From Halofilum ochraceum (GTDB lineage: Bacteria; Pseudomonadota; Gammaproteobacteria; XJ16; Halofilaceae): DNA of 64,000 nucleotides. Made by a program: the position numbers and the translations under genes. Within the stretch, counting starts at the first letter, position 1; each line of letters begins with the position of its first letter. The notes beneath the pieces are model-generated. The model had not been told where the DNA came from. It was given only the letters and a program-made list of their open reading frames with translations, and searched no databases. Positions 1 to 64,000 of this stretch are shown here, in pieces. The DNA is taken from contig NZ_LVEG02000001.1 in NCBI RefSeq assembly GCF_001614315.2, positions 496,001 through 560,000 on the forward strand, written 5' to 3'.

Positions 1-2
1 TT

Positions 3-332
3 GCCCGCAAAATGCTCCACGACGGCACGACGACGGCGCCGCAGCTGGTCGGCGTGTACCACGAAGCCGATCAGGCGCACGCGTGTATCACGCTATCCGG
101 CGACCTGTCGGCTGCGTATCAGCACGCGCGGAACGCGCGCGCGAAGTTGGCCGGCTCGACAATCGACGTAGAGCGTCTCGAGCGGTGGCTAGGCGCCGGC
201 CCGGACGCCGAGGGCGAGCCGTGGCGGGATTTCGTCCGCGATGTCTCCGAAGATCTGGACGGGGCGGTCGAGGCGCTGGCGGCCGCTACCGCGGATGGGG
301 CCCCGGATCCGGATCCGCCGTCCCCGTCATGA
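3..332 (+). CDS. Hypothetical protein, possibly 5' truncated by the window edge
   Basis: I do not recognise this family. The frame is open back to base 3 with no stop, so the ATG at base 12 may be internal and the gene may begin outside the window. The visible product is about 107 residues, mostly helical in character and rich in Ala, Asp and Glu, with an acidic, proline-rich tail ending in DPDPPSPS. No signal peptide, membrane segment or catalytic motif is visible. It converges on the nucleotidyltransferase gene that ends at base 364. The reverse-strand frame over the same bases is low complexity (Ser/Arg/Ala) and looks like a shadow. Confidence 0.45.
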   Translation, partial: ARKMLHDGTTTAPQLVGVYHEADQAHACITLSGDLSAAYQHARNARAKLAGSTIDVERLERWLGAGPDAEGEPWRDFVRDVSEDLDGAVEALAAATADGAPDPDPPSPS

Positions 333-363
333 TTTGCGTGGGCAATGGTGGACTTGCGGTCGA

Positions 364-705
364 TCACAACTTCACTCCTTCACGCTCGATCGTGCGCAGC
401 AGATCCGGTGTAGCGTGTCGGTCCGGGTGTGACCACTCGTCGCACCAAATCGGCAGCGGGGAGATGAGAATGCCGGTCTCGAGCATCGTATCGAAGGCCG
501 TGTCGGCCAGATCCAACTTCACGTCGAAAAAGCGCTGGTGCTGGCCGCGCAGCAGCACCGCAACGTCGGCATCGCTGTCCGGGCGATGCGTGCCGCGCGC
601 GCGGCTGCCGTACACGATGGCCTCGGCGATATCATAGCGATCGACGATGCCGGCGAGGAACTGGCGGACGGCGGCCGCGGTTTCCGGATCGATCGTGCGT
701 ATCAC
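364..705 (-). CDS. MNT-type minimal nucleotidyltransferase
   Basis: A 113-residue protein with the signature of minimal nucleotidyltransferases (MNT; DNA polymerase beta-like fold): VYGSRARG at residues 31-38, then the metal-binding pair D45 and D47 in PDSDAD. Members of this family act as antitoxins that AMPylate or otherwise modify a HEPN partner, or as stand-alone adenylyl transferases. I chose the GTG at base 705 because GGAGGAG lies about 9 bases upstream; the longer frame to base 810 has no homology-like character. No HEPN-type gene (helical, R-x4-6-H motif) is adjacent on the same strand, so the toxin partner is missing, lost or outside the window. Identity as an MNT protein is firm; its role is inferred. 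Confidence 0.8.
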   Translation of the reverse strand: MIRTIDPETAAAVRQFLAGIVDRYDIAEAIVYGSRARGTHRPDSDADVAVLLRGQHQRFFDVKLDLADTAFDTMLETGILISPLPIWCDEWSHPDRHATPDLLRTIEREGVKL

Positions 706-777
706 CGACTCTCTCCTCCCGTTGCAACTTTCGCAACGAGTCGCGAAAACGCCTATTTTCCCCATTTTTCGGGTGGC

Positions 778-1016
778 TTCCGCAGTTGCGCGCCAGCAGG
801 GCTGCCGCACTTGCGGGGCAAAACCGGCCCGGGATCGCCCATCAAACCCCGTTCCTCCGATCCACTGCCGCAGTTGCGGGGCAAAATCGGCCTTTGACCG
901 ACCACAAAGCGGGGGTCAGCAGGATTGCTGCCGCAGTTGCGTGTCAAAACCGCCCCGGGATAGCCATCAAATCGCCGCTTTTAGGGTCCACTGCCGCAGC
1001 TGCGTGCCACCACCCG
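778..1016. repeat. Tandem degenerate 63-bp repeat (about 3.5 units)
   Basis: The heptamer TGCCGCA begins at bases 803, 866, 929 and 992, an exact 63-base period. The first 25 or so bases of each unit are best conserved (TGCCGCAgTTGCGgGgCAAAA type) and the remainder drifts. A related partial copy, CCGCAGTTGCGCGCC, sits at 780. Because 63 is a multiple of three, two frames read as repeat peptides (CRSCGAK-like on plus, RNCGS-like on minus), but neither has a convincing start or ribosome-binding site. Regular spacing between a replication or mobilisation region and its neighbours suggests iterons or a protein-binding array; this is inference. Confidence 0.75.
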
Positions 1017-1208
1017 TGGATATCACCTGAGCCGCATCTGCAGGTCAACGTTGTTCCGCCGTCGACGGAAGCGCGGATGTGACACCGCGCTCGGAGGCAT
1101 CCACATGGGGTGGGTAGGGCGATAATCAGAAGATAGAACGATCGTTGGAGACCGATCCGGCGGGACTTTCCAGGCGGTGGCTGGCGCCCCCGTCCGCGCA
1201 GCAAGGTA

Positions 1209-1757
1209 TTACATGTGATCCACACCGGCCGCTGCAGCCATTCCGATCACTGTCGTCACACCGCCCAGAATGAACGCGAACCCGAGCAACGCCAGGACCT
1301 TTCCCGAGACCACTCGCAGCAGATCGGTGAGGCGAGCGTCGATGATCCGCTCGATGGATTGGTCCAAACAGGCGTCGATGGCCTTCTCCATCGCTGTACG
1401 GTCCCGCTCCTCGTTCTCCCGGAGAACTGTCAATATGGAGCGACGAAATCGCTTGGTCGTGTGATCCAATTCTTCTCTCATGTGTCCGTGCCATCCCTGC
1501 AGAAGGTCGCCGAACTCGGCCATTTCCGCGCGCACGCGGCGCGAGTCGGTCCTCGCATCCTGGTGGAAGTCGGCAAGAACGAGCGCAAGGCCCCACACGA
1601 TATCGTCATCAGGAACATCCCGCGCATGCTGAGCGAGAATAGCTCGACGGGGCGGACTCAGCTGCTCCAGAACCTCATCGCGCAAGGATGCCGGACCCCG
1701 CCGCGTTGCCTCGGCTGCGGTTTCACTGTCGCGGTCGCCCATGTCGTTATGGTTCAT
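1209..1757 (-). CDS. StbC/TraM-like mobilisation accessory protein with C-terminal membrane segment
   Basis: A 182-residue protein whose ATG (1757) overlaps the stop of the upstream ParA-like gene as ATGA, implying translational coupling. The N-terminal half is charged and helical; residues about 95-150 look like an amphipathic or coiled-coil stretch rich in Arg and Glu; the last 25 residues form one hydrophobic segment (ALLGFAFILGGVTTVIGM). It is the third gene of a minus-strand set (2983 to 1209) that resembles stbABC of R388-type plasmids or traKLM of RP4-type plasmids in order, sizes and the central ATPase. I do not recognise its sequence family directly, so the name rests on context. Confidence 0.55.
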   Translation of the reverse strand: MNHNDMGDRDSETAAEATRRGPASLRDEVLEQLSPPRRAILAQHARDVPDDDIVWGLALVLADFHQDARTDSRRVRAEMAEFGDLLQGWHGHMREELDHTTKRFRRSILTVLRENEERDRTAMEKAIDACLDQSIERIIDARLTDLLRVVSGKVLALLGFAFILGGVTTVIGMAAAAGVDHM

Positions 1758-2521
1758 CCGGCTTCTTCCGTCGCATAGTCGGACAACTCCGGAAACAAGG
1801 CCACCTGCAGCGACTCCGCAGCCGCGTCGAACCACTGGGCGACCTGGATGCGCTGCACGGTGCGCAGCGGTGTCGTATCCGGGTCGATCAGATCGACGAG
1901 ATTCCGATCACCGTGCTCCGTGAGCAGATCCGCGGTATCCGGACTGAGTTCCGGCACGGTTGAGCGGGGAAGGCGCCGAGCGAACGGTTGCGTATCGAGG
2001 CGGCGGTCGTATTCCCGCGCCCCCGCGATCGCCTCGTTCCTGACGAGGGTGGATCGCGCCGCGCATCCGAAAATCGGTCCCTGGACCACTGCCTCGGCAT
2101 TCGCCAGGGCGGAATCCGTCCGGTCGAGAACATACGCAATACGCACTTCCACATTGGACGCCTCGGCGGCCGCCGCCAACAGCGTTCCGACGTCTTCGAG
2201 CACTCTCGATGCTCCCGCTGGAAGATTCATTACAACGTATTCCGCGCGACTCGATTCGATGAGCTCGAACAGATCCGCCAGCGTATCCCGCGTGTGCCGA
2301 TTCGGGGTTTCCAGGGCCATGTGCGTGACGTCGACACCGACCGCGTCCGCAAACCGCGGTCCGACGTCCGGGGTTGCGCCCGAATCCCCGACATCCGTCT
2401 CAAGGACCATGAGTCGTCGGCCCTGGTGGGTCAGATAGGAAGCTATGACGGTAGCGGCGGTGCTTTTGCCCACACCCCCTTTATCACCATGCACGATAAC
2501 CAACTTCACGCGATGCGACAT
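1754..2521 (-). CDS. ParA/MinD-superfamily ATPase, StbB/TraL-like
   Basis: A 255-residue P-loop protein with a deviant Walker A motif KGGVGKST at residues 14-21, including the signature lysine of ParA/MinD/Soj ATPases. The pattern ETDVGDSG (about 41-48) and VVMNLPAG (about 96-103) fit the A' and Walker B positions. Members of this branch sit in plasmid and ICE transfer regions and help with stability or mobilisation (StbB of R388, TraL of RP4). It lies between the gene at 2555-2983 and the membrane-tailed gene at 1209-1757, with a 4-base overlap to the latter. A chromosome-partition role is unlikely because no ParB or parS-like partner is visible. Confidence 0.8.
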   Translation of the reverse strand: MSHRVKLVIVHGDKGGVGKSTAATVIASYLTHQGRRLMVLETDVGDSGATPDVGPRFADAVGVDVTHMALETPNRHTRDTLADLFELIESSRAEYVVMNLPAGASRVLEDVGTLLAAAAEASNVEVRIAYVLDRTDSALANAEAVVQGPIFGCAARSTLVRNEAIAGAREYDRRLDTQPFARRLPRSTVPELSPDTADLLTEHGDRNLVDLIDPDTTPLRTVQRIQVAQWFDAAAESLQVALFPELSDYATEEAG

Positions 2522-2554
2522 TGGAACTCTCCTTTGAGATGGAGGCAGGTCGGC

Positions 2555-2983
2555 TTACCGATAATCGGATCGCCACTTCTGCGTTCTGGGAAAATACGTG
2601 TAGACCCATCGCCCGTCGTACCAGACGAGATTGCCCTCAGCGTCGTATTCGTCGGGATCGCGGTCGTGGACCGAGGGCGGTTGCTCCGCCGCGGAGGCAC
2701 TGGTGGACGAAGTGATATGGGTATCGGAGGAAGACTGAAGTCTGTCGGAAGAAGAAGTTGAGCCTTCGCGTTTTATGAGGTAATGGGCTTTGTCGATCGA
2801 CGCTTTGGATACGCACAGCGATCTCGCCGCATCGATTACCCGAAATGGTGCACCCCCTCCGATCAGGAGCGTCCATTCCGGCCAGAAGTACCGTATGGAT
2901 CCGGTCAGGTTGCCGCTCCTTTCATGCGCTCGTTTGACCCGCGCAAGAAGATCATCATATTTGGCGATCGGATCATCAGCCAT
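2555..2983 (-). CDS. Putative StbA/TraK-like DNA-binding mobilisation protein
   Basis: A 142-residue protein, first gene of the minus-strand mobilisation set. Residues 1-70 include a helix-turn-helix-like stretch (VIDAARSLCVSKASIDKAHYL region), followed by a Ser/Thr-rich linker and a Trp/Tyr-rich tail (WYDGRWVYTYFP). Its place nearest to the putative transfer origin, ahead of a ParA-like ATPase, is that of StbA or TraK, which bind DNA beside oriT. The segment between 2560 and 3250 is visibly richer in A+T than the chromosomal part of the window. Sequence recognition is weak; the call is mainly positional. Confidence 0.5.
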   Translation of the reverse strand: MADDPIAKYDDLLARVKRAHERSGNLTGSIRYFWPEWTLLIGGGAPFRVIDAARSLCVSKASIDKAHYLIKREGSTSSSDRLQSSSDTHITSSTSASAAEQPPSVHDRDPDEYDAEGNLVWYDGRWVYTYFPRTQKWRSDYR

Positions 2984-3247
2984 CGGTAATCAGTGTGATG
3001 TGGATCTGAGTTCGAGGTTAACTGATAATACAAAGATGGGAAAGCCATAAATGGCTGAAAAATCGGATAAAAGTTATAACATGGGTGGGTAGTCGTGACC
3101 GCCCGGACCGGGGAGAATTAAAGCAATTCGGAATGTACTCATCACTCGTTGAGAGGATTTCTACCCGTTAACGAGTAGGTAGCTGACAGGATGAATAGTG
3201 GCGGTACAATCCGGTCAATGAACGATCGGACCCAGAGGGATAAATCA
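2984..3247. other. Intergenic region, candidate oriT
   Basis: This stretch is A+T-rich and separates the divergent mobilisation genes. It contains an inverted repeat, ACTCGTT at 3144-3150 and AACGAGT at 3170-3176 (19-base spacer), and the small palindrome GTTAAC inside the right arm. Placement between StbA-like and relaxase-side genes is where oriT sits in R388-like plasmids. I could not match a known nic sequence, so the assignment is inference. Confidence 0.3.
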
Positions 3248-3709
3248 ATGCTGTATTACGTAGATGAAGAAGGCCGTCTTGCGCTCACGCCGCGAGATCT
3301 TCAGTGCTATCTTTTCGCCGATCGCGACGAGGTCGCGCGTTCCCTGCATGAACTCGGGAGTGTGGTGCGCGAGTTTGTGGAACACGTCGACGACTTTCCC
3401 GACGGGCCGAAGGCGCCGTCGACCGTTTACTTCGGACAGCTTTATCCGGTTTGCCTTCGTGAGGAGACAGATGGCGTCGCGTATCCGGCGCACCGGGTGG
3501 AGGTCGAGTACCCGGAGGGAAATCCTTCGACGCTTGACTGGGGGCTCGTTCGGATCGGATGCAATAACTTCTGTCTCGAGAATGATAACGCGGTGGCGGC
3601 TGGCGCGATTGTTAGCGAATGCATCGAGCGGGAGATCAACCCGGAAGATACGGCGGAGGCGCTTTATGGCGCCGCACGCCAGATCGGGCGGTACGCACGG
3701 CGGTTTTGA
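3248..3709 (+). CDS. Hypothetical protein of the mobilisation region
   Basis: I do not recognise this 153-residue protein. I chose the ATG at 3248 because AGAGGGA lies 7 bases upstream; two earlier in-frame ATGs (3191, 3221) lack a good ribosome-binding site. The sequence is acidic, soluble and of mixed alpha/beta character (LYYVDEEGRLALTPRDL at the start; QLYPVCLREETDGVAYP mid-protein), with no membrane segment or nuclease motif. It lies between the candidate transfer origin and the relaxase gene on the relaxase strand, the position of TrwA-like accessory proteins in R388, but it shows no ribbon-helix-helix pattern, so that role is not supported by sequence. Confidence 0.6.
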   Translation: MLYYVDEEGRLALTPRDLQCYLFADRDEVARSLHELGSVVREFVEHVDDFPDGPKAPSTVYFGQLYPVCLREETDGVAYPAHRVEVEYPEGNPSTLDWGLVRIGCNNFCLENDNAVAAGAIVSECIEREINPEDTAEALYGAARQIGRYARRF

Positions 3710-4246
3710 CGGGGCGCGGCCACTGCGATGAATGGGGTGATCGGCGGCTGGTGCAGACCCTTGGGGCGACGGAGGGTGGTGAGCACGGGTCGCCGAGGTT
3801 GCGCGCAGCGGGCGTGTGGCGAGCACGTGTTATGGGGCTACCGTTGGCCGGTTCCGCGGACCCGGACGGTCGAATGGGCGACGGGTGAAAAATGGTGGAT
3901 TTCGGGGGCATTCGATTCTCATTGCGGGAGTCCTCTGTATAAGTACTCCGATTAAATGGAAGTATTCCTCTTGTTTGTGTCGAACAACGAACTGGGCATA
4001 ACAAAACCGGAGGATTTTCCGCCATTCATGAGAACCGGGTGTGTCGTCGCAACGATGATCAATTGTTAGATACACAGTCGCACCGATCTTGCACGCAGTC
4101 GGCGTGTCGTGCTCACCTTGGGACATCGGCGGTGACTATGCATCGCCCGATAGGTGAGGGGCGCGTGGATCGGCGTATGCCATGTCCGTGTGACCGATGG
4201 CCATCGACGGCGATGGCCAAGGACGCAACCTTTATCGGAGAACGCG
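3710..4246. other. Gene-poor region upstream of the relaxase
   Basis: No convincing gene. Short frames here are low quality. Around 3970-3988 there is an imperfect inverted repeat (TTGTT / AACAA) and near 4008-4021 a short CGGA/TCCG stem. This is an alternative place for oriT because relaxase genes are often adjacent to it. The ribosome-binding site for the relaxase, GGAG, is at 4237-4240. Confidence 0.35.
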
Positions 4247-5248
4247 ATGATTAGCCTGAAGCACCTGAAGGCCACCGATTCATATCGGATCAGTCGGTAC
4301 GCGGAACATGCCCACTACATTACTCGGCAGGGCAATCCGGTCGGGTACTATGTGGAAATGGCGGGCGGACCCGGTCGCGCGCCGAGCTGGTGGCACGGGT
4401 GCGGAGCGGACACCCTCGGCCTCGAGGGCCATGTGCAGCCGGATCATCTTGCACGGATACTGGCCGCCGAGGGGTTCGGCCGCCGGTCGCACCCACGGCG
4501 GCGCGTGGCGACGGATCTAACGATCTCCGCGCCGAAGTCGGTTTCGATCGCCGCGTTGGCGCTGGGTGACGACGAGCTTCTGGAGGGCATGTGTTCTGCG
4601 GCGATGGCCGCGGTCGATCATGTCGAGCGGACATGCGTGATGACGCGCAAGGGAAAGGGGGGTCGCACACGGAGCACAACGGGGAATCTCATCGCCGCGT
4701 GTTTCCTGCATGAGGACGCGCGCCCGGTGGACGGCATAGCGGACCCACAGGCGCACATCCATGTGCTGATAGGGAACCTGACTCAGCGGCCTGACGGCGG
4801 CTGGCGGGCGGTGGACTTGCACTTCGGCACAGGAAACTGTCGCTGGTATCGGGCGGACACAATATTCCACCAGAAGCTGGCGGAAACCGCGCGGAGCCTC
4901 GGATACGGCACCGTGGAGACGCTGCACGGATTCGAACTGGCTGGTCTGCCGCGGGAGATCAGAGAGCGGTTTTCCTATCGGCGCCGCCAAGTGGATGCGG
5001 CGTTGGTCGAGCGAGGAAGGACGCGGAAGCAGTCCCGGGCTGGCGAGCGGATCAACGCGTGCCTTGCGAGCCGGGAATCCAAAACGCAGCTGTCGCAGCC
5101 CGAGCAGCGAGAAGAGTGGCATCGACGCGCGGTGGCCGCGGACCTCGATCTGGAGTCGCTCCGAGGGGGGAGGGTGACGAGGACTTCGCTTCGCAAAACC
5201 ACGAGACTCGCTACAGATAGATCGGATTGGCGACCGCTGCTCGGCTGA
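4247..5248 (+). CDS. MobF (TrwC-type) relaxase, nicking domain only
   Basis: A 333-residue protein matching the N-terminal HUH relaxase domain of TrwC/TraI. Visible features are the motif DLTISAPKSVS at 90-100, the metal-binding histidine triad H155, H170 and H172 (AHIHVLIGN), and N-terminal tyrosines Y13, Y18 and Y24 that could serve as catalytic residues. The ATG at 4247 has GGAG 6 bases upstream. TrwC-type relaxases are usually around 900-1000 residues or more and carry a C-terminal SF1 helicase; here the frame stops soon after the nicking domain, and about 290 bases of gene-free DNA follow. It may still nick in trans or be a remnant. The helicase could be supplied by a resident conjugative element. 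Confidence 0.8.
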   Translation: MISLKHLKATDSYRISRYAEHAHYITRQGNPVGYYVEMAGGPGRAPSWWHGCGADTLGLEGHVQPDHLARILAAEGFGRRSHPRRRVATDLTISAPKSVSIAALALGDDELLEGMCSAAMAAVDHVERTCVMTRKGKGGRTRSTTGNLIAACFLHEDARPVDGIADPQAHIHVLIGNLTQRPDGGWRAVDLHFGTGNCRWYRADTIFHQKLAETARSLGYGTVETLHGFELAGLPREIRERFSYRRRQVDAALVERGRTRKQSRAGERINACLASRESKTQLSQPEQREEWHRRAVAADLDLESLRGGRVTRTSLRKTTRLATDRSDWRPLLG

Positions 5249-5542
5249 ATGGCAACGAGGGTCATGGTTAGGTGTCTGGTGGTCCGCGTACAGCCACCTC
5301 GCGATGGACGATTGCCATGGCGGCGCGTACGTCCGCTGTTCGATCGCGATTGTTAGTGGGTTACAGAGGGTTATGGTCGTTGACCGTACCCCTTGATTCA
5401 AGCCACCGGTAATGTCGGAGCGAGGCCGCCTCAGGCCACCGCTCGGACAAAAATACCGATAAACGCCAATTTCTGTCCTCGTGCGTCTGCTGAAGCGCCG
5501 TCATGATCCGCCGTAGGTTTACACGCTACGGAGCGGATCGCG

Positions 5543-5695
5543 ATGAACAGCACCCCACTTTCGCCCGGCCGAAAAATCGGCCGCGCGCATGCCATCGCCG
5601 CCGATGATCCATTGTTGCTGACTTGCCAGATGGCACGGGGCACGACATTTCGCGTGGGCGAATACGCGCTCGCGCGATTGGAGGGCGGACGATGA
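5543..5695 (+). CDS. Small ORF coupled to the primase/helicase-like gene
   Basis: A 50-codon frame starting at ATG 5543, with GGAG at 5530-5533, and ending in an ATGA overlap with the start of the large downstream gene at 5692. The product begins MNSTPLSPGRKIG and contains a Leu/Val-rich centre (PLLLTCQMARGTTFRVGEYA), possibly a small strand-rich fold. Tight coupling to a replication-like gene suggests a small regulatory or accessory protein, as is common in integrative elements. No family is recognised; the overlap and ribosome-binding site are the evidence that it is real. Confidence 0.5.
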   Translation: MNSTPLSPGRKIGRAHAIAADDPLLLTCQMARGTTFRVGEYALARLEGGR

Positions 5696-8484
5696 GTGCG
5701 GTCCATCTTCCTATCGACCTGTACGACGACACCGCCGTGGCGGATGGCGACGCGGGCAACGGGGCCGCGACAGCATATCCTGCCACCCTGTCCGTGCTGT
5801 CCGCTGCAAAACCAAAACGTCTGGCCAAGCAATTCGCCCTCGACAGTAACGGCGAACTGATCAAACGGCCCGGCGGCGAACTCGTGCGAGGCCACTACGA
5901 ACGCCGCGCGGTGGATGGCGTCGACGGCTTGCGCGAAACACTGGCAAGCCTGCAACCGAATCAAGCGCTTTGCTTCGGAGCCGCTGCCCCGGAATCCTCG
6001 CCGATTGCGTCACGTCAGGCGGCGGGCGAGGGCGACATCACCCGCACGCGCGACTGTTTCGACTGGCCCGTCGGTCCCGGCTTCCTCTTGCTGGACTACG
6101 ATCCGCCACCGGGCGGCGAGCCGATGAACCCGAGCACGCTGTACGCCAGGGTTAAGGGCGCGTGTCTCCCCGTCGCCGACGCGCCAATGGTAGCGGCGGC
6201 CAGTAGTTCGACGTATATCTACAACGGCGATACGGACGAGTGCATGAAGGGCGCGGGCGGGCTTCGCTTGTGGATCCATGTCGCCGATGCGCGGGACATC
6301 CCAAGAGCCGGGCAAGTGCTGTTCGATCGGCTATGGCTGGCCGGGCACGGGTACTACGCGGTGAGCAAGTCTGGTGCGTTACTCGAACGCGGGTTGGTTG
6401 ACGCCGCAGTGTGGCAACCCGAACGCCTCGACTTTGCCGCAGGGGCATCGTGCGTCGCACCGCTCGAACAACGCCGCGCGGAACCACTGGTGGTGAACGC
6501 TGACGCCAATCCTCTGGACACGACCACGGCGCTGCCCGACCTGACCGACGCCGAGCGTGAGCGCCTGGCCGAGCTAAAGGCGGAAGCGCGCGAAGCGGTC
6601 TCCGGCGAACAACACGCCGCGCGGCAAGCGTGGATCGATGACCGGCTCGCCGCGTTCGAGGAAAGCGCCGCCGATGATCTGGCCGCGCTGGACGACAACG
6701 GACGCGAACAGCGGATCGAACAGGCGCGGCAATCGTTCGTCGCGGCTGTCATGAATCGCAAGCTATTCGCCGACTTCACGCTGACGCATAGCAGTGGCCG
6801 CACCGTCACCGTCGGCGCGATTCTGGACAAACCCGAACAGTGGCACGGCGAACGCTTCGCCGACCCGCTCGAACCGGATTACGGCAACGATGCCCGGATT
6901 GCCTGGGCGAACCTTCGCAGCGGCGGAAAGCCGTATATCTACAGCCACGCGCACGGCGGACAACGGTTTGCGCTGGAGCGTGCCGCATCCACGATCTGCA
7001 TCGCTGCCGGTGAGATGCCGCGCATGGTCCAACAGGCCGACGAACTTATGCGCCACGCGGGCGAGGTGTATCAGCGCGAGGGTAGGCTGGTGCGGCTTGT
7101 TGATGGCGGCGTGTTTCCCGTATTCGGCCCTTGGCTGTCCAACCACCTGGAGTCCATCGCGCAATGGTTGCGCTTCGACAAACGGGCGAAGGATTGGCTG
7201 GCGAGCGATGCACCCGGCAACCTGCCCGCACGCATCCTGCACAACCGAGGCGCATGGACCGTTCCCGAGCTGTCCAGCGTCGTGCCCGCTCCGCTGCTGC
7301 GTCGGGATGGCTCCATGCTGGATAATCCCGGATACGATCCGGGAACCGGCGTGCTGTTGCTCGCCGACCACCCCGACGGCTGGCCGCCCGTACCGCACAA
7401 CCCCAGCCGTGAACAGGTACGCGCCGCTCTGCGAACGTTGTGGGAGCCGTTCGAGCATTTCCCGTTCGTGGACGCGCTATCGCGCAGCATCGCACTGGCG
7501 GCGTGCCTGACCGCCGTACAGCGACCCATGATCGGGACTGCGCCCGCATTCGCCGCCAACAGCTACAAGGCGGGCACCGGAAAAGGAAAGCTGGCGAAGG
7601 CTGTTGCGTGGCTGTCCGGGCACGAGCCGAGCGAATCGCCCTGGAGTACTGAATCCGAAGAACAGCGCAAACGGATCATGGCCAAGCTCATGACCGCGCC
7701 GCCGTCGCTGTTGATCGACAATGTAAACGGCCCGCTCGAATCGGATACGTTGTGCGCGGTGCTCACGTCCACGACGTATGAAGATCGCCGCCTCGGCGCA
7801 TCCGAGAACGTGAGCGTCCCCACGCGCGTACTCATTCAGGCCACCGGCAACAATATCCAGGTGACGGGCGACCTTGCCCGCCGTGTGCTGGTGAGCACGA
7901 TTGATCACGGCGTGGAATCCCCCGAGCGCCTTGCGTTTCCCTTCGATCCCGTTGCGCGTGTGCGCGAACGCTGGCTGCACTACCGGGCGGCGGCGCTGAC
8001 AATTCTGCGCGGATTCGTGGCCGCAGGTTGCCCGCAGGGGGCCCCCGGTTGCATGGGATCGTTTGAGGAATGGGATGCCGTTATCCGTCAATGCGTCGTG
8101 TGGCTTCGCGATAAACGGTTGGCTGACTTCAACCTTGCCGATCCGGCGGATGCCGTGGACGCGAACTACGCCGACGAGCCGGAGACGATCAAGCTGCGCG
8201 GCCTGATCACCGGGTGGGATGGCGTGATCGGTGATCGACCCGTCAAACTCCGCGAGTTGGTGGACGAAGCGCAACCTGCGGCCAATATCGGAGCGCCCAG
8301 CGAGTACCGTGCAACCCTCGCTAATGCCCTGGACGAGATCGCAGGCGAGCGGGGGACGATCAACCCGCGTCGGCTTGGCCGCTGGATCGGACGCTATGCC
8401 GGGTGCGTCGTGGACGGACGGCGAATCGTCAAGGATGGCGTGAGTGCGGGTGACACCCGCTGGCGCACGGAGGCTGCGCGATGA
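5692..8484 (+). CDS. Primase/helicase-like replication protein of the element
   Basis: A 930-residue protein; ATG at 5692 with GGAGGG about 7 bases upstream. Residues 130-240 carry an archaeo-eukaryotic primase-like pattern: LLLDYD with D135 and D137, then LWIHVAD with H196, then LVDAAV with D237. A charged Ala/Glu/Arg-rich coiled-coil-like linker follows (282-352). The C-terminal half has a P-loop, AGTGKGKL, at about 627-634 and SLLIDN (D676) as a Walker B-like strand; the usual second acidic residue is Asn. This order fits prim-pol plus helicase proteins that replicate satellites and integrative elements. Domain identity is inferred from motifs. It is sandwiched by 4-base overlaps with small ORFs on both sides. 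Confidence 0.65.
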   Translation: MSAVHLPIDLYDDTAVADGDAGNGAATAYPATLSVLSAAKPKRLAKQFALDSNGELIKRPGGELVRGHYERRAVDGVDGLRETLASLQPNQALCFGAAAPESSPIASRQAAGEGDITRTRDCFDWPVGPGFLLLDYDPPPGGEPMNPSTLYARVKGACLPVADAPMVAAASSSTYIYNGDTDECMKGAGGLRLWIHVADARDIPRAGQVLFDRLWLAGHGYYAVSKSGALLERGLVDAAVWQPERLDFAAGASCVAPLEQRRAEPLVVNADANPLDTTTALPDLTDAERERLAELKAEAREAVSGEQHAARQAWIDDRLAAFEESAADDLAALDDNGREQRIEQARQSFVAAVMNRKLFADFTLTHSSGRTVTVGAILDKPEQWHGERFADPLEPDYGNDARIAWANLRSGGKPYIYSHAHGGQRFALERAASTICIAAGEMPRMVQQADELMRHAGEVYQREGRLVRLVDGGVFPVFGPWLSNHLESIAQWLRFDKRAKDWLASDAPGNLPARILHNRGAWTVPELSSVVPAPLLRRDGSMLDNPGYDPGTGVLLLADHPDGWPPVPHNPSREQVRAALRTLWEPFEHFPFVDALSRSIALAACLTAVQRPMIGTAPAFAANSYKAGTGKGKLAKAVAWLSGHEPSESPWSTESEEQRKRIMAKLMTAPPSLLIDNVNGPLESDTLCAVLTSTTYEDRRLGASENVSVPTRVLIQATGNNIQVTGDLARRVLVSTIDHGVESPERLAFPFDPVARVRERWLHYRAAALTILRGFVAAGCPQGAPGCMGSFEEWDAVIRQCVVWLRDKRLADFNLADPADAVDANYADEPETIKLRGLITGWDGVIGDRPVKLRELVDEAQPAANIGAPSEYRATLANALDEIAGERGTINPRRLGRWIGRYAGCVVDGRRIVKDGVSAGDTRWRTEAAR

Positions 8485-8681
8485 AATTGGTGTGTTTGGT
8501 GTGTTTTGGTGGGATCTTTCCTCTCAGTTACCCGGAAGTGTCAATTGAGACTTTGGGGGTAGTAATGGGAAAGACCCCACCAAAACACACCAAACACACC
8601 AACGGGCGTTTACAAGGACGCCTCGGACATTGGGCAGGCGGAATCTCCGTCAACCCCGATGCGGTGCGGCGTATGCGCTGA
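8481..8681 (+). CDS. 66-residue ORF spanning a large inverted repeat
   Basis: The ATG at 8481 overlaps the stop of the primase-like gene (ATGA). The product begins MKLVCLVCFGG and later reads GKTPPKHTKHTN; both stretches are encoded by the arms of one inverted repeat (8487-8521 and 8568-8602). The opposite strand over the right arm also encodes LVCLVCFGG. The tail is basic (GRLQGRLGHWAGG). The ORF may be a genuine small protein whose codons were shaped by the repeat, or the repeat may be a DNA or RNA element that happens to be open. I do not recognise the protein. Confidence 0.4.
   Translation: MKLVCLVCFGGIFPLSYPEVSIETLGVVMGKTPPKHTKHTNGRLQGRLGHWAGGISVNPDAVRRMR
8487..8602. repeat. 35-bp inverted repeat, 34/35 matched, 46-base loop
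   Basis: Left arm 8487-8521 and right arm 8568-8602 are reverse complements with one mismatch. Each arm itself repeats a TTGGTGTG-like word (TTGGTGTGTTTGGTGTG). It starts three bases past the stop codon of the primase/helicase-like gene. As RNA it would form a very stable stem; as DNA it could be a replication or recombination site. The function is unknown. Confidence 0.9.
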
Positions 8682-8801
8682 TAGCGCATTGCGCCTACTG
8701 TCGGGCCGCATCGGAGATCGAGGCAGGTGAGCGCGCGCAATCGCGGCCAAGCATGAAAGGATGAGGTGGACGGGTACGAATCCGAAACCGAGGAAGCCTG
8801 A

Positions 8802-9688
8802 CATGGTGGACAGCGAAAAGAACCGCCGCGCCCGTCGCCGACTGGTTCGAGGCGGCGGAGGCCGCCGACGGTGAAGAAGATGCGGCGTTCGGCGAGGTGC
8901 GCGGCGACGAGCTGCCCGAGTGGGCCGCGGACCGCGCGCAGCGCCTGGAGCGGATCCGCGCGGCGAAAGCCGCGTTCGAGGCCGAGGCGCAGGCGGCGGC
9001 CGACGCCGAAGCATCCCGGCAAGGCGAAGCCGACGACGATGATGATGATCCCGATCCACCGTCTGTGCCACCACGCCACCACGCCATCACGATGACGGGC
9101 CCCCGCCGGTGGCGCGCAGCGCAACTTCACCGATCCGGAAAGTCGGGTTGTGCTCACCCGCTCAGGCTGGGTGCAGGCCTACAACGCGCAGATCGCCGTT
9201 GACGCCGACCACCAGATCATCATCGCGCAGACGCCTACCCCTTGCGCCGCCGACATCAATCATCTCGCGCCGATGGTGGCGGCGATCGAACGCGACGCGG
9301 GCCATGTCCCCGATGAGCTGTCGGCCGACGCCGGCTACTGCAGCGAGGCGAATCTCGATATCTGAACCGCAATGCGATCCGGGGCTATGTGGCGACCCGC
9401 CGCGGCCACCATGATCAGCCCACCGCCACCGGTGATCGCTCGCCCGACCCTGACAGCTTCACCGGACAGATGGAGACCAGGCCGCGCCGGGCTGGCTGGC
9501 GCAGCCGATATCGGCTGCGCAAGATCTTCCCTCAACCCGTGATCGGGAAGATCAAGCACGCCCGCGCGTTCCGACAGTTGCTGTTGCGGAGTCTTGAGCA
9601 GGCGCGCGGGGAATGGAGCCTGATGCGCATCGCCCACAACCTGCTGAAGCTAGCGACGGCGCCGGCCTTAAGGCCGGCGGCATCATGA
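8802..9688 (+). pseudogene. IS1182-family transposase remnant
   Basis: Pieces of an IS1182-type DDE transposase are spread over several frames. The first piece (about 8810-9080) reads WFEAAEAADGEEDAAFGEV and a basic RAQRLERIRAAKAAFEAEAQ helix. The second (about 9110-9365) has the conserved VQAYNAQIAVDADHQIIIA and LSADAGYCSEANL. The third (9389-9688) has YRLRKIFPQPVIGKIKHARA and the C-terminal GEWSLMRIAHNLLKLA. The N-terminal region is missing and at least two frameshifts separate the pieces, so it cannot make a working transposase. It marks the left edge of the defence island, and a related C-terminal fragment lies at 25.3-25.6 kb on the opposite strand. Confidence 0.85.
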
Positions 9689-9960
9689 TCCCGTATATAT
9701 CCGATCAATGAACGCCCGCGACCGAAGCATCGTGTGCGCGGTTACTCGGAGGGCCTCCTGGTTCTGGATCGTCTTCTCCGGCGAAACGCCTGCGCCTGCC
9801 AGTGTCCGAACAGATACAGGGCTGGGCTGAACACGACCACAGACTAAAGTCTTCTTGAGGGTTCGCGGATCGGAACCGCAAGCGCGCCGAGCACTTGGCA
9901 ATGTATGTGTTGGTCAGACGGAACAACAGGGCGTCAGAGCTGGATGGTATCCTCGTGAGT

Positions 9961-12900
9961 ATGGAGCACAAATCTACTGCAGCGTCGACGCCCAAGCGCG
10001 CCGGAGGAAGCGCAACCGAGGCCGGTATGGACTGGCATGCTGCGGTCGCTACCTGGTTCGCGGTTCACATCCTAGTGCGCATGCCGGTAGGTGGACGTTT
10101 CGGTATCAGCGATCAGCCCATACCCGAATCTGTCCGCCTTGAGACTGGCGCTGGCCTCGACGATATCGAGCTGACGCAAGAGGACGACAGCGGTCTCCAA
10201 ATTCAATGCAAAACCCGCGCGAACATTTCCTCCAGTAAGAGCGCTCCGCTAACTGGAACTGTCGGTCAGCTTGCGAGGTGGGTCGCTGACGAGAAGGCTG
10301 GGCCAGGCCTGCCGAATCCGACTCGCAATGCCGCACTGTTGGCGGTGCGTGCTGACTCCCCACGCAGTCTCGACAACCTTGAGTCTGGATGCCGTGCGTT
10401 CGATTTCGGTGGGAGCTGGGCGGTCACGTGTTCGCAGCGCAATCAGGCGGAGCGGAGCGCGCTCAAAGCATTTGAGGTAATCGCAACCCGGACATGGGCC
10501 GCGCATCGAGGGGATGAACCCGACTCCGAAGATCTCGTCGATTTGGCGCGTATTTTCCGTATCGCGCGCTTTACCATGGTCGAGGGAGAAAGCGATTGGC
10601 GCGAAGTCTCTCGGCTGCTGGGTCGTCATTTGTTTGGAGGTGAGGCAGACGGCGAAGCACCGCTCCGTGATCTGAAGGAAATCATGCGCGGCATGATCAG
10701 TAGTGGCGCGCCTGCTGATCGTCTCGGATTGCTCCGCGCGTTGCGCCAACGGGGACATCAGGATGTCGGAGCGCCCCGTTATGAGACAGATATAACAAAA
10801 CTGCGGGAAGTAACCGAGGACCACCTACATCGACTTGCCGCTCACGGAAGCCTGCCGCTGGGCGCTGGCGTAAATATAGAGCGCGATAGTGACGGGCCGC
10901 TGCTTGAGGCGATGCGGGCTGGTTCGCTTCTGGTGATCGGCGAACCTGGAGCCGGCAAGACTGGCGCACTAGTGCGCGCCGCGCGGGCCATCGCGGATGC
11001 TGGCGAAACCGTAATCTTTCTGTCGGTCGATCGTTTCGATGGTGTCAGGACAGGCGCCGAGCTCGCGTCTGAGCTCGAGCTCACACACCGGCTGGTCGAC
11101 TCGCTGGGCGCTATGCCTGGTGCAGGCCCCAAGACGCTTATCATCGATGCTCTCGACGCCGCTCGCGGCGGACCGTCTGAAACGGTATTCGCTGCGCTCA
11201 TTGAGGATGTGCGGGATCGGCTTTCTGACGAATGGATCGTCGTAGCGTCGATTCGTACCTTCGATCTCAAGAACGGTCGCCGGTTCCGCCAAGCATTCTC
11301 TGGTCCCCCTGCTGATATCGATTTCGCCGAGTCCGGGCTGAGTAAGGTGCGCCATTTCCTTGTTCCGACTCTGAGCGAAAACGACCTTGCCGCAGCGGAG
11401 AAGGCATCACCGGAACTGGGCACCCTGTTGGAGTCGGCCCCAGACGCACTCGTCGACCTGCTGCGCAATATTTTCAATCTGTCGCTGGCCGCGGATCTCC
11501 TGGCCGATGGAATCAATCCGGCGGAATTCCGCGCGATCCGCACTCAGGCAGGATTGGTAGATGCCTACGAAGATGCGCGCCTGAACACGACGCAGCTACA
11601 GGAGGCAGCGAGGGCGGCGGCGGCCACAATGGTAAGCCGAGGGCGGCTATCGGTTCGCAAGGTCGTGATCGGACATGCTGCGCTCGATGATGTCATTCAA
11701 ACGGGCCTCCTCGTAGAATTCGGCGATTTTGTAACATTCGCGCACAACTTGCTGTTCGATCATATTGCTGGGCGTTTCTACCTCGAATGCGATGACGCTG
11801 AAGCGCTGTTGTTTCAATTAAGTGGCGACAGCCCAACCGCACTCCTGCTCGCTCCGGCACTCCGTTTCGCAGTGGAGCGACTTTGGCGTTTCGACGGTGC
11901 GGGGCGGCCGATGAGTTGGCAGCTGGCAGCGGGTGCGTTCTCGGCCACGAATGTCGACCCGGTACTAAGCAACGTTGCGCTGCGCGTCGTGGTCGAGAAT
12001 ACCGAAGGTGTCAGCGATATTTCGGGGTTGATTGCGCGCGTCAATGACTGTTCGGATGAAACGTACTTGGAGGTACTCCTTGGACGTCTCGCACGTTTCG
12101 CGGCGATGGACATCGAGGCCGCAGGGGGGATCACGCCGGGGCCGGCGACCGCGTGGATCCGAGTTGCCGAAGCTCTCGTGGCCACGGGCAACCGAACGTT
12201 GCTTCATCCTGCGCTGGTTCTGCTTCACCCGATTTTCGAGCATGACGACCTTGAAGGAGATGATCTCCTCCATACGTTTGGCCGGGCGTCGCGCGCACTC
12301 CTTGAATCCTCATGGGCAGCCTCGCCACCGCTGGCGTCGATCAGCGATACAGCCATCCGTTTTGTTGGCAAGAGCTTCGTCTCGGATCCCCCTGCGTCGC
12401 GCGCGCTTCTGGATCGCATCTTGCGCGAACCCCATTTCTCCGAGCATGCGGATCAGGAGGCCGTTTGGCTTGCCGAGCAAATCCTGCCGATCACTCGCGC
12501 TGATCCTGAGTTCACCGTTGAAATCTATGCCGCACTGTACGGACAGACGATCACCGATGACAGTACCTCTTGGTTGGGGCGGCAGCCGAGCCGGATCCTA
12601 CCGCTTTCCTCGAACCGAAGGCAGGATTTTGAGCACTGCCGTTGGCACCTTGGTAGGGCCATTGGCGATGTCCTAGCGATCTCGCCCGAGCATGGAACAC
12701 GTGCGCTTATCGATGCACTGATCGGCCGAACCGCGAACCGCGACTACAGCGATAATCCTAAGCCCAGCCAAGTGGACTTGGGCACTTCGATTATCGAGTT
12801 GCGTGGTGGTGATGTGGAATTCAATGCCTGGGACGAGGTGGACGAAGGGGTACCTTCTCGCGACGATGATCTGCTAGCTCAGTACGCCCGTTTCCTTCGC

Positions 12901-13722
12901 AGCAGCGACTTCGCGAAGTTTTCCGCAAGCGTGCGTGCGGCGTCACGCGAGTACGCCACACCATTGGTCTGGGCTCGAATTTTCGGGGTCGGCAGCGAAC
13001 GTAGTGATGAAATGGCCGATCTGCTCTGGCCGCTAATTGAACGTCCAGACTTTTTCGCGAACCAAGGCACACTACGCGACGCGGTTCGGTTCGTAGTGGC
13101 GGCTTGGCCTTCGCGAGACGGCGCAGCACAACTCCACTTCGAGAGGATGGCGGTCGATGAGGCGCGTTTTTCTGACGATGATGAACTGCGCCGTTGGTAT
13201 CACGTTCTAGGCCGAATTCTTGCCCCGATTCCGGAAAGTGCGCTCCAGACTGAAAAAACGCGGGATTTGCGTCGCTTTCTCGAGTCCGAGGGGCTGTTGA
13301 CGGAGAATGAGCCAATATATCGTATGACCAGCGGGTGGAGTGGTCGCGTGGATTTTGAGCGCGAGGACTTGCGCCGCGCGGGCGTCGACGTGGACGCCAG
13401 CCCCACTCGAGACGTGCTTGATGCGTCAGACGCCCTATACGCAACTGTCGAGCGGACGTGCTCGACAAGTTCGGCGCAAGATCTCGCGCCGTTATGGAGA
13501 GAGGCCGAAGCGCTTCTCTCGTTGATCGATGCAAATCCGGGTCTGCACGATCGGATCGATCGCGCCGCTTGGGGACATCTGGCAAACGCCGTCGAACGGA
13601 TTGCGTCAAGCCCGAATTATGAACCAGGAAGGGAGGGCTTGCCCGACTTAGCGGCAATTTTCGCGTTGCTAGAACGCTTGTCTGCAAGCCAGTATCCCGA
13701 GCCGGACGAGGAAGATGGATGA
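9961..13722 (+). CDS. Nuclease-like/STAND NTPase, candidate anti-phage sensor-effector
   Basis: A 1253-residue protein. Residues 20-90 contain ETGAGLDDIE and LQIQCKTR, a D...QxK arrangement like the PD-(D/E)xK nuclease heads of Cap4- and Mrr-type proteins. The NTPase core has Walker A GEPGAGKT at 327-334, Walker B TLIIDALDA at 392-400, and a VASIRTFDL sensor-like strand near 430, the layout of NACHT/STAND ATPases. About 700 residues of helical, repeat-like sequence follow, as in sensor domains. Such proteins detect phage factors and activate the nuclease. I prefer ATG 9961 because the alternatives at 9901 (ATG) and 9895 (TTG) lack a ribosome-binding site and precede the conserved region. The stop overlaps the next ORF by 4 bases. 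The nuclease assignment is inference. Confidence 0.7.
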   Translation: MEHKSTAASTPKRAGGSATEAGMDWHAAVATWFAVHILVRMPVGGRFGISDQPIPESVRLETGAGLDDIELTQEDDSGLQIQCKTRANISSSKSAPLTGTVGQLARWVADEKAGPGLPNPTRNAALLAVRADSPRSLDNLESGCRAFDFGGSWAVTCSQRNQAERSALKAFEVIATRTWAAHRGDEPDSEDLVDLARIFRIARFTMVEGESDWREVSRLLGRHLFGGEADGEAPLRDLKEIMRGMISSGAPADRLGLLRALRQRGHQDVGAPRYETDITKLREVTEDHLHRLAAHGSLPLGAGVNIERDSDGPLLEAMRAGSLLVIGEPGAGKTGALVRAARAIADAGETVIFLSVDRFDGVRTGAELASELELTHRLVDSLGAMPGAGPKTLIIDALDAARGGPSETVFAALIEDVRDRLSDEWIVVASIRTFDLKNGRRFRQAFSGPPADIDFAESGLSKVRHFLVPTLSENDLAAAEKASPELGTLLESAPDALVDLLRNIFNLSLAADLLADGINPAEFRAIRTQAGLVDAYEDARLNTTQLQEAARAAAATMVSRGRLSVRKVVIGHAALDDVIQTGLLVEFGDFVTFAHNLLFDHIAGRFYLECDDAEALLFQLSGDSPTALLLAPALRFAVERLWRFDGAGRPMSWQLAAGAFSATNVDPVLSNVALRVVVENTEGVSDISGLIARVNDCSDETYLEVLLGRLARFAAMDIEAAGGITPGPATAWIRVAEALVATGNRTLLHPALVLLHPIFEHDDLEGDDLLHTFGRASRALLESSWAASPPLASISDTAIRFVGKSFVSDPPASRALLDRILREPHFSEHADQEAVWLAEQILPITRADPEFTVEIYAALYGQTITDDSTSWLGRQPSRILPLSSNRRQDFEHCRWHLGRAIGDVLAISPEHGTRALIDALIGRTANRDYSDNPKPSQVDLGTSIIELRGGDVEFNAWDEVDEGVPSRDDDLLAQYARFLRSSDFAKFSASVRAASREYATPLVWARIFGVGSERSDEMADLLWPLIERPDFFANQGTLRDAVRFVVAAWPSRDGAAQLHFERMAVDEARFSDDDELRRWYHVLGRILAPIPESALQTEKTRDLRRFLESEGLLTENEPIYRMTSGWSGRVDFEREDLRRAGVDVDASPTRDVLDASDALYATVERTCSTSSAQDLAPLWREAEALLSLIDANPGLHDRIDRAAWGHLANAVERIASSPNYEPGREGLPDLAAIFALLERLSASQYPEPDEEDG

Positions 13723-14888
13723 GCATCAGTTGGGGGAATTGGGCCGTGCGTGTGTACGCCACTAAATCCTGGGTGGCGCTTGCTCAGCGCTTTGCCGTCG
13801 ACCACCCGATGATCATTGAGCATCTGGAGATCGCGCTCAAGGATCCGGTGCCGGCAGTTCGGCTTCAGGTGGCCGAGAACCTACAGGTCCTGTATGCAGC
13901 CGCTCCTGAGCGCATGTGGAAGTTGGCCGAACAAATCGCCACGCATGAGCCGGATCCCCGGATCTTAGCCTTCTGCCTCAGTCGCTCGATTCGGCGGTTT
14001 AGTTACCGCGAGCCAGAGCGGTGCGAGGTCGTGTTGAGCACGGTCAAGGAACGCCTCGACAACAACATTCCGGTCGATGAAGAGGCACGCTACCTTGTCC
14101 TAGAGTCCCTCGGTGGATGGACCGCGCAGCTGTATGTCTGCCAGGGCCGAGGACTAACGTGGACGTGGCTTCAAGAATGGGCCACCAATCCTGGGTGCTA
14201 CCGAGATTTATTGGACTCGTTTACGTCGTCACTGCGCAAGGCGATGTTCGACCGATATCGAGTTGGATCAGACGCCCAATCGGAGGCGGTAAGCAACCGC
14301 GCACAAGAGGGACTCGCGCTGATCCTCACGCACGCAAGCCGGATATTGACCGAGGCACATGGTGTTCTCAAGTCGGATGCACCTGAGACCGAAAAGGAGG
14401 AAGCGACCGAACGGTACATCGCGGCGGAAAAGGTCATCCATCATGCGATGAACCAGATATATTTCGGTTCCGGTGCTAATGCAAGCGATCCGTCGGATGA
14501 AGCGGGCTTGGGCAGTACGACCGCGATGGCGCGTTTCCTCGATGATTATGCGGATATTCTTGAACTGCTGGGCACTACTCGTGAGCCAATTACGCTTCAC
14601 TATCTCATTGAACTGTACGAGTTCGTGATTCCCGGTGACCCGGTTCGCGTGTTCGACGCGGTCTACGCGTTGCTTCTCGGACGTGGTGAAGAGGAGGGGT
14701 ATCAGTATGAAAGTCTTGGACAGAAGAAGGTCGTGGGTATGGTGGAGCGTTTCATAGCGGATCATCGCGGCATGTTTGAGGACGAAGCCCGACGGGCCAA
14801 ACTGGTTGCGATCCTTCGGCTTTTCGCCGACGTAGGATGGCCGGATTCGTTGAGGCTTCTTTACGATCTACCGGACTTGCTCCGCTAA
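13719..14888 (+). CDS. Helical-repeat (HEAT-like) partner protein
   Basis: A 389-residue protein whose ATG overlaps the upstream stop (ATGA). Residues 10-130 contain helical pairs typical of HEAT/ARM solenoids, for example DPVPAVRLQVAENLQVLYA and RILAFCLSRSIRRF. The remainder is helical with long charged helices (ETEKEEATERYIAAEKVIHH). No enzyme motif is visible. It either forms the distal sensor part of the STAND protein, supplied as a separate subunit, or is the C-terminus of one ancestral protein split by a frameshift at the junction. The 4-base overlap favours translational coupling. Target recognition is the most likely job, by analogy with STAND sensors. Confidence 0.65.
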   Translation: MSISWGNWAVRVYATKSWVALAQRFAVDHPMIIEHLEIALKDPVPAVRLQVAENLQVLYAAAPERMWKLAEQIATHEPDPRILAFCLSRSIRRFSYREPERCEVVLSTVKERLDNNIPVDEEARYLVLESLGGWTAQLYVCQGRGLTWTWLQEWATNPGCYRDLLDSFTSSLRKAMFDRYRVGSDAQSEAVSNRAQEGLALILTHASRILTEAHGVLKSDAPETEKEEATERYIAAEKVIHHAMNQIYFGSGANASDPSDEAGLGSTTAMARFLDDYADILELLGTTREPITLHYLIELYEFVIPGDPVRVFDAVYALLLGRGEEEGYQYESLGQKKVVGMVERFIADHRGMFEDEARRAKLVAILRLFADVGWPDSLRLLYDLPDLLR

Positions 14889-15061
14889 GCGTTCTGATTG
14901 AAGATCGTGTGGAATTCAGATCGAAGATTTGGCGTTTAGCGCGACGCACTGTGGAGCCGCCCTCCGCCGAATAGAGTCGCATAACCCAACAAATAGCTAA
15001 GTAGTTATGAATACCCATTGTCTTACCCCACAAAACCCTAAGCTTCGCCGTCAAGTAGACA

Positions 15062-15499
15062 ATTCGTAAGTAGAGATTCGGGCTCGGTCGGTGCGAGCGA
15101 TGGGGCTTAGGCCGTCGAGCGCGTCGCGCGCCAATGGCTGGAGCGGGCGATACCCGGCCGCTCGGGACAGGCGCACCGCGGTGCACGCGCGTAGGGCCGA
15201 CAGGCCGTGCACGGCCACCGGGGCTGGCGCGAGCTCGCGCCGCGCCGGGGGGCCTGAAAGTCGTTCCTTGAGATCACATCCTTGTGGGCCTAGTACTCGT
15301 GGGCGAGCTCGGCGTACATGTGTTTGGACTACGCCGGCAAGCTCTCGTGGTCCTTGAGACGCTTCTGCGTGTAGTTCGATTTCTACTGGTAGGAGGTCGC
15401 GGAGCTGATCCCGTGCTTGGGGCGCAGGTCCTTGACCGCCACTCCGGCCTCGGCCTGGATCGCGACGATGTGATGCTTGGTGGATCGAGATATTTTCAC
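15062..15499 (-). pseudogene. IS3-family orfA/orfB remnant
   Basis: Read on the minus strand from GTG 15499, the sequence gives KISRSTKHHIVAIQAEAGVA, then VKDLRPKHGISSATSYQ, an OrfA-type helix-turn-helix of the IS3 group. It is broken by in-frame stops after SATSYQ and again downstream. Further along, MYAELAHEY and an OrfB start-like stretch (VAVHGLSALRACTAVRLSRA) can be read. Stops and deletions make it non-functional. The gene-free bases 14889-15061 and 15500-15620 around it show no other feature. Confidence 0.75.
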
Positions 15500-15620
15500 A
15501 GCCTCCTCCTCGGAGGTAGCACGACAGAAAGCTATGCTTTTGCCTTAGTTCACGGACGGGGAAGCTTACGCCTTTACCCGAGGGGGCTTATCGCATAGTT
15601 TCATGGAAACGATATATCTG

Positions 15621-15908
15621 TCATCCGTCAATGAAACCAGTTCCATGACAACGCGCGCAGTTCATGTTCTGGGTGCTTATCAGTCGCTCCGGTGCTGGGG
15701 AGCAACGTATGTCGTTGTCTTTTAGACAATGGCGGCAGACCGGTCGCCCTTGATCTCTGTCGATTTCAGCTACAAGCTTTCCAAAATCGTCTTTTGCTTC
15801 CTGCTGGATCTTCGAACTCCGTACAGACGCAAAGATAAGAAACGGAAGCATCGCGATTGCGATAACTAATCCTATCAGCCAAACAAACGGCGCTAGTATT
15901 ATTTTCAA
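15621..15908 (-). CDS. Small membrane protein with zinc-ribbon-like cysteines
   Basis: A 95-residue protein with an N-terminal hydrophobic segment (residues 4-27, ILAPFVWLIGLVIAIAMLPF) followed by a cytosolic-type tail. The tail holds two CxxC pairs (CRHC at about 58-61 and CARC at about 84-87) spaced like a rubredoxin/zinc-ribbon knuckle. The local sequence is A+T-richer than its neighbours, pointing to recent acquisition. It lies between an IS3 remnant and the restriction-modification operon. No family is recognised. Confidence 0.55.
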   Translation of the reverse strand: MKIILAPFVWLIGLVIAIAMLPFLIFASVRSSKIQQEAKDDFGKLVAEIDRDQGRPVCRHCLKDNDIRCSPAPERLISTQNMNCARCHGTGFIDG

Positions 15909-15961
15909 TATTTACATCCCCTAATTTATGATTATATTGGTTTTTTAAACGGGACCGTCGC

Positions 15962-16150
15962 CTATCTTCTTTCTCGGTGCGCTCGGCTGCGTGCAGCCCA
16001 AAGTAACCGGTCGTTGGTAGGAGTGGGGTTTTCTATGTAGCGCCTTTCCGCGACTCTGAGGCCATATTCGGGAAAAACTCTGTAGATAAGCATCTTAAGT
16101 ATTGCGATTCCGACTACGATCGCGACTATTATTCCGATTATTTCGAACAT
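15962..16150 (-). CDS. Very small single-pass membrane protein
   Basis: A 62-residue product starting at ATG 16150. Residues 2-24 (FEIIGIIVAIVVGIAILKML) form one membrane helix, followed by a basic tail (YGLRVAERRYIENPTPTNDR). The frame is open to 16291, but the added residues look non-coding, so I prefer the internal ATG, which has only a weak GGAAG upstream. With the preceding gene it forms a pair of tiny membrane proteins on the same strand. Function unknown. Confidence 0.45.
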   Translation of the reverse strand: MFEIIGIIVAIVVGIAILKMLIYRVFPEYGLRVAERRYIENPTPTNDRLLWAARSRAHRERR

Positions 16151-16582
16151 TTTCTTCCGCTTTTTGTGATTGTTATGTTGTGTTTCACAGAGTGTCACTG
16201 ATCTATACGCCTTAGCGCGCCGGTTCGACTCCTGAGTCGGGGCGGAATCCCACGCCCGGGTGGCTGGATGACGCTCCGCAATGCGACTCATAGGGGGTTA
16301 TAGACCCTAAATCCAGTGAGGGATATACAACATTTGTGAACGTCCCCGCCTGTTCGACAGGACGCGCGACGTGGGTAGGTAGTCTCCTCGGTAGTCTGTC
16401 CCTCGACGGGAACGGCTCGCTGTCGGTATCCATCAGCTGCTATTGCCGTTCGGTGCGGCGGCGATGGCCTCGCCAGCGGTGGCAGGGTATTTACGGACCG
16501 GACAAAAGCGCGGTCTACGTCTACAAATCGGGCTTCTCATGTTGGTTAAGCCCGAGCACTCATTCGCGACGATCCGTTTCGG
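16151..16582. other. Gene-free stretch between small membrane ORFs and the RM operon
   Basis: No convincing gene. A GACTCCTGAGTC palindrome occurs near 16232-16243 beside a GGTTCGACTCC word that looks tRNA-like but lacks matching stems. The region ends at the stop of the metallopeptidase gene. Confidence 0.4.
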
Positions 16583-17278
16583 CTAGAGACCTTCCACGTC
16601 CATACCGTGGACAGCGAGCCATTTTCTCCGCTGCAGGAAGTCCGGTAGGACGCGTTCGATGCGCCGCCAAAATGCCGGTGTGTGATGGGGTACGTGCAGG
16701 TGGGCCAACTCGTGGACCGCTACGTACTCGGCGATTGGTCGGGGGAGTAGGATGGTCTTCCAGTGGAAGTATAGCCAGCCACCCTTGCCGCACGAGCCCC
16801 AGCGGTAGCCTAGGTCCTGTACACGGACACCAGCGGGGTCGGCCTCCATCCTTCGAGCATGCTCCCGGACTTTTCGGTCTAGCCAGTCGCGACCGCGCGC
16901 GCAGTACCAGAAGATGAACTGGTTACGGCCGTCGTGTACCAGATCGCGACGCAGGCGAAACCGGCCGTGGATCAGTTTGAGCGGCTCGTCCTGGTCATCG
17001 ACGAGTTTCAGGCGGTAGCTGCGGCCGAGATAGAGAAACCCCTCGCCATCGACGAAGGTCTTGCGGGGGACGGGTCGGCGTAGCTCGGCCTTTTCGGTGA
17101 GCTTCTTGTAGATCCAGAAGCGCTTCTCGCGGACGAACGCGCACATTGTCGCCTCGTCGACGCTGGCCGGTGCGGCGATGACCAGCTCGCCTTCGCGGTC
17201 TACCGTGAGCCCCAAGGTGCGCCGTCGCTGGCTGCGGCGCACCTCAAGGGTCAAGTCATCGACGTGCAGAACGCTCAT
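16583..17278 (-). CDS. YgjP/SprT-type zinc metallopeptidase (M48-like, DUF45)
   Basis: A 231-residue protein with the zinc motif HELAH at 189-193 followed by histidines at 198-199, plus the family-typical YRWGSCG at 158-164 and an N-terminal beta-rich region. These are the hallmarks of YgjP-like putative metal-dependent hydrolases. Its ATG overlaps the hsdR stop by 4 bases, so it is the last gene of the hsdM-hsdS-hsdR operon. YgjP-like genes are repeatedly found next to type I restriction systems, but their contribution is not established; regulating HsdR by proteolysis is a possibility, not a fact. Confidence 0.85.
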   Translation of the reverse strand: MSVLHVDDLTLEVRRSQRRRTLGLTVDREGELVIAAPASVDEATMCAFVREKRFWIYKKLTEKAELRRPVPRKTFVDGEGFLYLGRSYRLKLVDDQDEPLKLIHGRFRLRRDLVHDGRNQFIFWYCARGRDWLDRKVREHARRMEADPAGVRVQDLGYRWGSCGKGGWLYFHWKTILLPRPIAEYVAVHELAHLHVPHHTPAFWRRIERVLPDFLQRRKWLAVHGMDVEGL

Positions 17279-20200
17279 GAGCCCACCAGCTTCTCGTGGT
17301 TTGCCCGGGCCAGCTCCAGGAGTTTGTCCGCGGTGGGCTCAGCCTTGGATTTCGGGATCACCCCGCCGTTGAACAGCTCCTGGAACAGCCGGCTGCGCAG
17401 GCGCTGCTGGTCCGGGATGTGATTCGGCTTCCAGAACTCCGGGATCTGCAGCTCCTCGGTGATGATCGCCACCAGCTCGGCGGTCGTGTCCATGAGTGCC
17501 GCCATGGTGGCCGAATCCGGGGTCTCGTCGCCGCAGCGCGTCTCGATGAGTTGCCGGAGGAAGGGTTGGTGGTGTGCGGGCATATCCGGCAGGTCCTCGC
17601 CGTCGACGGTCTCGCCGTCCCGGATCTGGCGAATCAGCGCCTGCATCGCCTCGACCTGAGCGTCCCACTGGCCGTCGAGCTGCTCCAGCAGCTCCTTCAA
17701 GCGTTCGCTCAGCTTGCCGTATTTCACCGGGTCCTCATCCATGTGCTTGCGCACATGGGATCGGACGGCATGTTCCATCTCTGAGGCCTTGGCGCGGTCG
17801 CCGACCTGGCGGCTGACGTGCTGGTCGAACTCGGCGTCGGTGAGCTGTACCGGCGGGATCTTGGGGTCGATGCCGAGCGAGATCACGTAGTCGTCGATGA
17901 GCTTGCGGACCTTGCTGCCGACGTCCTTGCCGATCTCCGGGGTGTCTTTGTAGCGGACGCGGGCGCGTGCATGGATGTGAGCGAGCCGCTTGGCGTCGTC
18001 AACGAACTCCAATCCCTCGGGGCGGGGCAGCACCTCGTCGAGGGACTGGTTGAATTGCTTGAGTTTGACCGTGAACTCAGCGCGCACGCGCTCGTCGGCC
18101 AGTGCCTGCACGGCGTCGTCTACCGCCGAGAGATCATCGACACCTTGGCCGCGCAGCACGTCGATGACACGCAGATGACGGTCGCGAAGAATGGGCAGCT
18201 CGTCCTTGACGCTTTGCAGTGCGCCTTCTACGTCGTCGGCGCTGTAGGCCGCCAGTGCCTCCTTGAGGTGATTGGCCACGCCGTAGTAATCGACCACGAT
18301 GCCGCTTTGCTTGCCATGGCCGGTGCGGTTGACGCGGGCTACCGCCTGCAACAGTTCCGCCTCGCGGATGGGCCGGTCCAGGTACATGACCGCCTCGATG
18401 GGGGCGTCAAAGCCGGTGAGGAGCATGGACTTGACCACCAGGAAGGCGAGCGGGTCCGCCTTGTCCGGGTTGTCGTCGACCAGCGGCTTCTTGAAGCGTT
18501 TGATGTGCTCCTTGACGGCCGTGCCGTCACTCCATTGGGCCCATTCCGGGGGGTCGTTGTGGCTGCCGCTGATCACCGCGGCGAATTCCATCTGAGCCAA
18601 CAGGTCCCGATGGCGCCAGGCCTGCACGGCGGCCTGCACCTGCGGCGGGCGCTGGAGCAGGGCGGTGTCGTTCAGGGCCTTATCGCCGGGGATCAGCGCG
18701 TCGGCCTCGGCAAGTAGGGCATTGCGGGCTGCCTCTAACTCGGCCTGGTAGCGGACCGCGGCGTTGCGGCTGTAGGCGACCACTTGGGCTTTGAAGGCAT
18801 TCGGCAGAATGTGGCGCACATAGTGGCGCAGCATGTCGCCGGCCTTCTCTTCGATGAGCTTGGGTGCCTCGAGGATTTGGCCCTTCGTGGCATATTTCTT
18901 CTTGATCGCCTCCAATTCCTCGGCGGTACGCTCGCGGAAGAGATCCTCAAAGAGCGCATCGAGGCTGGCACCTTCCTTGACTGCTCCCTCGGCGGTGCGG
19001 CCCTCGTAGAGTACGGGCACGGTGGCGCCATCTCGTTCGGACTCCTTAATGGTGTAGCGGTCGATCTCTTTGCCGAAGATGTCATGGGTGCGCTTCTTGT
19101 CGCCCATGATGATCGGCGTGCCGGTGAATCCGATGCGCGCGCAGTTCGGCACTGCGCGAAGGAGGTTCGCGTGCAGGTCACCGGCCTGCGAGCGATGAGC
19201 CTCGTCCACCATGACGAGGATGTTGGGGCTGGCGTTGAGTACCTCGAAGGGTTGTGATGGGCGTGGTGGCGGGTCAGGTTCCGCCGCGTCGCGACCGCTC
19301 CATTCGAGACGCTCGGACCGCTTAGGATATGTGGTGCGCCCCTTGGTGTCCCCTACGCCTTGCGCTTCATCCGCGTTATCCGGCTCGCGATATTTCTGGA
19401 TGGTGGCGAAGACCAGTTCCGGGGCGTCGCGGCGCAGCAACGCCTTCAGACCATGGGTGTTACGGGCGACGCGCACGGTTTCGCCGGATAGGCTCGCGGT
19501 CTCGGAGAGCTGTTCCTGCAGGTCATTGCGGTCGGTAATGACCACTACCTTAAAGCGCCGCAGCGCCGGGTCGGTGCGCATGGCCCGGACAAGAAAGACC
19601 ATTGTCAGGCTCTTGCCGCTGCCCTGCGTGTGCCAGATGATGCCGCCGCGGCGATCCAACTCGCCGTCTTCTGCCCGAGTCGTGCCATGTTTCAGCCGCT
19701 CGCGCGCGGCCGTGACGGCGCGGTACTGCTGGTAGCGGCACGCCACCTTCACGCGCTGGCCGCCCAGGGTCATGAACAGGCAGTAGTGGCGCACGATGTC
19801 CAGCAGGTTCGGGGGAGTGAGTACGCCGGCAACCAGGCGCTGCTGGCTGGAAAGCTGCTCGACGCCCAGCTCGGCGGCCACATCCGCCTCGCTACGCGGT
19901 GTTACGGTCTTCCAGTTGAGGTAATGCGCGAAGGCGGCGCTGATGGTGCCAATGCGGGCGTCGTCAAAGTTTGTGGCAATGCAGAGCTGGTTGGTTTGGA
20001 ACAATGCCGGGGCGCCCTCGTTGTCAGTCACTTCACCATCGGCCTTGCGGCGGTTGGCGTAACGGCGGAGTTGGTCGATGGCCTCGCTCAGACCTTCCGG
20101 TACGGTTCGGCCCTTGCACTCGACTACGGCCAGAGGGATGCCGTTCACTAGCAGTACCAGGTCGGGGATGATGTGGCCGTTGCCGGTGTCGTGGCCCGGC

Positions 20201-20619
20201 GGACACTTCACCTTGAACTGGTTGATGACCGTAAAACGGTTGTTCTCCGGGGTATCCCAATCGACGTAGTGGATGGTCTGGTTACGGCCGCCGTCCCAAT
20301 TCGGCAGACCCTCCGCGGCGATCCCAGCGAGAAGGAGTTCGGTGGCCCGCTCATTGGCCTCCACCAGTCCCGCCGCAGGGATGCGTGTGAGTGCCCCGAC
20401 GGCTTGGGACAAGCGCTCGTCATCCAGCCAAGGCTGCCCATCGCGCAGGTTAATCCGGTGGAGCTGCTCGCGCAGCACGCCCTCCTGAATAATCTGGCCG
20501 AAGTGGTTTCGGTTGGTAACGGCGGGATTGTCCAGCGAGCCCTCGATGTGAGCCCAGCCGTGAGCCTTCAGTTGCTCGATGAAGGGCAATTCAACGTCAG
20601 AGTACTCGGGTCCCGCCAT
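17275..20619 (-). CDS. hsdR: Type I restriction endonuclease, R subunit
   Basis: A 1114-residue protein, normal length for HsdR. The N-terminal nuclease has the PD-(D/E)xK residues D153, E167 and K169 (PDLVLLVNG, AVVECKG). The SF2 translocase has Walker A TQGSGKS at 331-337 and DEAH at 472-475, with later motifs such as LLTGFDAPI and QAVARVNRTG. It moves DNA in an ATP-dependent manner and cuts away from the recognition site when bound to HsdM and HsdS. It starts 15 bases after the hsdS stop and is followed by the overlapping YgjP-like gene. No truncation is seen, so the complex is probably functional. Confidence 0.95.
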   Translation of the reverse strand: MAGPEYSDVELPFIEQLKAHGWAHIEGSLDNPAVTNRNHFGQIIQEGVLREQLHRINLRDGQPWLDDERLSQAVGALTRIPAAGLVEANERATELLLAGIAAEGLPNWDGGRNQTIHYVDWDTPENNRFTVINQFKVKCPPGHDTGNGHIIPDLVLLVNGIPLAVVECKGRTVPEGLSEAIDQLRRYANRRKADGEVTDNEGAPALFQTNQLCIATNFDDARIGTISAAFAHYLNWKTVTPRSEADVAAELGVEQLSSQQRLVAGVLTPPNLLDIVRHYCLFMTLGGQRVKVACRYQQYRAVTAARERLKHGTTRAEDGELDRRGGIIWHTQGSGKSLTMVFLVRAMRTDPALRRFKVVVITDRNDLQEQLSETASLSGETVRVARNTHGLKALLRRDAPELVFATIQKYREPDNADEAQGVGDTKGRTTYPKRSERLEWSGRDAAEPDPPPRPSQPFEVLNASPNILVMVDEAHRSQAGDLHANLLRAVPNCARIGFTGTPIIMGDKKRTHDIFGKEIDRYTIKESERDGATVPVLYEGRTAEGAVKEGASLDALFEDLFRERTAEELEAIKKKYATKGQILEAPKLIEEKAGDMLRHYVRHILPNAFKAQVVAYSRNAAVRYQAELEAARNALLAEADALIPGDKALNDTALLQRPPQVQAAVQAWRHRDLLAQMEFAAVISGSHNDPPEWAQWSDGTAVKEHIKRFKKPLVDDNPDKADPLAFLVVKSMLLTGFDAPIEAVMYLDRPIREAELLQAVARVNRTGHGKQSGIVVDYYGVANHLKEALAAYSADDVEGALQSVKDELPILRDRHLRVIDVLRGQGVDDLSAVDDAVQALADERVRAEFTVKLKQFNQSLDEVLPRPEGLEFVDDAKRLAHIHARARVRYKDTPEIGKDVGSKVRKLIDDYVISLGIDPKIPPVQLTDAEFDQHVSRQVGDRAKASEMEHAVRSHVRKHMDEDPVKYGKLSERLKELLEQLDGQWDAQVEAMQALIRQIRDGETVDGEDLPDMPAHHQPFLRQLIETRCGDETPDSATMAALMDTTAELVAIITEELQIPEFWKPNHIPDQQRLRSRLFQELFNGGVIPKSKAEPTADKLLELARANHEKLVGS

Positions 20620-20634
20620 GGGTGCGTTCCTGAA

Positions 20635-21915
20635 TTAGCCGACGGCCTGTTCGGCCTCTTTAAGTAAGGGGGTTACGCGGACGCGGCCGGTGAGGAGGTC
20701 GTCCATTAGTCCGGCCTTTAGCTGATGTAGTGAAGCCAGCGTCGCACGTTCGCTCGCGGTTCTCCTTCTATGTGAATTCAGTATGCGCACGATTTCCCGT
20801 TGCTCCGGTTCCGGAGGAGCGAGGAGGGGCAGGGCTGCAAGTTTTTCTTTGGTTAGGTGAGCAATGCTCGTCCGTGCGACCTGTCCACCCAAAAAGCCGC
20901 GCTCATTCCACAGTCGAAGAAACTGTAGTAGGAGCGCGGACTGGAAATCGTTTTTCGGTCTGAGGCGATGAAGTGCCTTTTGATAGTAGCACTCGGTCAG
21001 TTGGGATTCCCATAGTGCGGCCCGTCCGACTTCACCACCTTCGCAGACGAGCAGGTCGCCTTGTTTAAGTCGATATTTCGCTTGCTCAGCTTTAGTTAGT
21101 CTTAAGTACGAAAGGTCTGTGAAGTCAATGTTCTCCCATTGAACGTTCTTGTTACCTAGGTAGGGTTTTCGCTCGCCTGTATTCTTTTCCTTGTCAAGCA
21201 TCTTTCCGAGCTGGATATTGAATTCTTCGCCGATTGTCGAGCATCTCCACGTCAGCGGAATTCGCCCTGACGATGCCGTCTTGTACAGATGCGGGGCTTC
21301 TTCCGGCGATGGTCGAGGCTCCCCGTTTTCGTCGATGCCGCGGGTGAGCAGGTCGCTGAGCAGGCCCTTCTTGACCTGCTCCAGCTTGGCGATTATTTCC
21401 TCGGTCCGGCGGATTTCGGTGTCCAAGGTGTCTAGGATGTGAGCGATTTGGGACTGCTCATCCAGACGAGGAAGAAAAATATTGAAACGCTGCAGGTCGC
21501 GATCCGTAATGGCGGGATAATTGGAGCCGATCGCCGCTTTTATGGACTGAGCGTGTATGTTTTCGCTCATAAGCGAGTGAAACAGATAACGCCCGATGGC
21601 TTGGGTTTGGTCGGGCCTAACGACGCAAAAACCAGTTGACGCGACTGTGGCACCACTGTGTTTTTTTTCTATATACCCATGAGACTGAAGGTTGGGTCGA
21701 ACGGTCCCGAAAAGTGTGTCTCCTGGTTGTACGGTGCGCCGAGCACGACTTGGAGCATCGCCGAATCGGGTTGCGGTGGTCAGATTCCAGTCGATGGTAC
21801 CGCGATCTACGGCGCCAAGGTGGATATAACGAAATGAGAAGTTGTTATCGGTGTTACCGGGTAAGGTATCGGGGTTGATCTCCGCAACCTCATTCAGTTG
21901 GCACCATTCACGCAT
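20635..21915 (-). CDS. hsdS: Type I restriction-modification specificity subunit
   Basis: A 426-residue protein with the HsdS plan: target-recognition domain 1 (residues about 1-150), a central conserved coiled coil ([20 protein letters not shown] at about 160-185), target-recognition domain 2 (about 215-370), and a C-terminal conserved helix ([20 protein letters not shown]). HsdS chooses the bipartite DNA target for methylation and cleavage. Its start overlaps the end of hsdM by 8 bases. The base composition of the gene is visibly lower in G+C than hsdM and hsdR, which is common for exchanged specificity genes. Confidence 0.93.
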
Positions 21916-24358
21916 ACCCGAGCTCCTTTAAGAAGCCTCGCAGCTCCCGTGCCGCCGTGTCTCGCTCCGCTTCGATATTCGTGAGAGTCACCTTGTACTT
22001 CTCCCACCAGGTCTCGAACGCGGCGATTACGGCTCGGCGCTGCTGGACAACGTAGCGTTTTAGTAGGGCCACCATATCGTCGTGCAGAATTTGGAGCAGT
22101 AGGTGTGCGGCGGCTGGTTCGTCCAGCGCGTCGACGGCCTCGTTGAGCCGCGCCTCGAAGCTCGCCTGCTGCGTCTTGAGCTTTTTGTTGGCCTCGGTGC
22201 GGGCCTGTTTCCATCTCTTGAGGTTGGCGGCTGTGGGGGCCTCGTCGTCTGCCTCCGCGTCCTCGCTGTCGCCGTTGTCCGCTTGGGCCTCGGCAGCCTT
22301 GATCTTGCTGTCTAGCTCGGCCTTCAGGCCCTGCAGGCGTTCCAGTTCTTCGACGAAGTCGCTGAGCAGGAAGCTGACCAGCTTGTGGTCCAGAGGGCTA
22401 CCCTTCTCCTGCTTGTCGTCCAGCGCCGTGGTGATGCTGGTCCGCCAGCCTTCGATGACGCCCCGGGCGCCGCGGGCCTGGAGGGTGCGGAAGTCGTTCT
22501 TGGTATGGTCCCAGAAGCCGGCGATGATGCCGCGCACAGCGGCGGCCTCGAGCATGCCCACCGACAGCAGGGCCGCGCGGAAGCTCTCCAGCAGCTCCTC
22601 GCGCAGGCGGCTGAGGTGCTTGCCGTTGGTGCCCTGGGTGTGGGCTACTGCGGCAATGCTGGGGCTGTGTTCGGCCCACCACGTCTCGAACGCATTCTGT
22701 AGCGCGTCCTGTTGCGTCTGCACGCCGTCGTTGGCCTCGATGGCGGGCTTCAACTCTGCCTTGTCCGTGAAACGCTCGGGGAAGTCCACGTAGTCGGGAT
22801 CATTCGCCCGCGGGGTGAAGAACGCCATGGGATCAAGGCCGTGGGCGTCGAACAACGCCTGCTTGTCACGGATCTCGGCGACTGGTACGCCGCCTTTGAG
22901 ATGTGCGCGCACGTCTTGGGTTTCCGGCGGCGGGGCGTTATCGGCGTAGCGGCGGATGTTGAGGTTGTACTCGTTCTCACGCAGCTCGGCGGTGTTGACG
23001 TGCGCGGAGAAGCCATCCACCGCTTCGTAGCGGTCGAACGTGCTTACGATCTGCTCGATGTGCTCGGGCATCAGGTAGTCCTGAGCGCGGCCCTCGGCGT
23101 ATTCCCGATCTGCGTTGATGAACAGCACCTGACCTTGCCGCTCCGGCGGCTTGGCGCCCTTGGCGCGCAGCACCAGGATGCAGGCGGGAATGCCGGTGCC
23201 GTAGAACAGGTTCGGCGCCAAGCCGATGACGGCCTCGATGAGGTCATCTTCGATCATTCCGGCCCGGATGCGCTTCTCGTCGCCCCCGCGGAAGAGCACG
23301 CCATGGGGCATGACGGTGGCCATCATGCCGTCCGGTTTGAGCGAGGCGACCATGTGCTGGAGAAACATCAGATCTGCCTTCTTCGAGCCCAGCGGTACGT
23401 TACCGTAGGCGAAGCGTTCGGCGAACTTGGGCTGCCAGTCTTTCTGGCTGGCCTTGTCCGAAGGGCCGTAGGGCAGCGAGAAGGGCGGATTGGTGAGTAT
23501 GCGGTCGAAGTGCATGCGCTCGCCGCCCTCGACGTGCTGCGGCTCGCCGAGGGTGTCCTCGTGACGCACGTCGGCGTTGGCGATCCCATGCAGAAGCATG
23601 TTCATCTTGGCGATCGACCACACTGAGCCGGCGTTTTCCTGGCCGTAAAGCCCCAGCCGGCGGCTGTCCTCTCCCTGCTCATCGACGTACTCCTTGGAGA
23701 GGATCAGCATGCCTCCGGAGCCGCAGCAGGGATCGTAGACGCTGTGGCCCTCCTGGGGCTTGACCAAGCGCACCATCATCCGGACCACCGGTCGCGGGGT
23801 GTAAAACTCGCCGCCTTTCTTGCCCGCGGAGTCGGCGAAGTCGCGGATCAGGTACTCGTAGGCCGCACCGAGGAGGTCCGGGAACTCAAAGTCCTCGTTG
23901 CGCAGTCGATACTGCCCGAAGTGGACGATGAGATCGCGCAGCCGGTTGTCCGAGATCCTCCCCGACCCGACCTTGCGCGTGAAGTCGATGTGCTCGAGCA
24001 CTCCGGCGAGGCTATAGTTTTCGCTCTCCAGACCCGACAGCGCCTTGTTGAGGTAGTCGCCGACGTTGCGATGCGCCTCGTTGAGCAGGTACTCCCAGCG
24101 AGACTGCTCGGGGACGTAGAACGTGTCGCCGTACCAGCTCTTCATCTCGGCGATGGCGCGGGCCTGGTCCTCAGTTTCGCCCTGTTCGATCTGCTCGGCG
24201 ACGATCGCCTCGCGGCGCGCCTCGAAGACGTCCGAGCAGCGCTTCACGAACAGCATCCCGAAGATGTATTCCTTGAACTCCGAGGCATCCATTTTCCCTC
24301 GGAGAATGTCCGCGGCGCGGAAGAGGTGGCGTTCCAGCTGGGGGAGAGTCAGGGGCAT
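21908..24358 (-). CDS. hsdM: Type I restriction-modification DNA adenine methyltransferase subunit
   Basis: An 816-residue protein from ATG 24358 ([13 protein letters not shown]), the usual HsdM start; the frame is open for 83 more codons upstream, but these look non-coding. The SAM-binding motif DPCCGSGG is at 209-216 and the catalytic NPPF at 290-293, marking an N6-adenine methyltransferase. It is longer than the roughly 500-residue K-12 HsdM: a C-terminal extension with long helices ([16 protein letters not shown] region) ends the protein, a form seen in other type I systems. It is the first gene of the hsdM-hsdS-hsdR-ygjP operon. Start choice is supported by similarity rather than a strong ribosome-binding site. 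Confidence 0.93.
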
Positions 24359-24637
24359 TGGGGATCTTGGCGGTCCTTGTAAATAAAATTTCCCGCGCGG
24401 CGGGGCGAGGTGGCGCCATTCTATGCGACCGGGAGGGTGGTTGTAACCGAACGAGGAGGGGCGCCGTATGGTTTTCGTCACTCTCGTTGCAGATCCCGAG
24501 GGCGTGTAGCGAGGCCGCGCGCCCCAGGGACGGTTCCTCAACGGTTTGGTCCCGCCCGCCCTCCAACGAGATGGGACTGGGCAGTCAGCTGGTTCCCCGA
24601 TGAACACGTTAGTGGCTCGTTTTGCTAGGCTCTCCCA

Positions 24638-25177
24638 ATGGCCTTTCTCTACTACCTAAAAGAGTTTCAGACACTTGTGGCCGGCGCGGTAGGCTTCGCG
24701 GGAGTCATCGCAACCTTGGCCCACAATGCGAGTGTCTCCCGCAATCAGCGCGCGGAGGAGCGAGCACATGAGCGCAACACGCTCCGTGCGGCACTGTTGG
24801 CGGAGCTGAAAATTAATCGAGATGCGATCCGAGAAAATCTCGATCGGGTAAAGGAAGGGGCCTACGATAAGGCCGCTGGTGTACTGGTTCCGACCGATAG
24901 CATCGATGACGTCTATCGAGCTTTTCTGCCACAAATCGGGCTACTGCCGGAGGATGATGCGAGCAAAGTGATGACCGCTTACCTCTCGATGGAAGCCCAC
25001 ATCGCGAGGCTGTACCTGATTGGTTCAGTTTCGGGGGAAGTTTCGCAGTACGTCAAGCTGACAGGCGAATCCATCAGCATGGCTCGGGATATGCAGGAAC
25101 GATTGCTAGAGCCACTAGGATTAGCCATTGACGCGTTGCAGGCATCGAGTGCCCAAAATACAGGGACACGCAAATGA
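24638..25177 (+). CDS. Membrane-anchored hypothetical protein
   Basis: A 179-residue protein with one N-terminal hydrophobic segment ([18 protein letters not shown], about 12-29), then a charged helix ([20 protein letters not shown]) suggestive of a short coiled coil, then a soluble helical domain. This architecture is common among small membrane-tethered proteins near restriction and anti-phage genes. It is divergent from hsdM, separated by about 280 bases. I do not recognise a named family, and no catalytic motif is visible. Confidence 0.65.
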
Positions 25178-25344
25178 CGGTTATTCAAATCGTTCCTACA
25201 ATAAGTATAAAGTTCGTTCGTTTGGTAATAAGGCCTTCGTGGCCTGAGGCCTGTAGGAGCTCGTTTGAGTGACTGTGTACACGATAGGAAGGTCGGGCGC
25301 GTTCATTGGGTTGATCTATGCGCGATCGTTAGGTTTCGACTCTT

Positions 25345-25560
25345 CAATCCGGGACCGTGGCCAGCTTCAGCAGGTTGTGGGCGGTGCACATCAGGCTCTA
25401 CTCCCCCTCGCGCCTGCTCAAATCCCTGCAGCAGCAGTTGTCGGAGGACGCGGACGTGTTCGATCCGACCGATCGCGGGTTCGATGACGATCTTGCGCAG
25501 GCGGTAACGGCTGCGCCGAGTGCCGCCGGGGAATGTATCGGGAAGGCAACGGCAGTCGGC
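25345..25560 (-). pseudogene. IS1182-family transposase C-terminal fragment
   Basis: On the minus strand the sequence reads RSRYRLRKIVIEPAIGRIEH, then VRVLRQLLLQGFEQARG, with the terminal HNLLKLAT-like stretch in another frame. It is the same part of the protein as the 3' piece at 9.5-9.7 kb but divergent from it and on the other strand. Only about 70 codons remain. Confidence 0.8.
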
Positions 25561-25600
25561 CTTCGGAGCTGAGTGTCTACCAGAGTCGTCAACTTCGAGG

Positions 25601-26281
25601 CTAGACCGCAACCCCGAACTTTGGGATTACAGACAGCAGGGAAAGAATACTGGCGAGTGACAGAGCCCTAACGGCCCATGCGTCGATTGAGCGCAATGCC
25701 GTGTCGACGCCGTGTGCAGATCTAATGCCTTGATAATATGCGTCCACTTCGCGGTATCTTTCGAGCCATGTGGTGGAATTCGTGTACTCGTTTAGATCTT
25801 CAACCTGGATACCCTGACTTTTGGCAGCCGCTTGGAGTTCTTTATACGCGGCAACCGCATCCGGAATTCGGGACTCATATTGTCTACAGCGTTCGTCTCT
25901 AGCACATTTGTCTACATGGACGGATGATTCAAAGATGGTGTACGCAACGGCAATGATGATTCCGAGATACAAAGCGACCAGAACCGAAGAATTGCCAACA
26001 GGTTGTAGCCCGAGTACGGATAGATCTTCGAGGTCGCCTCTGATTATTCCTGCCCCGATTAAAAGAAACGAATACCCTAGTATGAAGCGCTTGATGCTTT
26101 TGGTGCGCGCAGATTGCCATTCGTTAACAAGATTAAGGCTTTCTTCCGAAAACTTTCTGCCGACGTTTAGACGGCTGGTGTAGTTTTGAACGGCTTTCCC
26201 AATGGCGTCGCGTACCTTTTGGCCCTCACGCGCTTCTCCTCCTAGGGCTTGAAGGAGCGCTTGATCGTCTCGTTCAGCCAT
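25601..26281 (-). CDS. Multi-pass membrane protein of unknown function
   Basis: A 226-residue protein with two adjacent hydrophobic segments (about 65-80, FILGYSFLLIGAGII; about 97-117, VLVALYLGIIIAVAYTIF) and a third at the C-terminus (about 200-222). Between them is a soluble helical stretch with charged residues and two cysteines (CARDERC). It resembles an SLATT-like small membrane module in layout, which is associated with defence effectors, but the similarity is only architectural. It is convergent with the gene at 24638-25177 across the IS1182 fragment. Local base composition is A+T-rich relative to the chromosome. Confidence 0.6.
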   Translation of the reverse strand: MAERDDQALLQALGGEAREGQKVRDAIGKAVQNYTSRLNVGRKFSEESLNLVNEWQSARTKSIKRFILGYSFLLIGAGIIRGDLEDLSVLGLQPVGNSSVLVALYLGIIIAVAYTIFESSVHVDKCARDERCRQYESRIPDAVAAYKELQAAAKSQGIQVEDLNEYTNSTTWLERYREVDAYYQGIRSAHGVDTALRSIDAWAVRALSLASILSLLSVIPKFGVAV

Positions 26282-27059
26282 CTCGATGTCCTGCTGGCGG
26301 GTTAGTGTCCATGCGGTGAGCTACTGGTGTTGTGTATTCGGGATGAAAACGGACACTGATGATATAACAATCACTCGCCCCATAGAGAGTCGCCTGAAGC
26401 CGACACTTGTTGTCGGGCGCCTCGAGCGGTGGGCGTAGGCCACGGCCGTTTCTAGGTGGCAACGCGGACTCAATTTCGCGGTAGGGTCGACCGGTCACTG
26501 TGCCGGGGGTTGGTAACAGCTAGAAAGGGAAGGCAGGCGCGCGAAGCTCGGGAAGGGGGACTATATGGATATATTTGCCGTTATGGCGCGCCGTAGGCCT
26601 GCGCGCCAGTCTCCAGCCAAGCTCGGGCCGATGTGTCGCCGTGCGCAATGATCATGCTGACGGGGTGGCGGAACACGCAGCGTCGTTCGTCGGCGGATGA
26701 TGCATGGGGCATCTTGGGGGGCGCGGTGGGATAGCGGACGGATGCCGTTGGGCTTCTGTGTTCGTGCCGGCCTCGAGCTCCCTGGATGACGTTTTCGCGG
26801 GTGTCTTGAATTCGTGGCCGTCACGGAGGGCGAGGGCGAAGTGTCAGGGGACAAGCCCCATATCGCTCTCTACGGGCATTAACCCATGCTCAAGCTCGGG
26901 TGAATGAGGATGCCCAGCGTTTCGAAGATGGAGGGTAGGATGTTGGGCAGGTCCGAAAACCTGCCCTAAATCCTTGATTTTACGGGATGTTTGGTGGAGG
27001 CGGGGGGTCATCCGACTGGCTGCCCGAGATCCAGCAATGCGAATACGTCCGGCAGTGGG
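26282..27059. other. Gene-poor stretch of the element
   Basis: About 780 bases without a convincing gene. Frames on both strands are short and of low quality. I see no repeat, tRNA or recognisable transposase here; it may be decayed insertion DNA. Confidence 0.4.
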
Positions 27060-27422
27060 TTACCGTGAAGCGGGAATAGGATCTTCGGATGGACGCCCAA
27101 GAGCGCACCGCAATGGGGCAGCTACTCGAGGACTGTCAGTAAGTTCGGGTGTCGCCGGCCGGCCGAGTGCGCCATGACGCCGCCACGGGTTGTGCCAGCC
27201 CTCGATGAACTGGAACAGCGCCGGCTCGCCCTCGGCTTTGCTGCGCGGGGTGCGGTGCTTGAGCCAGCGCTCGGGCTTTCCTTTGATTTGCCGCAATCCA
27301 TCCTCGGGCGAATCAGCCTGGCCCGCCTGTATCAGCGCAGTGGCGTAAGCTTGATTCGGGGTGAGGTTCGATGCGCTAGCGCGTCTGGCCCAGCGCCGCC
27401 AGGGTGAGTTGAGGGCAGCCAT
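27060..27422 (-). pseudogene. Chimeric ORF: element protein N-terminus fused to IS3 transposase tail
   Basis: The 120-residue frame begins MAALNSPWRRWARRAS, then after about residue 63 continues as GEPALFQFIEGWHNPWRRHG. The second part is the typical C-terminus of IS3-family OrfB (FxFIEGWYNPxRRHS-like). An IS3 copy therefore inserted into, or deleted alongside, a resident gene and left an in-frame fusion. Its start overlaps the end of the excisionase gene. It is unlikely to be functional, although the N-terminal half (NQAYATALIQAGQADSPEDG) could be a genuine small protein. Confidence 0.6.
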
Positions 27423-27625
27423 CAGGCCACATCCTCGGCGCCACTGGCACGGGCGATGGCCCAGCCCGGCACGTATCTCCGGCGGCCATCGGAGATCGAC
27501 GCAAGCTTGCCGTCGCGAATGTCATTAAAGGTTTTTGCGCGAGACTGCCGCAGGTAGGCGGACGCCTCCTCAACGGCATACCGCTGATTCAGGTCGAGGG
27601 GGGCAAGTTGTTTCGGCGCGTTCAT
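27422..27625 (-). CDS. AlpA-like excisionase/helix-turn-helix protein
   Basis: A 67-residue protein with a winged-helix, MerR/AlpA-type pattern: RYAVEEASAYLRQSRAKTFN followed by DIRDGKLASISDGRRRYVPG. Here the second helix binds DNA and the RRYV strand forms the wing. Proteins of this size beside tyrosine integrases act as recombination directionality factors or activate int. GGAG sits about 10 bases upstream of the ATG. It lies between the chimeric IS3 ORF and the 290-residue gene, all transcribed with the integrase. Confidence 0.8.
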   Translation of the reverse strand: MNAPKQLAPLDLNQRYAVEEASAYLRQSRAKTFNDIRDGKLASISDGRRRYVPGWAIARASGAEDVA

Positions 27626-27735
27626 CGTGTCTGTATCTCCATCGCACTATATCGACGGGTACAGACTATGGAGACCCTAGAGATGGCAACAGGACAAAAA
27701 TGAACGACATCCGAAAGTTTTGTCCGGTTGCGTTG

Positions 27736-28608
27736 CTAGAATGGCAGGTCGGAATCGTCCAAGCGAGGCAATGCCTCGGGATGGCCCTCACGCTGTAGGT
27801 TGCGCCGAACCTGTTTTCTCACAGTATCCTCGTCGGTCTGCCGATCCACCGGAAGATCCAGCGCCACATTTGCCACCGTTGCCAAGACGGGGAACGGAAT
27901 CTCCATTCCGACGCGGACGAACTTCTCGTAAAGTTGGCAGTTGAAATAGATAACACGGGCGTTCGGTCCTGTCTGGCGAATGAATTTGCTCGAAGTCAGC
28001 CCGCCCCGCCCCCAGTAGTCGTCGTCCTGTGCCCAAAGACACAGGTCATAGAGCGTTTCCGATAGATGGGAGTGCGGGTAGTCCCATGGCAGTTTGTACA
28101 GCCCATCCGGAGTCGCGACGTAAGCGACCGGAATGTCGCCGCCACCGGGCTCTGAGTTCACGAACGACTGGGCCGAGAGTACATGCTCGCCGATTTTCCC
28201 CTCTGCGTTGTCGTCCTCTGCATCGACTTCCGTCGCACCGTCCCACGCACAATCGAATCGGGTATCGTTCAGCAGATTGATTAACGCGTCAGCATGGTGC
28301 CGCACACTTTCGAGATACTGTGTGCGTTTTTTCGGTGGCATATTGCCCGGCTTACCGGGCATCCGCATCGCCTGTTCCACCATCAAGACAAAGCTCACCG
28401 GGCTGCCGCCCTGGTAGCGGTGCAACTGGTTACGGATGCTCTCATACCATGCCCAAACCTCCCGCATCCGCTCATCGGTTGCGAGCCGTCTGTACAGCGT
28501 GACCTTCCTTTCCGGGAACTTGTGGGTAATTCTATCGAGCCATTCCGACAGATCGGCCGGTGTCCAAGCTGGGTAGGATTCTGTGGTGTGCTGGCGTGAG
28601 TCGGCCAT
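27736..28608 (-). CDS. Hypothetical protein coupled to the integrase
   Basis: A 290-residue protein starting at the ATG that shares one base with the integrase stop (TGATG at 28610-28606), so translation is probably coupled. The N-terminal half is helical (YPAWTPADLSEWLDRITHKF; QYLESVRHHADALINLLNDT). The centre has a beta-rich segment (GDIPVAYVATPDGLYKLPWD), and the C-terminus is acidic (LPRLDDSDLPF). I do not recognise a family or catalytic motif. Genes in this position in tRNA-integrated islands are frequently element-specific and of unknown role. Confidence 0.7.
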   Translation of the reverse strand: MADSRQHTTESYPAWTPADLSEWLDRITHKFPERKVTLYRRLATDERMREVWAWYESIRNQLHRYQGGSPVSFVLMVEQAMRMPGKPGNMPPKKRTQYLESVRHHADALINLLNDTRFDCAWDGATEVDAEDDNAEGKIGEHVLSAQSFVNSEPGGGDIPVAYVATPDGLYKLPWDYPHSHLSETLYDLCLWAQDDDYWGRGGLTSSKFIRQTGPNARVIYFNCQLYEKFVRVGMEIPFPVLATVANVALDLPVDRQTDEDTVRKQVRRNLQREGHPEALPRLDDSDLPF

Positions 28609-29723
28609 CAGAGCATCTCCACGTCCGCCAGCCGATCCCGCGCCGACTCGGCTACCAGGTGGCCGTAGTGCTTTTGAATCATGGCGAGGCTGGTGCCGGT
28701 CAGGCGAGCCACGTCCAGCGTGGACATACCGGATCGCAGGGCCTCCGTGATCCACGAATGCCGCAGCGTGTACAGCACCGTGCCCGAGGGTAGTTCCGCC
28801 TCGGCGCGAGCGTCCCGCATCAGGTGGTCCCAATCCGACCGCTTCCACGGCTTGCCATCATCCTGCGTCAGAAGATAGGCGCTTGGATGCTTCCCCTTGG
28901 AGACTCGGTTAAACAATGCAAGCGCGGACGGGGACAGCGGAACGGAACGCGATCCCGTCTTGCCGTTGAATGTGATGGTGCCGGTGCGTCCCTCGAAATC
29001 CGAGCGCCGGAGTGTCGCAAGCTCGCCGGGGCGAGCGCCGGTCAGCATCGCGGCTTCGACCAGATCGCGGAATGCACCGTCGCAGGCTTTCAGCAGAGCC
29101 CGCCGCTGTTTGAGGTCGAGGTAGATACTGCGGCGCTTGTCGGCGTTCGAGTGCGGCTTGACGGCTTTCCATCGCTCGGCGACGGCGGGATTTACGCGCC
29201 GATGGCGGACCGCCAGATTCAGGGCCGCGCGTAGGGTATTCAGGTATCGATTCTGACTCGACTTGCCGCCGGGAAGATCGTTGCGCCACGTCTTGAGTTG
29301 CGTCGTCTTGATCTTCTCCACGACAACCTTGCCGATGGCGTTGTCATAGACCGTCCGCCGGAAGCGTCCGTCAGCGTCAGCGGCCGTGCCCGTGCGCCCC
29401 TCGGCTTTCAGGTCTTCGACGTACTCCCGGCAGGCTTGCGCCACGGTCAGGGGGGCATTGTGTACGTCGGCCTCGAATCCCGCGAACCATTCCTCGGCGG
29501 TGCGCTTGGCCGCGTGGTAGTCGAAGCGGTCCCCGGCCTGGCCGAGCGAGCGATACCGCTGTTTTCCGTCGTCGTCGCGCAGGCGGGCAACCCATGTGCA
29601 TGTCCCGTCGGAGCGTTTGCGGACGCCGATGTATCTGCCCTCGGCCAGCGGCGGTCCCCAATACGGTTCGCGGCGCGGTGTCAGGGCATTGCGGACGCTG
29701 ACTTTGTGGACCTCATGGGACAC
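28608..29723 (-). CDS. int: Tyrosine recombinase/integrase
   Basis: A 371-residue integrase. The N-terminal arm- and core-binding domain (about 85-190) precedes the catalytic domain with R231 (TGARPGE), K255 (NGKTGS), R321 in YTLRHSW and the nucleophile Y353 (KHYGHL). The usual box II His is a tyrosine (Y318) and the second His position is Thr344, substitutions seen in several phage-type integrases, so activity is not ruled out. It sits 128 bases from the tRNA-Glu fragment, the expected attachment site, and is followed by an overlapping gene and an AlpA-type excisionase. It should catalyse insertion into and excision from the tRNA-Glu 3' end. Confidence 0.95.
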   Translation of the reverse strand: MSHEVHKVSVRNALTPRREPYWGPPLAEGRYIGVRKRSDGTCTWVARLRDDDGKQRYRSLGQAGDRFDYHAAKRTAEEWFAGFEADVHNAPLTVAQACREYVEDLKAEGRTGTAADADGRFRRTVYDNAIGKVVVEKIKTTQLKTWRNDLPGGKSSQNRYLNTLRAALNLAVRHRRVNPAVAERWKAVKPHSNADKRRSIYLDLKQRRALLKACDGAFRDLVEAAMLTGARPGELATLRRSDFEGRTGTITFNGKTGSRSVPLSPSALALFNRVSKGKHPSAYLLTQDDGKPWKRSDWDHLMRDARAEAELPSGTVLYTLRHSWITEALRSGMSTLDVARLTGTSLAMIQKHYGHLVAESARDRLADVEML

Positions 29724-29851
29724 GGCAGTAATCTCCGTACGGAACGTGTACGGAAATCCTACCCTAGACGACGATGGACAGCAATCGACAGTTGTTCGGT
29801 ATATCAGAAACTTACGTATTCACCGCTAGACGGCAATAGACGGAAAGACGT

Positions 29852-29897
29852 CCCTTTCACGGCAGTAATAGGGGTTCGAATCCCCTTGGGGACGCCA
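29852..29897 (+). other. tRNA-Glu(UUC) 3' fragment, element attachment site (attR-like)
   Basis: These 46 bases match the 3' part of bacterial tRNA-Glu: the anticodon region CCCTTTCACGGC, then the T-arm GGGGTTCGAATCCCC and the acceptor end GGGGACGCCA. The 5' half of the tRNA (D-arm, start GTCCCC) is absent upstream, so this is a duplicated 3' end left by integration. The chromosome resumes after CCA, as shown by the intrinsic terminator that follows immediately. The intact tRNA-Glu should be at the other end of the element, outside this window. Confidence 0.88.
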
Positions 29898-29904
29898 TAC
29901 AAAT

Positions 29905-29933
29905 AAAGCCCGGCTAGCAGCCGGGCTTTTTTT
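29905..29933 (+). terminator. Intrinsic terminator, originally of tRNA-Glu
   Basis: A strong stem (GCCCGGCT / AGCCGGGC around a short loop) with an A-run before and seven T residues after. It sits 8 bases past the tRNA 3' end, where the terminator of the original tRNA-Glu gene belongs. Confidence 0.9.
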
Positions 29934-30096
29934 GTATGGGGTGTCCGAGGGTGCGGCAGAACCCCTCCGGTTCGACCGGATTGCCGGGAGCAATCCGGCG
30001 CGAGCGAAGCGAGTCCCGAAGGGACGCGGCCCATGGACGGGCCGTCCTATCTCCCGGAACGCCGCCAGCGATCAGATCGGCTTGGCCTGGCCGGAC

Positions 30097-30176
30097 GATC
30101 GCAAGCAAGCTCGCTCCTACATGAATTCTGCCACGCGGGCGGGGACTCCCTTGTAGGAGCGAGCTTGCTCGCGATT
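30097..30176. repeat. Inverted REP-like pair
   Basis: Two copies of a GTAGGAGCGAGCTTGCTCGC-type palindromic word face each other: inverted at 30097-30120 and direct at 30151-30176, separated by about 30 bases. The same word recurs near 63.9 kb. It resembles the dispersed REP elements of Pseudomonas and related gammaproteobacteria. The surrounding gene-free bases (29934-30267) hold no gene. Confidence 0.85.
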
Positions 30177-30267
30177 GGTGTGTGCTGGCGCCCCGCGGTG
30201 ACCCGTTTGCCGCGCATCGAGCCGTCCCCGCCTGATCGCGAGGCGGCATCTGACCGGGGAGCGGGCT

Positions 30268-31017
30268 TCAGAACGCAATGCTCAACCGGACCCCGCCCAG
30301 TGCACGGCTCGCATCCCGGATCTGCACTTCGTTGCCACCCACAGTGGTTTCGTCTGAATCGGCGGGCGCCATGTACTGCAGATAGGGCTCGATGGAAACG
30401 CCGGTGGCGTCGTTGCGCAGATGCACCGAGAATTCGGCGCCGAAGCCGCCCCTGCTGTCGAAATCGCCATCGCCGGCGCCGGGTATGCCGTCGATTTCGT
30501 TCTCGCTTGCGATCAGAAAGCGGCCCTCGATCGACACCAGCGCGCGCCACCCGGGCGTGAACCGTCCCGAGCCTGCGATGCCGATCGGGACATAGAGGGT
30601 GGACCGGGTGGCATCGCCGCTGCCGAATGGCGATTCGGCGGACAGATGGTCGATCCCGATACCGGCGTAGTAGCGGCGCTGCGGTCCCGGCGACGTGCCC
30701 CATGTCGCCCGGGCATCGAACAGTGATGCCGTGCCGGTATCGCGCTGGCCGCCCCCTCTGGAGTCGAGCGAACCACCCAGCAGCCGGGCCTCCGCGCGGA
30801 GTGTGTCACCGTGCTGCAGGAACGCGTGGATGCCGCCGAGGGTGCCGTCGGCGGTCGTTTCCAGGTTGTTCACGTCGATGGAACGTTCGGCTCGCAGGAC
30901 CTCGAATCCGATGCCAGCGTCGGAGTCCGCCGCGCTCAGTTCGTTTTCGGCGGTGGCACTCAGCGGCGCCAACAGAACGGTCGCGGCGATGAGGTGCACT
31001 CGGGGGCGGTACGGCAT
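30268..31017 (-). CDS. Outer-membrane beta-barrel-like protein with signal peptide
   Basis: A 249-residue protein from ATG 31017, which has AAGGGAA upstream. Residues 1-22 form a signal peptide (VHLIAATVLLAPLSATA). The rest alternates hydrophobic and polar residues as in beta strands (RRYYAGIGIDHLSAE; TLYVPIGIAGSGRF; FGAEFSVHLRN) and ends in Phe (LSIAF), the signature for BAM-dependent outer-membrane insertion. No enzymatic motif is seen. It is a stand-alone gene at the start of the chromosomal part. Substrate or role is unknown. Confidence 0.7.
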   Translation of the reverse strand: MPYRPRVHLIAATVLLAPLSATAENELSAADSDAGIGFEVLRAERSIDVNNLETTADGTLGGIHAFLQHGDTLRAEARLLGGSLDSRGGGQRDTGTASLFDARATWGTSPGPQRRYYAGIGIDHLSAESPFGSGDATRSTLYVPIGIAGSGRFTPGWRALVSIEGRFLIASENEIDGIPGAGDGDFDSRGGFGAEFSVHLRNDATGVSIEPYLQYMAPADSDETTVGGNEVQIRDASRALGGVRLSIAF

Positions 31018-31156
31018 CGGAATTCCCTTCGCTTTGGGTGGAGCGCGGACCCTACCGCAGCAGGGCGTGCGCATGCACCCGGCGAGGGAGTGCGAACCTG
31101 CACCCGAGTAGTTGGCCGGCCACGAGGCGACGGGCACGGTGGCCCGGTTCGGGTGT

Positions 31157-31546
31157 TCAGGCGCTCCTCTGCAGTCCGAGCGCCTCGAGACTTTCGGCCG
31201 TCGCGTGTTCCGGATCTTCCAGCTTGCGCATGGCCTGTTTCTCGGCCTCGACGACCTCGGCCATGGTGACGCCCATCGATTCCGCGATCTGTTCCGGGGT
31301 CCGGGCGCGGCGGGTGCAGTAGCGCTCGCGCAGCACGGCGCGTTCGAGTCGATTCAGGTCAAGCCGGGCGAGGCCGGCCTCGTCGAGGTGGTCGGGATCG
31401 TCCAGCCGGCGCAGAGCGGTCTTCTCGGCCTCACGGATCTCGCCCAGCGTGACGCCCTCGCGCTCGGCGAGTTCCTCCGGGGTGCATACGGCGTGGGCCT
31501 GGTAATGCTCGCGCAGCACGGCGCGTTCCAGATCGGTCAGTTTCAT
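31157..31546 (-). CDS. Tandem sigma-70 region 4-like protein
   Basis: A 129-residue protein made of two similar halves (residues about 3-60 and 66-123). Each reads like sigma-70 region 4: LERAVLREHY, then TPEELAEREGVTLGEI (helix-turn-helix) and EAEKTALRRLDDP in the first half; LERAVLRERY, TPEQIAESMGVTMAEV and EAEKQAMRKLEDP in the second. Sigma regions 1 to 3 are absent, so it is not a sigma factor on its own. GGAG precedes the ATG. It could bind promoter -35-like DNA as a double module or modulate RNA polymerase. It is monocistronic as far as visible. Confidence 0.75.
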   Translation of the reverse strand: MKLTDLERAVLREHYQAHAVCTPEELAEREGVTLGEIREAEKTALRRLDDPDHLDEAGLARLDLNRLERAVLRERYCTRRARTPEQIAESMGVTMAEVVEAEKQAMRKLEDPEHATAESLEALGLQRSA

Positions 31547-31670
31547 CGTCGGCTCCTCTCGGTTCGGCCCCCATCATGGGGGCGAGGGAGCGGAAAACGT
31601 CTGCGCGCGTCGTCAGAGCTTGTTCTGTCTGCGACATCCCGGCGGCGCGTGAGGTGGCAGGGTTGGCCGG

Positions 31671-31904
31671 TCAGTCACCCCGGTCCCGGCGCGGCCCGGG
31701 CACGGGGTCGTAACCGCCCGGGCAAAAGGGGTGGCACCGCAGGATCCGGCGCAGGGCGAACCAGCCGCCACGCAGGGCGCCGTGGCGGCGAATCGCTTCC
31801 TCCGCGTACTCGGAACAACTCGGGAAGAAGCGGCAACTGGGGGCGGTAAACGGACTGATATACCGGGCGTAGCCACGGACCAGACCGATCAGTACGCGTT
31901 TCAT
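31671..31904 (-). CDS. yidD: Membrane protein insertion efficiency factor YidD
   Basis: A 77-residue protein with the hallmark [18 protein letters not shown] and [14 protein letters not shown] motifs of YidD. The protein is thought to assist YidC-dependent membrane insertion at the inner membrane. In most gammaproteobacteria it lies between rnpA and yidC next to the replication origin; here its ATG overlaps the cysS stop (ATGA), a displaced location. The cysteine pattern and amphipathic N-terminus are intact. Confidence 0.95.
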
Positions 31905-33310
31905 GCCTGCTGACCGGCGGCCTCCGTCCGGGCGGAGCGCCGCCAGGTCGTCCCCTCGGGGCCATCCTCGAGCGTGACCCCGCGGGCGGCGAGGTCGTCG
32001 CGGATGGCGTCGGCGCGGGCGAAGTCGCGTCGGGCGCGGGCCTCGCGGCGCTCGGCGATCAGGGCTTCGATCTCCTCGGCGGAAGGGCCGGTGCTGTCAC
32101 CAGCGCGGAACCAGTCCTCCACCGGTGTGGCCAGCAGCCCCAGCAGCCCGGCGCCGCCCAGCAGCTCCGCCTTCAGTCGCCGCCGCTCCCGGGCATCCGT
32201 CGCCTTGTTGAGTGCCGTCGCCGTGGCATGCAGGTGCCGCAGTGCGAGCGGGGTGTTGAGATCGTCTTCGAGCGCATCGCGGATGGCGTCCGGGGTCACG
32301 TGCTCGTCGTCGGCGACCTCTGCGTCCGCGGCGTTACGCAGGCTCTGGTAGAAGCGGTCGAGGGCCGAGCGGGCCTGCTCGACCGTGGCCGGCGACCAGT
32401 CCAGCGGTTGCCGGTAATGCCCGGAGAGCAGGGCAAGGCGGATCACCTCGCCATGATACTGCTGCAGCAGGTCGCGCAGGGTGAAGAAGTTGCCCTCGGA
32501 CTTGGACATCTTTTCACCGTCCACCGTGATGTAGCCGTTGTGCAGCCAGTAGCGGGCGAATTCGGCACCGTGGTGGGCGCAGGTGCTCTGCGCGATCTCG
32601 TTCTCATGGTGCGGGAAGATCAGGTCCTGACCACCGCCGTGGATGTCGATGGTCTCGCCCAGGTGGGTCTCCGCCATGACCGAGCACTCGAGATGCCAGC
32701 CGGGCCGGCCGCGACCCCAGGGGCTGTCCCAGCCGGGCAGCTCGTCGGTGGAGGGTTTCCAGAGTACGAAATCGGCGGCGTCTTTCTTGTACGCCTCGAC
32801 CTCGACACGGGCCCCGGCGAGCAGGTCCTCGAGCTGACGGCCCGAAAGGCGGCCGTATTCGTCCATCGAGTTGACGTCGAACAGCACATGGCCTTCCGCC
32901 TCGTAGGCATGGCCGGAATCGATCAGCGTCCGGATCATGCGGATCATGCCGTCGATGTGGTCCGTGGCCCGCGGTTCCACGTCCGGCGGCAGCGTATTCA
33001 GGGCCGCCACGTCGGTATGGAAGGCCTCCGTGAAACGCGCGGTGAGGGCGCCGATGGATTCGCCGTTGGCCTGGGCGGCGGCGTTGATCTTGTCGTCGAC
33101 GTCGGTGATGTTGCGCGCATAGACCACCCGCGGCCAGAGGTTGCGCAGCAGGCGATAGAGCACGTCGAACACGACGATCGGACGCGCATTGCCGATATGG
33201 ATGAAGTTGTAAACGGTCGGGCCGCAGACGTACATGGTGACCCGTTCCGGGTCACGCGGCTCGAACGTTTCGCGGGTGCGCGTGAGCGTGTTGTACAGCG
33301 TCAGGGGCAT
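31901..33310 (-). CDS. cysS: Cysteinyl-tRNA synthetase
   Basis: A 469-residue class I synthetase. It has [16 protein letters not shown] at about 29-44 with the HIGN signature and zinc-ligand cysteine, KMSKSEGN at about 270, and further zinc ligands ([23 protein letters not shown]). It charges tRNA-Cys in the cytoplasm. The length is normal. The gene overlaps yidD by 4 bases and starts 36 bases after hisI ends. The helical anticodon-binding C-terminal domain is complete. Confidence 0.97.
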
Positions 33311-33346
33311 GGGTTACGTCTTTGGCTCGTGATGGTTGCCGGCGCT

Positions 33347-33790
33347 TCAGGTGCCGGACGGTCCGTACAGGCTCGCCGGGTCAACCAGCGGCCCGGAGGT
33401 GATCTCTACACTGTCGCCGTCAATCCGGTGGTAGAAACAGCTGCGGCGGCCGGTGTGGCATGCCGGCCCGTTCTGATCCACACGCAGGAGCAGGGCATCG
33501 CCGTCGCAGTCGATCCGAACGTCGATGAGGCGCTGGATCTGGCCCGAGGATTCGCCCTTGCGCCAGAGCTTCTGCCGCGAGCGCGACCAGTAGACGACAC
33601 GTCCGCCGGCCAGGGTCTCATCAAGCGCCGCTGCGTTCATCCAGGCGAGCATCAGGACCTCGCCCGTGTCGTGCTGCTGCGCGATCGCCGGGATCAGTCC
33701 GTTCGCGTCGAAACGCAGGGCCGCGCGGACATCGGCCCAGGCGATGCGCGTGCCCTCGGCGAGCGTTTCGGTTTCTTTGAGGGTTTCCAT
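33347..33790 (-). CDS. hisI: Phosphoribosyl-AMP cyclohydrolase
   Basis: A 147-residue enzyme of histidine synthesis (third step: opens the purine ring of phosphoribosyl-AMP). The conserved elements are GEVLMLAWMN, VYWSRSRQKLWRKGESSG, DCDGDALLLRVDQ and the metal/active-site ACHTGRRSCF. It has the cyclohydrolase domain only, with no HisE pyrophosphohydrolase part. The gene stands apart from other his genes. ATG 33790 is preferred over the ATG two codons upstream, but the two cannot be separated firmly. Confidence 0.95.
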   Translation of the reverse strand: METLKETETLAEGTRIAWADVRAALRFDANGLIPAIAQQHDTGEVLMLAWMNAAALDETLAGGRVVYWSRSRQKLWRKGESSGQIQRLIDVRIDCDGDALLLRVDQNGPACHTGRRSCFYHRIDGDSVEITSGPLVDPASLYGPSGT

Positions 33791-33866
33791 CCGCACGATG
33801 ATACCGCGCCGCCATGGTGGGCGCCCAGTCCGCGACGCCCTTGCGGGCGGCTGCCGTCACGACCGT

Positions 33867-34703
33867 TCAGCCGCCCCCGTCGGGCATCGCGTCTACCAGT
33901 TGGCGCGGGTCCAGCCGGCGCTGGAACCAGTTGATGCGCCAGTCGAGGTGCGCCCCGGTGGAGCGGCCGCCCGAGCCGACGGTGCCGATCGTGTCGCCGC
34001 GCTCTACGCGGTCGCCGACATCGACCGCAAGGGACCGCAGGTGCAGGAATGCCGAGGACAGTCCATGGCCGTGGTCCAGCAGGAGGGTGCCGCCCGAGAA
34101 ATACATGTCCTCGTGGGCGACCGTGACGATCCCGCCAGCCGGTGCCCGAACCGGGGTGCCGGCGGACGCCGCGATGTCGATGCCGTAGTGCGGGCGGCGC
34201 GGTTCGCCGTTGTAGACCCGCTGACTGCCGTAGACGCCTGTAATACGGCCGGTCACGGGCCAGATGAAATCGTCCAGGAAATCCGTCCGCGGGTCGTCGC
34301 GGGTGCGGGCTTCACGCACCAGCTCGACCTCTTCGCGGATGCGTTCCATGGCCTCTTCCGGGGGCGATACGGTCTCCGGGGGCACGCCGTCGATGCGCTG
34401 TATGTCGTAATCGCGCGGCGCGATCTCGAGTCGGCGTTCGATGCGCTCCCCATCGGGTCCTTCGACCACCAGTCGTTCGGAATCGGCCGCGTCGCGCCCG
34501 AAGCCGATCACGAAGACCCCCTGCGGCGATACGCGGACCTCGCGGTCGGCAAAGTACACGCTCGCGCCCGGGGCGGTGCGGCCGAACACGACCGATCCCT
34601 GCGCGAGGCGCCCCTGCAGTTCCAGCCGCGGTGCCGCGGCGAGGGGCAGGGCGAGGGCGACCAAAAGGATGGCGCTGATGAACCGTGTGGTTGCGCGCGT
34701 CAT
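33867..34703 (-). CDS. Secreted M23 family (LytM-type) metallopeptidase
   Basis: A 278-residue protein from ATG 34703. It has a signal peptide (residues 1-24, FISAILLVALALPLAA) and a beta-rich middle. The C-terminal LytM domain has zinc ligands and catalytic histidines in HYGIDIA (H172, D176), FLHLRSL (H221) and GAHLDWRI (H252), so it looks catalytically competent. Such enzymes cut peptidoglycan cross-bridges in the periplasm or act in divisome and envelope control. It follows pyrC on the same strand with only 5 bases between, suggesting co-transcription without functional linkage. Confidence 0.88.
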   Translation of the reverse strand: MTRATTRFISAILLVALALPLAAAPRLELQGRLAQGSVVFGRTAPGASVYFADREVRVSPQGVFVIGFGRDAADSERLVVEGPDGERIERRLEIAPRDYDIQRIDGVPPETVSPPEEAMERIREEVELVREARTRDDPRTDFLDDFIWPVTGRITGVYGSQRVYNGEPRRPHYGIDIAASAGTPVRAPAGGIVTVAHEDMYFSGGTLLLDHGHGLSSAFLHLRSLAVDVGDRVERGDTIGTVGSGGRSTGAHLDWRINWFQRRLDPRQLVDAMPDGGG

Positions 34704-34708
34704 GGGAG

Positions 34709-36043
34709 TCACCGTGCGAACCGCAGTCGTTGGCCCGCAATGGCGCCCGTAAGTGACCCGTCCAGCCAGACCGCCTCGCCCGAGACGATCGTGGCCGCCA
34801 CGCTGCCGGCGAGGGTTTTGCCGTCGAACGGGGACCAGCCGCACTTCGACAGTACGCCCCCGGCGTTGATCCGTGTCGGCGTGTCGGGATCGGCCAGCAC
34901 CAGATCCGCCCAATAACCTTCGCGGATGAAGCCGCGCTCGGCGACGTCGAAGCGCTGCGCCACGTTGTGGCTGGACTTGCGCACGACCTGTTCGATCGAC
35001 AGTTCCCCGCGGCTCACCAGATCGAGCAGCGCCGGCAGGAAGTCCTGTACCAGCGGGAGTCCGGCCGCCGCATCGAGGTACGGCTGATCTTTCTCCGCGA
35101 TGGTGTGCGGGGCATGGTCGGTGGCGAGGATGTCGATACGGCCCTCACGCAGCGCCGCCAGCAATGCGTTCCGGTCTTCAGCGGTCTTGATGGCCGGGTT
35201 GCACTTGATCCGGCTGCCGAGCGCTTCGTAGTCGGCATCACTGAACATCAGATGATGAATGCAGGCCTCAGCGGTGATGCGTTTGTCATCGATCGGACCC
35301 GGATCGAAGAGCGCCATCTCGCGGGCCGTGGTCAGATGGAGCACATGGAGATTGGTGCCGTGCCGGCGCGCCAGGTCAACGGCGAAGGAGCTCGAACGCC
35401 AGCACGCCTCGCCGGTGCGGATGACCGGGTGATGACGCGGCTCGACGGCATCGCCCAGGCGTTCGCGCATGGCCGCTTCGTTCGCCTGGATGGTGGGCGT
35501 GTCTTCGCAGTGCGTGACGACCGGCACGGCGGCGGTCGCAAAGATCCGGTCGAGGATCTCGGGGTCGTCCACCAGCAGGTTGCCCGTCGACGCCCCCATG
35601 AAGATCTTGATGCCGGGCGTGGTGCGCGGGTCCAGCTGCATCAGCGCGTCCATGTTGTCGCGCCCGGCGCCGAAGAAAAAGCCGTAATTGGCGCGCGCTC
35701 TCCCCTCGGCGCGACGGTATTTGTCCTCGAGCGCGGCGGCGGACAGCGTGGGTGGTTTCGTATTCGGCATCTCGAAGAAACTGGTCACTCCGCCCGCGAC
35801 CGCCGCCGCCGATTCGGTGGCGATGTCGGCCTTGTGCTCCATGCCGGGCTCGCGGAAGTGAACCTGGTCGTCGATCAGGCCCGGCAGGAGCCAGCGCCCG
35901 TTCCCTTCGATGACCCGATCGGCCCCGCGGCCGGCGAGGTCGCCGCCGATCGTGTCGATGCGGCCGTCCTTCACCAGCAAGTCGCCCTCGGTCACGGTTT
36001 CCTCGTTGACGATACGGACGTCCGTGAGCAACAGACTGGACAT
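34709..36043 (-). CDS. pyrC: Dihydroorotase
   Basis: A 444-residue amidohydrolase from ATG 36043 (GGGGAG upstream). It converts carbamoyl-aspartate to dihydroorotate in pyrimidine synthesis. Motifs are LPGLIDDQVHFREPG near 53-67, GIKIFMGAS (carboxylated Lys), VVTHCED, LHVLHLTT and ATDHAPH. The first metal His of the classical DxHxH is Gln (DDQVHF); this DDQVH form is characteristic of one branch of dihydroorotases, so it is not a defect. It is divergent from the dioxygenase gene at 36209. Confidence 0.93.
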   Translation of the reverse strand: MSSLLLTDVRIVNEETVTEGDLLVKDGRIDTIGGDLAGRGADRVIEGNGRWLLPGLIDDQVHFREPGMEHKADIATESAAAVAGGVTSFFEMPNTKPPTLSAAALEDKYRRAEGRARANYGFFFGAGRDNMDALMQLDPRTTPGIKIFMGASTGNLLVDDPEILDRIFATAAVPVVTHCEDTPTIQANEAAMRERLGDAVEPRHHPVIRTGEACWRSSSFAVDLARRHGTNLHVLHLTTAREMALFDPGPIDDKRITAEACIHHLMFSDADYEALGSRIKCNPAIKTAEDRNALLAALREGRIDILATDHAPHTIAEKDQPYLDAAAGLPLVQDFLPALLDLVSRGELSIEQVVRKSSHNVAQRFDVAERGFIREGYWADLVLADPDTPTRINAGGVLSKCGWSPFDGKTLAGSVAATIVSGEAVWLDGSLTGAIAGQRLRFAR

Positions 36044-36208
36044 ACTGACTCCCCGGGGCGACGTGGGCACAACGGCTCAGCGGCGTGGCGACTGGCCGAG
36101 CGGCGAGTATAGCGGCCGCTCGGCGGCTGTCGCGAATCCGTGCAGGCGTCCCGGTGGGCCGTGTTGTTCCGGTTGCTACAATCCCCGGGCATCCACGGGA
36201 GGCCACCG

Positions 36209-37072
36209 ATGACCGCGATCCAGACCCTGAGCCGGCCCCCGGCGCCGGACTGGCTGCGGGCCCGTATCTACGCGGGGGATCTGCTGATCGTACGCGGCAC
36301 GGAGCCGGCGGCGCGACTGGTCGAGTTCTTCGACGCCGAGTTGCGCAGCGCCTTCGCCTGCGATGCCCTGGCGGAGGCCCAGTTTTCCATGGCGTCGGAG
36401 GACTGGCACAGCCGTGCGGCCCGCCTGCGAGCCGACTACAAGCGCGACCCGCGGGCCACGGACCTGATGCGCCGCCTGCTGGTCCATTTCGGGCTCGATG
36501 TCACCCGCACGGCCGCCGATGTGCTGAACCTGCGGGCGCAGCCCCACGACGACAGCCCGGGCCTCGACGCTCGACATACACTGGGTGCGCACCGTGACAC
36601 CTGGGCCTCGAACGTCTATCAACAGATCAACTGGTGGCTGCCGATCTATCCGGTCACCCCGGGGCGCACGATCACGTTCTTCCCGGGCTGCTGGGATCGT
36701 CCGGTCGACAATGACAGCGCCGACTGGGATCTCGAAGCGATCCGCGGCGAGGTGCGCGCGGCGCGGCAGGAGGGGCGCGCACCGGTCATCCGCAACACGC
36801 CCGATCCGACGGCAACACTCGATCCGTCCGGGTCGATGCCGGTCGTGGTGGAGCCCGGCGACGTGCTGATCTTCTCGGGGGCGCATCTGCACGCGAGTGT
36901 GCCGAACGCGTCGGGTGCGACCCGGTTCAGCCTCGAGATCCGCTCGGTTGACCTCGCGGATGCCGCGGCAGGACGGGGCGCGCCGAATACCGATGGAGCG
37001 GCGCCGCACACCGCCTGGCACTGGTTCCGCCGGCTTGATACCGGGGAGCGCTTGCCGATGACGGGCCCGTGA
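36209..37072 (+). CDS. Phytanoyl-CoA-dioxygenase-like Fe(II)/2-oxoglutarate oxygenase
   Basis: A 287-residue protein from ATG 36209 with GGGAGG upstream. A cupin-type metal triad is readable: H128 and D130 (GAHRDTWASN), a distal histidine in SGAHLHAS (H226/H228), and R239 for 2-oxoglutarate. The segment ITFFPGCWDRPV is typical of small-molecule dioxygenases. Members hydroxylate amino acids, osmolytes and other small molecules; the substrate cannot be told from sequence. It lies between pyrC and glyA, with a 397-base gap to glyA. Functional linkage to the one-carbon genes is only suggested by position. Confidence 0.75.
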   Translation: MTAIQTLSRPPAPDWLRARIYAGDLLIVRGTEPAARLVEFFDAELRSAFACDALAEAQFSMASEDWHSRAARLRADYKRDPRATDLMRRLLVHFGLDVTRTAADVLNLRAQPHDDSPGLDARHTLGAHRDTWASNVYQQINWWLPIYPVTPGRTITFFPGCWDRPVDNDSADWDLEAIRGEVRAARQEGRAPVIRNTPDPTATLDPSGSMPVVVEPGDVLIFSGAHLHASVPNASGATRFSLEIRSVDLADAAAGRGAPNTDGAAPHTAWHWFRRLDTGERLPMTGP

Positions 37073-37266
37073 GCGGGCTCTATGCCGCTTCGATGACACC
37101 GGAGAGGGCGGTGAATCGAATCGAACCGGTACGGGCAGACGGGTGCGGGAATGGTGCCGAACGCCCCGTCGGGGTTTGCCGCGGCCGTGGATCCTGGCGC
37201 CGACAGGCCGTCGTCGCCGCAAGGCAAAGGCGCGTCGTGGCCGAACAAGTCGCGGGCGGACAGCGC

Positions 37267-37469
37267 TGTAAGCTGCACGCCCTGACTCGTATAATGGCGT
37301 GTTCGCAAACCGCCGGGCAGGCCATGCGGATGGTCGCCCCGCAGCGCCCGAAAAAGTACTGAGAGAACGAATCCGGACGCCCGTGCCCGATGGCTGCATG
37401 CGGCGCCCGCGAACGTTTTGGTGAATGGTTTCCGGGCGCCGCTGCGCCCGCTGGTTCCGGGAGAGATGC
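37267..37469 (+). promoter_or_regulatory. Putative promoter and leader of glyA
   Basis: A consensus -10 TATAAT lies at 37290-37295 with a weak -35 (TGTAAG) 17 bases upstream. About 170 G+C-rich bases then lead to the GGGAGAG ribosome-binding site of glyA. The bases 37073-37266 hold no gene. No glycine or SAM/SAH riboswitch pattern was recognised. Confidence 0.4.
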
Positions 37470-38723
37470 ATGTTCAGCAGCAATGAAACGATCGCCGGTT
37501 TCGACGATGAGCTCGATGCCGCGATCAATGCCGAGCGCACGCGCCAGGAGCAGCACATCGAGCTGATCGCCTCGGAGAACTACGCGTCGACGCGGGTGCT
37601 CGAGGCCCAGGGCTCGGTCCTCACCAACAAGTATGCCGAAGGCTATCCCGGGCGCCGCTACTACGGCGGCTGCGAGCACGTCGATGTCGCCGAGCAGCTG
37701 GCGATCGACCGCGTCAAGGAACTCTACGGTGCCGCCTACGCCAACGTGCAGCCGCATTCCGGCGCCCAGGCGAATGCCGCCGTGTTCACCGCGCTGCTCC
37801 AGCCTGGCGATACCATCCTCGGCATGAGCCTCGCTCACGGCGGTCATCTTACGCATGGCGCCTCCGTGAACTTCTCCGGCAAGAACTATCATGCCGTGCA
37901 GTACGGGATCGACGACGAGACCGGCGAGATCCGTTACGACGAGGTGGCCGAACTCGCGCGCGAGCACAAGCCGAAGCTGATCATCGCCGGCTTTTCGGCC
38001 TATTCGCGCGTGATTGACTGGCAGCGTTTCCGCGAGATCGCCGATGAGGTCGGTGCGTTTTTCATGGTCGACATGGCGCACGTCTCCGGCCTGATCGCGA
38101 CTGGCCACTACCCGAATCCGGTGCCGATCGCCGATGTCGTGACCTCCACCACGCACAAGACGCTGCGCGGTCCCCGCGGCGGCATCATCCTGTCCCGCGA
38201 CACGGACCTCGGGAAGAAATTCAACTCCAGCGTGTTCCCGGGTATGCAGGGCGGTCCGCTGATGCACGTGATCGCCGCCAAAGCGGTCGCGTTCAAGGAG
38301 GCGCTGCAGCCGGAGTTCCGCGATTACCAGCAGCGCGTGATCGACAACGCGCGCGTGATGGCCGGCGTCTTCCAGGAGCGCGGGCTCAAGATCGTCTCCG
38401 GCGGCACCGATGACCATCTGTTCCTGCTGGACCTGACGCCGAAGGGCGTGACCGGTAAGGACGCGGATGCGGCACTCGGTCGCGCGCACATCACGGTCAA
38501 CAAGAACGCCGTGCCGAATGACCCGCAGCCGCCGTTCGTGACCAGCGGTCTGCGTATCGGTACGCCGGCCGGGACCACGCGCGGATTCGGCGAGCAGGAG
38601 TTCGCCGACATCGCGCACTGGATCTCAGACGTGCTCGATGACATCGATAATGAAGAAGTCATCGATCAGGTCCGGGACAAGGTCCAGGAACTGTGCCAGC
38701 GCTTCCCGGTATACGGGGGCTGA
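37470..38723 (+). CDS. glyA: Serine hydroxymethyltransferase
   Basis: A 417-residue PLP enzyme from ATG 37470 (GGGAGAG upstream). It interconverts serine plus tetrahydrofolate with glycine plus 5,10-methylene-THF. Typical motifs are [27 protein letters not shown], the PLP lysine in [14 protein letters not shown], and a complete C-terminal domain. Placement directly before sox-type genes and fhs is the arrangement of glycine-betaine/sarcosine catabolic clusters, where GlyA captures the methylene group from sarcosine demethylation as serine. A second housekeeping glyA elsewhere is likely but not visible. Confidence 0.97.
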
Positions 38724-38833
38724 GGCCGTAACGAACCGCGACGACGCGGGCCGCCCTGCGGTCCGCGTTCGTCTGTGCCCGAAGGCAGGCGGTCCACCGC
38801 CGTGCCAGCAGCCGAACAGGGGGCATGTCCGGC

Positions 38834-40087
38834 ATGAGAAAGTATTCGATTTTCAGTCTGGCGCGGAACGCGCTCAGCCATCACGAGAACTGGTGGCAGG
38901 CGTGGCGCAGTCCGGAGCCAAAGAAGCGCTATGACGCCGTGATCATCGGCGGTGGCGGGCACGGCCTGTCGACGGCGTATTACCTCGCCAAAGAACACGG
39001 CATGACCAACATCGCCGTGATCGAAAAGGGGTGGCTTGGTGGCGGCAATACCGGCCGCAATACGACCATCATCCGGTCGAACTATCTCTGGACGGCCTCG
39101 GCCGGCATCTACGAGAAGGGCCTGAAGCTCTGGGAGGACATCACCCAGGAGGTCAACTTCAATATGATGCTGAGCCAGCGCGGCGTGCTGAACCTGGGGC
39201 ACAACCTGCAGGACATGCGCACCATCGAGCGCCGGGTGAACGCCAACCGCCTCAACGGTGTCGACGGCGTCGTGCTCAACGCGCAACAGGTCAAGGAGAT
39301 GGTGCCGATCATCAACACCTCGGAGACCAACACGCGCTTCCCCGTGCTGGGATCCTCCTACCAGCCGCGCGGCGGTATCGCCCGCCACGACGCGCTCGCC
39401 TGGGGTATGGCGCGTGCCTGCGACAGCCTCGGGATCGACGTGATCCAGCAGTGCGAGGTGACCGGTATCCGTCGTGAAGATGGTCAGGTCACCGGTGTCG
39501 ATACCACGAAAGGATTCATCGAAACGAACAAGGTGGGCGCCGTCACCGCGGGCAACTCCGGCGTCATCGCCGACATGGCGGGCATCCGCCTGCCGGTCCA
39601 GTCGCGGCCGCTGCAGGCGCTCGTGTCGGAGCCGATCAAGCCGGTGATCGATACGGTCGTCATGTCCGGTGCCGTGCATGTCTACATCAGCCAGTCCGAC
39701 AAGGGCGAGCTCGTGATCGGTGCCGGTGTCGACAAGTACAACGGCTATGGCCACAAGGGTTCGATCTCGGTGATCGAGGAACAGCTTGCCGCGCTGGTCG
39801 AGCTGTACCCGATCGTCAGCCGCCTGCGCCTGCTGCGCCACTGGGCCGGCTGCGTGGATGTGTGCCCCGACGCCTCGCCGCTGGTGACCAAGACGCCGGT
39901 GGATGGCCTGTACTTCAACTGCGGCTGGGGCACCGGCGGCTGGAAGGCCACGCTCGGCTCCGGCTGGTGCTTCGCGCACACGATGGCCAACGACGAGCCG
40001 CATCCGCTCAACGAGGCCTTCAGCCTGAAGCGTTTCGAGACCGGCGCGGTGATCGACGAGCACGGCGCCGCCGGCGTGGCTCACTGA
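38834..40087 (+). CDS. soxB: Heterotetrameric sarcosine oxidase-type beta subunit (or N-methylglutamate dehydrogenase A)
   Basis: A 417-residue FAD protein. I prefer ATG 38834 because the product then begins [20 protein letters not shown], as family members do, and AGGGGG is about 10 bases upstream. The dinucleotide-binding motif IIGGGGHG is at 37-44, and His185 in [10 protein letters not shown] is a candidate for the covalent FMN-linked histidine. The subunit oxidises the N-methyl amine (sarcosine in SoxB, N-methylglutamate in MgdA), passing formaldehyde units to tetrahydrofolate. The four sox genes are adjacent and in the usual order B-D-A-G. Confidence 0.92.
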
Positions 40088-40098
40088 GGGGGTAGATC

Positions 40099-40380
40099 AT
40101 GCTTTATATCCAGTGTCCCTGGTGCGGCTGGCGCGACGAATCGGAATTCGGTTACGGCGGCGAGGCGCACATCGAGCGGCCCAAAGATCCGGATTCGGTG
40201 TCCGATGCGGAATGGGCCGACTATCTGTTTTTCGGCAGCAATACGCGGGGCGAATTCCGCGAGCGCTGGGTGCATTCGGCGGGTTGCCGCCGCTGGTTCA
40301 ATGCCGTGCGCGATACCACGACCTACGAATTCAAGGCGTTCTACAGGATGGGCGAAGAACCGCCGGGGGGTGAACAGTGA
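40099..40380 (+). CDS. soxD: Sarcosine oxidase-type delta subunit, zinc-binding
   Basis: A 93-residue protein with the complete zinc-ligand set of the delta subunit: C6 and C9 in CPWC, H59 and C63 in HSAGC. It has the conserved patches FGSNTRGEFRERW and YRMGEEPP. It is a structural subunit of the alpha-beta-gamma-delta complex in the cytoplasm. The stop overlaps the GTG start of soxA (GTGA). Confidence 0.95.
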   Translation: MLYIQCPWCGWRDESEFGYGGEAHIERPKDPDSVSDAEWADYLFFGSNTRGEFRERWVHSAGCRRWFNAVRDTTTYEFKAFYRMGEEPPGGEQ

Positions 40381-43300
40381 GCCAGACGAACCGTCTGCAG
40401 ACCGGTGGCCGCATTGATCGCAGGAAGCCGCTGACGTTCACCTTCAACGGCCAGTCCCTGCAGGGCTATGAGGGCGATACGCTCGCGTCCGCACTGCTTG
40501 CGAACGGCATTTCCCTGGTGGGCCGCAGCTTCAAGCTGCATCGGCCGCGCGGGATCATGGGCGCGGGTGCGGAGTGCCCGAACTCGCTCGTGCAGATCGG
40601 GCGCGGCGCTGGCACGATCCCGAATCTGCGCGCGACCCAGACCGAGTTGTATCAGGGGCTCGAGGCGAACAGTGTCAACTGCTGGCCAAGCGTGAAGTTC
40701 GACGTCAACGCGGTCACGGGCCTGTTCTCGCCACTGCTGCCGGCCGGTTTCTATTACAAGACCTTCAAGTGGCCGAAGTCCTGGTGGGACAAGGTCTATG
40801 AGCCGCGGATCCGCAAGTCGGCCGGTTTCGGCAAGGCGCCGACCCAGCCGGATCCGGATCGCTACGACAAGAAGAATCGCCACTGCGATGTCCTGATCGT
40901 GGGCGGCGGACCCGCCGGGTTGGCCGCAGCGCTCGAAGCGGGTCGGCGCGGTGCCCGCGTGGTTGTCTGTGACGAACAGAACGAGTTCGGTGGTCATCTG
41001 CTCGCGGGTCGCCAGTTCCTCGACGGCAAGCCGGGCGTGGAATGGGCGAAAGAGGCGGTGGCCGAACTCGAATCGCTGGAAGAGGTCACGCTGCTTCCGC
41101 GCACGACGGCGTTCGGTCATTACCATCACGGTTTCGTCTCGCTGCTCGAGCGGGTGACGGACCACATCGGTCTGACGTCCCCGGATGAGCGCCCGCGCCA
41201 GCGCCAGTGGCGTGTGCGCGCCAACCAGGTCGTCCTAGCGACCGGAGCGATCGAGCGCCCGCTCGTGTTCTGCAACAACGATCGTCCGGGCATCATGCCG
41301 GCCTCGGCGGTGTCGACCTACATCAACCGCTATGGGGTGCGCCCGGGGCAGCGCGCGGTCGTGTTCACGAACAACGACAGCGCATATCAGACCGCGCTCG
41401 ATCTCGATGATCACGGGGTCGACGTCGCGGCTATCGTCGACGTCCGTCCGGAGAGCGAAGGCGTACTCGTCGACCGCGCCCGCAAGGAAGAAATCCCGAT
41501 CTACAGCGGCTACGCCGTAGTGGACACGCGTGGCGGCCAGCACGTCAGCGGCGTCAAGGTCATGCGCCTGAATGGTCGTGGCGATGGGGTCTATGGAGAA
41601 ATCCATCATCTCGACTGCGACCTGGTCGCGAGCTCTGGGGGCTGGAACCCCGTTATCCATCTGCACTCGCATCCCGGCGGAACGATGCGTTACGACGAGT
41701 CGATCGCCTCGTTCGTACCGGACCAGGCGATGGGCAATACGTACAACGCCGGTGCCTGTAACGGCAATTTCGCACTGGGTGGCTGTATTACCGAAGGTCT
41801 GTCGGCTGGCGCCATGGCGGCGGCCGGTGCCGGCTTCGGGACCGAGGACATCGAGGGCGAGGCGCCGGCGACCGGCAAGCAGAAGGAGTCGCCGCTGCGT
41901 CCGATGTGGCGGGTGCCGTCGCGCAAGGCGATTTCGCGCGCGCCGAAACAGTTCATCGACGTGCAGAACGACCAGACCAGTGCCGACGTGTATCTCGCCG
42001 TGCGCGAGGGTTATCGCTCGATCGAGCACATCAAGCGCTACACGGCGATGGGCTTTGGCACCGACCAGGGCAAGCTGGGCAATATCAATGGCGCCGGCAT
42101 CGCCGCCGAGGCTTTGGGCGAGGATATCGCCAAAGTCGGTACCACAACGTTCCGGCCGGCCTACACGCCGGTGACCATGGGCGCGTTCGCGGGTCGCGAT
42201 TTCGGTCCGGAGCGGTTCCATGCCGTGCGCAAGACGCCGATGCACCAGTGGCATGTCGAGCACGGTGCCCTGTTCGAGAACGTGGGTGACTGGAAGCGCC
42301 CGTGGTATTACCCGAAGCCGGGCGAGTCGATGCGCGAAGCACTGGACCGCGAGTCGTACCAGACCCGGCACGCCGTCGGTGTCCTCGACGCCTCGACGCT
42401 GGGCAAGATCGACGTGCGCGGACCCGACGCCGCGGAGTTCCTGAACCGTGTTTATACGAACGGCTGGAAGACCATGGAGGTCGGCAAGGCCAAGTACGGG
42501 ATCATGCTCGGCGAGGACGGCATGATCATGGACGACGGCGTGTCCGCGCGGATCGCTGAAGACCATTACCACATGACCACGACGACCGGCGGTGCCGCCC
42601 GGGTACTGGCGCACCTGGAGGAGTACCTCCAGACCGAGTGGCCCGAACTGCAGGTCTATCTGACCTCGACTACGGACCAGTGGGCGGCGATCTCGCTCGC
42701 CGGGCCGCATGCCCGTGATGTCGTCGCCAAGGTCGTCAGCGGTGTCGATCTCTCCGGCGACGCCTTCCCGTTCATGACCTGGCGGGACTGTGAAGCCGCC
42801 GGGGTGCCCGCGCGACTGTTCCGTATCAGCTTCAGCGGCGAACTCGGCTTCGAGATCAACGTTCAGGCCAATTACGGTCAGTACGTCTGGGACGCCGTCT
42901 GGGAGGCGGGACAGGAGTACGGCATCACGCCGTATGGCACCGAGACGATGCACATCCTGCGCGCGGAGAAGGGCTTCATCATCGCCGGCCAGGACACCGA
43001 CGGCTCGGTCAATCCGATGGACTTCGGCATGCATGGCCTGCTGTCCAGCAAGAAGGATTTCATCGGCCGCCGTTCACTGAGCCGGCCCGACGCGATCCGC
43101 GAAGACCGTGAGCAGTTCGTCGGCCTGGTCACGGTCGGCGATCCGAAGGAGATCATCCCCGAGGGCGCGCAACTGGTCGAGGATCCGAATGCCAACGAGG
43201 CGCCGAAACCGGTACCACTGCATGGTTACGTGACGTCCAGCTACTACTCGTCGACGCTCGGCCATTCGATCGCGCTCGCGATGGTCAAACGCGGTCGTGA

Positions 43301-43409
43301 GCGGATGGACGAAGTGCTCTACGCGCCACAGGCGGATGGCCGCGTGATCCAGTGCCGGATTACGAGCCCCGTGTTCTACGATCTGAAGGGGGAACGGCAG
43401 AATGTCTGA
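40377..43409 (+). CDS. soxA: Sarcosine oxidase-type alpha subunit
   Basis: A 1010-residue protein starting at GTG 40377, overlapping the soxD stop. Residues about 15-100 resemble the 2Fe-2S-ferredoxin-like fold of SoxA. A Rossmann NAD-binding region with LIVGGGPAGLAAALEAG follows at about 175-195. The C-terminal 400 residues (from about VLDASTLGKIDVRGPDA) form a GcvT/aminomethyltransferase-like tetrahydrofolate-binding domain that accepts the methylene group. Length and order are normal for the family. Whether the substrate is sarcosine or N-methylglutamate cannot be settled from the subunit itself. The large open frame on the opposite strand (41235-43034) is a composition artefact. Confidence 0.95.
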   Translation: MSQTNRLQTGGRIDRRKPLTFTFNGQSLQGYEGDTLASALLANGISLVGRSFKLHRPRGIMGAGAECPNSLVQIGRGAGTIPNLRATQTELYQGLEANSVNCWPSVKFDVNAVTGLFSPLLPAGFYYKTFKWPKSWWDKVYEPRIRKSAGFGKAPTQPDPDRYDKKNRHCDVLIVGGGPAGLAAALEAGRRGARVVVCDEQNEFGGHLLAGRQFLDGKPGVEWAKEAVAELESLEEVTLLPRTTAFGHYHHGFVSLLERVTDHIGLTSPDERPRQRQWRVRANQVVLATGAIERPLVFCNNDRPGIMPASAVSTYINRYGVRPGQRAVVFTNNDSAYQTALDLDDHGVDVAAIVDVRPESEGVLVDRARKEEIPIYSGYAVVDTRGGQHVSGVKVMRLNGRGDGVYGEIHHLDCDLVASSGGWNPVIHLHSHPGGTMRYDESIASFVPDQAMGNTYNAGACNGNFALGGCITEGLSAGAMAAAGAGFGTEDIEGEAPATGKQKESPLRPMWRVPSRKAISRAPKQFIDVQNDQTSADVYLAVREGYRSIEHIKRYTAMGFGTDQGKLGNINGAGIAAEALGEDIAKVGTTTFRPAYTPVTMGAFAGRDFGPERFHAVRKTPMHQWHVEHGALFENVGDWKRPWYYPKPGESMREALDRESYQTRHAVGVLDASTLGKIDVRGPDAAEFLNRVYTNGWKTMEVGKAKYGIMLGEDGMIMDDGVSARIAEDHYHMTTTTGGAARVLAHLEEYLQTEWPELQVYLTSTTDQWAAISLAGPHARDVVAKVVSGVDLSGDAFPFMTWRDCEAAGVPARLFRISFSGELGFEINVQANYGQYVWDAVWEAGQEYGITPYGTETMHILRAEKGFIIAGQDTDGSVNPMDFGMHGLLSSKKDFIGRRSLSRPDAIREDREQFVGLVTVGDPKEIIPEGAQLVEDPNANEAPKPVPLHGYVTSSYYSSTLGHSIALAMVKRGRERMDEVLYAPQADGRVIQCRITSPVFYDLKGERQNV

Positions 43410-44013
43410 AGCCATTCGTCAGGAATCGCCGCTGGTCGAGCGGATTACGCCCGAACGCAAGGCGGCCGCGCCGGCGAATGCCGGTGTTACGTTGCGTGAA
43501 CGCCCGTTCCTCGGTTGCGTCAATCTGCGCGGAAACGCGGAGGACGCGAAGTTCACCGATGCGGTGAAGGATGTTCTGGGCGTCGCACTACCGACCGAGC
43601 CGAATACGGTCGTCGAGAACGGCGAGATCACGGTCTTCTGGCTGGCGCCGACCGAGTGGTTTGTCCGGACCGCCGCGGACGGGCAGCTCGATCTGATCGC
43701 GCGCCTGGAGGAGGCGCTCGCCGGGCGGCACATCGCGACGAACGATGTCACCGGGAACTTCACGACCGTGGAGCTTTCGGGACCGCACGCGCGGGACGTG
43801 CTCGAGAAGGGCTGCACACTCGACCTGCATCCGCGGGCATTCGCGCCGGGCCAGTGTGCGCAGACCCTTCTGAGCCATGCGGGCATCCTGATCCGGCCGA
43901 CCGCGGACGGGCAGGGCTTCGAGATCGTGGTGCGTCGCAGTTTCGCCGACTACACGTTTCTCTGGCTCGACGATGCCGCCGCCGAATACGGCGGCATGGC
44001 GGTCAGCGACTGA
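43402..44013 (+). CDS. soxG: Sarcosine oxidase-type gamma subunit
   Basis: A 203-residue protein overlapping soxA by 8 bases. It is the fourth subunit of the complex, with a GcvT-like fold: LGCVNLRGN near 34-42, FWLAPTEWFV near 74-83, ATNDVTGNFTTVELSGPHA at about 113-131, and the C-terminal FEIVVRRSFADYTFLWLDDA. It ends the four-gene complex; a strong terminator follows at 44084. Confidence 0.93.
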   Translation: MSEAIRQESPLVERITPERKAAAPANAGVTLRERPFLGCVNLRGNAEDAKFTDAVKDVLGVALPTEPNTVVENGEITVFWLAPTEWFVRTAADGQLDLIARLEEALAGRHIATNDVTGNFTTVELSGPHARDVLEKGCTLDLHPRAFAPGQCAQTLLSHAGILIRPTADGQGFEIVVRRSFADYTFLWLDDAAAEYGGMAVSD

Positions 44014-44083
44014 ACGTACCGTCTTCCGACCGCTGAACGCGGGAGGCGTACCGGGGACGGATCGCGAGATCGCGTTCTCCAGC

Positions 44084-44123
44084 GGACGGCCATTCCGGAA
44101 ACCCGGGTGGCCGTCCTCATTTT
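44084..44123 (+). terminator. Terminator-like hairpin after soxG
   Basis: GGACGGCCA (44084-44092) pairs with TGGCCGTCC (44108-44116), with an additional CCGG/CCGG step in the loop, followed by TCATTTT. It probably ends or attenuates transcription before fhs, which has its own ribosome-binding site. Confidence 0.7.
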
Positions 44124-44174
44124 GCGGGGGTGCCCGCGGATAATCGACACCAAGACAGGACCGGGAGCAGGCCG

Positions 44175-45869
44175 ATGGGCAACGAACAGCACCAGAATCC
44201 GAAGAGCGATATCGAGATCGCGCGTGGCGCGACCCTCCGTAACATTACCGAGATTTCCGACAAGCTGGGTATTCCTGGCCACGGTCTGCTGCCGTACGGC
44301 CACGTCAAGGCCAAGGTGGACCCGGAATACGCGGAAACCCTGAAAGACAAGCCGAACGGCAAGCTGATCCTCGTGGCCGGCATCACGCCGACGCCGGCGG
44401 GTGAAGGCAAGACGACGACCAGCGTCGGCCTCGGCGATGCACTCAACCACACCGGCCGTAACGCCGCCATCTGCCTGCGCGAGCCGTCGCTCGGCCCGTG
44501 TTTCGGCGTCAAGGGTGGTGCTGCCGGCGGTGGCTTCGCCCAGGTCGTGCCGATGGAGGAGATCAACCTCCATTTCACGGGTGACTTCCATGCGATCACC
44601 TCCGCGCACAATCTGCTGTCGGCGATGATCGACAACCACATCCACTGGGGTAACGAGCTCGGCATCGATGCCCGCCGGATCACGTGGAAGCGCGTGCTCG
44701 ATATGAATGATCGGGCGCTGCGCAATATCACCAACAGTCTCGGTGGCGTCGGCAATGGCTTCCCGCGCGAGGACGGCTTCGACATCACGGTCGCCTCCGA
44801 AGTCATGGCGATCTTCTGTCTCGCCAACGACCTGGAAGACCTGCAGGAGCGGCTCGGGAACATCGTCGTCGCCTACACCCGTCAGCGCGAGCCGATCCGG
44901 GCGCGCGATCTGCAGGCCGAGGGCGCGATGACGGTGCTGCTCAAGAACGCACTCGGACCGAACCTCGTGCAGACGCTGGAGGCCACCCCGGCATTCGTCC
45001 ACGGCGGGCCGTTCGCCAACATCGCCCACGGCTGCAACAGCGTCAGCGCGACGCGCACCGCGCTCAAGCTGGCGGACTACGTCGTGACCGAGGCGGGCTT
45101 CGGTGCCGATCTCGGTGCCGAGAAGTTCTTCGACATCAAGTGCCGCAAGTCCGGTCTGACACCGGATGCGTGTGTCATCGTCGCCACGATCCGGGCGGTC
45201 AAGATGCACGGCGGTGTGGCCAAGGAAGACCTGAAGAAGGAGAACGTCGAGGCCGTCCGCAAGGGTGCCGAGAACGTCATTCGCCACGTCCGCAACGTGA
45301 AGAAATTCGGTGTTCCGCCGGTTGTCGCCGTCAACAAGTTCTCGGCCGATACCGAAGCGGAGATCGAAGCGCTGCGCGAGCGCATCGCCGAGGAAGATGT
45401 CGAGCTGGTGCTCTCCGATCACTGGGCGAACGGCGGGGCCGGCGCCAGCGACCTGGCCGATACCGTCGTGCGCACGATCGAGGAGAAGCCGAGTCAGTTC
45501 AATGTCCTGTACCCGGACGAGATGCCGCTGTGGGACAAGGTCAAGACGATCGCCACCGAGCTCTACGGTGCGAGCGATATCAATGCCGAGGACAAAATCC
45601 ACAATCAGCTGCGCCAGCTCGAAGAGCAGGGCTACGGCCATTATCCGGTCTGTATCGCCAAGACGCCGCTGTCGTTCTCGACTGATCCGGGCCGCAAGGG
45701 TGCTCCGAGCGGACACACCGTAACGATCCGTGAGGTGCGCCTCTCCGCCGGTGCGGAATTCCTCGTGATCGTCTGCGGCGATGTCATGACCATGCCCGGA
45801 CTTCCGAAGGTCCCGGCCGCGGCGCATATCCGCCTCGGGGACGACGGCAACATCGAAGGGCTGTTCTGA
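44175..45869 (+). CDS. fhs: Formate--tetrahydrofolate ligase
   Basis: A 564-residue enzyme from ATG 44175 (GGGAG and CAGG upstream). It joins formate to tetrahydrofolate with ATP, or in the reverse sense yields formate and ATP from 10-formyl-THF. The P-loop-like [13 protein letters not shown] is at about 75-87; [19 protein letters not shown] and [18 protein letters not shown] are diagnostic. With the sox-type complex and FolD it can dispose of methyl-derived carbon as formate. The large reverse-strand frame (43950-45959) is a shadow. Confidence 0.97.
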
Positions 45870-45907
45870 TCGTCCGGTTCCGGCCGAGCGCCGGAATGCG
45901 GGTTTGC

Positions 45908-45935
45908 AAAAAGGGCGCCTCCGGGCGCCCTTTTT
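45908..45935. terminator. Bidirectional terminator after fhs
   Basis: AAAAAGGGCGCC pairs with GGCGCCCTTTTT around a TCCG loop, a perfect 12-bp stem with T-runs on either strand. Confidence 0.9.
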
Positions 45936-46034
45936 CGTGTCCGGCCCCGAGTAACACACGCGTTGCCGACGTCATGGTGCGCCACGTATCAGGCTCGGCG
46001 GTTTTGTGGGCGTGGGCCAAAGTCGATTGCTGGA

Positions 46035-46048
46035 TTGATAACCGTCAA
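46035..46048 (+). promoter_or_regulatory. Candidate FNR/ANR box
   Basis: TTGATAACCGTCAA matches the FNR consensus TTGAT-N4-ATCAA with one change. It lies about 130 bases before the flavodoxin-like gene, whose convergent neighbour encodes an FNR-type regulator. No matched -10/-35 spacing was confirmed. Confidence 0.4.
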
Positions 46049-46177
46049 ATCTCCCGCCTGCGCATCGGGCAACATTCGGGCAGGGCCGCGTTTCGGCGTG
46101 CCAGCAGACACCGTGGCCCCATGACTCGAGTACACGGGTCCAGTGAATGTCTGGTACTGCGGGGGTGATTGTTCGCA

Positions 46178-46828
46178 ATGGCCAATATCCTGATTGGATG
46201 GCAGGAAGATGCATCGGATCGTTTGCCGGTGATGGCGGCCGCCGTTGCGGCGGGGGCCAGAACGGTACGCGGGGCGAATGTGCGTCTGTTGTCGCTTGAA
46301 GCGATCGACCTCGATTACTTGTCCTGGTGTGACGGACTTGTACTGGGGGTCGACGCCGATCCGTCGCGTGTCGCTGATGCGCTCGCGAACTGGCAGCAGG
46401 CACTCGAACCGCGTTTCTGGGAAACCATGCAGGGAAAGTTCGCTTCCGTGTTCGTGGCCGCGCCGGGAGAGGCCCGGAAACGGGAATGCGCCCATGACTG
46501 TGCCGTACGGCTTTTGACGGAGCATGGAATCCTGGTGCCCGGTTTCAGCGGTACGCGGGGTAGCGCGGAGGGAGACCTCGAGTCACCGCGTGGGCATTTC
46601 CACCATGAGTGCGAGCGCCTCGGGCGGTTGTCGACCGGTATGGTGCACGCATGGACCGGACGTAACGGCAACCCCCAGCGCAGACGCATTCTCGGTTCGC
46701 TTGTCCGGGCCACGCGGCGCGTACCGGCGATGCGCCCCGGAACGGGCGCGCACGTACCCGTATCCAGCTACTCCGGTTTATCGGGTGCGACTGATGGCAT
46801 GGCCCCGACTGTTGACCCGGCTCAGTAA
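46178..46828 (+). CDS. Flavodoxin/NAD(P)H-dependent oxidoreductase-like protein
   Basis: A 216-residue protein (ATG 46178, GGGGGTG about 9 bases upstream) with a flavodoxin-like order: MANILIGWQ at the start, DLDYLSWCDGLVLGVD at about 44-59 and FASVFVAAPG near 88-97, then HGILVPG. It resembles WrbA-type flavin proteins, but the usual FMN phosphate-binding loop after the first strand is not standard (GWQEDASDRL), so FMN binding is uncertain. The C-terminal 60 residues are low complexity. It converges on the FNR-type gene with a 7-base overlap. An oxygen-linked role is possible from context only. Confidence 0.5.
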   Translation: MANILIGWQEDASDRLPVMAAAVAAGARTVRGANVRLLSLEAIDLDYLSWCDGLVLGVDADPSRVADALANWQQALEPRFWETMQGKFASVFVAAPGEARKRECAHDCAVRLLTEHGILVPGFSGTRGSAEGDLESPRGHFHHECERLGRLSTGMVHAWTGRNGNPQRRRILGSLVRATRRVPAMRPGTGAHVPVSSYSGLSGATDGMAPTVDPAQ

Positions 46829-47589
46829 CCGCGGGCGGTCGAATCGGTGTTGGCGGGTTGTCCCGTGAGTGCGGTCACACCCGCCTCGATGATGCGGATA
46901 TGGCGATGTCGGACCTCGATGACACCTTCCTCCGCCAGTCGCGTCATCATGCGACTGATCGTTTCCAGGGCCACCCCGAGGTAATTGGCGATGTCCTCAC
47001 GGTACATGGGGAGATGGACTTCGTCCGTGGCAAAGCCCGCGACACGGTACCGCGTCAGTAAATCGGCCAGGAACAGGAGCAGGCGTTGATGCGCATTGAG
47101 CCGGCCGAGTTCGCGGAAGTGCGCATGATCGCGGCGGATCATATCGCCCGCGATCTCGTGCACCCGCCGCTGCAGACCCGGGTGCGACTGGGCGACGCGG
47201 AGGAGGCGATCCACCGGGATCGCGCACATCGTGGTCCGCTCGAGTGCGACCGCGCGGGTGCAGTGCTGCTCTCTGCCGAGACTCTCGATCCCCACGATCT
47301 CGCCGGGCAGGGTGAATCCGATGACCTGCTCCGCACCGGTGCGGTCAATCATGCTGGTTCGCAGTGCGCCGCTGCGCACCGTGTACACGCAACGGAACGG
47401 GTCCCCTGTACTGAAAATCGTCTCCCCTCGGGCCACGGGTCCGCGCGCGACCGCGATACGGTCGATCTCACCGAAGATTTCGTCGTTCAGGTTACCGGGG
47501 AAACACGATCGGCGGAGGGCGCACTGGAAACAGCTTCGGTGATTGGCCATCCGTGCGGCGACACGGCGGTGAGCATCGTGATGCGGCAT
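46822..47589 (-). CDS. FNR-type Crp family transcriptional regulator with Fe-S cysteines
   Basis: A 255-residue regulator. With ATG 47589 the cysteines fall at C20, C23 and C29 (CFQCALRRSC), with C110 in REQHC, matching the spacing of the oxygen-sensing [4Fe-4S] ligands of E. coli FNR (20, 23, 29, 122). The cyclic-nucleotide-type beta-roll is at about 40-125 (ETIFSTGDPFRCVYTVRSGA), and the C-terminal helix-turn-helix is YREDIANYLGVALETISRMM. It should bind TTGAT-N4-ATCAA sites when oxygen is low. The neighbouring candidate box at 46035 is consistent. No metabolic target beyond the neighbour is shown. Confidence 0.9.
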   Translation of the reverse strand: MPHHDAHRRVAARMANHRSCFQCALRRSCFPGNLNDEIFGEIDRIAVARGPVARGETIFSTGDPFRCVYTVRSGALRTSMIDRTGAEQVIGFTLPGEIVGIESLGREQHCTRAVALERTTMCAIPVDRLLRVAQSHPGLQRRVHEIAGDMIRRDHAHFRELGRLNAHQRLLLFLADLLTRYRVAGFATDEVHLPMYREDIANYLGVALETISRMMTRLAEEGVIEVRHRHIRIIEAGVTALTGQPANTDSTARGY

Positions 47590-48037
47590 GGAGAGGCCGT
47601 TTTCGTCCGTGCGGACGGTGCGCGCATGCCGTTCCTGCGACCTTCCATTGATGGGAAAAGTCCGTTGCATGTCCATTTACCCGGAACTTTGATCAATTAT
47701 CGATACGGTACCGTCCGCAACGCTCCTGTCCTATCGGGGGTCCGCGGAAACCGTTCATGGGAGAATTCCCCAGGGAGCGCAATAGCGCGCCATCCGGAAC
47801 GGGGTGTCACATGAACCTCACGACCAGTGGGCGACGGGGCACCGCCGGACCCGCGTGCCAACGCGGGTCTGTACAGGTACGGTAGTTTTGTATACATAAA
47901 CCTCTAGACTTGTCCCGTATTGCCGTCAAGATCGCTGCTGTCGAGCGGCTTTGCCGGGGGCAGTCAAGGGGGTGGACGACCCGTGCGGTCGGATGCGGGC
48001 GGTTGTACAACCGTGCCGCGGCAGAGGAGGAATGGCT

Positions 48038-48721
48038 GTGACCCGGATTGCAGAGAATGCCGTCGGGACGGCCGCACGTGTCGTTCTGGTCGAGGATCAT
48101 CCCGTATTCCGCAAGGGACTGATGGATCTGCTGGGCGAAGTCGAGGATCTGCGCGTTTGCGGTGAAGCCGGCGATGCCACGGAGGGGAGCCGTGTCATCG
48201 ACGAGGTCTCGCCGGATCTGGTTCTGATGGATCTGTCATTGCCGCAAGGCAATGCCCTGCCGCTGGTGCGCGATCTCCGCAATCGGTATCCCGCACTCCG
48301 GATTCTGGTTGTTTCCATGCATGAGGAGCGCATGTATGCCGAGCGTGCACTGCGGGCGGGGGCCGACGGCTATATCACCAAGGCGGAGGCGGTTGATCGC
48401 CTGATCGAGGCGATCCGTGAGGTGCTCGCGGGCCGGTTCTATCTGAAACCGGAATGGGCCGCGTGGCTGCTCCGTCAAAGCATGCGTGGACCGGATGCCT
48501 CGACGGCGGAGCCGGAGGCGCTGCTGTCGGACCGGGAACTGGAGGTGTTCACGCTTCTCGGGTGGGGATATTCGACCCGCGAGATCGCGGAGCGCCTGCA
48601 GCGGAGCCCCAAGACGATCGACAGTCACCGCGAGCATATGAAGCACAAACTCGGCGCCGCCAGTAACGCCGCGCTGCTGCGCATGGCGACGATCTGGGTC
48701 ATGAATCTCTCCGAAAACTGA
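48038..48721 (+). CDS. NarL/LuxR-family response regulator (orphan)
   Basis: A 227-residue protein. I chose GTG 48038 because GAGGAGG ends 7 bases before it; the ATG at 48032 sits too close to that site. The receiver domain has acidic residues (VLVEDHPVF), the phospho-acceptor Asp in LVLMDLSLPQG, and Lys in GYITKAEA. The C-terminal LuxR helix-turn-helix (LSDRELEVFTLLGWGYSTRE, then IAERLQRSPKTIDSHREHM) is complete. No histidine kinase is adjacent, so its partner is unknown. It lies between the FNR-type gene and an XRE-cupin regulator. Confidence 0.92.
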   Translation: MTRIAENAVGTAARVVLVEDHPVFRKGLMDLLGEVEDLRVCGEAGDATEGSRVIDEVSPDLVLMDLSLPQGNALPLVRDLRNRYPALRILVVSMHEERMYAERALRAGADGYITKAEAVDRLIEAIREVLAGRFYLKPEWAAWLLRQSMRGPDASTAEPEALLSDRELEVFTLLGWGYSTREIAERLQRSPKTIDSHREHMKHKLGAASNAALLRMATIWVMNLSEN

Positions 48722-48821
48722 GCGCGGATGGGTGCCTGCTCCAGGCACCGCGGCCGAGTCGTGATGGGGCGCCGCAAGACCTGTATCCTGCGGCCCAGGG
48801 TAAGAGCGCAAAGGGAATACG

Positions 48822-49472
48822 GTGAATCAGGGGAAGAAAACGGATGCCGAGTCGCTTGGACTCATTCCCGACACGACGGCGGGGGTGGCAAGCCGGGATC
48901 TTGAAAAATACGTTGGTGCCGAGATCCGTCGGCATCGGCGCCGCGCGGATCTGACGATCGTTGCCCTGGCGCAGCGGGCCGGCCTCTCGCAGGGCATGAT
49001 GTCCAAGATCGAGAATGGCCAGACTTCACCCTCACTGAGTACGCTCAGCGCGTTGGCCGATGCCCTGGGCACGCCTTTGTCGGCGCTGTTCGCGCCGCTC
49101 GATACGAGTCGGGATGTCTCCTTTGTCCCGGCCGGTACCGGTCTCGAGATCGACCGCCGTGGCACCAAATCCGGCCACCTCTATGAGCTGCTGGGTCATG
49201 GCGTACGCAACGTGGTGGGGGTGGAGCCCTACAGGATCACGCTCTCGGAGGGATCCGAACCCTTCGGCGATTTCCAGCACGAAGGCGTCGAGTTCATCTA
49301 CATGCTGGAAGGCCGCCTGATTTACCGCCACGGCGAGCGGACATTCCCCATGGGGCCTGGCGATGCCCTGTTCTTCGACTCGATTGCCCCGCACGGTCCG
49401 ATCGAACTCGTGGAAGTACCCTGTCGCTATCTCTCGGTAATTACATATTCCCGGGATGAAAATGCAGGGTAG
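48822..49472 (+). CDS. XRE-type helix-turn-helix regulator with cupin domain
   Basis: A 216-residue regulator beginning at GTG 48822. Residues about 33-90 form an XRE helix-turn-helix (LTIVALAQRAGLSQGMMSKI then ENGQTSPSLSTLSALADAL). Residues about 135-210 form a C-terminal cupin (FQHEGVEFIYMLEGRLIYRH, then GERTFPMGPGDALFFDSIAP). Such proteins control catabolic or polyamine/amine genes in response to small ligands. It precedes the transporter-glutamate-synthase-GlnA operon across a long leader, making it the natural candidate regulator of that operon. Confidence 0.88.
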   Translation: MNQGKKTDAESLGLIPDTTAGVASRDLEKYVGAEIRRHRRRADLTIVALAQRAGLSQGMMSKIENGQTSPSLSTLSALADALGTPLSALFAPLDTSRDVSFVPAGTGLEIDRRGTKSGHLYELLGHGVRNVVGVEPYRITLSEGSEPFGDFQHEGVEFIYMLEGRLIYRHGERTFPMGPGDALFFDSIAPHGPIELVEVPCRYLSVITYSRDENAG

Positions 49473-50235
49473 ATTTTCAATATAACTGAAAATCGCGTGT
49501 TTTCGGCGATGATCGAGGCCGTTCCCGCCTATAGTGAATCCATGTCCAGGTATCTACGGGTCGCCTCGGTTACATGGCGCACCAACAATTTCCCTCTATG
49601 CAATAAATATTCTTTAAGGTAAATTCGCGACCAGGATGCGTTCCGGTCGCGTGTGATCGGGACGTGGCGCTGAGGGAGCCCGACATGGTGCGGGTCGCTT
49701 CTGAGCCATACCGAAAGCCGATTCCGCTCGAATGTGCCGCCGGGCGGGCAGACCTCGCCCGGCTGCACCGGGATCGGGCTGTCGCCACCGTGAGGCCGGT
49801 CGACCGGTCGGGGAGCGGTTGCGGACTGGTATGCCCTCTCGTCCGACCGCCAGAGTTGCGGTCCCCATCGCGTCGATCCCGTTCCCAAGTCCGGGTAACG
49901 GTCGGCGAGCACACCCCGGATCCGTCAGTCCCCTGCCTCGGCTTCCACCGCGCCACATTGAACCACGCGGACTTCCGTCCGCGTGGCAGCGACGCGTGCG
50001 GTTCCCGGAAGCCGACCGATCTGGCGTTTCCGGCGCCGGCCACCGTCGCGGATCCCATGATCCGCGTGGCGGTCCGGCCGGTCTCTCGCTTACGGGCCAC
50101 AAGTCCCGTGTGGCAATCCCTGAGAATGAACCCGATCCGGTCCCGTAGCGGTTGCACGGAGGCGTATGGCGAGTGCCATCCGGCCCGCGTTCGACGGCTG
50201 CGGGTGTTGGAAATCCCATAACAAGGGGGGTACCA
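49473..50235 (+). other. Long gene-free leader of the transporter operon
   Basis: About 760 bases with no convincing gene; frames on both strands are shadows of composition. It contains several strong inverted repeats, described separately. The Shine-Dalgarno AAGGGGGG sits just before the transporter ATG. No sigma-54 promoter with correct GG-N10-GC spacing was found. Confidence 0.5.
49938..50066 (+). ncRNA. Candidate structured RNA element upstream of the transporter gene
   Basis: TCGGCTTCC at 49938-49946 pairs with GGAAGCCGA at 50007-50015. Immediately inside, ACCGC (49947-49951) pairs with GCGGT (49998-50002). At the centre CCACGCGGAC / GTCCGCGTGG (49963-49986) makes a 10-bp stem with a TTCC loop. 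A second perfect hairpin, CGCGGATC-CCAT-GATCCGCG, follows at 50047-50066, flanked by a 4-bp ACCG/CGGT pair. Nesting of independent stems suggests an RNA or a protein-binding DNA structure. Its identity is unknown; it matches no riboswitch I recognise. Confidence 0.4.
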
Positions 50236-51651
50236 ATGGATACACAAATCGATGCGATCATCACGATCTTCACCGAGTTTTATTACTGGGTGACGGTCGT
50301 GATGATGTTCCTCATCCATGCCGGCCTGCTCGCGTACGAGGTAGGTGCCACAAGACGCAAGAACATCAGTCAGACCATTAACCGGCACATTATGGTGCTC
50401 GCCCTCGTCACATTGACCTGGTTCCTGTTTTCCTGGTGGATCTACTGGGCCTTCAACGCCGGACCGGGCTTTTTCGGACCGGTGATCACCAGCGAAGCGG
50501 CGATGGCGGCATTGCCGTGGTCCGAGAACATGGGCCCACATCTGCAGGACAACATCTCCGGGGTCTTCTGGGCCGCTTTCCTGCTGTTCTCATGGACCGC
50601 CGCGGCGATCGTATCGGGCGTGGCCATCGAGCGCGTGCGGACCGGGGCATTCCTCGTCATCGGCGTCCTGGTTGGCTCCGTGACCTGGGTCATCGACGCC
50701 TCCTGGGGCTGGCATGCCGAGGGCTGGATGGTCCAGCTCATGGGCTACCATGACGCTTATGCCTCCGGGGTGATCCATGCCATCGCCGGCGGTGCCTGCC
50801 TCGCCCTGACGATCGTACTGGGCCCACGCATCGGCAAGTTCGACCAGGAGGGGCGTCCGCGGGATATCCCGCCGCATAACGCATGGATGGCCTGCTTCGG
50901 ACTGGTGATCATCTACGCGGGCTTCTGGGGCTTCTACGCCGCCTGCAACATTCCGATCATCAATATCGGCTCCGAGGAAGAGCTGCGCATGGGTGCGACC
51001 AACATCTATCTGATGCCCACCACCCTGTCGTCGCTGACCTTCAACTTCCTGATGTCGCTGACCGGCGGCCTGATGGCCGGCTATTTCGTCTCCAAAGGCG
51101 ACCCGTACTGGACGCTGTCCTGCGGTCTTGCGGGCATTATCGGCGCCTCGGCCGGAAACGATCTGTATCACCCCATCCAGGCCCTGTTCGTCGGCGCCGC
51201 GATCGCGGCGGTGATCTACAAGCTGCACTTCTGGGTGGAGAACCGGTTCAAGATCGATGATCCGGTTGGCGCCTGTGCCGTCCACGGTTATGCGGGTTTC
51301 ATCGGTGTCGTCGTGGCCGGTTTCCTGCTCTGGGGTTACCCGGCAGCGGCTCCGATCGATCTCTCGAACTGGTGGGTCAGCAGCCATGGCTGGTTCGGTA
51401 CGACGCCGGATGGTTCCCCGGCGGTGAACCCGATCGGCAACTTCCTCGGGGCCATCATCATGTTCGGCGTGCTCGGCTTCCTGCCGACGTACGTGGTGGC
51501 GAAGCTGTTCCAGGCGAAGGGCATACTGCGTGAACCGCGCGAGGTCGAGCTTGCGGGTGCCGACACCTACGAGAACCTCGATGTCTATCCGAATTTCGCC
51601 TGGGCCGAGAGCGAATTCGACAAGGTCGAAATTGACTACGCCAAAGACTGA
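50236..51651 (+). CDS. Ammonium/methylammonium transporter, Amt family
   Basis: A 471-residue polytopic protein with about 11-12 hydrophobic segments. The twin-histidine positions of Amt channels are recognisable: GVIHAIAGGACLAL and CAVHGYAGFIGV. It is divergent from AmtB in several pore stretches (for example SWWIYWAFNAGPGFF and DASWGWHAEGW) and has no signal peptide-like start. Its place as first gene of an operon with N-methylglutamate synthase-type genes suggests it imports methylammonium or ammonium. No GlnK/PII gene is adjacent. ATG 50236 has a strong AAGGGGGG upstream; earlier frame extension is not supported. Confidence 0.85.
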   Translation: MDTQIDAIITIFTEFYYWVTVVMMFLIHAGLLAYEVGATRRKNISQTINRHIMVLALVTLTWFLFSWWIYWAFNAGPGFFGPVITSEAAMAALPWSENMGPHLQDNISGVFWAAFLLFSWTAAAIVSGVAIERVRTGAFLVIGVLVGSVTWVIDASWGWHAEGWMVQLMGYHDAYASGVIHAIAGGACLALTIVLGPRIGKFDQEGRPRDIPPHNAWMACFGLVIIYAGFWGFYAACNIPIINIGSEEELRMGATNIYLMPTTLSSLTFNFLMSLTGGLMAGYFVSKGDPYWTLSCGLAGIIGASAGNDLYHPIQALFVGAAIAAVIYKLHFWVENRFKIDDPVGACAVHGYAGFIGVVVAGFLLWGYPAAAPIDLSNWWVSSHGWFGTTPDGSPAVNPIGNFLGAIIMFGVLGFLPTYVVAKLFQAKGILREPREVELAGADTYENLDVYPNFAWAESEFDKVEIDYAKD

Positions 51652-51668
51652 ACAGAGGAGGAAACATC

Positions 51669-51950
51669 ATGTCCACAGGTATCAGTTCGTGGTCCAACCC
51701 GGCTGAAATCACGGCCATCTACCCCTTTCCGGGAACGGAATGGCTGCTTGTGATCGCCGGATTCGTCTTCTGGATCTGGTGGCACGTCAAACAGATCCGG
51801 GAGGAAAACCGGGCCCTGGAAGAGGCCGCCGAATACCATCGGCGGCATGGCGTCCGCAAGACGATGGAGGAGAACGTGGCTCGGAGCGTATCGGACGCGC
51901 CGGCCGGTTCTCATTCCAGCGCCAGCGGCGTGAATCCGGTCGAAGAGTAG
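51669..51950 (+). CDS. Small single-pass membrane protein of the transporter operon
   Basis: A 93-residue protein with a strong ribosome-binding site (GAGGAGG) 17 bases after the transporter stop. It has a hydrophobic segment at about 24-38 (WLLVIAGFVFWIWWHV), then a charged helix (KQIREENRALEEAAEYHRRH) and an acidic, serine-rich tail. It may be a subunit or assembly partner of the transporter; no family is recognised. Confidence 0.7.
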   Translation: MSTGISSWSNPAEITAIYPFPGTEWLLVIAGFVFWIWWHVKQIREENRALEEAAEYHRRHGVRKTMEENVARSVSDAPAGSHSSASGVNPVEE

Positions 51951-51964
51951 GATGGATCGTCCTC

Positions 51965-51998
51965 GTCCGGGTTGGCGGCACGAGCCGCCGGCCCGGAC
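51965..51998 (+). other. Strong intergenic hairpin between transporter and amidotransferase genes
   Basis: GTCCGGG / CCCGGAC (51965-51971 / 51992-51998) with GGCGGC / GCCGCC inside and an ACGA loop. No T-run follows, so it is better read as an attenuation or mRNA-stabilising stem than a terminator. A further 8-bp pair, TGAAGCAG 52018-52025 with CTGCTTCA 52066-52073, lies downstream. Confidence 0.55.
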
Positions 51999-52112
51999 GG
52001 GCGTCGGTTGTGAATGCTGAAGCAGGAATTCCCGGTAGGAAAAATATCTTCATGGAGGTAAACTTCTGCTTCATGTAGGCTTGGCCGCCACGACCGGAGG
52101 AGGCGACGCGCG

Positions 52113-53012
52113 ATGTGCGGAATTGTCGGCCTGTATCTGAAGAACCCTGAACTGGAGCCGCGGCTTGGAGAACTGTTCTGTCCGATGCTCGCGGAGATGA
52201 CCGAGCGTGGACCGGACAGCGCCGGGATCGCGATCTACCGCGATGATGGGCAGTACACGAGCAAGATGACGGTTTACAGCAGTGATCCCGATTTCGACTG
52301 GGATGGACTCGCGGCCGAGGTCGGCCGGGATCTCGGTACCCCGGTCACGGCCGACCGGGTTTCGACCCACGCGATCCTGCGCTCGGATGCGTCTACGCGT
52401 GACCTGCGTGCATGGCTGCAGGACCACTATCCGAACATCCGGGCGATGAGCGCAGGCGGTGCGCTCGAGATCTACAAGGAGGTGGGGTTGCCGGTTGATG
52501 TCATGGAGCAATTCGGGATCGGGGCGATGAACGGCACTCACGCGATTGGTCATACCCGCATGGCCACCGAAAGTGCCGTGACCACCGAGGGCGCGCACCC
52601 GTTCAACACCGGCGATGATCTGTGCCTTGTCCACAATGGTTCGCTCTCCAATCACCACCGGCTGCGGGAATGGCTTCGGCGCCATGCCGGCATGACCTTC
52701 CAGACGGAAAACGACAGCGAGGTCGCCGCCGCGTACCTGACCTGGCGGCTGCGCGAGGGCGATTCCCTGTCGCAGGCGCTGGAAGCGGGCCTGAAGGATC
52801 TGGATGGTTTCTATACGTTCGCGGTCGGTACGCGCGAGGGCTTCTCCGTCGTGCGCGACCCGATCGCCTGCAAGCACGCGATCATGGCGGAGACCGATGA
52901 CTGGGTCGCGATCGCGACCGAGTATCGCGCGCTGGCGCGGCTCCCCGGGGTCGATGCGGCCCGGGTCTGGGAGCCGAAACCCGCCACCGTCTACAGCTGG
53001 GGGAGGGCATGA
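52113..53012 (+). CDS. Class II glutamine amidotransferase subunit, GlxB/N-methylglutamate synthase A-like
   Basis: A 299-residue Ntn-type amidotransferase beginning MCGIVGLY, with Cys2 the expected catalytic nucleophile. Other conserved parts are ERGPDSAGIAI, GHTRMATESAVTTEGAHPF, VHNGSLSNHH and FQTENDSEVAA. It releases ammonia from glutamine, or the methylamide equivalent, and feeds the synthase subunits. In NADPH glutamate synthase this domain is fused to GltB; here the modules are separate genes, as in GlxBCD of Sinorhizobium and MgsABC of methylotrophs. Its stop overlaps the next start (ATGA). Confidence 0.85.
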   Translation: MCGIVGLYLKNPELEPRLGELFCPMLAEMTERGPDSAGIAIYRDDGQYTSKMTVYSSDPDFDWDGLAAEVGRDLGTPVTADRVSTHAILRSDASTRDLRAWLQDHYPNIRAMSAGGALEIYKEVGLPVDVMEQFGIGAMNGTHAIGHTRMATESAVTTEGAHPFNTGDDLCLVHNGSLSNHHRLREWLRRHAGMTFQTENDSEVAAAYLTWRLREGDSLSQALEAGLKDLDGFYTFAVGTREGFSVVRDPIACKHAIMAETDDWVAIATEYRALARLPGVDAARVWEPKPATVYSWGRA

Positions 53013-53701
53013 GCATGAATACGCTCGACCTGGAACGCATGGCGGTGCGTGACGTCAATCAGCGGCTCCATGACGACGCCGCCGGCACCAATACGGATCA
53101 GCAGTACGAAATCCTCAATCCGATGGGCCGGCACGCGATCGCTGTCGGCCTCAATCATCCCTTCGACGTCACGGTTCGCGGTCATGCCGGGTACTACTGC
53201 GGCTCCATGAACAAGGAAGCGACCGTGACGATCGAGGGCAATGCCGGTGTCGGCGTAGCCGAGAACATCATGTCCGGCACGGTGCATGTTACCGGCTATG
53301 CCAGTCAGTCGGCGGCGGCGACCGGCCATGGCGGTCTCGTCGTGATCGACGGCGATGCCAGTGCCCGCTGCGGTATCTCGATGAAGGGCGTGGATATCGT
53401 GGTCGGCGGATCCGTCGGTCACATGTCCGCTTTCATGGCGCAGTCCGGCAACCTGGTCGTCTGCGGCGACGCCGGTGAATCGTTTGGCGACTCGATCTAC
53501 GAGGCTCAGCTGTTCGTTCGCGGGAGTGTGGAAAGTCTGGGCGCCGACTGTGTCGAGAAAGAGATGCGGCCGGAGCACGTCGAACGGGTGCGGGGTCTGC
53601 TCGAACGGGCCGGTATCGATGCCGATCCGGCGGCGTTCCGGCGCTACGGCTCCGCGCGCCAGCTCTACAATTTCAAGATCGGCAACATTGGCTACTACTG
53701 A
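53009..53701 (+). CDS. GXGXG-domain subunit of split glutamate synthase (MgsB/GlxC-like)
   Basis: A 230-residue right-handed beta-helix protein. Repeated Gly-rich rungs are visible: VRGHAGYYCGSM, IEGNAGVGVAENIMSG, IDGDASARCGISMKG, VGGSVGHMSAFMAQ and VCGDAGESFGDSIYE. It corresponds to the C-terminal GXGXG domain of GltB. Start ATG 53009 overlaps the amidotransferase stop by 4 bases. It is structural and links the amidotransferase and FMN subunits. Confidence 0.85.
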   Translation: MSMNTLDLERMAVRDVNQRLHDDAAGTNTDQQYEILNPMGRHAIAVGLNHPFDVTVRGHAGYYCGSMNKEATVTIEGNAGVGVAENIMSGTVHVTGYASQSAAATGHGGLVVIDGDASARCGISMKGVDIVVGGSVGHMSAFMAQSGNLVVCGDAGESFGDSIYEAQLFVRGSVESLGADCVEKEMRPEHVERVRGLLERAGIDADPAAFRRYGSARQLYNFKIGNIGYY

Positions 53702-53714
53702 GGGGGAACACCCG

Positions 53715-55025
53715 ATGGACGAACGAAAGGTACGCGAATCCGCCACCTTCCCCCCGCATGTCATCGCCGAGATCCAGCGGGCCGCATCGGAAGGTCTCTA
53801 TTACATCCGTGGCTCCGGCGCCAAGCGCGCGGTGCCGACGTTCGATGATCTGGTGTTCCTTGGTGCGTCGATCTCGCGTTACCCGCTCGAAGGCTATCGC
53901 GAGAAATGCGATACCAACGTCACGATCGGTACCCGGTATGCGAAGAAGCCGATCGAACTGAAGATACCGATCACGATCGCCGGCATGAGTTTCGGGGCTT
54001 TGGGCGCCAATGCCAAGCAGGCGCTTGGACACGGTGCCAGCGCCATGGGCACGAGTACCACCACCGGCGACGGCGGCATGACCGAGGAGGAGCGGGAGGC
54101 GTCGAGCCTCCTCGTGTACCAGTACCTGCCGTCACGCTACGGCATGGAACCGGATCAACTGCGCAAGGCGGACGCAATCGAGGTGGTCGCCGGCCAGGGT
54201 GCGAAGCCGGGTGGCGGCGGCATGCTGCTCGGTCAGAAGATTACTGACCGGGTGGCGCAGATGCGGACGCTGCCCAAGGGCATCGACCAGCGTTCCGCCT
54301 GCCGCCATCCGGACTGGACGGGTCCGGACGACCTCGAGATCAAGATCCAGGAACTGCGCGAAATCACCGATTGGGAGAAGCCGATCTACGTCAAGGTCGG
54401 CGCGACCCGCACCAAATTCGACACCATGCTCGCGGTCAAGGCCGGTGCGGACGCCATTGTCATCGATGGTATGCAGGGCGGCACCGCCGCGACACAGACC
54501 TGTTTTATCGAGGATGTGGGGATCCCGACGCTGCCGGCCGTGCGCCAGGCGGTAGAGGCGCTCAAGGAACTCGACATGCATCGCGAGGTGCAGTTGATCG
54601 TCTCCGGCGGTATCCGCACGGGCGGTGATGTGGCCAAGGCGCTCGCGCTCGGCGCGGATGCCGTATCGATCGGCATGGCCTCGCTGATGGCACTCAACTG
54701 TAATGCGCCGATCTACGAGGAGGATTATCACGCGCTCGGGACGCGGCCCGGTTCCTGTCACCACTGTCATACCGGCAAATGCCCGGTCGGCATCACCACG
54801 CAGGATCCCGAACTGGAAAAACGTCTGGATCCTGAACTCGGTGCACAGCGTGTGCGGAATTATCTGGCCACGCTGACTCTTGAATGCCAGACGCTGGCGC
54901 GGGCGTGCGGAAAATCCCACGTACACAACCTCGAACCGGAAGACATGGTGGCCTTGACCATGGAGGCGGCCGCAATGGCCCGCGTCCCCCTGGCCGGTAC
55001 CGACTGGATCCCTGGCTGGAGCTGA
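53715..55025 (+). CDS. FMN- and Fe-S-binding glutamate synthase-type subunit (MgsC/GlxD-like)
   Basis: A 436-residue protein corresponding to the FMN-binding synthase domain of GltB: ITIAGMSFGALGANAKQALG, AGQGAKPGGGGML, VKVGATRTKFDTMLAVKAGA, IVIDGMQGGTAATQ and VSGGIRTGGDVAKALALGA. Cysteines for the [3Fe-4S] cluster lie in CHHCHTGKCPVGI at about 350-362. It makes glutamate, or N-methylglutamate when the amide donor is methylated, with ferredoxin- or flavin-type electrons. It follows the GXGXG gene by 13 bases. Confidence 0.87.
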   Translation: MDERKVRESATFPPHVIAEIQRAASEGLYYIRGSGAKRAVPTFDDLVFLGASISRYPLEGYREKCDTNVTIGTRYAKKPIELKIPITIAGMSFGALGANAKQALGHGASAMGTSTTTGDGGMTEEEREASSLLVYQYLPSRYGMEPDQLRKADAIEVVAGQGAKPGGGGMLLGQKITDRVAQMRTLPKGIDQRSACRHPDWTGPDDLEIKIQELREITDWEKPIYVKVGATRTKFDTMLAVKAGADAIVIDGMQGGTAATQTCFIEDVGIPTLPAVRQAVEALKELDMHREVQLIVSGGIRTGGDVAKALALGADAVSIGMASLMALNCNAPIYEEDYHALGTRPGSCHHCHTGKCPVGITTQDPELEKRLDPELGAQRVRNYLATLTLECQTLARACGKSHVHNLEPEDMVALTMEAAAMARVPLAGTDWIPGWS

Positions 55026-55071
55026 TCCGGCCGATCCGCGCAAATCCGAGCAACGCCACCCGGGAGGCATA

Positions 55072-56379
55072 ATGACAAGCAAGCTCGCAGCATTCGCAAA
55101 AGAACGGGATATCAAGTACTTCCTGTTCAACTTCACGGATCTACGCGGCGTCCAGCGCTCCAAGCTGGTACCGGCCGCCGCGGCCGCCGGTATGGAAGAG
55201 GATGGCGCCGGTTTCGCCGGCTTCGCGACGTACCTCGATCTGAGCCCGGCCGACCCGGACATGTTCGCGGTACCGGATCCCGATACCGCCATCCAGTTGC
55301 CGTGGAAACCGGAAGTCGCGTGGGTGGCCGGTGATCTGTGGATGGACGGCCAGCCGATCGAGCAGGCGCCACGGCGGGTTCTCAAGCGGATGATCGAGAG
55401 GGCGAACGCCGAGGGATTCCATCCAAAGTCGGGTGTCGAGGCGGAGTTCCATCTGATCAGCCAGGATGGCAGCGAGATCCATGATTCACTCGATACAGCC
55501 GAGAAGCCCTGTTACGACCAGTCGGCGGTCATGCGTCGCTACGACGTCATCTCCGAGATCTGCGATGCGATGCTCCATCTTGGCTGGGAGCCGTACCAGA
55601 ACGATCATGAGGATTCGAACGGCCAGTTCGAGATGAACTGGGGATTCGATGATTGCCTCGTGACCGCGGATCGCCACGCCTTCTTCAAATTCATGGTCCG
55701 ATCGATCGCCGAAAAACACGGGATGCGGGCGACGTTCATGCCAAAGCCGTTCATGCACCTGACGGGCAATGGCTGCCACGTGCATCTGTCGCTCTGGAAC
55801 AAGAGCGGCAGTGCGAACATGCTCGATGATAGCAGTGATGAACTCGGGCTCTCCGAGAAGGCCTATCACTTCATGGGCGGCGTCCTGCATCACGCGCAGG
55901 CGATGTGTGCGATCACCAACCCGACCGTAAACAGTTACAAGCGCATCAATGCGCCGGTAACCGCCTCCGGCGCCACGTGGTCTCCGAATTCGGTCACCTG
56001 GGCCGGCAATAACCGCACTCACATGATCCGCATCCCGGATCCCGGGCGCTTCGAGTTCCGACAGGCCGATGGCGCCGCCAATCCGTATCTGCTTCAGGCC
56101 GTGAAGTTGGCCGCCGGCCTCGAGGGGATCGCCAATCAGCGCGAGCCCGGCAAGCGGCTTGATATCAACATGTACACGGAAGGTCATAAGGCCCGGGGCG
56201 CACGTCGGTTGCCCCTGTATCTGATCGATGCCATCCGTGCCTTCGAGCGCAACAAGGCATTGCGCGCGGCGCTGGGCGAGGACTTCAGTAAGGCCTATAT
56301 CAAAATGAAGATGCAGGAGTGGGATGACTACTCGCATCAGCTGACGGAGTGGGAGCGGCAGCACACGCTGGATTGCTGA
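55072..56379 (+). CDS. Glutamine synthetase-type ligase (GlnT/gamma-glutamylmethylamide synthetase candidate)
   Basis: A 435-residue protein of the type III glutamine synthetase-like GlnT/GmaS branch. Conserved catalytic-fold parts are SGVEAEFHLISQDG, ENDSNGQFEMN-like residues in NDHEDSNGQFEMNWGF, and TGNGCHVHLSLWN. Nucleotide- and glutamate-site residues lie in the NNRTHMIRIP and FEFRQADGAANPYL stretches. Its homologues make glutamine or, in methylotrophs, gamma-glutamylmethylamide from glutamate, methylamine and ATP. Directly following the three synthase modules, the methylamide role is the better guess; an ammonia ligase role is the alternative. A terminator follows. Confidence 0.82.
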   Translation: MTSKLAAFAKERDIKYFLFNFTDLRGVQRSKLVPAAAAAGMEEDGAGFAGFATYLDLSPADPDMFAVPDPDTAIQLPWKPEVAWVAGDLWMDGQPIEQAPRRVLKRMIERANAEGFHPKSGVEAEFHLISQDGSEIHDSLDTAEKPCYDQSAVMRRYDVISEICDAMLHLGWEPYQNDHEDSNGQFEMNWGFDDCLVTADRHAFFKFMVRSIAEKHGMRATFMPKPFMHLTGNGCHVHLSLWNKSGSANMLDDSSDELGLSEKAYHFMGGVLHHAQAMCAITNPTVNSYKRINAPVTASGATWSPNSVTWAGNNRTHMIRIPDPGRFEFRQADGAANPYLLQAVKLAAGLEGIANQREPGKRLDINMYTEGHKARGARRLPLYLIDAIRAFERNKALRAALGEDFSKAYIKMKMQEWDDYSHQLTEWERQHTLDC

Positions 56380-56415
56380 TACGGTATGTGATCGTCGGAA
56401 ACACGGCAGTACATT

Positions 56416-56443
56416 TGCCCCGCAACCGGCGGGGCATTTTTTT
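56416..56443 (+). terminator. Intrinsic terminator after the GlnA-type gene
   Basis: TGCCCCGC pairs with GCGGGGCA around AACCG, followed by a run of seven T residues. Confidence 0.85.
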
Positions 56444-56487
56444 GCGCGGCATATGTCCAGCGGCGGTACCGCGCGCGATGACCTTCT

Positions 56488-56883
56488 CTACGCGTTTTCC
56501 TGCGGATGCTTCCGGGTCGGTAACGCCCGGCGCGCGGACAGGTACAGATAACCCTTGAGTACGCGGTACATGAACCAGAAGGCCGTGACCAGGAGCAGGA
56601 TTGCGCCGGCCACCCCTGCCAGCCGCCACTCCGGGGACGTCCCCAGATACATCAGGCCGCCTCCGAGCAGCCCCCACAGAAGGGTCCACCATACGGTTCG
56701 GATCTGCCAGTCGAAGTGGGAGGCGTAGATCGTTCCATCGGCCTGAGCGCGGCGGGCGTAATTCAGCGCCAGCCCCACAATCGGGGTAAATACCAGCATC
56801 AGCCCTAACAGCTGAAGCGCATATACGCCCAGCACCAATCGGTGCTGATCCGGGGTTTCTTCCTTTTCAGAATTCCTGGCCAT
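56488..56883 (-). CDS. Small integral membrane protein
   Basis: A 131-residue protein from ATG 56883 (MARNSEKEE...). Three hydrophobic stretches are visible: LVLGVYALQLLGLMLVFTPI (about 15-34), WWTLLWGLLGGGLMYLG (about 65-82) and LAGVAGAILLLVTAFWFMY (about 88-106). The tail is basic. It resembles small DUF4870-type membrane proteins in size and topology. No partner or function is apparent; it converges on the terminator of the GlnA-type operon. Confidence 0.65.
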   Translation of the reverse strand: MARNSEKEETPDQHRLVLGVYALQLLGLMLVFTPIVGLALNYARRAQADGTIYASHFDWQIRTVWWTLLWGLLGGGLMYLGTSPEWRLAGVAGAILLLVTAFWFMYRVLKGYLYLSARRALPTRKHPQENA

Positions 56884-57028
56884 CGAATGGTCTCCGAAAA
56901 CCGTTCGACAGGGTGGATGACCGTCGTGGCCAACCGGGAAGGCAATCGGCTGCGACACCGTGTGGTCTGATGCAGCTACCGATCGATCCGTTCATGGCCC
57001 CGCCACATGGAACCGACGGATAAGAAAA

Positions 57029-57056
57029 GGCCAACTGCCGCGCGCGGCAGTTGGCC
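57029..57056 (-). terminator. Terminator for the BCCT transporter gene
   Basis: A perfect 28-base palindrome with a 14-bp arm (GGCCAACTGCCGCG and its complement), followed on the minus strand by TTTTCTT. It sits 40 bases past the transporter stop. Confidence 0.8.
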
Positions 57057-57096
57057 CTAAGGTGAAACGGCCATCAAACGGCCGTCGTGCCAGGCG

Positions 57097-58689
57097 TCAG
57101 CCCGACGCCGCTTCCCGCTTCATGCGGGCGGCCATGTCGTTCGGCAGCGGGATCGTGTCCTGGCGGAATTGCCGGACAAGTCCCCAGCACATGAGTGCCA
57201 GGACCACCGAGAACGGTAGTCCGGAAGTCACCGACGCCGTCTGCAGCGCGGACAGCGGATTGCCGCTTGCGGCAAAGGCGCCCGCCACCAGCAGGATCGC
57301 CGCGACCGCGCCCTCGGTGATGGCCCAGAACATCCGCTGTTGCCAGATCGGATGCGGATCACCGCCGTTGGTAAGCATATCGACCACCAATGAGCCGGAG
57401 TCGGACGACGTGGCGAAGAACACCGCCACGACGACGATGGCGAGCAGCGACATCAGGGCCGCCAGGAAGCCCGGGAAGGGCAGCGCGTTGATCAGGTTGA
57501 ACATCGCGTCGGTAGTCCCGGAGTTGGCCAGAGCCTCGTTGCCCTGATTGGTGATGTACCAGATCGCGCTGCCACCGAAAGTGGCGAACCAGACCATCGA
57601 CGCGCCGACCGGCGCCAGCAGTGTGCCCAGGATGAACTGGCGGATGGTGCGGCCGCGCGAGATGCGGGCGATGAACATGCCAACGAACGGGGACCAGGCG
57701 ATCCACCAGCCCCAGTAGAACAGGGTCCAGGCCGAAATCCAGTCCTGCCCGTCTCCGCTGAAGGCGAACGAGCGCAGGCTTGTGGCCGGCAGATGCTGCA
57801 TGTAGTAGCCGACGCTCTGCACCAGATACTGGAGGATGAACAGTGTCGGTCCGAACACGAACACGACCACCGCAAGCAGGATCGCGCCGTACATGTTCCA
57901 TACCGAGAGGCGGCGGATTCCTCCCTCGATCCCGAGCATCACGGACGTTACCGCGATCGCGGTAACGACGGCGATGATCAACACCTGCATCTGCCATGTA
58001 TCGGCCAGGCCGAAGACCGAGTTCAACCCGGAACCGATCTGGCTTGCGCCGAGGCCGAGGGACGTAGCGAGGCCGAACAGCGTTCCGAACACGGCGAGAA
58101 TATCGACGAGATTGCCGACCCAGCCATAGATGCCGCGACCGATCAGTGGATAGAAGGCGGACGCGGGGCGCAGGGGCAGATCGTGTCGGAAGCAGAAATA
58201 TCCCATCGACATGCCGATGATGATGTAGATCGCCCACGGATGCAGGCCCCAGTGGAAGTAGGTCGTGTGCATCGCGAGCACCGCCGCCTCATCCGAGCCG
58301 GCCTCGGCCATGCCACCGGGCGGTGTGTTGAAGTGGAAGATCGGCTCGGCGACGCCGAAGAAGACCAGCCCGATTCCCATGCCGGCAGTGAACAGCATCG
58401 AGAACCAGGACCAGGTGTTCCACTCGGGCTTCTCGTCATCCTTGCCCAGCTTCAGGCGTCCGTACGGACTGAACAGGATAATGATGACGAAGATGAGGAA
58501 ACCGAACACCGAAGCCAGATACCACCACCCCAGATAATTGGTGGTGAATGACATGATGGCACCAGCCGCATTACCCAGGTTGCCCGGAGCGATGATGCCC
58601 CAGAGCAGGAATGCAACGACCAGTGCAACCGATATCAGGAATACCGGCGGATTGGTGTGTTGCTGAAGGTAACTTCGGGAATCTGCCAT
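57097..58689 (-). CDS. BCCT-family betaine/carnitine/choline transporter
   Basis: A 530-residue secondary transporter, about 12 hydrophobic segments, from ATG 58689 with GAGGAGG upstream. It has diagnostic BCCT stretches: GMGIGLVFFGVAEPIFHF in the first half and the aromatic substrate-box WWIAWSPFVGMFIARISRGR near 330-350. It imports compatible solutes or quaternary amines using sodium or proton gradients, probably for osmoprotection or catabolism. Being near sarcosine-type oxidase and folate genes fits a glycine-betaine route, though the substrate cannot be read from sequence. Confidence 0.92.
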   Translation of the reverse strand: MADSRSYLQQHTNPPVFLISVALVVAFLLWGIIAPGNLGNAAGAIMSFTTNYLGWWYLASVFGFLIFVIIILFSPYGRLKLGKDDEKPEWNTWSWFSMLFTAGMGIGLVFFGVAEPIFHFNTPPGGMAEAGSDEAAVLAMHTTYFHWGLHPWAIYIIIGMSMGYFCFRHDLPLRPASAFYPLIGRGIYGWVGNLVDILAVFGTLFGLATSLGLGASQIGSGLNSVFGLADTWQMQVLIIAVVTAIAVTSVMLGIEGGIRRLSVWNMYGAILLAVVVFVFGPTLFILQYLVQSVGYYMQHLPATSLRSFAFSGDGQDWISAWTLFYWGWWIAWSPFVGMFIARISRGRTIRQFILGTLLAPVGASMVWFATFGGSAIWYITNQGNEALANSGTTDAMFNLINALPFPGFLAALMSLLAIVVVAVFFATSSDSGSLVVDMLTNGGDPHPIWQQRMFWAITEGAVAAILLVAGAFAASGNPLSALQTASVTSGLPFSVVLALMCWGLVRQFRQDTIPLPNDMAARMKREAASG

Positions 58690-59002
58690 GATACCTCCTC
58701 GCAGACCTCGGACCTCGGCCATTGCCGACGGATCCCGTGGGTTGATTGATCCCCGAGGTCGTTTCCGGATCGCCGCGCGAGCACGGCACTACGACCCCGG
58801 AAGCGAGTTTTCTCCTGTAAAATCATGAGTATAGGGAATACCCATGGGGCAGAGGGTTAATGATTGAGAAGCCGCGGTCAAGTTTTCTGGCTTGCAGACG
58901 GCGTCCGCCGGCCAACTGTTATCGGCCGCATACGGGGGCGTTTCCGACTCGGTCCGCGCGTCCTCGGGTGTCGCCGGCTGACGGAGTCCGGGGGCAAGTG
59001 CT

Positions 59003-59446
59003 ATGGGGTGGTTGAGCGAACTGATGGCGCGGTTCCGGGGCGAAGGTCCCGGTGAACCCCCGGTCGATGCCAATACGCAGGTCGAATCCTGTATCCGCGA
59101 TGAAATCGTTCCGGCCCTGCAAGCCGCTCGGGATCGTCTGGCGGAAGAGGGCTATGCCCCCGAACTCGAGACCGATGATGCGTGGGCCAGGCTGGCGGTG
59201 ACGAATTTCAACGAGCTTCCGCTCGAATACCGGGTCCGTGGTCGGGTCTACAAAGAGTCGGTCGTGAATCTGGCATCGGTCGCCGGCTCCGGCGCCGAGG
59301 ATACCCTGAGGCGCTACGGCCGCATCGAGATCTACTCCGGGGGGCGAACTCGCGAGTATCCGCCTAAGCGTTGCCGTCGAGCCGCCATCGAGCAGGCGGT
59401 GCTGAAGTACTTCCGCCGCTTCCTGTTGAACGCGCCCACCAGGTAA
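59003..59446 (+). CDS. Conserved hypothetical protein
   Basis: A 147-residue soluble protein, divergent from the BCCT gene. The central part (DEIVPALQAARDRLAEEGYA, then VTNFNELPLEYRVRGRVYKE) looks like a compact alpha/beta domain, and the C-terminal basic helix (KRCRRAAIEQAVLKYFRRF) is distinct. No cofactor or catalytic motif is recognisable and I do not know the family. Confidence 0.6.
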   Translation: MGWLSELMARFRGEGPGEPPVDANTQVESCIRDEIVPALQAARDRLAEEGYAPELETDDAWARLAVTNFNELPLEYRVRGRVYKESVVNLASVAGSGAEDTLRRYGRIEIYSGGRTREYPPKRCRRAAIEQAVLKYFRRFLLNAPTR

Positions 59447-59581
59447 CCCACAAGCGGCTCGCGCGGATTCGGAAACAGCACAACTACGGGTATGGACGCG
59501 CGTCGACCGCCGCCGGCAGTGGCCGGGCGCCTCGCCTGGCGTATGCCAGCGAGGTCGTACGGAGCGGGTTGAATTGCGTGC

Positions 59582-60976
59582 TCAGATGCCCTGGTGACGG
59601 CTCTCTGGCAGATCCGCATGGCGGGATGGATCCCGCGGAAAATGCGCGCGGACGGCCCCGGCCAGATACACCGACCCGGTGGCGAGGATGAGCGTTCCCT
59701 CGGGGACGTCCATGCACGCATGGGCCAGAGCCTCGTGGGGCGACTCGATGACCTCGACAGCGAACTGTCCCTGATGGGCGCGCACCTGCTCGGCGAGTGC
59801 CTCTGCGGGCAGTGACCAGTCCGGGTCGGCACGCGTGACCGTGACGGCTGCGGCTTCGGCCAGCAGCGGTGACAGGACCGCGTCGAGGTCCTTCCCGGCG
59901 GAACACGACAACAGCAGGTGCAGGCGCCGAGCGCCCAGCGTTGCGATCGTACGGGTCAGTGCCGAGGCGGAGGCTCCGGTATGTGCGCCATCGACGATGA
60001 TCCATGGTCGCTCGGAGACCGTTTCCATGCGCCCAGGCAGGGGCGTGCGGGCCAGTACGGTGGCGATGTGGTTCATCTGCCCGCGAGCGACGAGCCCCAG
60101 CGCGTTCAACGACGCCAGCGCCAGCACCGCGTTGCCGGCCATGTGCGTCCCTGGCGCCGCCAGGGAGGCCTGCAGTTGCCAGCCCGCCCCAGCGGCGATC
60201 AGGCCGTCACGGTCGTAGTACCACTGTGCGAGATCGGTGCCGGCGGCGCCGGCGCCGGCGGGAGGTTGTGTGAGCTGTTCGACCCGCAGGAACGGGACCC
60301 CGGCCGCGTCGCTCTTCGAGGCCAGGATGGCGTCCAGTTCCGGGGCGAGCCGCGGTGCCACCAACGGGGCGCCGGGCTTGACGATGCCCGCCTTCTCGCG
60401 GGCGATATCGGTCAGGCGGTGACCGAGGCGGTCCATGTGTTCCCGTTCGATCCCGGTGATGATCGTGGCGGCCGGTTCGACGATATTGGTGGCGTCGGCG
60501 CGACCGCCAATGCCGCATTCGATCACGCACCAGTCGACGCGTTCCGCGGCGGCCAGCCACAGGCCGGCCACCGTCAGCGCCTCGAAGAATCCCGGGACGA
60601 TGCCGCAGCGGTGGCTGGCGTCGCGGACCGCATGAAGGGCGCCAAGCGCGCGGTCCGGTGGCGCTTCCGCGCCGTTCAGTCGCAGGCGCTCGGTCCAGCG
60701 TTCGAGATGCGGAGACGTGAAGGTAAACGTACGCAGATCGAGCGCTTCGAGCAGGCTCTCTACGTAGAGCGCGGTCGAGCCTTTGCCTTTCGACCCCGCG
60801 ATGTGGATGACGCGCAGCCCGCGCTGGGGATGGTCGAGTTCGGCCAGCAGGCCGCGTACCGCCGCGAGCGGATCATCGCCGCGTTCGGTGTGCGCCGTGG
60901 CGGCACGGGGCAGGGTGGCGAGCCAGGCCCAGCCGGCGGCGATCGCGTCCTCGCCGACCGGGCCTTTGGCGGTCAT
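59582..60976 (-). CDS. folC: Dihydrofolate synthase/folylpolyglutamate synthase
   Basis: A 464-residue Mur-ligase-like enzyme with the P-loop AGSKGKGST at about 61-69, TSPHLERWTERLRLNG, the CGIGGRADATN signature near 175-185, and the IVDGAHTG stretch in the C-terminal domain. It adds glutamates to folates, which folate-dependent enzymes including FolD and sarcosine oxidase prefer. It is placed five bases after folD, in one minus-strand unit. It is slightly longer than E. coli FolC. Confidence 0.92.
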   Translation of the reverse strand: MTAKGPVGEDAIAAGWAWLATLPRAATAHTERGDDPLAAVRGLLAELDHPQRGLRVIHIAGSKGKGSTALYVESLLEALDLRTFTFTSPHLERWTERLRLNGAEAPPDRALGALHAVRDASHRCGIVPGFFEALTVAGLWLAAAERVDWCVIECGIGGRADATNIVEPAATIITGIEREHMDRLGHRLTDIAREKAGIVKPGAPLVAPRLAPELDAILASKSDAAGVPFLRVEQLTQPPAGAGAAGTDLAQWYYDRDGLIAAGAGWQLQASLAAPGTHMAGNAVLALASLNALGLVARGQMNHIATVLARTPLPGRMETVSERPWIIVDGAHTGASASALTRTIATLGARRLHLLLSCSAGKDLDAVLSPLLAEAAAVTVTRADPDWSLPAEALAEQVRAHQGQFAVEVIESPHEALAHACMDVPEGTLILATGSVYLAGAVRAHFPRDPSRHADLPESRHQGI

Positions 60977-60981
60977 CGCGT

Positions 60982-61863
60982 TCAGCCCGCGGGGACCTCG
61001 ACACCCCGCTGCAGGCAGGTCGCCTCGACGGTATTGTTGAGCAGGCAGGCGATGGTCATCGGCCCGACGCCGCCCGGCACTGGCGTGATGGCCCCGGCCA
61101 CCTTTTCGGCGGACTCGAAATGGACGTCGCCGACCAGGCGGGTCTTGCCTTCATCGGTCGGGATCCGGTTGATGCCCACGTCGATCACGGTGGCGCCTTC
61201 CTTGAGCCAGTCACCCTGGATCATTTCCCTGCGGCCGACGGCGGCCACCACGATATCGGCGCGCTTCACCTCGCCCTGCAGGTCGTGCGTGCGCGAGTGC
61301 GCGATCTCGACCGTGCAGTTCTCGCGCAGCAGCAGCGCGGCCATCGGTTTGCCGACAATGTTGGAGCGGCCCACGATGACGGCGTGCTTCCCGGACAGGT
61401 CGCCCAGCTTGTCTTTCAGCAGCAGCGAGCATCCGAGCGGCGTGCACGGCACCAGCCCCGGAAGACCGGTCCACAGTCGCCCGACGTTGACCGTGTGGAA
61501 GCCGTCCACATCCTTGTCGGGATCGATCGCCGCAAGCACCTTTTCATCGTTGATGTGATCGGGCAGCGGCAGCTGCACGAGGATCCCGTTGACGCGCTCG
61601 TCGCGGTTCAGTTCATCGACCAGGTCGAGCAGTTCCTGCTCGGAGATCGATTCGTCGCGCTTGTACTCGAAAGATTCCATGCCCGCTTCGCGCGTCTGTT
61701 TGCCCTTGTTGCGGACATAGACCTCGCTGGCCGGGTTCTCGCCCACCAGCACGACGGCGAGCCCTGGCGTGATGCCGTGCTTTTCGCCGAGTGTGGCCAC
61801 CTGGCGCCCCACGCGTTCGCGTAGACCGGCCGCGAAGGCCTTGCCGTCGATGATTTCCGCCAT
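60982..61863 (-). CDS. folD: Bifunctional methylene-THF dehydrogenase/methenyl-THF cyclohydrolase
   Basis: A 293-residue protein from ATG 61863 with a GGGGAG ribosome-binding site. It has the FolD signatures [17 protein letters not shown] (catalytic Lys region), [33 protein letters not shown] and [17 protein letters not shown]. It oxidises 5,10-methylene-THF to 10-formyl-THF with NADP+, the step between the sarcosine-oxidase-type complex and Fhs. It forms an operon with folC. The longer upstream frame (to 63033) is an artefact. Confidence 0.97.
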
Positions 61864-62166
61864 GCGTAGCTCCCCTCTGCATACTCTGGTTGGATGCGCG
61901 TCAGCGCGTCCGCGGACTGATCCCGACAGGGTATCGGAACGACAGTCCGGCGCTTGCCCGCTCGCGACGGTCATGTTGTCCGCCACGACGGTTCCGGCGC
62001 TCGGGCGAACGCTGTGCGCCGCACCGCCGCGCGGATCGGCGCAGTGTAACAATCGGGAATACCCGCCGGCATGGTCACTCGCGGGGCGCTGGTGTACGGC
62101 CAGGCGTTGCGCCGGGCGCGCGGGCGCACTACCGTGCGCGGGTCGCTTCTCCACCGGAGCCTGATA
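61864..62166. other. Divergent intergenic region
   Basis: About 300 bases between the divergent folD and aminotransferase genes. No gene, repeat or RNA is recognised. It should hold the promoters for both directions, but no consensus pair was found. Confidence 0.4.
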
Positions 62167-63093
62167 ATGGAACGTGGCAGTCACGCCCACTCGCATGATC
62201 CCCGCAACGAAACGGTCGGCATCTACGTCAATGGCCGCATCCTCCCGCGCCCGGAGGCGACCGTCTCGGTGTTCGATTCCGGCTTCCTGCTCGGTGACGG
62301 TGTCTGGGAGGGCATTCGCCTGCACAACGGTCATCTGGTCCATATCGAGGCGCACATGGATCGTCTCTACGAGGGCGCGAAGGCGATCGATCTCGATATC
62401 GGCCTGACCCGGCAGGAGATGATCGAGGCGATCGAGGCGACCTGCCGCGCCAACGACATGGATACCGGCGTGCACATCCGCCTGGTGGTCTCCCGCGGCG
62501 AGAAATCGACGCCGTACCAGAGCCCGGCGGCGAATATCGGCGGGCCGACCATCGTGATCATTCCGGAGTGGAAGCAGCCCGATCCGGCCGTGCTGGAACG
62601 GGGCATGACCCTGTTCACGGTCCATGTCCACCGGGGTGCGCCCGATGTCCAGGACCCGATGTGGAACTCGCTGTCGAAACTCAACTGCATCGCCGCCTGC
62701 ATCCAGGCGAACAAGGCCGGTGCCGACGAGGCGCTGATGCTCGACCCGCACGGCTTTGTCGCGACCTGCAATTCGACCCATTTCTTCGTCGTGCGCGGTG
62801 ATGAGATCTGGACCTCGAGCGGCCGCTACTGCATCCACGGCATCACGCGCGCGACCGTGATCGAGCAGGCGCGGGCGAACGGCTATACCGTGCGCGAAAA
62901 GGACTTCTCGCTGACCGAGGTGTACGGCGCTGACGAGGCCTTCGTAACCGGTACGTTCGCCGGCCTGATCCCGGTCGGCTCCGTCGACGGACGCACGCTC
63001 GGGGACGGTGGCCGCGGGCCCATCACGAAGCATCTGCAGGAGGCCTACGCCGACTGGCTGGAACGCCGTTACCCCGCGGAGGTCCCGTCATGA
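62167..63093 (+). CDS. Class IV aminotransferase (branched-chain/D-amino-acid aminotransferase-like)
   Basis: A 308-residue PLP enzyme of fold type IV. ATG 62167 is preferred; the preceding frame looks non-coding. [19 protein letters not shown] at about 36-54 is the family's start signature, the PLP lysine is likely in [11 protein letters not shown], and the cofactor phosphate-site [11 protein letters not shown] and [10 protein letters not shown] follow. It catalyses transamination of branched-chain or related 2-oxo acids, or an amino-lyase-type reaction. Its stop overlaps the following sulfotransferase-like gene by 4 bases. Confidence 0.88.
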
Positions 63094-63833
63094 GTGAACC
63101 CGTGCGTATCGCCATGTGGTCGGGACCGAGGAATATCTCCACGGCCATGCTGCGTTCGTTCGGCAATCGCCCGGACGCGTTCGTGACCGACGAGCCGCTG
63201 TACGCTTATTACCTGCAGGCAAGCGGCTCGCCGCATCCGATGCGCGATGAAGTGATCGCCTCGCAGCCGACGGACTGGCGCGCGGTCACCGACTGGCTCA
63301 CCGGTCCGGTCCCCGGCGGCAAGGCCGTCTGGTACCAGAAGCATATGACCCATCATCTGCTCGATGAGGTCGGCCGGGAGTGGCTGGATGGCGTGAAGAA
63401 CTGTTTCCTGTTGCGCGATCCGCGCGCGGTGCTCGCCTCATACGCCAAGAAGCGGGAGGAGCAGGTGCGGGTCGAGGATGTCGGTATGGTTCAGCAGGCG
63501 GCGATCTTCGATGAGGTCGTTGCCCGCAACGACGGCGAAGTCCCGCCGGTAATCGATGCCGCGGAGATACTGGGTGGTCCGGCCGCAGCGCTGTCGCTGC
63601 TGTGCGAGCGGGTCGGTATCCCGTTCGACGAACGCATGCTGTCGTGGCCGCCGGGGCGGCGTGAAACGGACGGGGTCTGGGCCCGTCACTGGTACGAGGC
63701 CGTCGAGGCCTCGACCGGTTTCCAGCCGTACCAGCCGCCACCGGAACGGTTGCCGGAAGCTCTCGAGGCGATCGCGCGGGAATGCCAGCCGGCGTATGAG
63801 CGGCTGCGGCGCCACGCGTTGATCCCCACGTGA
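63090..63833 (+). CDS. Sulfotransferase-like P-loop protein coupled to the aminotransferase
   Basis: A 247-residue protein with IAMWSGPRNISTAMLRSFGN at about 7-26, which resembles the 5'-phosphosulfate-binding loop of PAPS-dependent sulfotransferases, and NCFLLRDPRAVLASYAKK near 108-125, the 3'-phosphate region (RDPR). Start ATG 63090 overlaps the aminotransferase stop (ATGA). The pairing with an aminotransferase suggests a shared small-molecule pathway, but the sulfate acceptor is unknown. PAPS binding is inferred. Confidence 0.72.
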   Translation: MSEPVRIAMWSGPRNISTAMLRSFGNRPDAFVTDEPLYAYYLQASGSPHPMRDEVIASQPTDWRAVTDWLTGPVPGGKAVWYQKHMTHHLLDEVGREWLDGVKNCFLLRDPRAVLASYAKKREEQVRVEDVGMVQQAAIFDEVVARNDGEVPPVIDAAEILGGPAAALSLLCERVGIPFDERMLSWPPGRRETDGVWARHWYEAVEASTGFQPYQPPPERLPEALEAIARECQPAYERLRRHALIPT

Positions 63834-63853
63834 GGCGCGCCGCGTCTAAGCAT

Positions 63854-63936
63854 GATCGCGAGCAAGCCCGCTCCTGCAGGAACGATGTACCACAAGTGCC
63901 GGAACACAACTTGTAGGAGCGAGCTTGCTCGCGATT
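63854..63936. repeat. Inverted REP-like pair after the sulfotransferase-like gene
   Basis: An inverted copy (63854-63879, degenerate: GATCGCGAGCAAGCCCGCTC) and a direct copy (63911-63936) of the GTAGGAGCGAGCTTGCTCGC word found at 30.1 kb. The direct copies at the two loci are identical over 26 bases. No gene is seen in the rest of the window after 63833. Confidence 0.85.
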
Positions 63937-64000
63937 CAGGCGACGTGCGGATCAATCGCCAACTCTTTCAGGGAGCAGGTTCGCTTAGGAGATCCTCCAG

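Follow-up and report, generated by a model that had tools for sequence, protein, structure and literature searches.

An integrated element with a primase-helicase gene

The window (the whole 64-kb stretch of DNA that was analysed) contains part of an element of about 75 kb integrated in tRNA-Glu(TTC) and carrying 48-bp exact att repeats. The right attachment site lies in the window (Table 1) and the intact tRNA-Glu was found about 75.3 kb to the left of it, beyond the window. The element encodes a tyrosine integrase, a relaxase domain and, downstream of a gene for a ParA-like ATPase, a large primase-helicase-like protein whose gene is directly followed by a long palindrome.

Table 1. Features of the element at and around the palindrome, in window positions.
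Feature	Position	Strand	Basis or remark
TrwC/MobF-type relaxase domain, same element	4154..5248	+	PF08751, E 1.4e-57; NF041492
Primase-helicase replication protein (predicted), 936 aa (953 aa from alternative start at 5623)	5674..8484	+	PHROGs, AlphaFold2, Foldseek
66-aa ORF, overlaps Rep stop (ATGA) and crosses the palindrome	8481..8681	+	No family match; not general in relatives
Whole palindrome, putative replication origin	8487..8602		116 bp; inverted repeat scan, fold, covariance model R2 match of 95.3 bits
Left array, three 9-nt units TTGGTGTGT, TTGGTGTGT, TTTGGTGGG, proposed iterons	8487..8513	+	Sequence; 9-nt period general in relatives
Central core, GGAAGTGTCA at 8534-8543 with its imperfect inverted counterpart TGAGACTTT at 8546-8554	8534..8554	+	Alignment A4
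Right array, the same three units TTGGTGTGT, TTGGTGTGT, TTTGGTGGG, inverted	8576..8602	-	Sequence
Tyrosine integrase of the element, inside its right end	28608..29723	-	PF00589
Right attachment site, 48 bp identical to the 3' part of tRNA-Glu(TTC)	29852..29899	+	Repeat search

Several other genes and repeats were noted in and around the element. A complete type I restriction-modification set (HsdR, HsdS and HsdM) is carried at 17275-24607 on the minus strand, and at 9895-14888 (plus strand) a 1275-aa ORF with a P-loop-like GEPGAGKT motif and no Pfam match is followed by an overlapping 389-aa ORF, the pair possibly being a two-gene defence-like module. Decayed transposase pieces (DDE_Tnp_1) are found at 9109-9700, a few hundred bases past the palindrome, and a small nucleotidyltransferase (NTP_transf_2/Polbeta) of a size like that of MNT antitoxin-like proteins is encoded at 364-810 on the minus strand. 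Two more strong inverted repeats (29883-29951 and 30096-30177) are located at the element's right end or just beyond it; the former overlaps both the tRNA fragment of the att site and a terminator-like stem plus T-run. To the left of the window, between the att repeats, an RND-type efflux set of AcrB-like pump, HlyD-like adaptor and outer membrane factor is encoded (L092, 3538-9282, minus strand).

The product of the primase-helicase gene had no match in Pfam or NCBIfam. Its N-terminal part matched a DNA primase family in PHROGs (E 1.9e-54) and its C-terminal part a PHROG family of unknown function (E 3.4e-92). An AlphaFold2 model, for which the input was the window and related-locus sequences only, was mostly confident across the C-terminal two thirds, and the primase part (the N-terminal third) was poorly modelled. 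Foldseek matched the model to the SF3-type helicases of the NrS-1 polymerase C-terminal region, mpox E5, the ASFV PrimPol and the SaPI5 primase-helicase PriRep1. In the primase part LLLDYDP and RLDF could be read from alignment A1, which we take to be motifs typical of archaeo-eukaryotic primases (AEP). The primase assignment is thus that of a PHROG match and two motifs in a poorly modelled region, and the helicase fold is backed by Foldseek. The secondary structure of the final 60 residues suggests a winged helix, and the predicted product is an AEP-like primase fused to an SF3-like AAA+ helicase and a C-terminal winged helix.

A palindrome built of 9-nt units

An earlier note on this DNA, made from the letters alone, had described a large near-perfect inverted repeat here, and the repeat is real. 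The outer arms (8487-8521 and 8568-8602) are complementary at 34/35 positions and the symmetry runs on to the centre, so that 8487-8544 and 8545-8602 form a contiguous palindrome with 83% matching overall. A scan for inverted repeats across the window ranked it first, with a score of 35 as compared to 23 for the runner-up and a maximum of 16 in four shuffled windows. The repeat had been placed three bases after the primase stop codon; the adjacency holds, with the stop TGA at 8482-8484 and two bases (AA) between stop and palindrome. That both strands encode LVCLVCFGG is also true, as an automatic outcome of an inverted repeat. The earlier note missed that the arms contain 9-nt tandem units, which are arranged head-to-tail and fill the outer 27 nt of each arm. 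The palindrome is present in one copy in the 3.64-Mb genome, which speaks against a dispersed repeat, a MITE or an insertion sequence remnant, and an Rfam search with it gave no match.

Similar repeats beside homologous helicase genes

Whole genomes, plasmids, phages and viral contigs all contributed homologues, to which a profile (A2) for the C-terminal helicase module was applied; scans of viral contigs with the single protein gave no close relatives. The earlier note had taken the absence of a repeat beside close homologues as the observation that would count against it. Behind the closest homologue found (57% identity, from a Xanthomonas MAG, locus L004) there is an inverted repeat in the corresponding position, of different sequence and likewise composed of 9-nt units. 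A further, separate inverted repeat in this locus (765-833) has perfect 32-bp arms around a 5-nt loop.

In a convenience sample of 50 non-identical loci with a complete helicase module, which is phylogenetically unbalanced, the best inverted repeat within 420 nt downstream scored at least 14 in 35 loci and at least 20 in 24. The corresponding numbers were 6 and 0 among 1000 dinucleotide shuffles and 3 and 0 among 100 in-gene windows. A strong inverted repeat was absent in 15 of the 50 loci, five or six of which have a half-module (see below) and the others nothing. The N-terminal part of the proteins varies among the relatives, being AEP-like in the window, annotated as PriCT-2 or primase/polymerase in L026 and L028 and, by reading, apparently Toprim in L010 and L012, which argues that the repeat is tied to the helicase module and not to one type of primase. 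At L012 the Rep ORF crosses a 45/45 perfect inverted repeat (730-1210, minus strand) and thereby acquires a cysteine-rich C-terminal stretch.

The architecture of these repeats was shared to a larger extent than their sequence. Self-identity of the arms was 0.50 at a lag of 9 nt and 0.44 at a lag of 18 nt as compared to about 0.3 for shuffled arms, and the best lag was 9 or 10 in 31/37 cases. The arms differ between elements and the pairing is kept: in a ten-sequence alignment 28 of 43 pairs were changed on both sides, and covariation was 0.393 versus 0.169 in shuffled alignments and at most 0.16 with slid pairings. The centre was AT-rich relative to the gene in 36 of 38 hairpins (p = 5e-11). 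A frequent core reads roughly CC..ACGCG.GA.AAnTGTCA, followed by an approximate inverted copy TGACAnTTT...GGG, and the motif AAnTGTCA/TGACAnTTT is common to the window and its relatives; the strict 5' core was present in 17/38 hairpins and in 3.6% of background windows. At L042 (3023-3136) the arms are unequal, at least five units of the CAGCAACCC type in one facing two in the other, a lopsidedness that fits iterons better than a stem.

A covariance model (R2) built from ten regular hairpins was used to scan 519 whole genomes (274 + 245) blind to genes at E <= 0.001. Eleven distinct loci were obtained, three of which had gone into the building of the model, and ten of the 11 adjoin the primase/helicase module studied here. 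At one locus (L098, genome G136, 1501-1620) the iteron hairpin is upstream, not downstream, of a disrupted primase gene. The only match away from the module (L097, genome G168, 1480-1650) is an unrelated repetitive stretch between genes, with units around AAAATAAACCTGACACCTTTTCC in direct and inverted order.

Five relatives (L008, L009, L027, L033 and L034), and perhaps L035, have only half of the design, i.e. 9-nt units in tandem where the module ends, followed by AAnTGTC in four of the five and also in L035. No inverted partner of these half-modules was found elsewhere in their loci. From these relatives we infer that the basic unit is probably a one-sided iteron module and that the palindrome consists of two such modules placed head to head.

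Comparison with known replication systems

The most closely comparable system is that of the Streptomyces plasmid pWTY27, the RepA of which scored 273.7 bits to the helicase profile A2 and was matched by the window protein with E 2e-25 in tblastn. Replication of pWTY27 is bidirectional and its replication locus requires an adjacent 300-bp region; RepA binds an inverted repeat of about 105 bp containing 8-bp direct repeats, as seen by EMSA and footprinting, with the arms protected and the loop not (PMC3583192). The two systems (repAB with iteron/IR2 in pWTY27) are alike in that a long inverted repeat with short direct repeats lies directly behind a helicase-family gene. They differ in that pWTY27 has 8-bp units (GTGGGAAC) in a looser inverted repeat with extra units whereas the window has 9-nt units, in that the primase is a separate gene (repB) in pWTY27 and fused in the window, and in that pWTY27 is an actinobacterial plasmid and the window holds an integrated element.

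A second comparison is with plasmid pRN1, where the primase-helicase gene is followed by a 100-nt stem-loop that is essential and functional when moved, and where one stem mutation was tolerated only with pairing restored (PMC4234260); a second study concurs that the stem-loop is essential (PMC3869888). A similar stem-loop was reported by the Lipps group in Bordetella phage BIP-1, and the pRN1 origin was described as being without iterons (PMC4234260, PMC3869888). As in these replicons, which have a stem-loop of about 100 nt behind a primase-helicase with a winged helix, the 116 bp of the window palindrome directly follow a gene predicted to be of this kind, and among the window relatives, too, structure is kept while sequence diverges. 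The pRN1 likeness is one of published description, and since the arms of the window palindrome hold 9-nt tandem units it is a variant outside the strict pRN1 type. The stem-loop copy of Bordetella phage BPP-1 also holds 9-nt units (GTTTGCCTC), with the differences that Bbp29 was not matched by the helicase profile at E 1e-3 and that the inverted repeat is 465 nt from the stop codon.

The PrimPol of phage NrS-1 (NrSPol) starts DNA synthesis at 5'-TTTGGTTA-3' and 5'-GTG(G/A) (PMC8718748). Its C-terminal helicase-like region (6lrb, 6k9e) matches the window model, and the window arms contain TTTGGTG, which is a resemblance of short motifs only and does not imply a shared primase family. Likewise, SaPI5 PriRep1 (7pds, 7ola) has a helicase fold similar to that of the window model. 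SaPI origins have iterons flanking an AT-rich stretch next to rep. To our knowledge there is no palindrome of 9-nt units in SaPI-type replicators, the likeness of the origins being one of description.

A candidate origin of replication and its alternatives

The palindrome lies behind a primase-helicase gene, contains inverted arrays of 9-nt units, shares its core with relatives and has similar arrays elsewhere. Given these four observations and the results for pWTY27 and pRN1, the window palindrome most likely serves as the origin from which its element replicates, with the neighbouring primase-helicase binding to it, and we estimate the probability of this at roughly 80%. A replication start, one of three functions put forward in the earlier note, is thus well supported, similar repeats following homologous primase/helicase genes and pWTY27 RepA binding one of them. 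At such an origin Rep would recognise the 9-nt units on either side as iterons through its C-terminal winged helix, helicase rings would assemble and melt the AT-rich centre, and the fused primase would then prime both strands, leading to bidirectional replication of the excised element. The palindrome itself would exist because a one-sided module (9-nt iterons and, behind them, AAnTGTC) is present twice, head to head, and it may also extrude as a cruciform. Four observations count against this reading. A strong inverted repeat is missing at 15 of the 50 loci; the element is integrated, and its autonomous replication is a presumption; GC skew in five plasmids (pA32H2, pA17P3, pMNOD06, pMt-1 and pWTY27) gave no origin signal; and arm sequence did not correlate with winged-helix or helicase identity in a Mantel test, unlike the expectation for a protein and its binding site.

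Alternatively, the repeat could act as an RNA hairpin in the rep transcript that controls the module by termination, attenuation or transcript stability, as was also proposed in the earlier note. The predicted RNA fold is very stable (-84.4 kcal/mol, z = -9.8), the hairpin sits immediately behind the gene on the same strand, and its pairs covary. A selected transcript hairpin should favour G.U on the transcript strand, and no such preference was found among the imperfect stem pairs (69 G.U versus 85 A.C). This lack of strand bias, together with the still more telling relatives that have only a half-module, indicates a DNA site rather than an RNA hairpin. In addition, the sequence after the stem is AACGGGCG with no T-run, as opposed to an intrinsic terminator, Rfam gave no match, the hairpin lies within the Rep ORF at five loci and over its stop at six, and in G136 it is upstream of the gene. 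Control by an RNA hairpin is therefore disfavoured and we regard it as unlikely. The repeat could also be a coding feature, a small overlapping protein that is palindromic by chance. The arms are open in the downstream frame, as had been claimed, and L004 likewise has an open frame there that starts from ATGA; in L011, L012, L037, L039 and L062 the ORF reads on through the hairpin, and 30 stop-free frames were observed over the hairpins as compared to 17.7 in shuffles. This excess may stem from the length of the repeat unit (9 nt), which is divisible by three. Of 38 hairpins, 27 are outside the Rep ORF, 5 inside and 6 across its stop, so the reading frame seems incidental: the coding overlap in which the repeat had been placed exists in the window and is not general. 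The peptide has no family match and coding leaves the pair covariation unexplained. The ORF is probably not a functional protein, and a coding explanation for the palindrome is extremely unlikely.

Two further alternatives accept a DNA site and differ in its function. The Rep-binding site might serve regulation alone, be it autoregulation, copy control or incompatibility, with replication starting at some other place, and in iteron plasmids the arrays often work in control as well as in initiation. However, the palindrome is located behind and not before the gene, and the equivalent region is needed for replication in both pWTY27 and pRN1, which makes an exclusively regulatory role improbable. 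A transfer origin, a recombination site (the third function suggested in the earlier note) or the remnant of a small transposable element would be compatible with the relaxase domain 3.2 kb upstream of the palindrome and with long inverted repeats being common in such sites. Against this, the palindrome is single-copy, the att site at tRNA-Glu is about 21 kb away, comparable repeats occur on plasmids typed as non-mobilizable and beside phage-like genes (L025), and the association goes with the helicase gene. The recombination site thus found no support, and we consider this group of explanations very unlikely. A replication origin remains the preferred reading.

A possible class of mobile-element origins

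The window palindrome is apparently a variant of the pRN1/pWTY27 kind of origin, and a widespread one. A broader proposal, to which we give somewhat less than an even chance, is that it belongs to a class of origins, widespread on bacterial mobile elements and still without a name, that mostly measure 110-200 bp, have inverted 9-nt iteron arrays around an AT-rich AAnTGTCA/TGACAnTTT core and go with a single SF3-type helicase module irrespective of the primase attached. Within the partial literature covered, we found no paper that treats palindromes of 9-nt iterons as a class. Plasmids, phages and integrated elements commonly encode primase-helicase replication proteins, the origins of which are mostly unknown. 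The rule of an inverted repeat of 9-nt units with the core, adjoining the helicase gene, would allow origins to be predicted from sequence, would supply cis-acting parts for mini-replicons in bacteria without vectors, and would make start-site choice and melting by SF3-type replicators testable. If the proposal is true, a spacing of 9, which is below one turn of DNA, would suggest an unusual mode of binding, e.g. to melted or cruciform DNA, and the half-module versions would be one-directional origins. At another locus (L052, 3000-3900) two or three iteron hairpins of differing quality were found in series behind one helicase gene, possibly a duplicated or decaying origin.

Follow-up and report, generated by a model that had tools for sequence, protein, structure and literature searches.

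Among bacterial operons, long and structured 5′ untranslated leaders form a general class, and the leader described here resembles its members in being non-coding, in having a conserved fold, and in lying on the same strand upstream of a metabolic operon, but differs from them in that it was found in two genomes only. A link to nitrogen genes is shared with the glutamine riboswitch and the glnA RNA motif, although in Rfam no family of this kind matched the leader, which presumably differs from both in architecture and size. The same kind of operon, gmaS-mgsABC, is controlled by TmaR which, unlike a leader, is a protein activator acting at promoters (PMC13390433). In that paper, regulation is attributed to protein activators and repressors, and the word "leader" is absent from its main text. 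Among open-licence papers searched by title, none was found that deals with a leader RNA of amt or N-methylglutamate operons.

The leader lies within a 64-kb window (the whole stretch of DNA that was analyzed), between the gene of an XRE-cupin transcriptional regulator, which is syntenic in a metagenome-assembled genome (MAG) of the same genus (G001, the source of locus L034), and an ammonium transporter family gene, amt, which is 95% identical in that MAG (Table 1). On the 5′ side of the locus are SHMT, sarcosine-oxidase-like beta, alpha, and gamma subunits, and formate-THF ligase. Genes downstream of amt are given mgs and gmaS names on the basis of the known pathway, and we take the cluster as a whole to represent the N-methylglutamate pathway for methylamine use. 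This gene naming agrees with PMC13390433, in which operons gmaS-mgsABC and mgdABCD are named. At the stop codon of the XRE-cupin gene, a perfect dyad (GATTTTCA-N7-TGAAAATC, 49472-49494), whose right half is identical in G001, represents a plausible operator for this regulator.

Table 1. Positions of the leader elements and neighboring genes within the window
Feature	Position	Strand	Details
XRE-cupin transcriptional regulator gene	48822-49472	+	Pfam HTH_31, HTH_3, Cupin_2; adjoins the 5′ side of the leader
Non-coding leader of the amt operon	49473-50235	+	Between the XRE-cupin gene stop (49472) and the amt start codon, ATG (50236)
AT-rich stretch	49590-49625	+	35/36 identical in G001; candidate core promoter or regulator site
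Conserved 5′ RNA domain	49626-49735	+	Two mutually exclusive hairpins, A and B
Nested hairpin element	49938-50015	+	Outer, inner, and central stems below
Outer stem	49938-49946/50007-50015		9 bp
Inner stem	49948-49953/49996-50001		6 bp
Central (core) stem	49963-49972/49977-49986		10 bp, 4-nt loop
Second hairpin	50047-50054/50059-50066	+	8 bp, 4-nt loop
Shine-Dalgarno-like AAGGGGGG	50223-50230	+	Ahead of the amt ATG; weak pairing with 50214-50217
Ammonium transporter family gene, amt	50236-51651	+	PF00909, 1.1e-50
Small ORF	51669-51950		3′ of amt
Intercistronic hairpin	51965-51998	+	15 bp; ahead of the mgsA-like gene
mgsABC-like and gmaS-like genes together	52113-56379	+	
Glutamine-amidotransferase-like, formylmethanofuran-dehydrogenase-C-like, and glutamate-synthase-like ORFs	52113-55025		
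Type III glutamine synthetase / gamma-glutamylmethylamide synthetase-like gene	55072-56379		gln_synth_III, 660.9 bits (cut-off 469.6)

A first-pass annotation, made from the sequence, had placed nested hairpins in a 760-base gene-free leader. The leader is 763 nt long and is indeed non-coding, even though open frames traverse it on both strands. Candidate coding frames at 49664-50221 (+), 49570-50541 (-), and 49614-50273 (-) were rejected as showing no codon-like substitution relative to G001, with 57, 45, and 62 substitutions (each of 186) at the three codon positions of 49664-50221. Over the full stretch the best frame score was z 1.4 vs z 3.1 for the amt control, a single minus-strand frame reaching 2.5 solely within the sub-stretch 49684-49900, and a Pfam search of the leader open frames yielded no match.

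When the leader DNA was searched against 56 genomes, matches along its length were obtained only in the own genome (G000) and in G001, with a 29-nt piece in G038, while the other genome of the genus (G002) lacks both the leader and a close amt. A 29-nt match from this search is designated L003, and BLAST matches to the 5′ block in L116 and L117 consisted of 26-32 nt pieces that are unrelated judging by sequence. Between G000 and G001, 547 of 763 leader positions are identical (72%) and the distance to amt differs by one net base; MAFFT introduced one gap in 763 columns and BLAST, under other gap costs, 10 gap events, and the claim is accordingly limited to near-equal length.

The distribution of the structured elements was assessed with covariance models of the nested element (R1) and of the 5′ domain (R2). 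When 80 amt loci were scanned together with the window (81 sources), both were convincing only in the window and L034; the proposed covariation search of leaders of related transporter genes provided one homologue, with no convincing one at the other 79 loci. Over 369 genomes of the class, R2 was detected in G000 and G001 only, and R1 in these two along with three weak matches judged to be chance; the own genome itself holds one convincing R1 copy and one match at E 5.8. Plasmid records gave no match. Of the weak model matches in other genomes, that in L121 falls within a pilin-like reading frame and that in L122 within reading frames that overlap, whereas L123 and L094 can be aligned only without the core hairpin; all were taken as chance. 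The window had no Rfam match at gathering scores, and at E up to 10 the leader had four, all far under gathering and none convincing. An aptamer recurring ahead of related genes across diverse species was not found in these searches, the matches being confined to one genus.

All four stems previously annotated between 49938 and 50066 were recovered in the window sequence, the inner one extending from the annotated 5 bp to 6 bp once one G-U pair is counted. The 143 nt at 49938-50080 have a folding energy of -83.3 kcal/mol (z -5.1), with none of 200 shuffles this low, and the 700 nt at 49536-50235 reach z -5.5 (0 of 20 shuffles as low). Folds of this strength are not rare in the 64 kb, where 6 of 710 tiled 143-nt segments display z values of -5 or lower, including a 27-bp inverted repeat and terminator-like hairpins, and 12 of 710 display -4 or lower; the minus strand also folds as strongly as the plus strand.

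The comparison of G000 with G001, the two sequences on which covariation is based, revealed that four pairs of the nested element are altered on both sides with pairing retained in this single homologue; the nested part of the earlier annotation, which a lack of such changes would have refuted, thus withstood this check. Among the 26 pairs of the G000 fold of 49938-50020, 23 form in G001; nine pairs changed and six of these still pair, including all four double changes, a number matched by 1 of 200 column shuffles in which the conservation pattern was kept. The structure conservation index of this region is 0.97, a value reached by 0 of 200 shuffles (null mean 0.54). For the pairs as named in advance, 25/25 form in G000 and 23/25 in G001 (48/50 cells, 96%), vs 30-44% when the partner is slid by 1-3 columns, and the corresponding shuffle control, which is weak with two rows, was matched in 37 of 500 cases. 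These compensatory changes are concentrated in the core stem, which reads CACG-CGG-AC/GT-CCG-CGTG in G000 and CACG-GCA-AC/GT-TGC-CGTG in G001, i.e., three compensatory changes from CGG/CCG to GCA/TGC. From G000 to G001, the outer stem includes a compensatory change from G-C to A-U as well as a wobble from C-G to U-G, and a G-U pair of the inner stem in G000 is G-C in G001. Both one-sided wobbles suit a plus-strand RNA, because they would be A-C mismatches in a DNA cruciform or on the minus strand. Among leader helices common to both species, the top rank goes to the core hairpin; since 10 of 60 local shuffles of the columns produce a helix with three or more double changes at some place in the leader, its weight comes from the position having been named in advance. 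With 55 of 79 positions identical in G001, next to 162 of 243 amt 4-fold sites, the nested-element region evolves at a near-neutral rate, its fold nonetheless being kept.

The structure and its compensatory conservation in one homologue are established, and conserved structure with compensatory changes, as expected of a cis-acting leader RNA, was found on these two sequences. We consider the nested element to be probably a real RNA structure, seen in two genomes so far. The second hairpin fared differently: retained double changes amount to 3 of 7, matched by 46 of 200 shuffles, and its columns have a pair probability of 0 in G001, where a different hairpin forms, so that the compensatory changes sought for this hairpin did not materialize.

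A serious rival, albeit one we consider rather unlikely overall, is that the palindromes are unselected and belong to GC-rich extragenic DNA, their two arms being rewritten in a single step when the template switches from one inverted repeat to the other; two sequences are too few to decide against such a mutational origin, which would mimic compensatory changes. The three core changes are adjacent and could represent one event, six distinct perfect stems of at least 10 bp with loops of 3-12 nt occur in the 64 kb, and the second hairpin is not retained. Stability in G001 is also modest: the 143-nt region alone has a z of -1.3 to -1.7, barely above shuffle stability, and when the full 645 nt are folded, pair probability is only 0.4 for the outer and inner stems but near 1 for the core, although with a context starting at 49900 the outer and inner stems reach about 0.95. 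However, the outer stem carries its own compensatory change and wobble, the flanks TTTCCACCGCGCCAC and GTGGCAGCGACGCG are retained around the changed core, and the structure conservation index stands far above its null mean. On balance we favor, at slightly better than even confidence, a structured plus-strand leader RNA that acts in cis and in which the nested element is under selection.

The best-conserved part of the leader, at 49593-49712, is 114/120 identical (95%) between the two species, compared with 162 of 243 four-fold sites in amt, and the presence of this conserved upstream block is likewise established. It includes the AT-rich stretch, which is the probable site of a promoter judging by its sequence, although no sigma-70 consensus was found in the leader, and none of the sigma-54 GG-N10-GC pairs that occur there forms a convincing promoter. 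The conserved block lies upstream of the hairpins, which suggests that the transcript may start 5′ of them, and no sign of a start 3′ of 50066 was seen. Beyond the AT-rich stretch, the block continues into the 5′ domain. Hairpin A (49626-49632/49645-49651) has a stability of -15.9 in G000 and -11.5 in G001, and hairpin B (49637-49649/49654-49666), which shares bases with A, of -17.3 and -20.4, respectively. Such a layout, i.e., a promoter-like AT stretch followed by 110 nt of conserved structure, with the strongest conservation more than 500 nt away from amt, could also be that of a separate trans-acting small RNA gene or of an sRNA processed from the leader. We regard this possibility as improbable: no terminator-like site (a GC hairpin followed by a T run) was found on the plus strand at 49400-50300, leaving no intrinsic terminator before amt, and the near-identical distance to amt in both species also argues against a separate gene.

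Under the favored cis-acting reading, a plus-strand transcript would start from a promoter in the AT-rich stretch and include a leader of about 600 nt, with the 5′ domain (as hairpin A or B) followed by the nested element and then by the amt ribosome site. This leader would act on an amt-mgsABC-gmaS-like operon whose genes are presumably co-transcribed, most likely through mRNA stability or processing, or through access for translation or Rho, because the plus strand is without a terminator-like site. A more specific version, which we view as a long shot, is that these roughly 600 nt form a new class of cis-regulatory RNA, with the two exclusive 5′ hairpins and the distal nested element working as a switch that, in a single gammaproteobacterial lineage, would adjust both the uptake of ammonium/methylammonium and the N-methylglutamate pathway. 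A true regulatory RNA would add an RNA layer to the control of methylamine use, whereas an element that is merely stabilizing, or an unselected palindrome, would make the finding an ordinary one.

The first-pass annotation had left the choice between a new regulatory RNA and an operator cluster, and the retained pairing speaks for RNA structure. A cluster of DNA operators bound by a regulator, for instance the XRE-cupin protein, whose gene adjoins the leader, would account for the palindromic arms and for the presence of TCCGCGTGGC twice. This operator reading is nevertheless weakened, because the core stem letters changed while pairing stayed, so that a sequence-specific palindrome is not what was kept between species; in addition, the G-U changes break the DNA palindrome and the dyad at 49472-49494 is more operator-like, making this reading very improbable. 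Least probable of all is a riboswitch that binds glutamine, methylamine, or a different signal of nitrogen or C1 status, which the location ahead of an amt-mgs-gmaS operon and the two exclusive conserved 5′ hairpins could evoke, but which is at odds with the Rfam results at gathering and relaxed scores, the lack of a visible expression platform, and the confinement to one genus.

Several other features were observed in the window. Ahead of the mgsA-like gene, a second conserved non-coding block (52036-52112) is 71/77 identical (92%) in G001. It is weakly similar to 49597-49626, with an alignment score reached in 4/500 and 5/2000 block shuffles, a likeness hinting that both places may have a promoter or regulator site in common; another place in the window outscores it, and it does not stand out against the window as a whole. 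The neighboring intercistronic hairpin is kept in G001 with one compensatory change, from C-G to U-A. Elsewhere, a GCAAGC/AAGCTCGCTCCTACA-type repeat at 30099-30174, with two facing copies, resembles known REP elements. Finally, the perfect 27-bp inverted repeat (8487-8513/8576-8602), composed of TTGGTGTG-like units and folding at z -11, is located directly 3′ of a 953-aa ORF (5623-8484) that looks like a primase/helicase judging by its reading frame.
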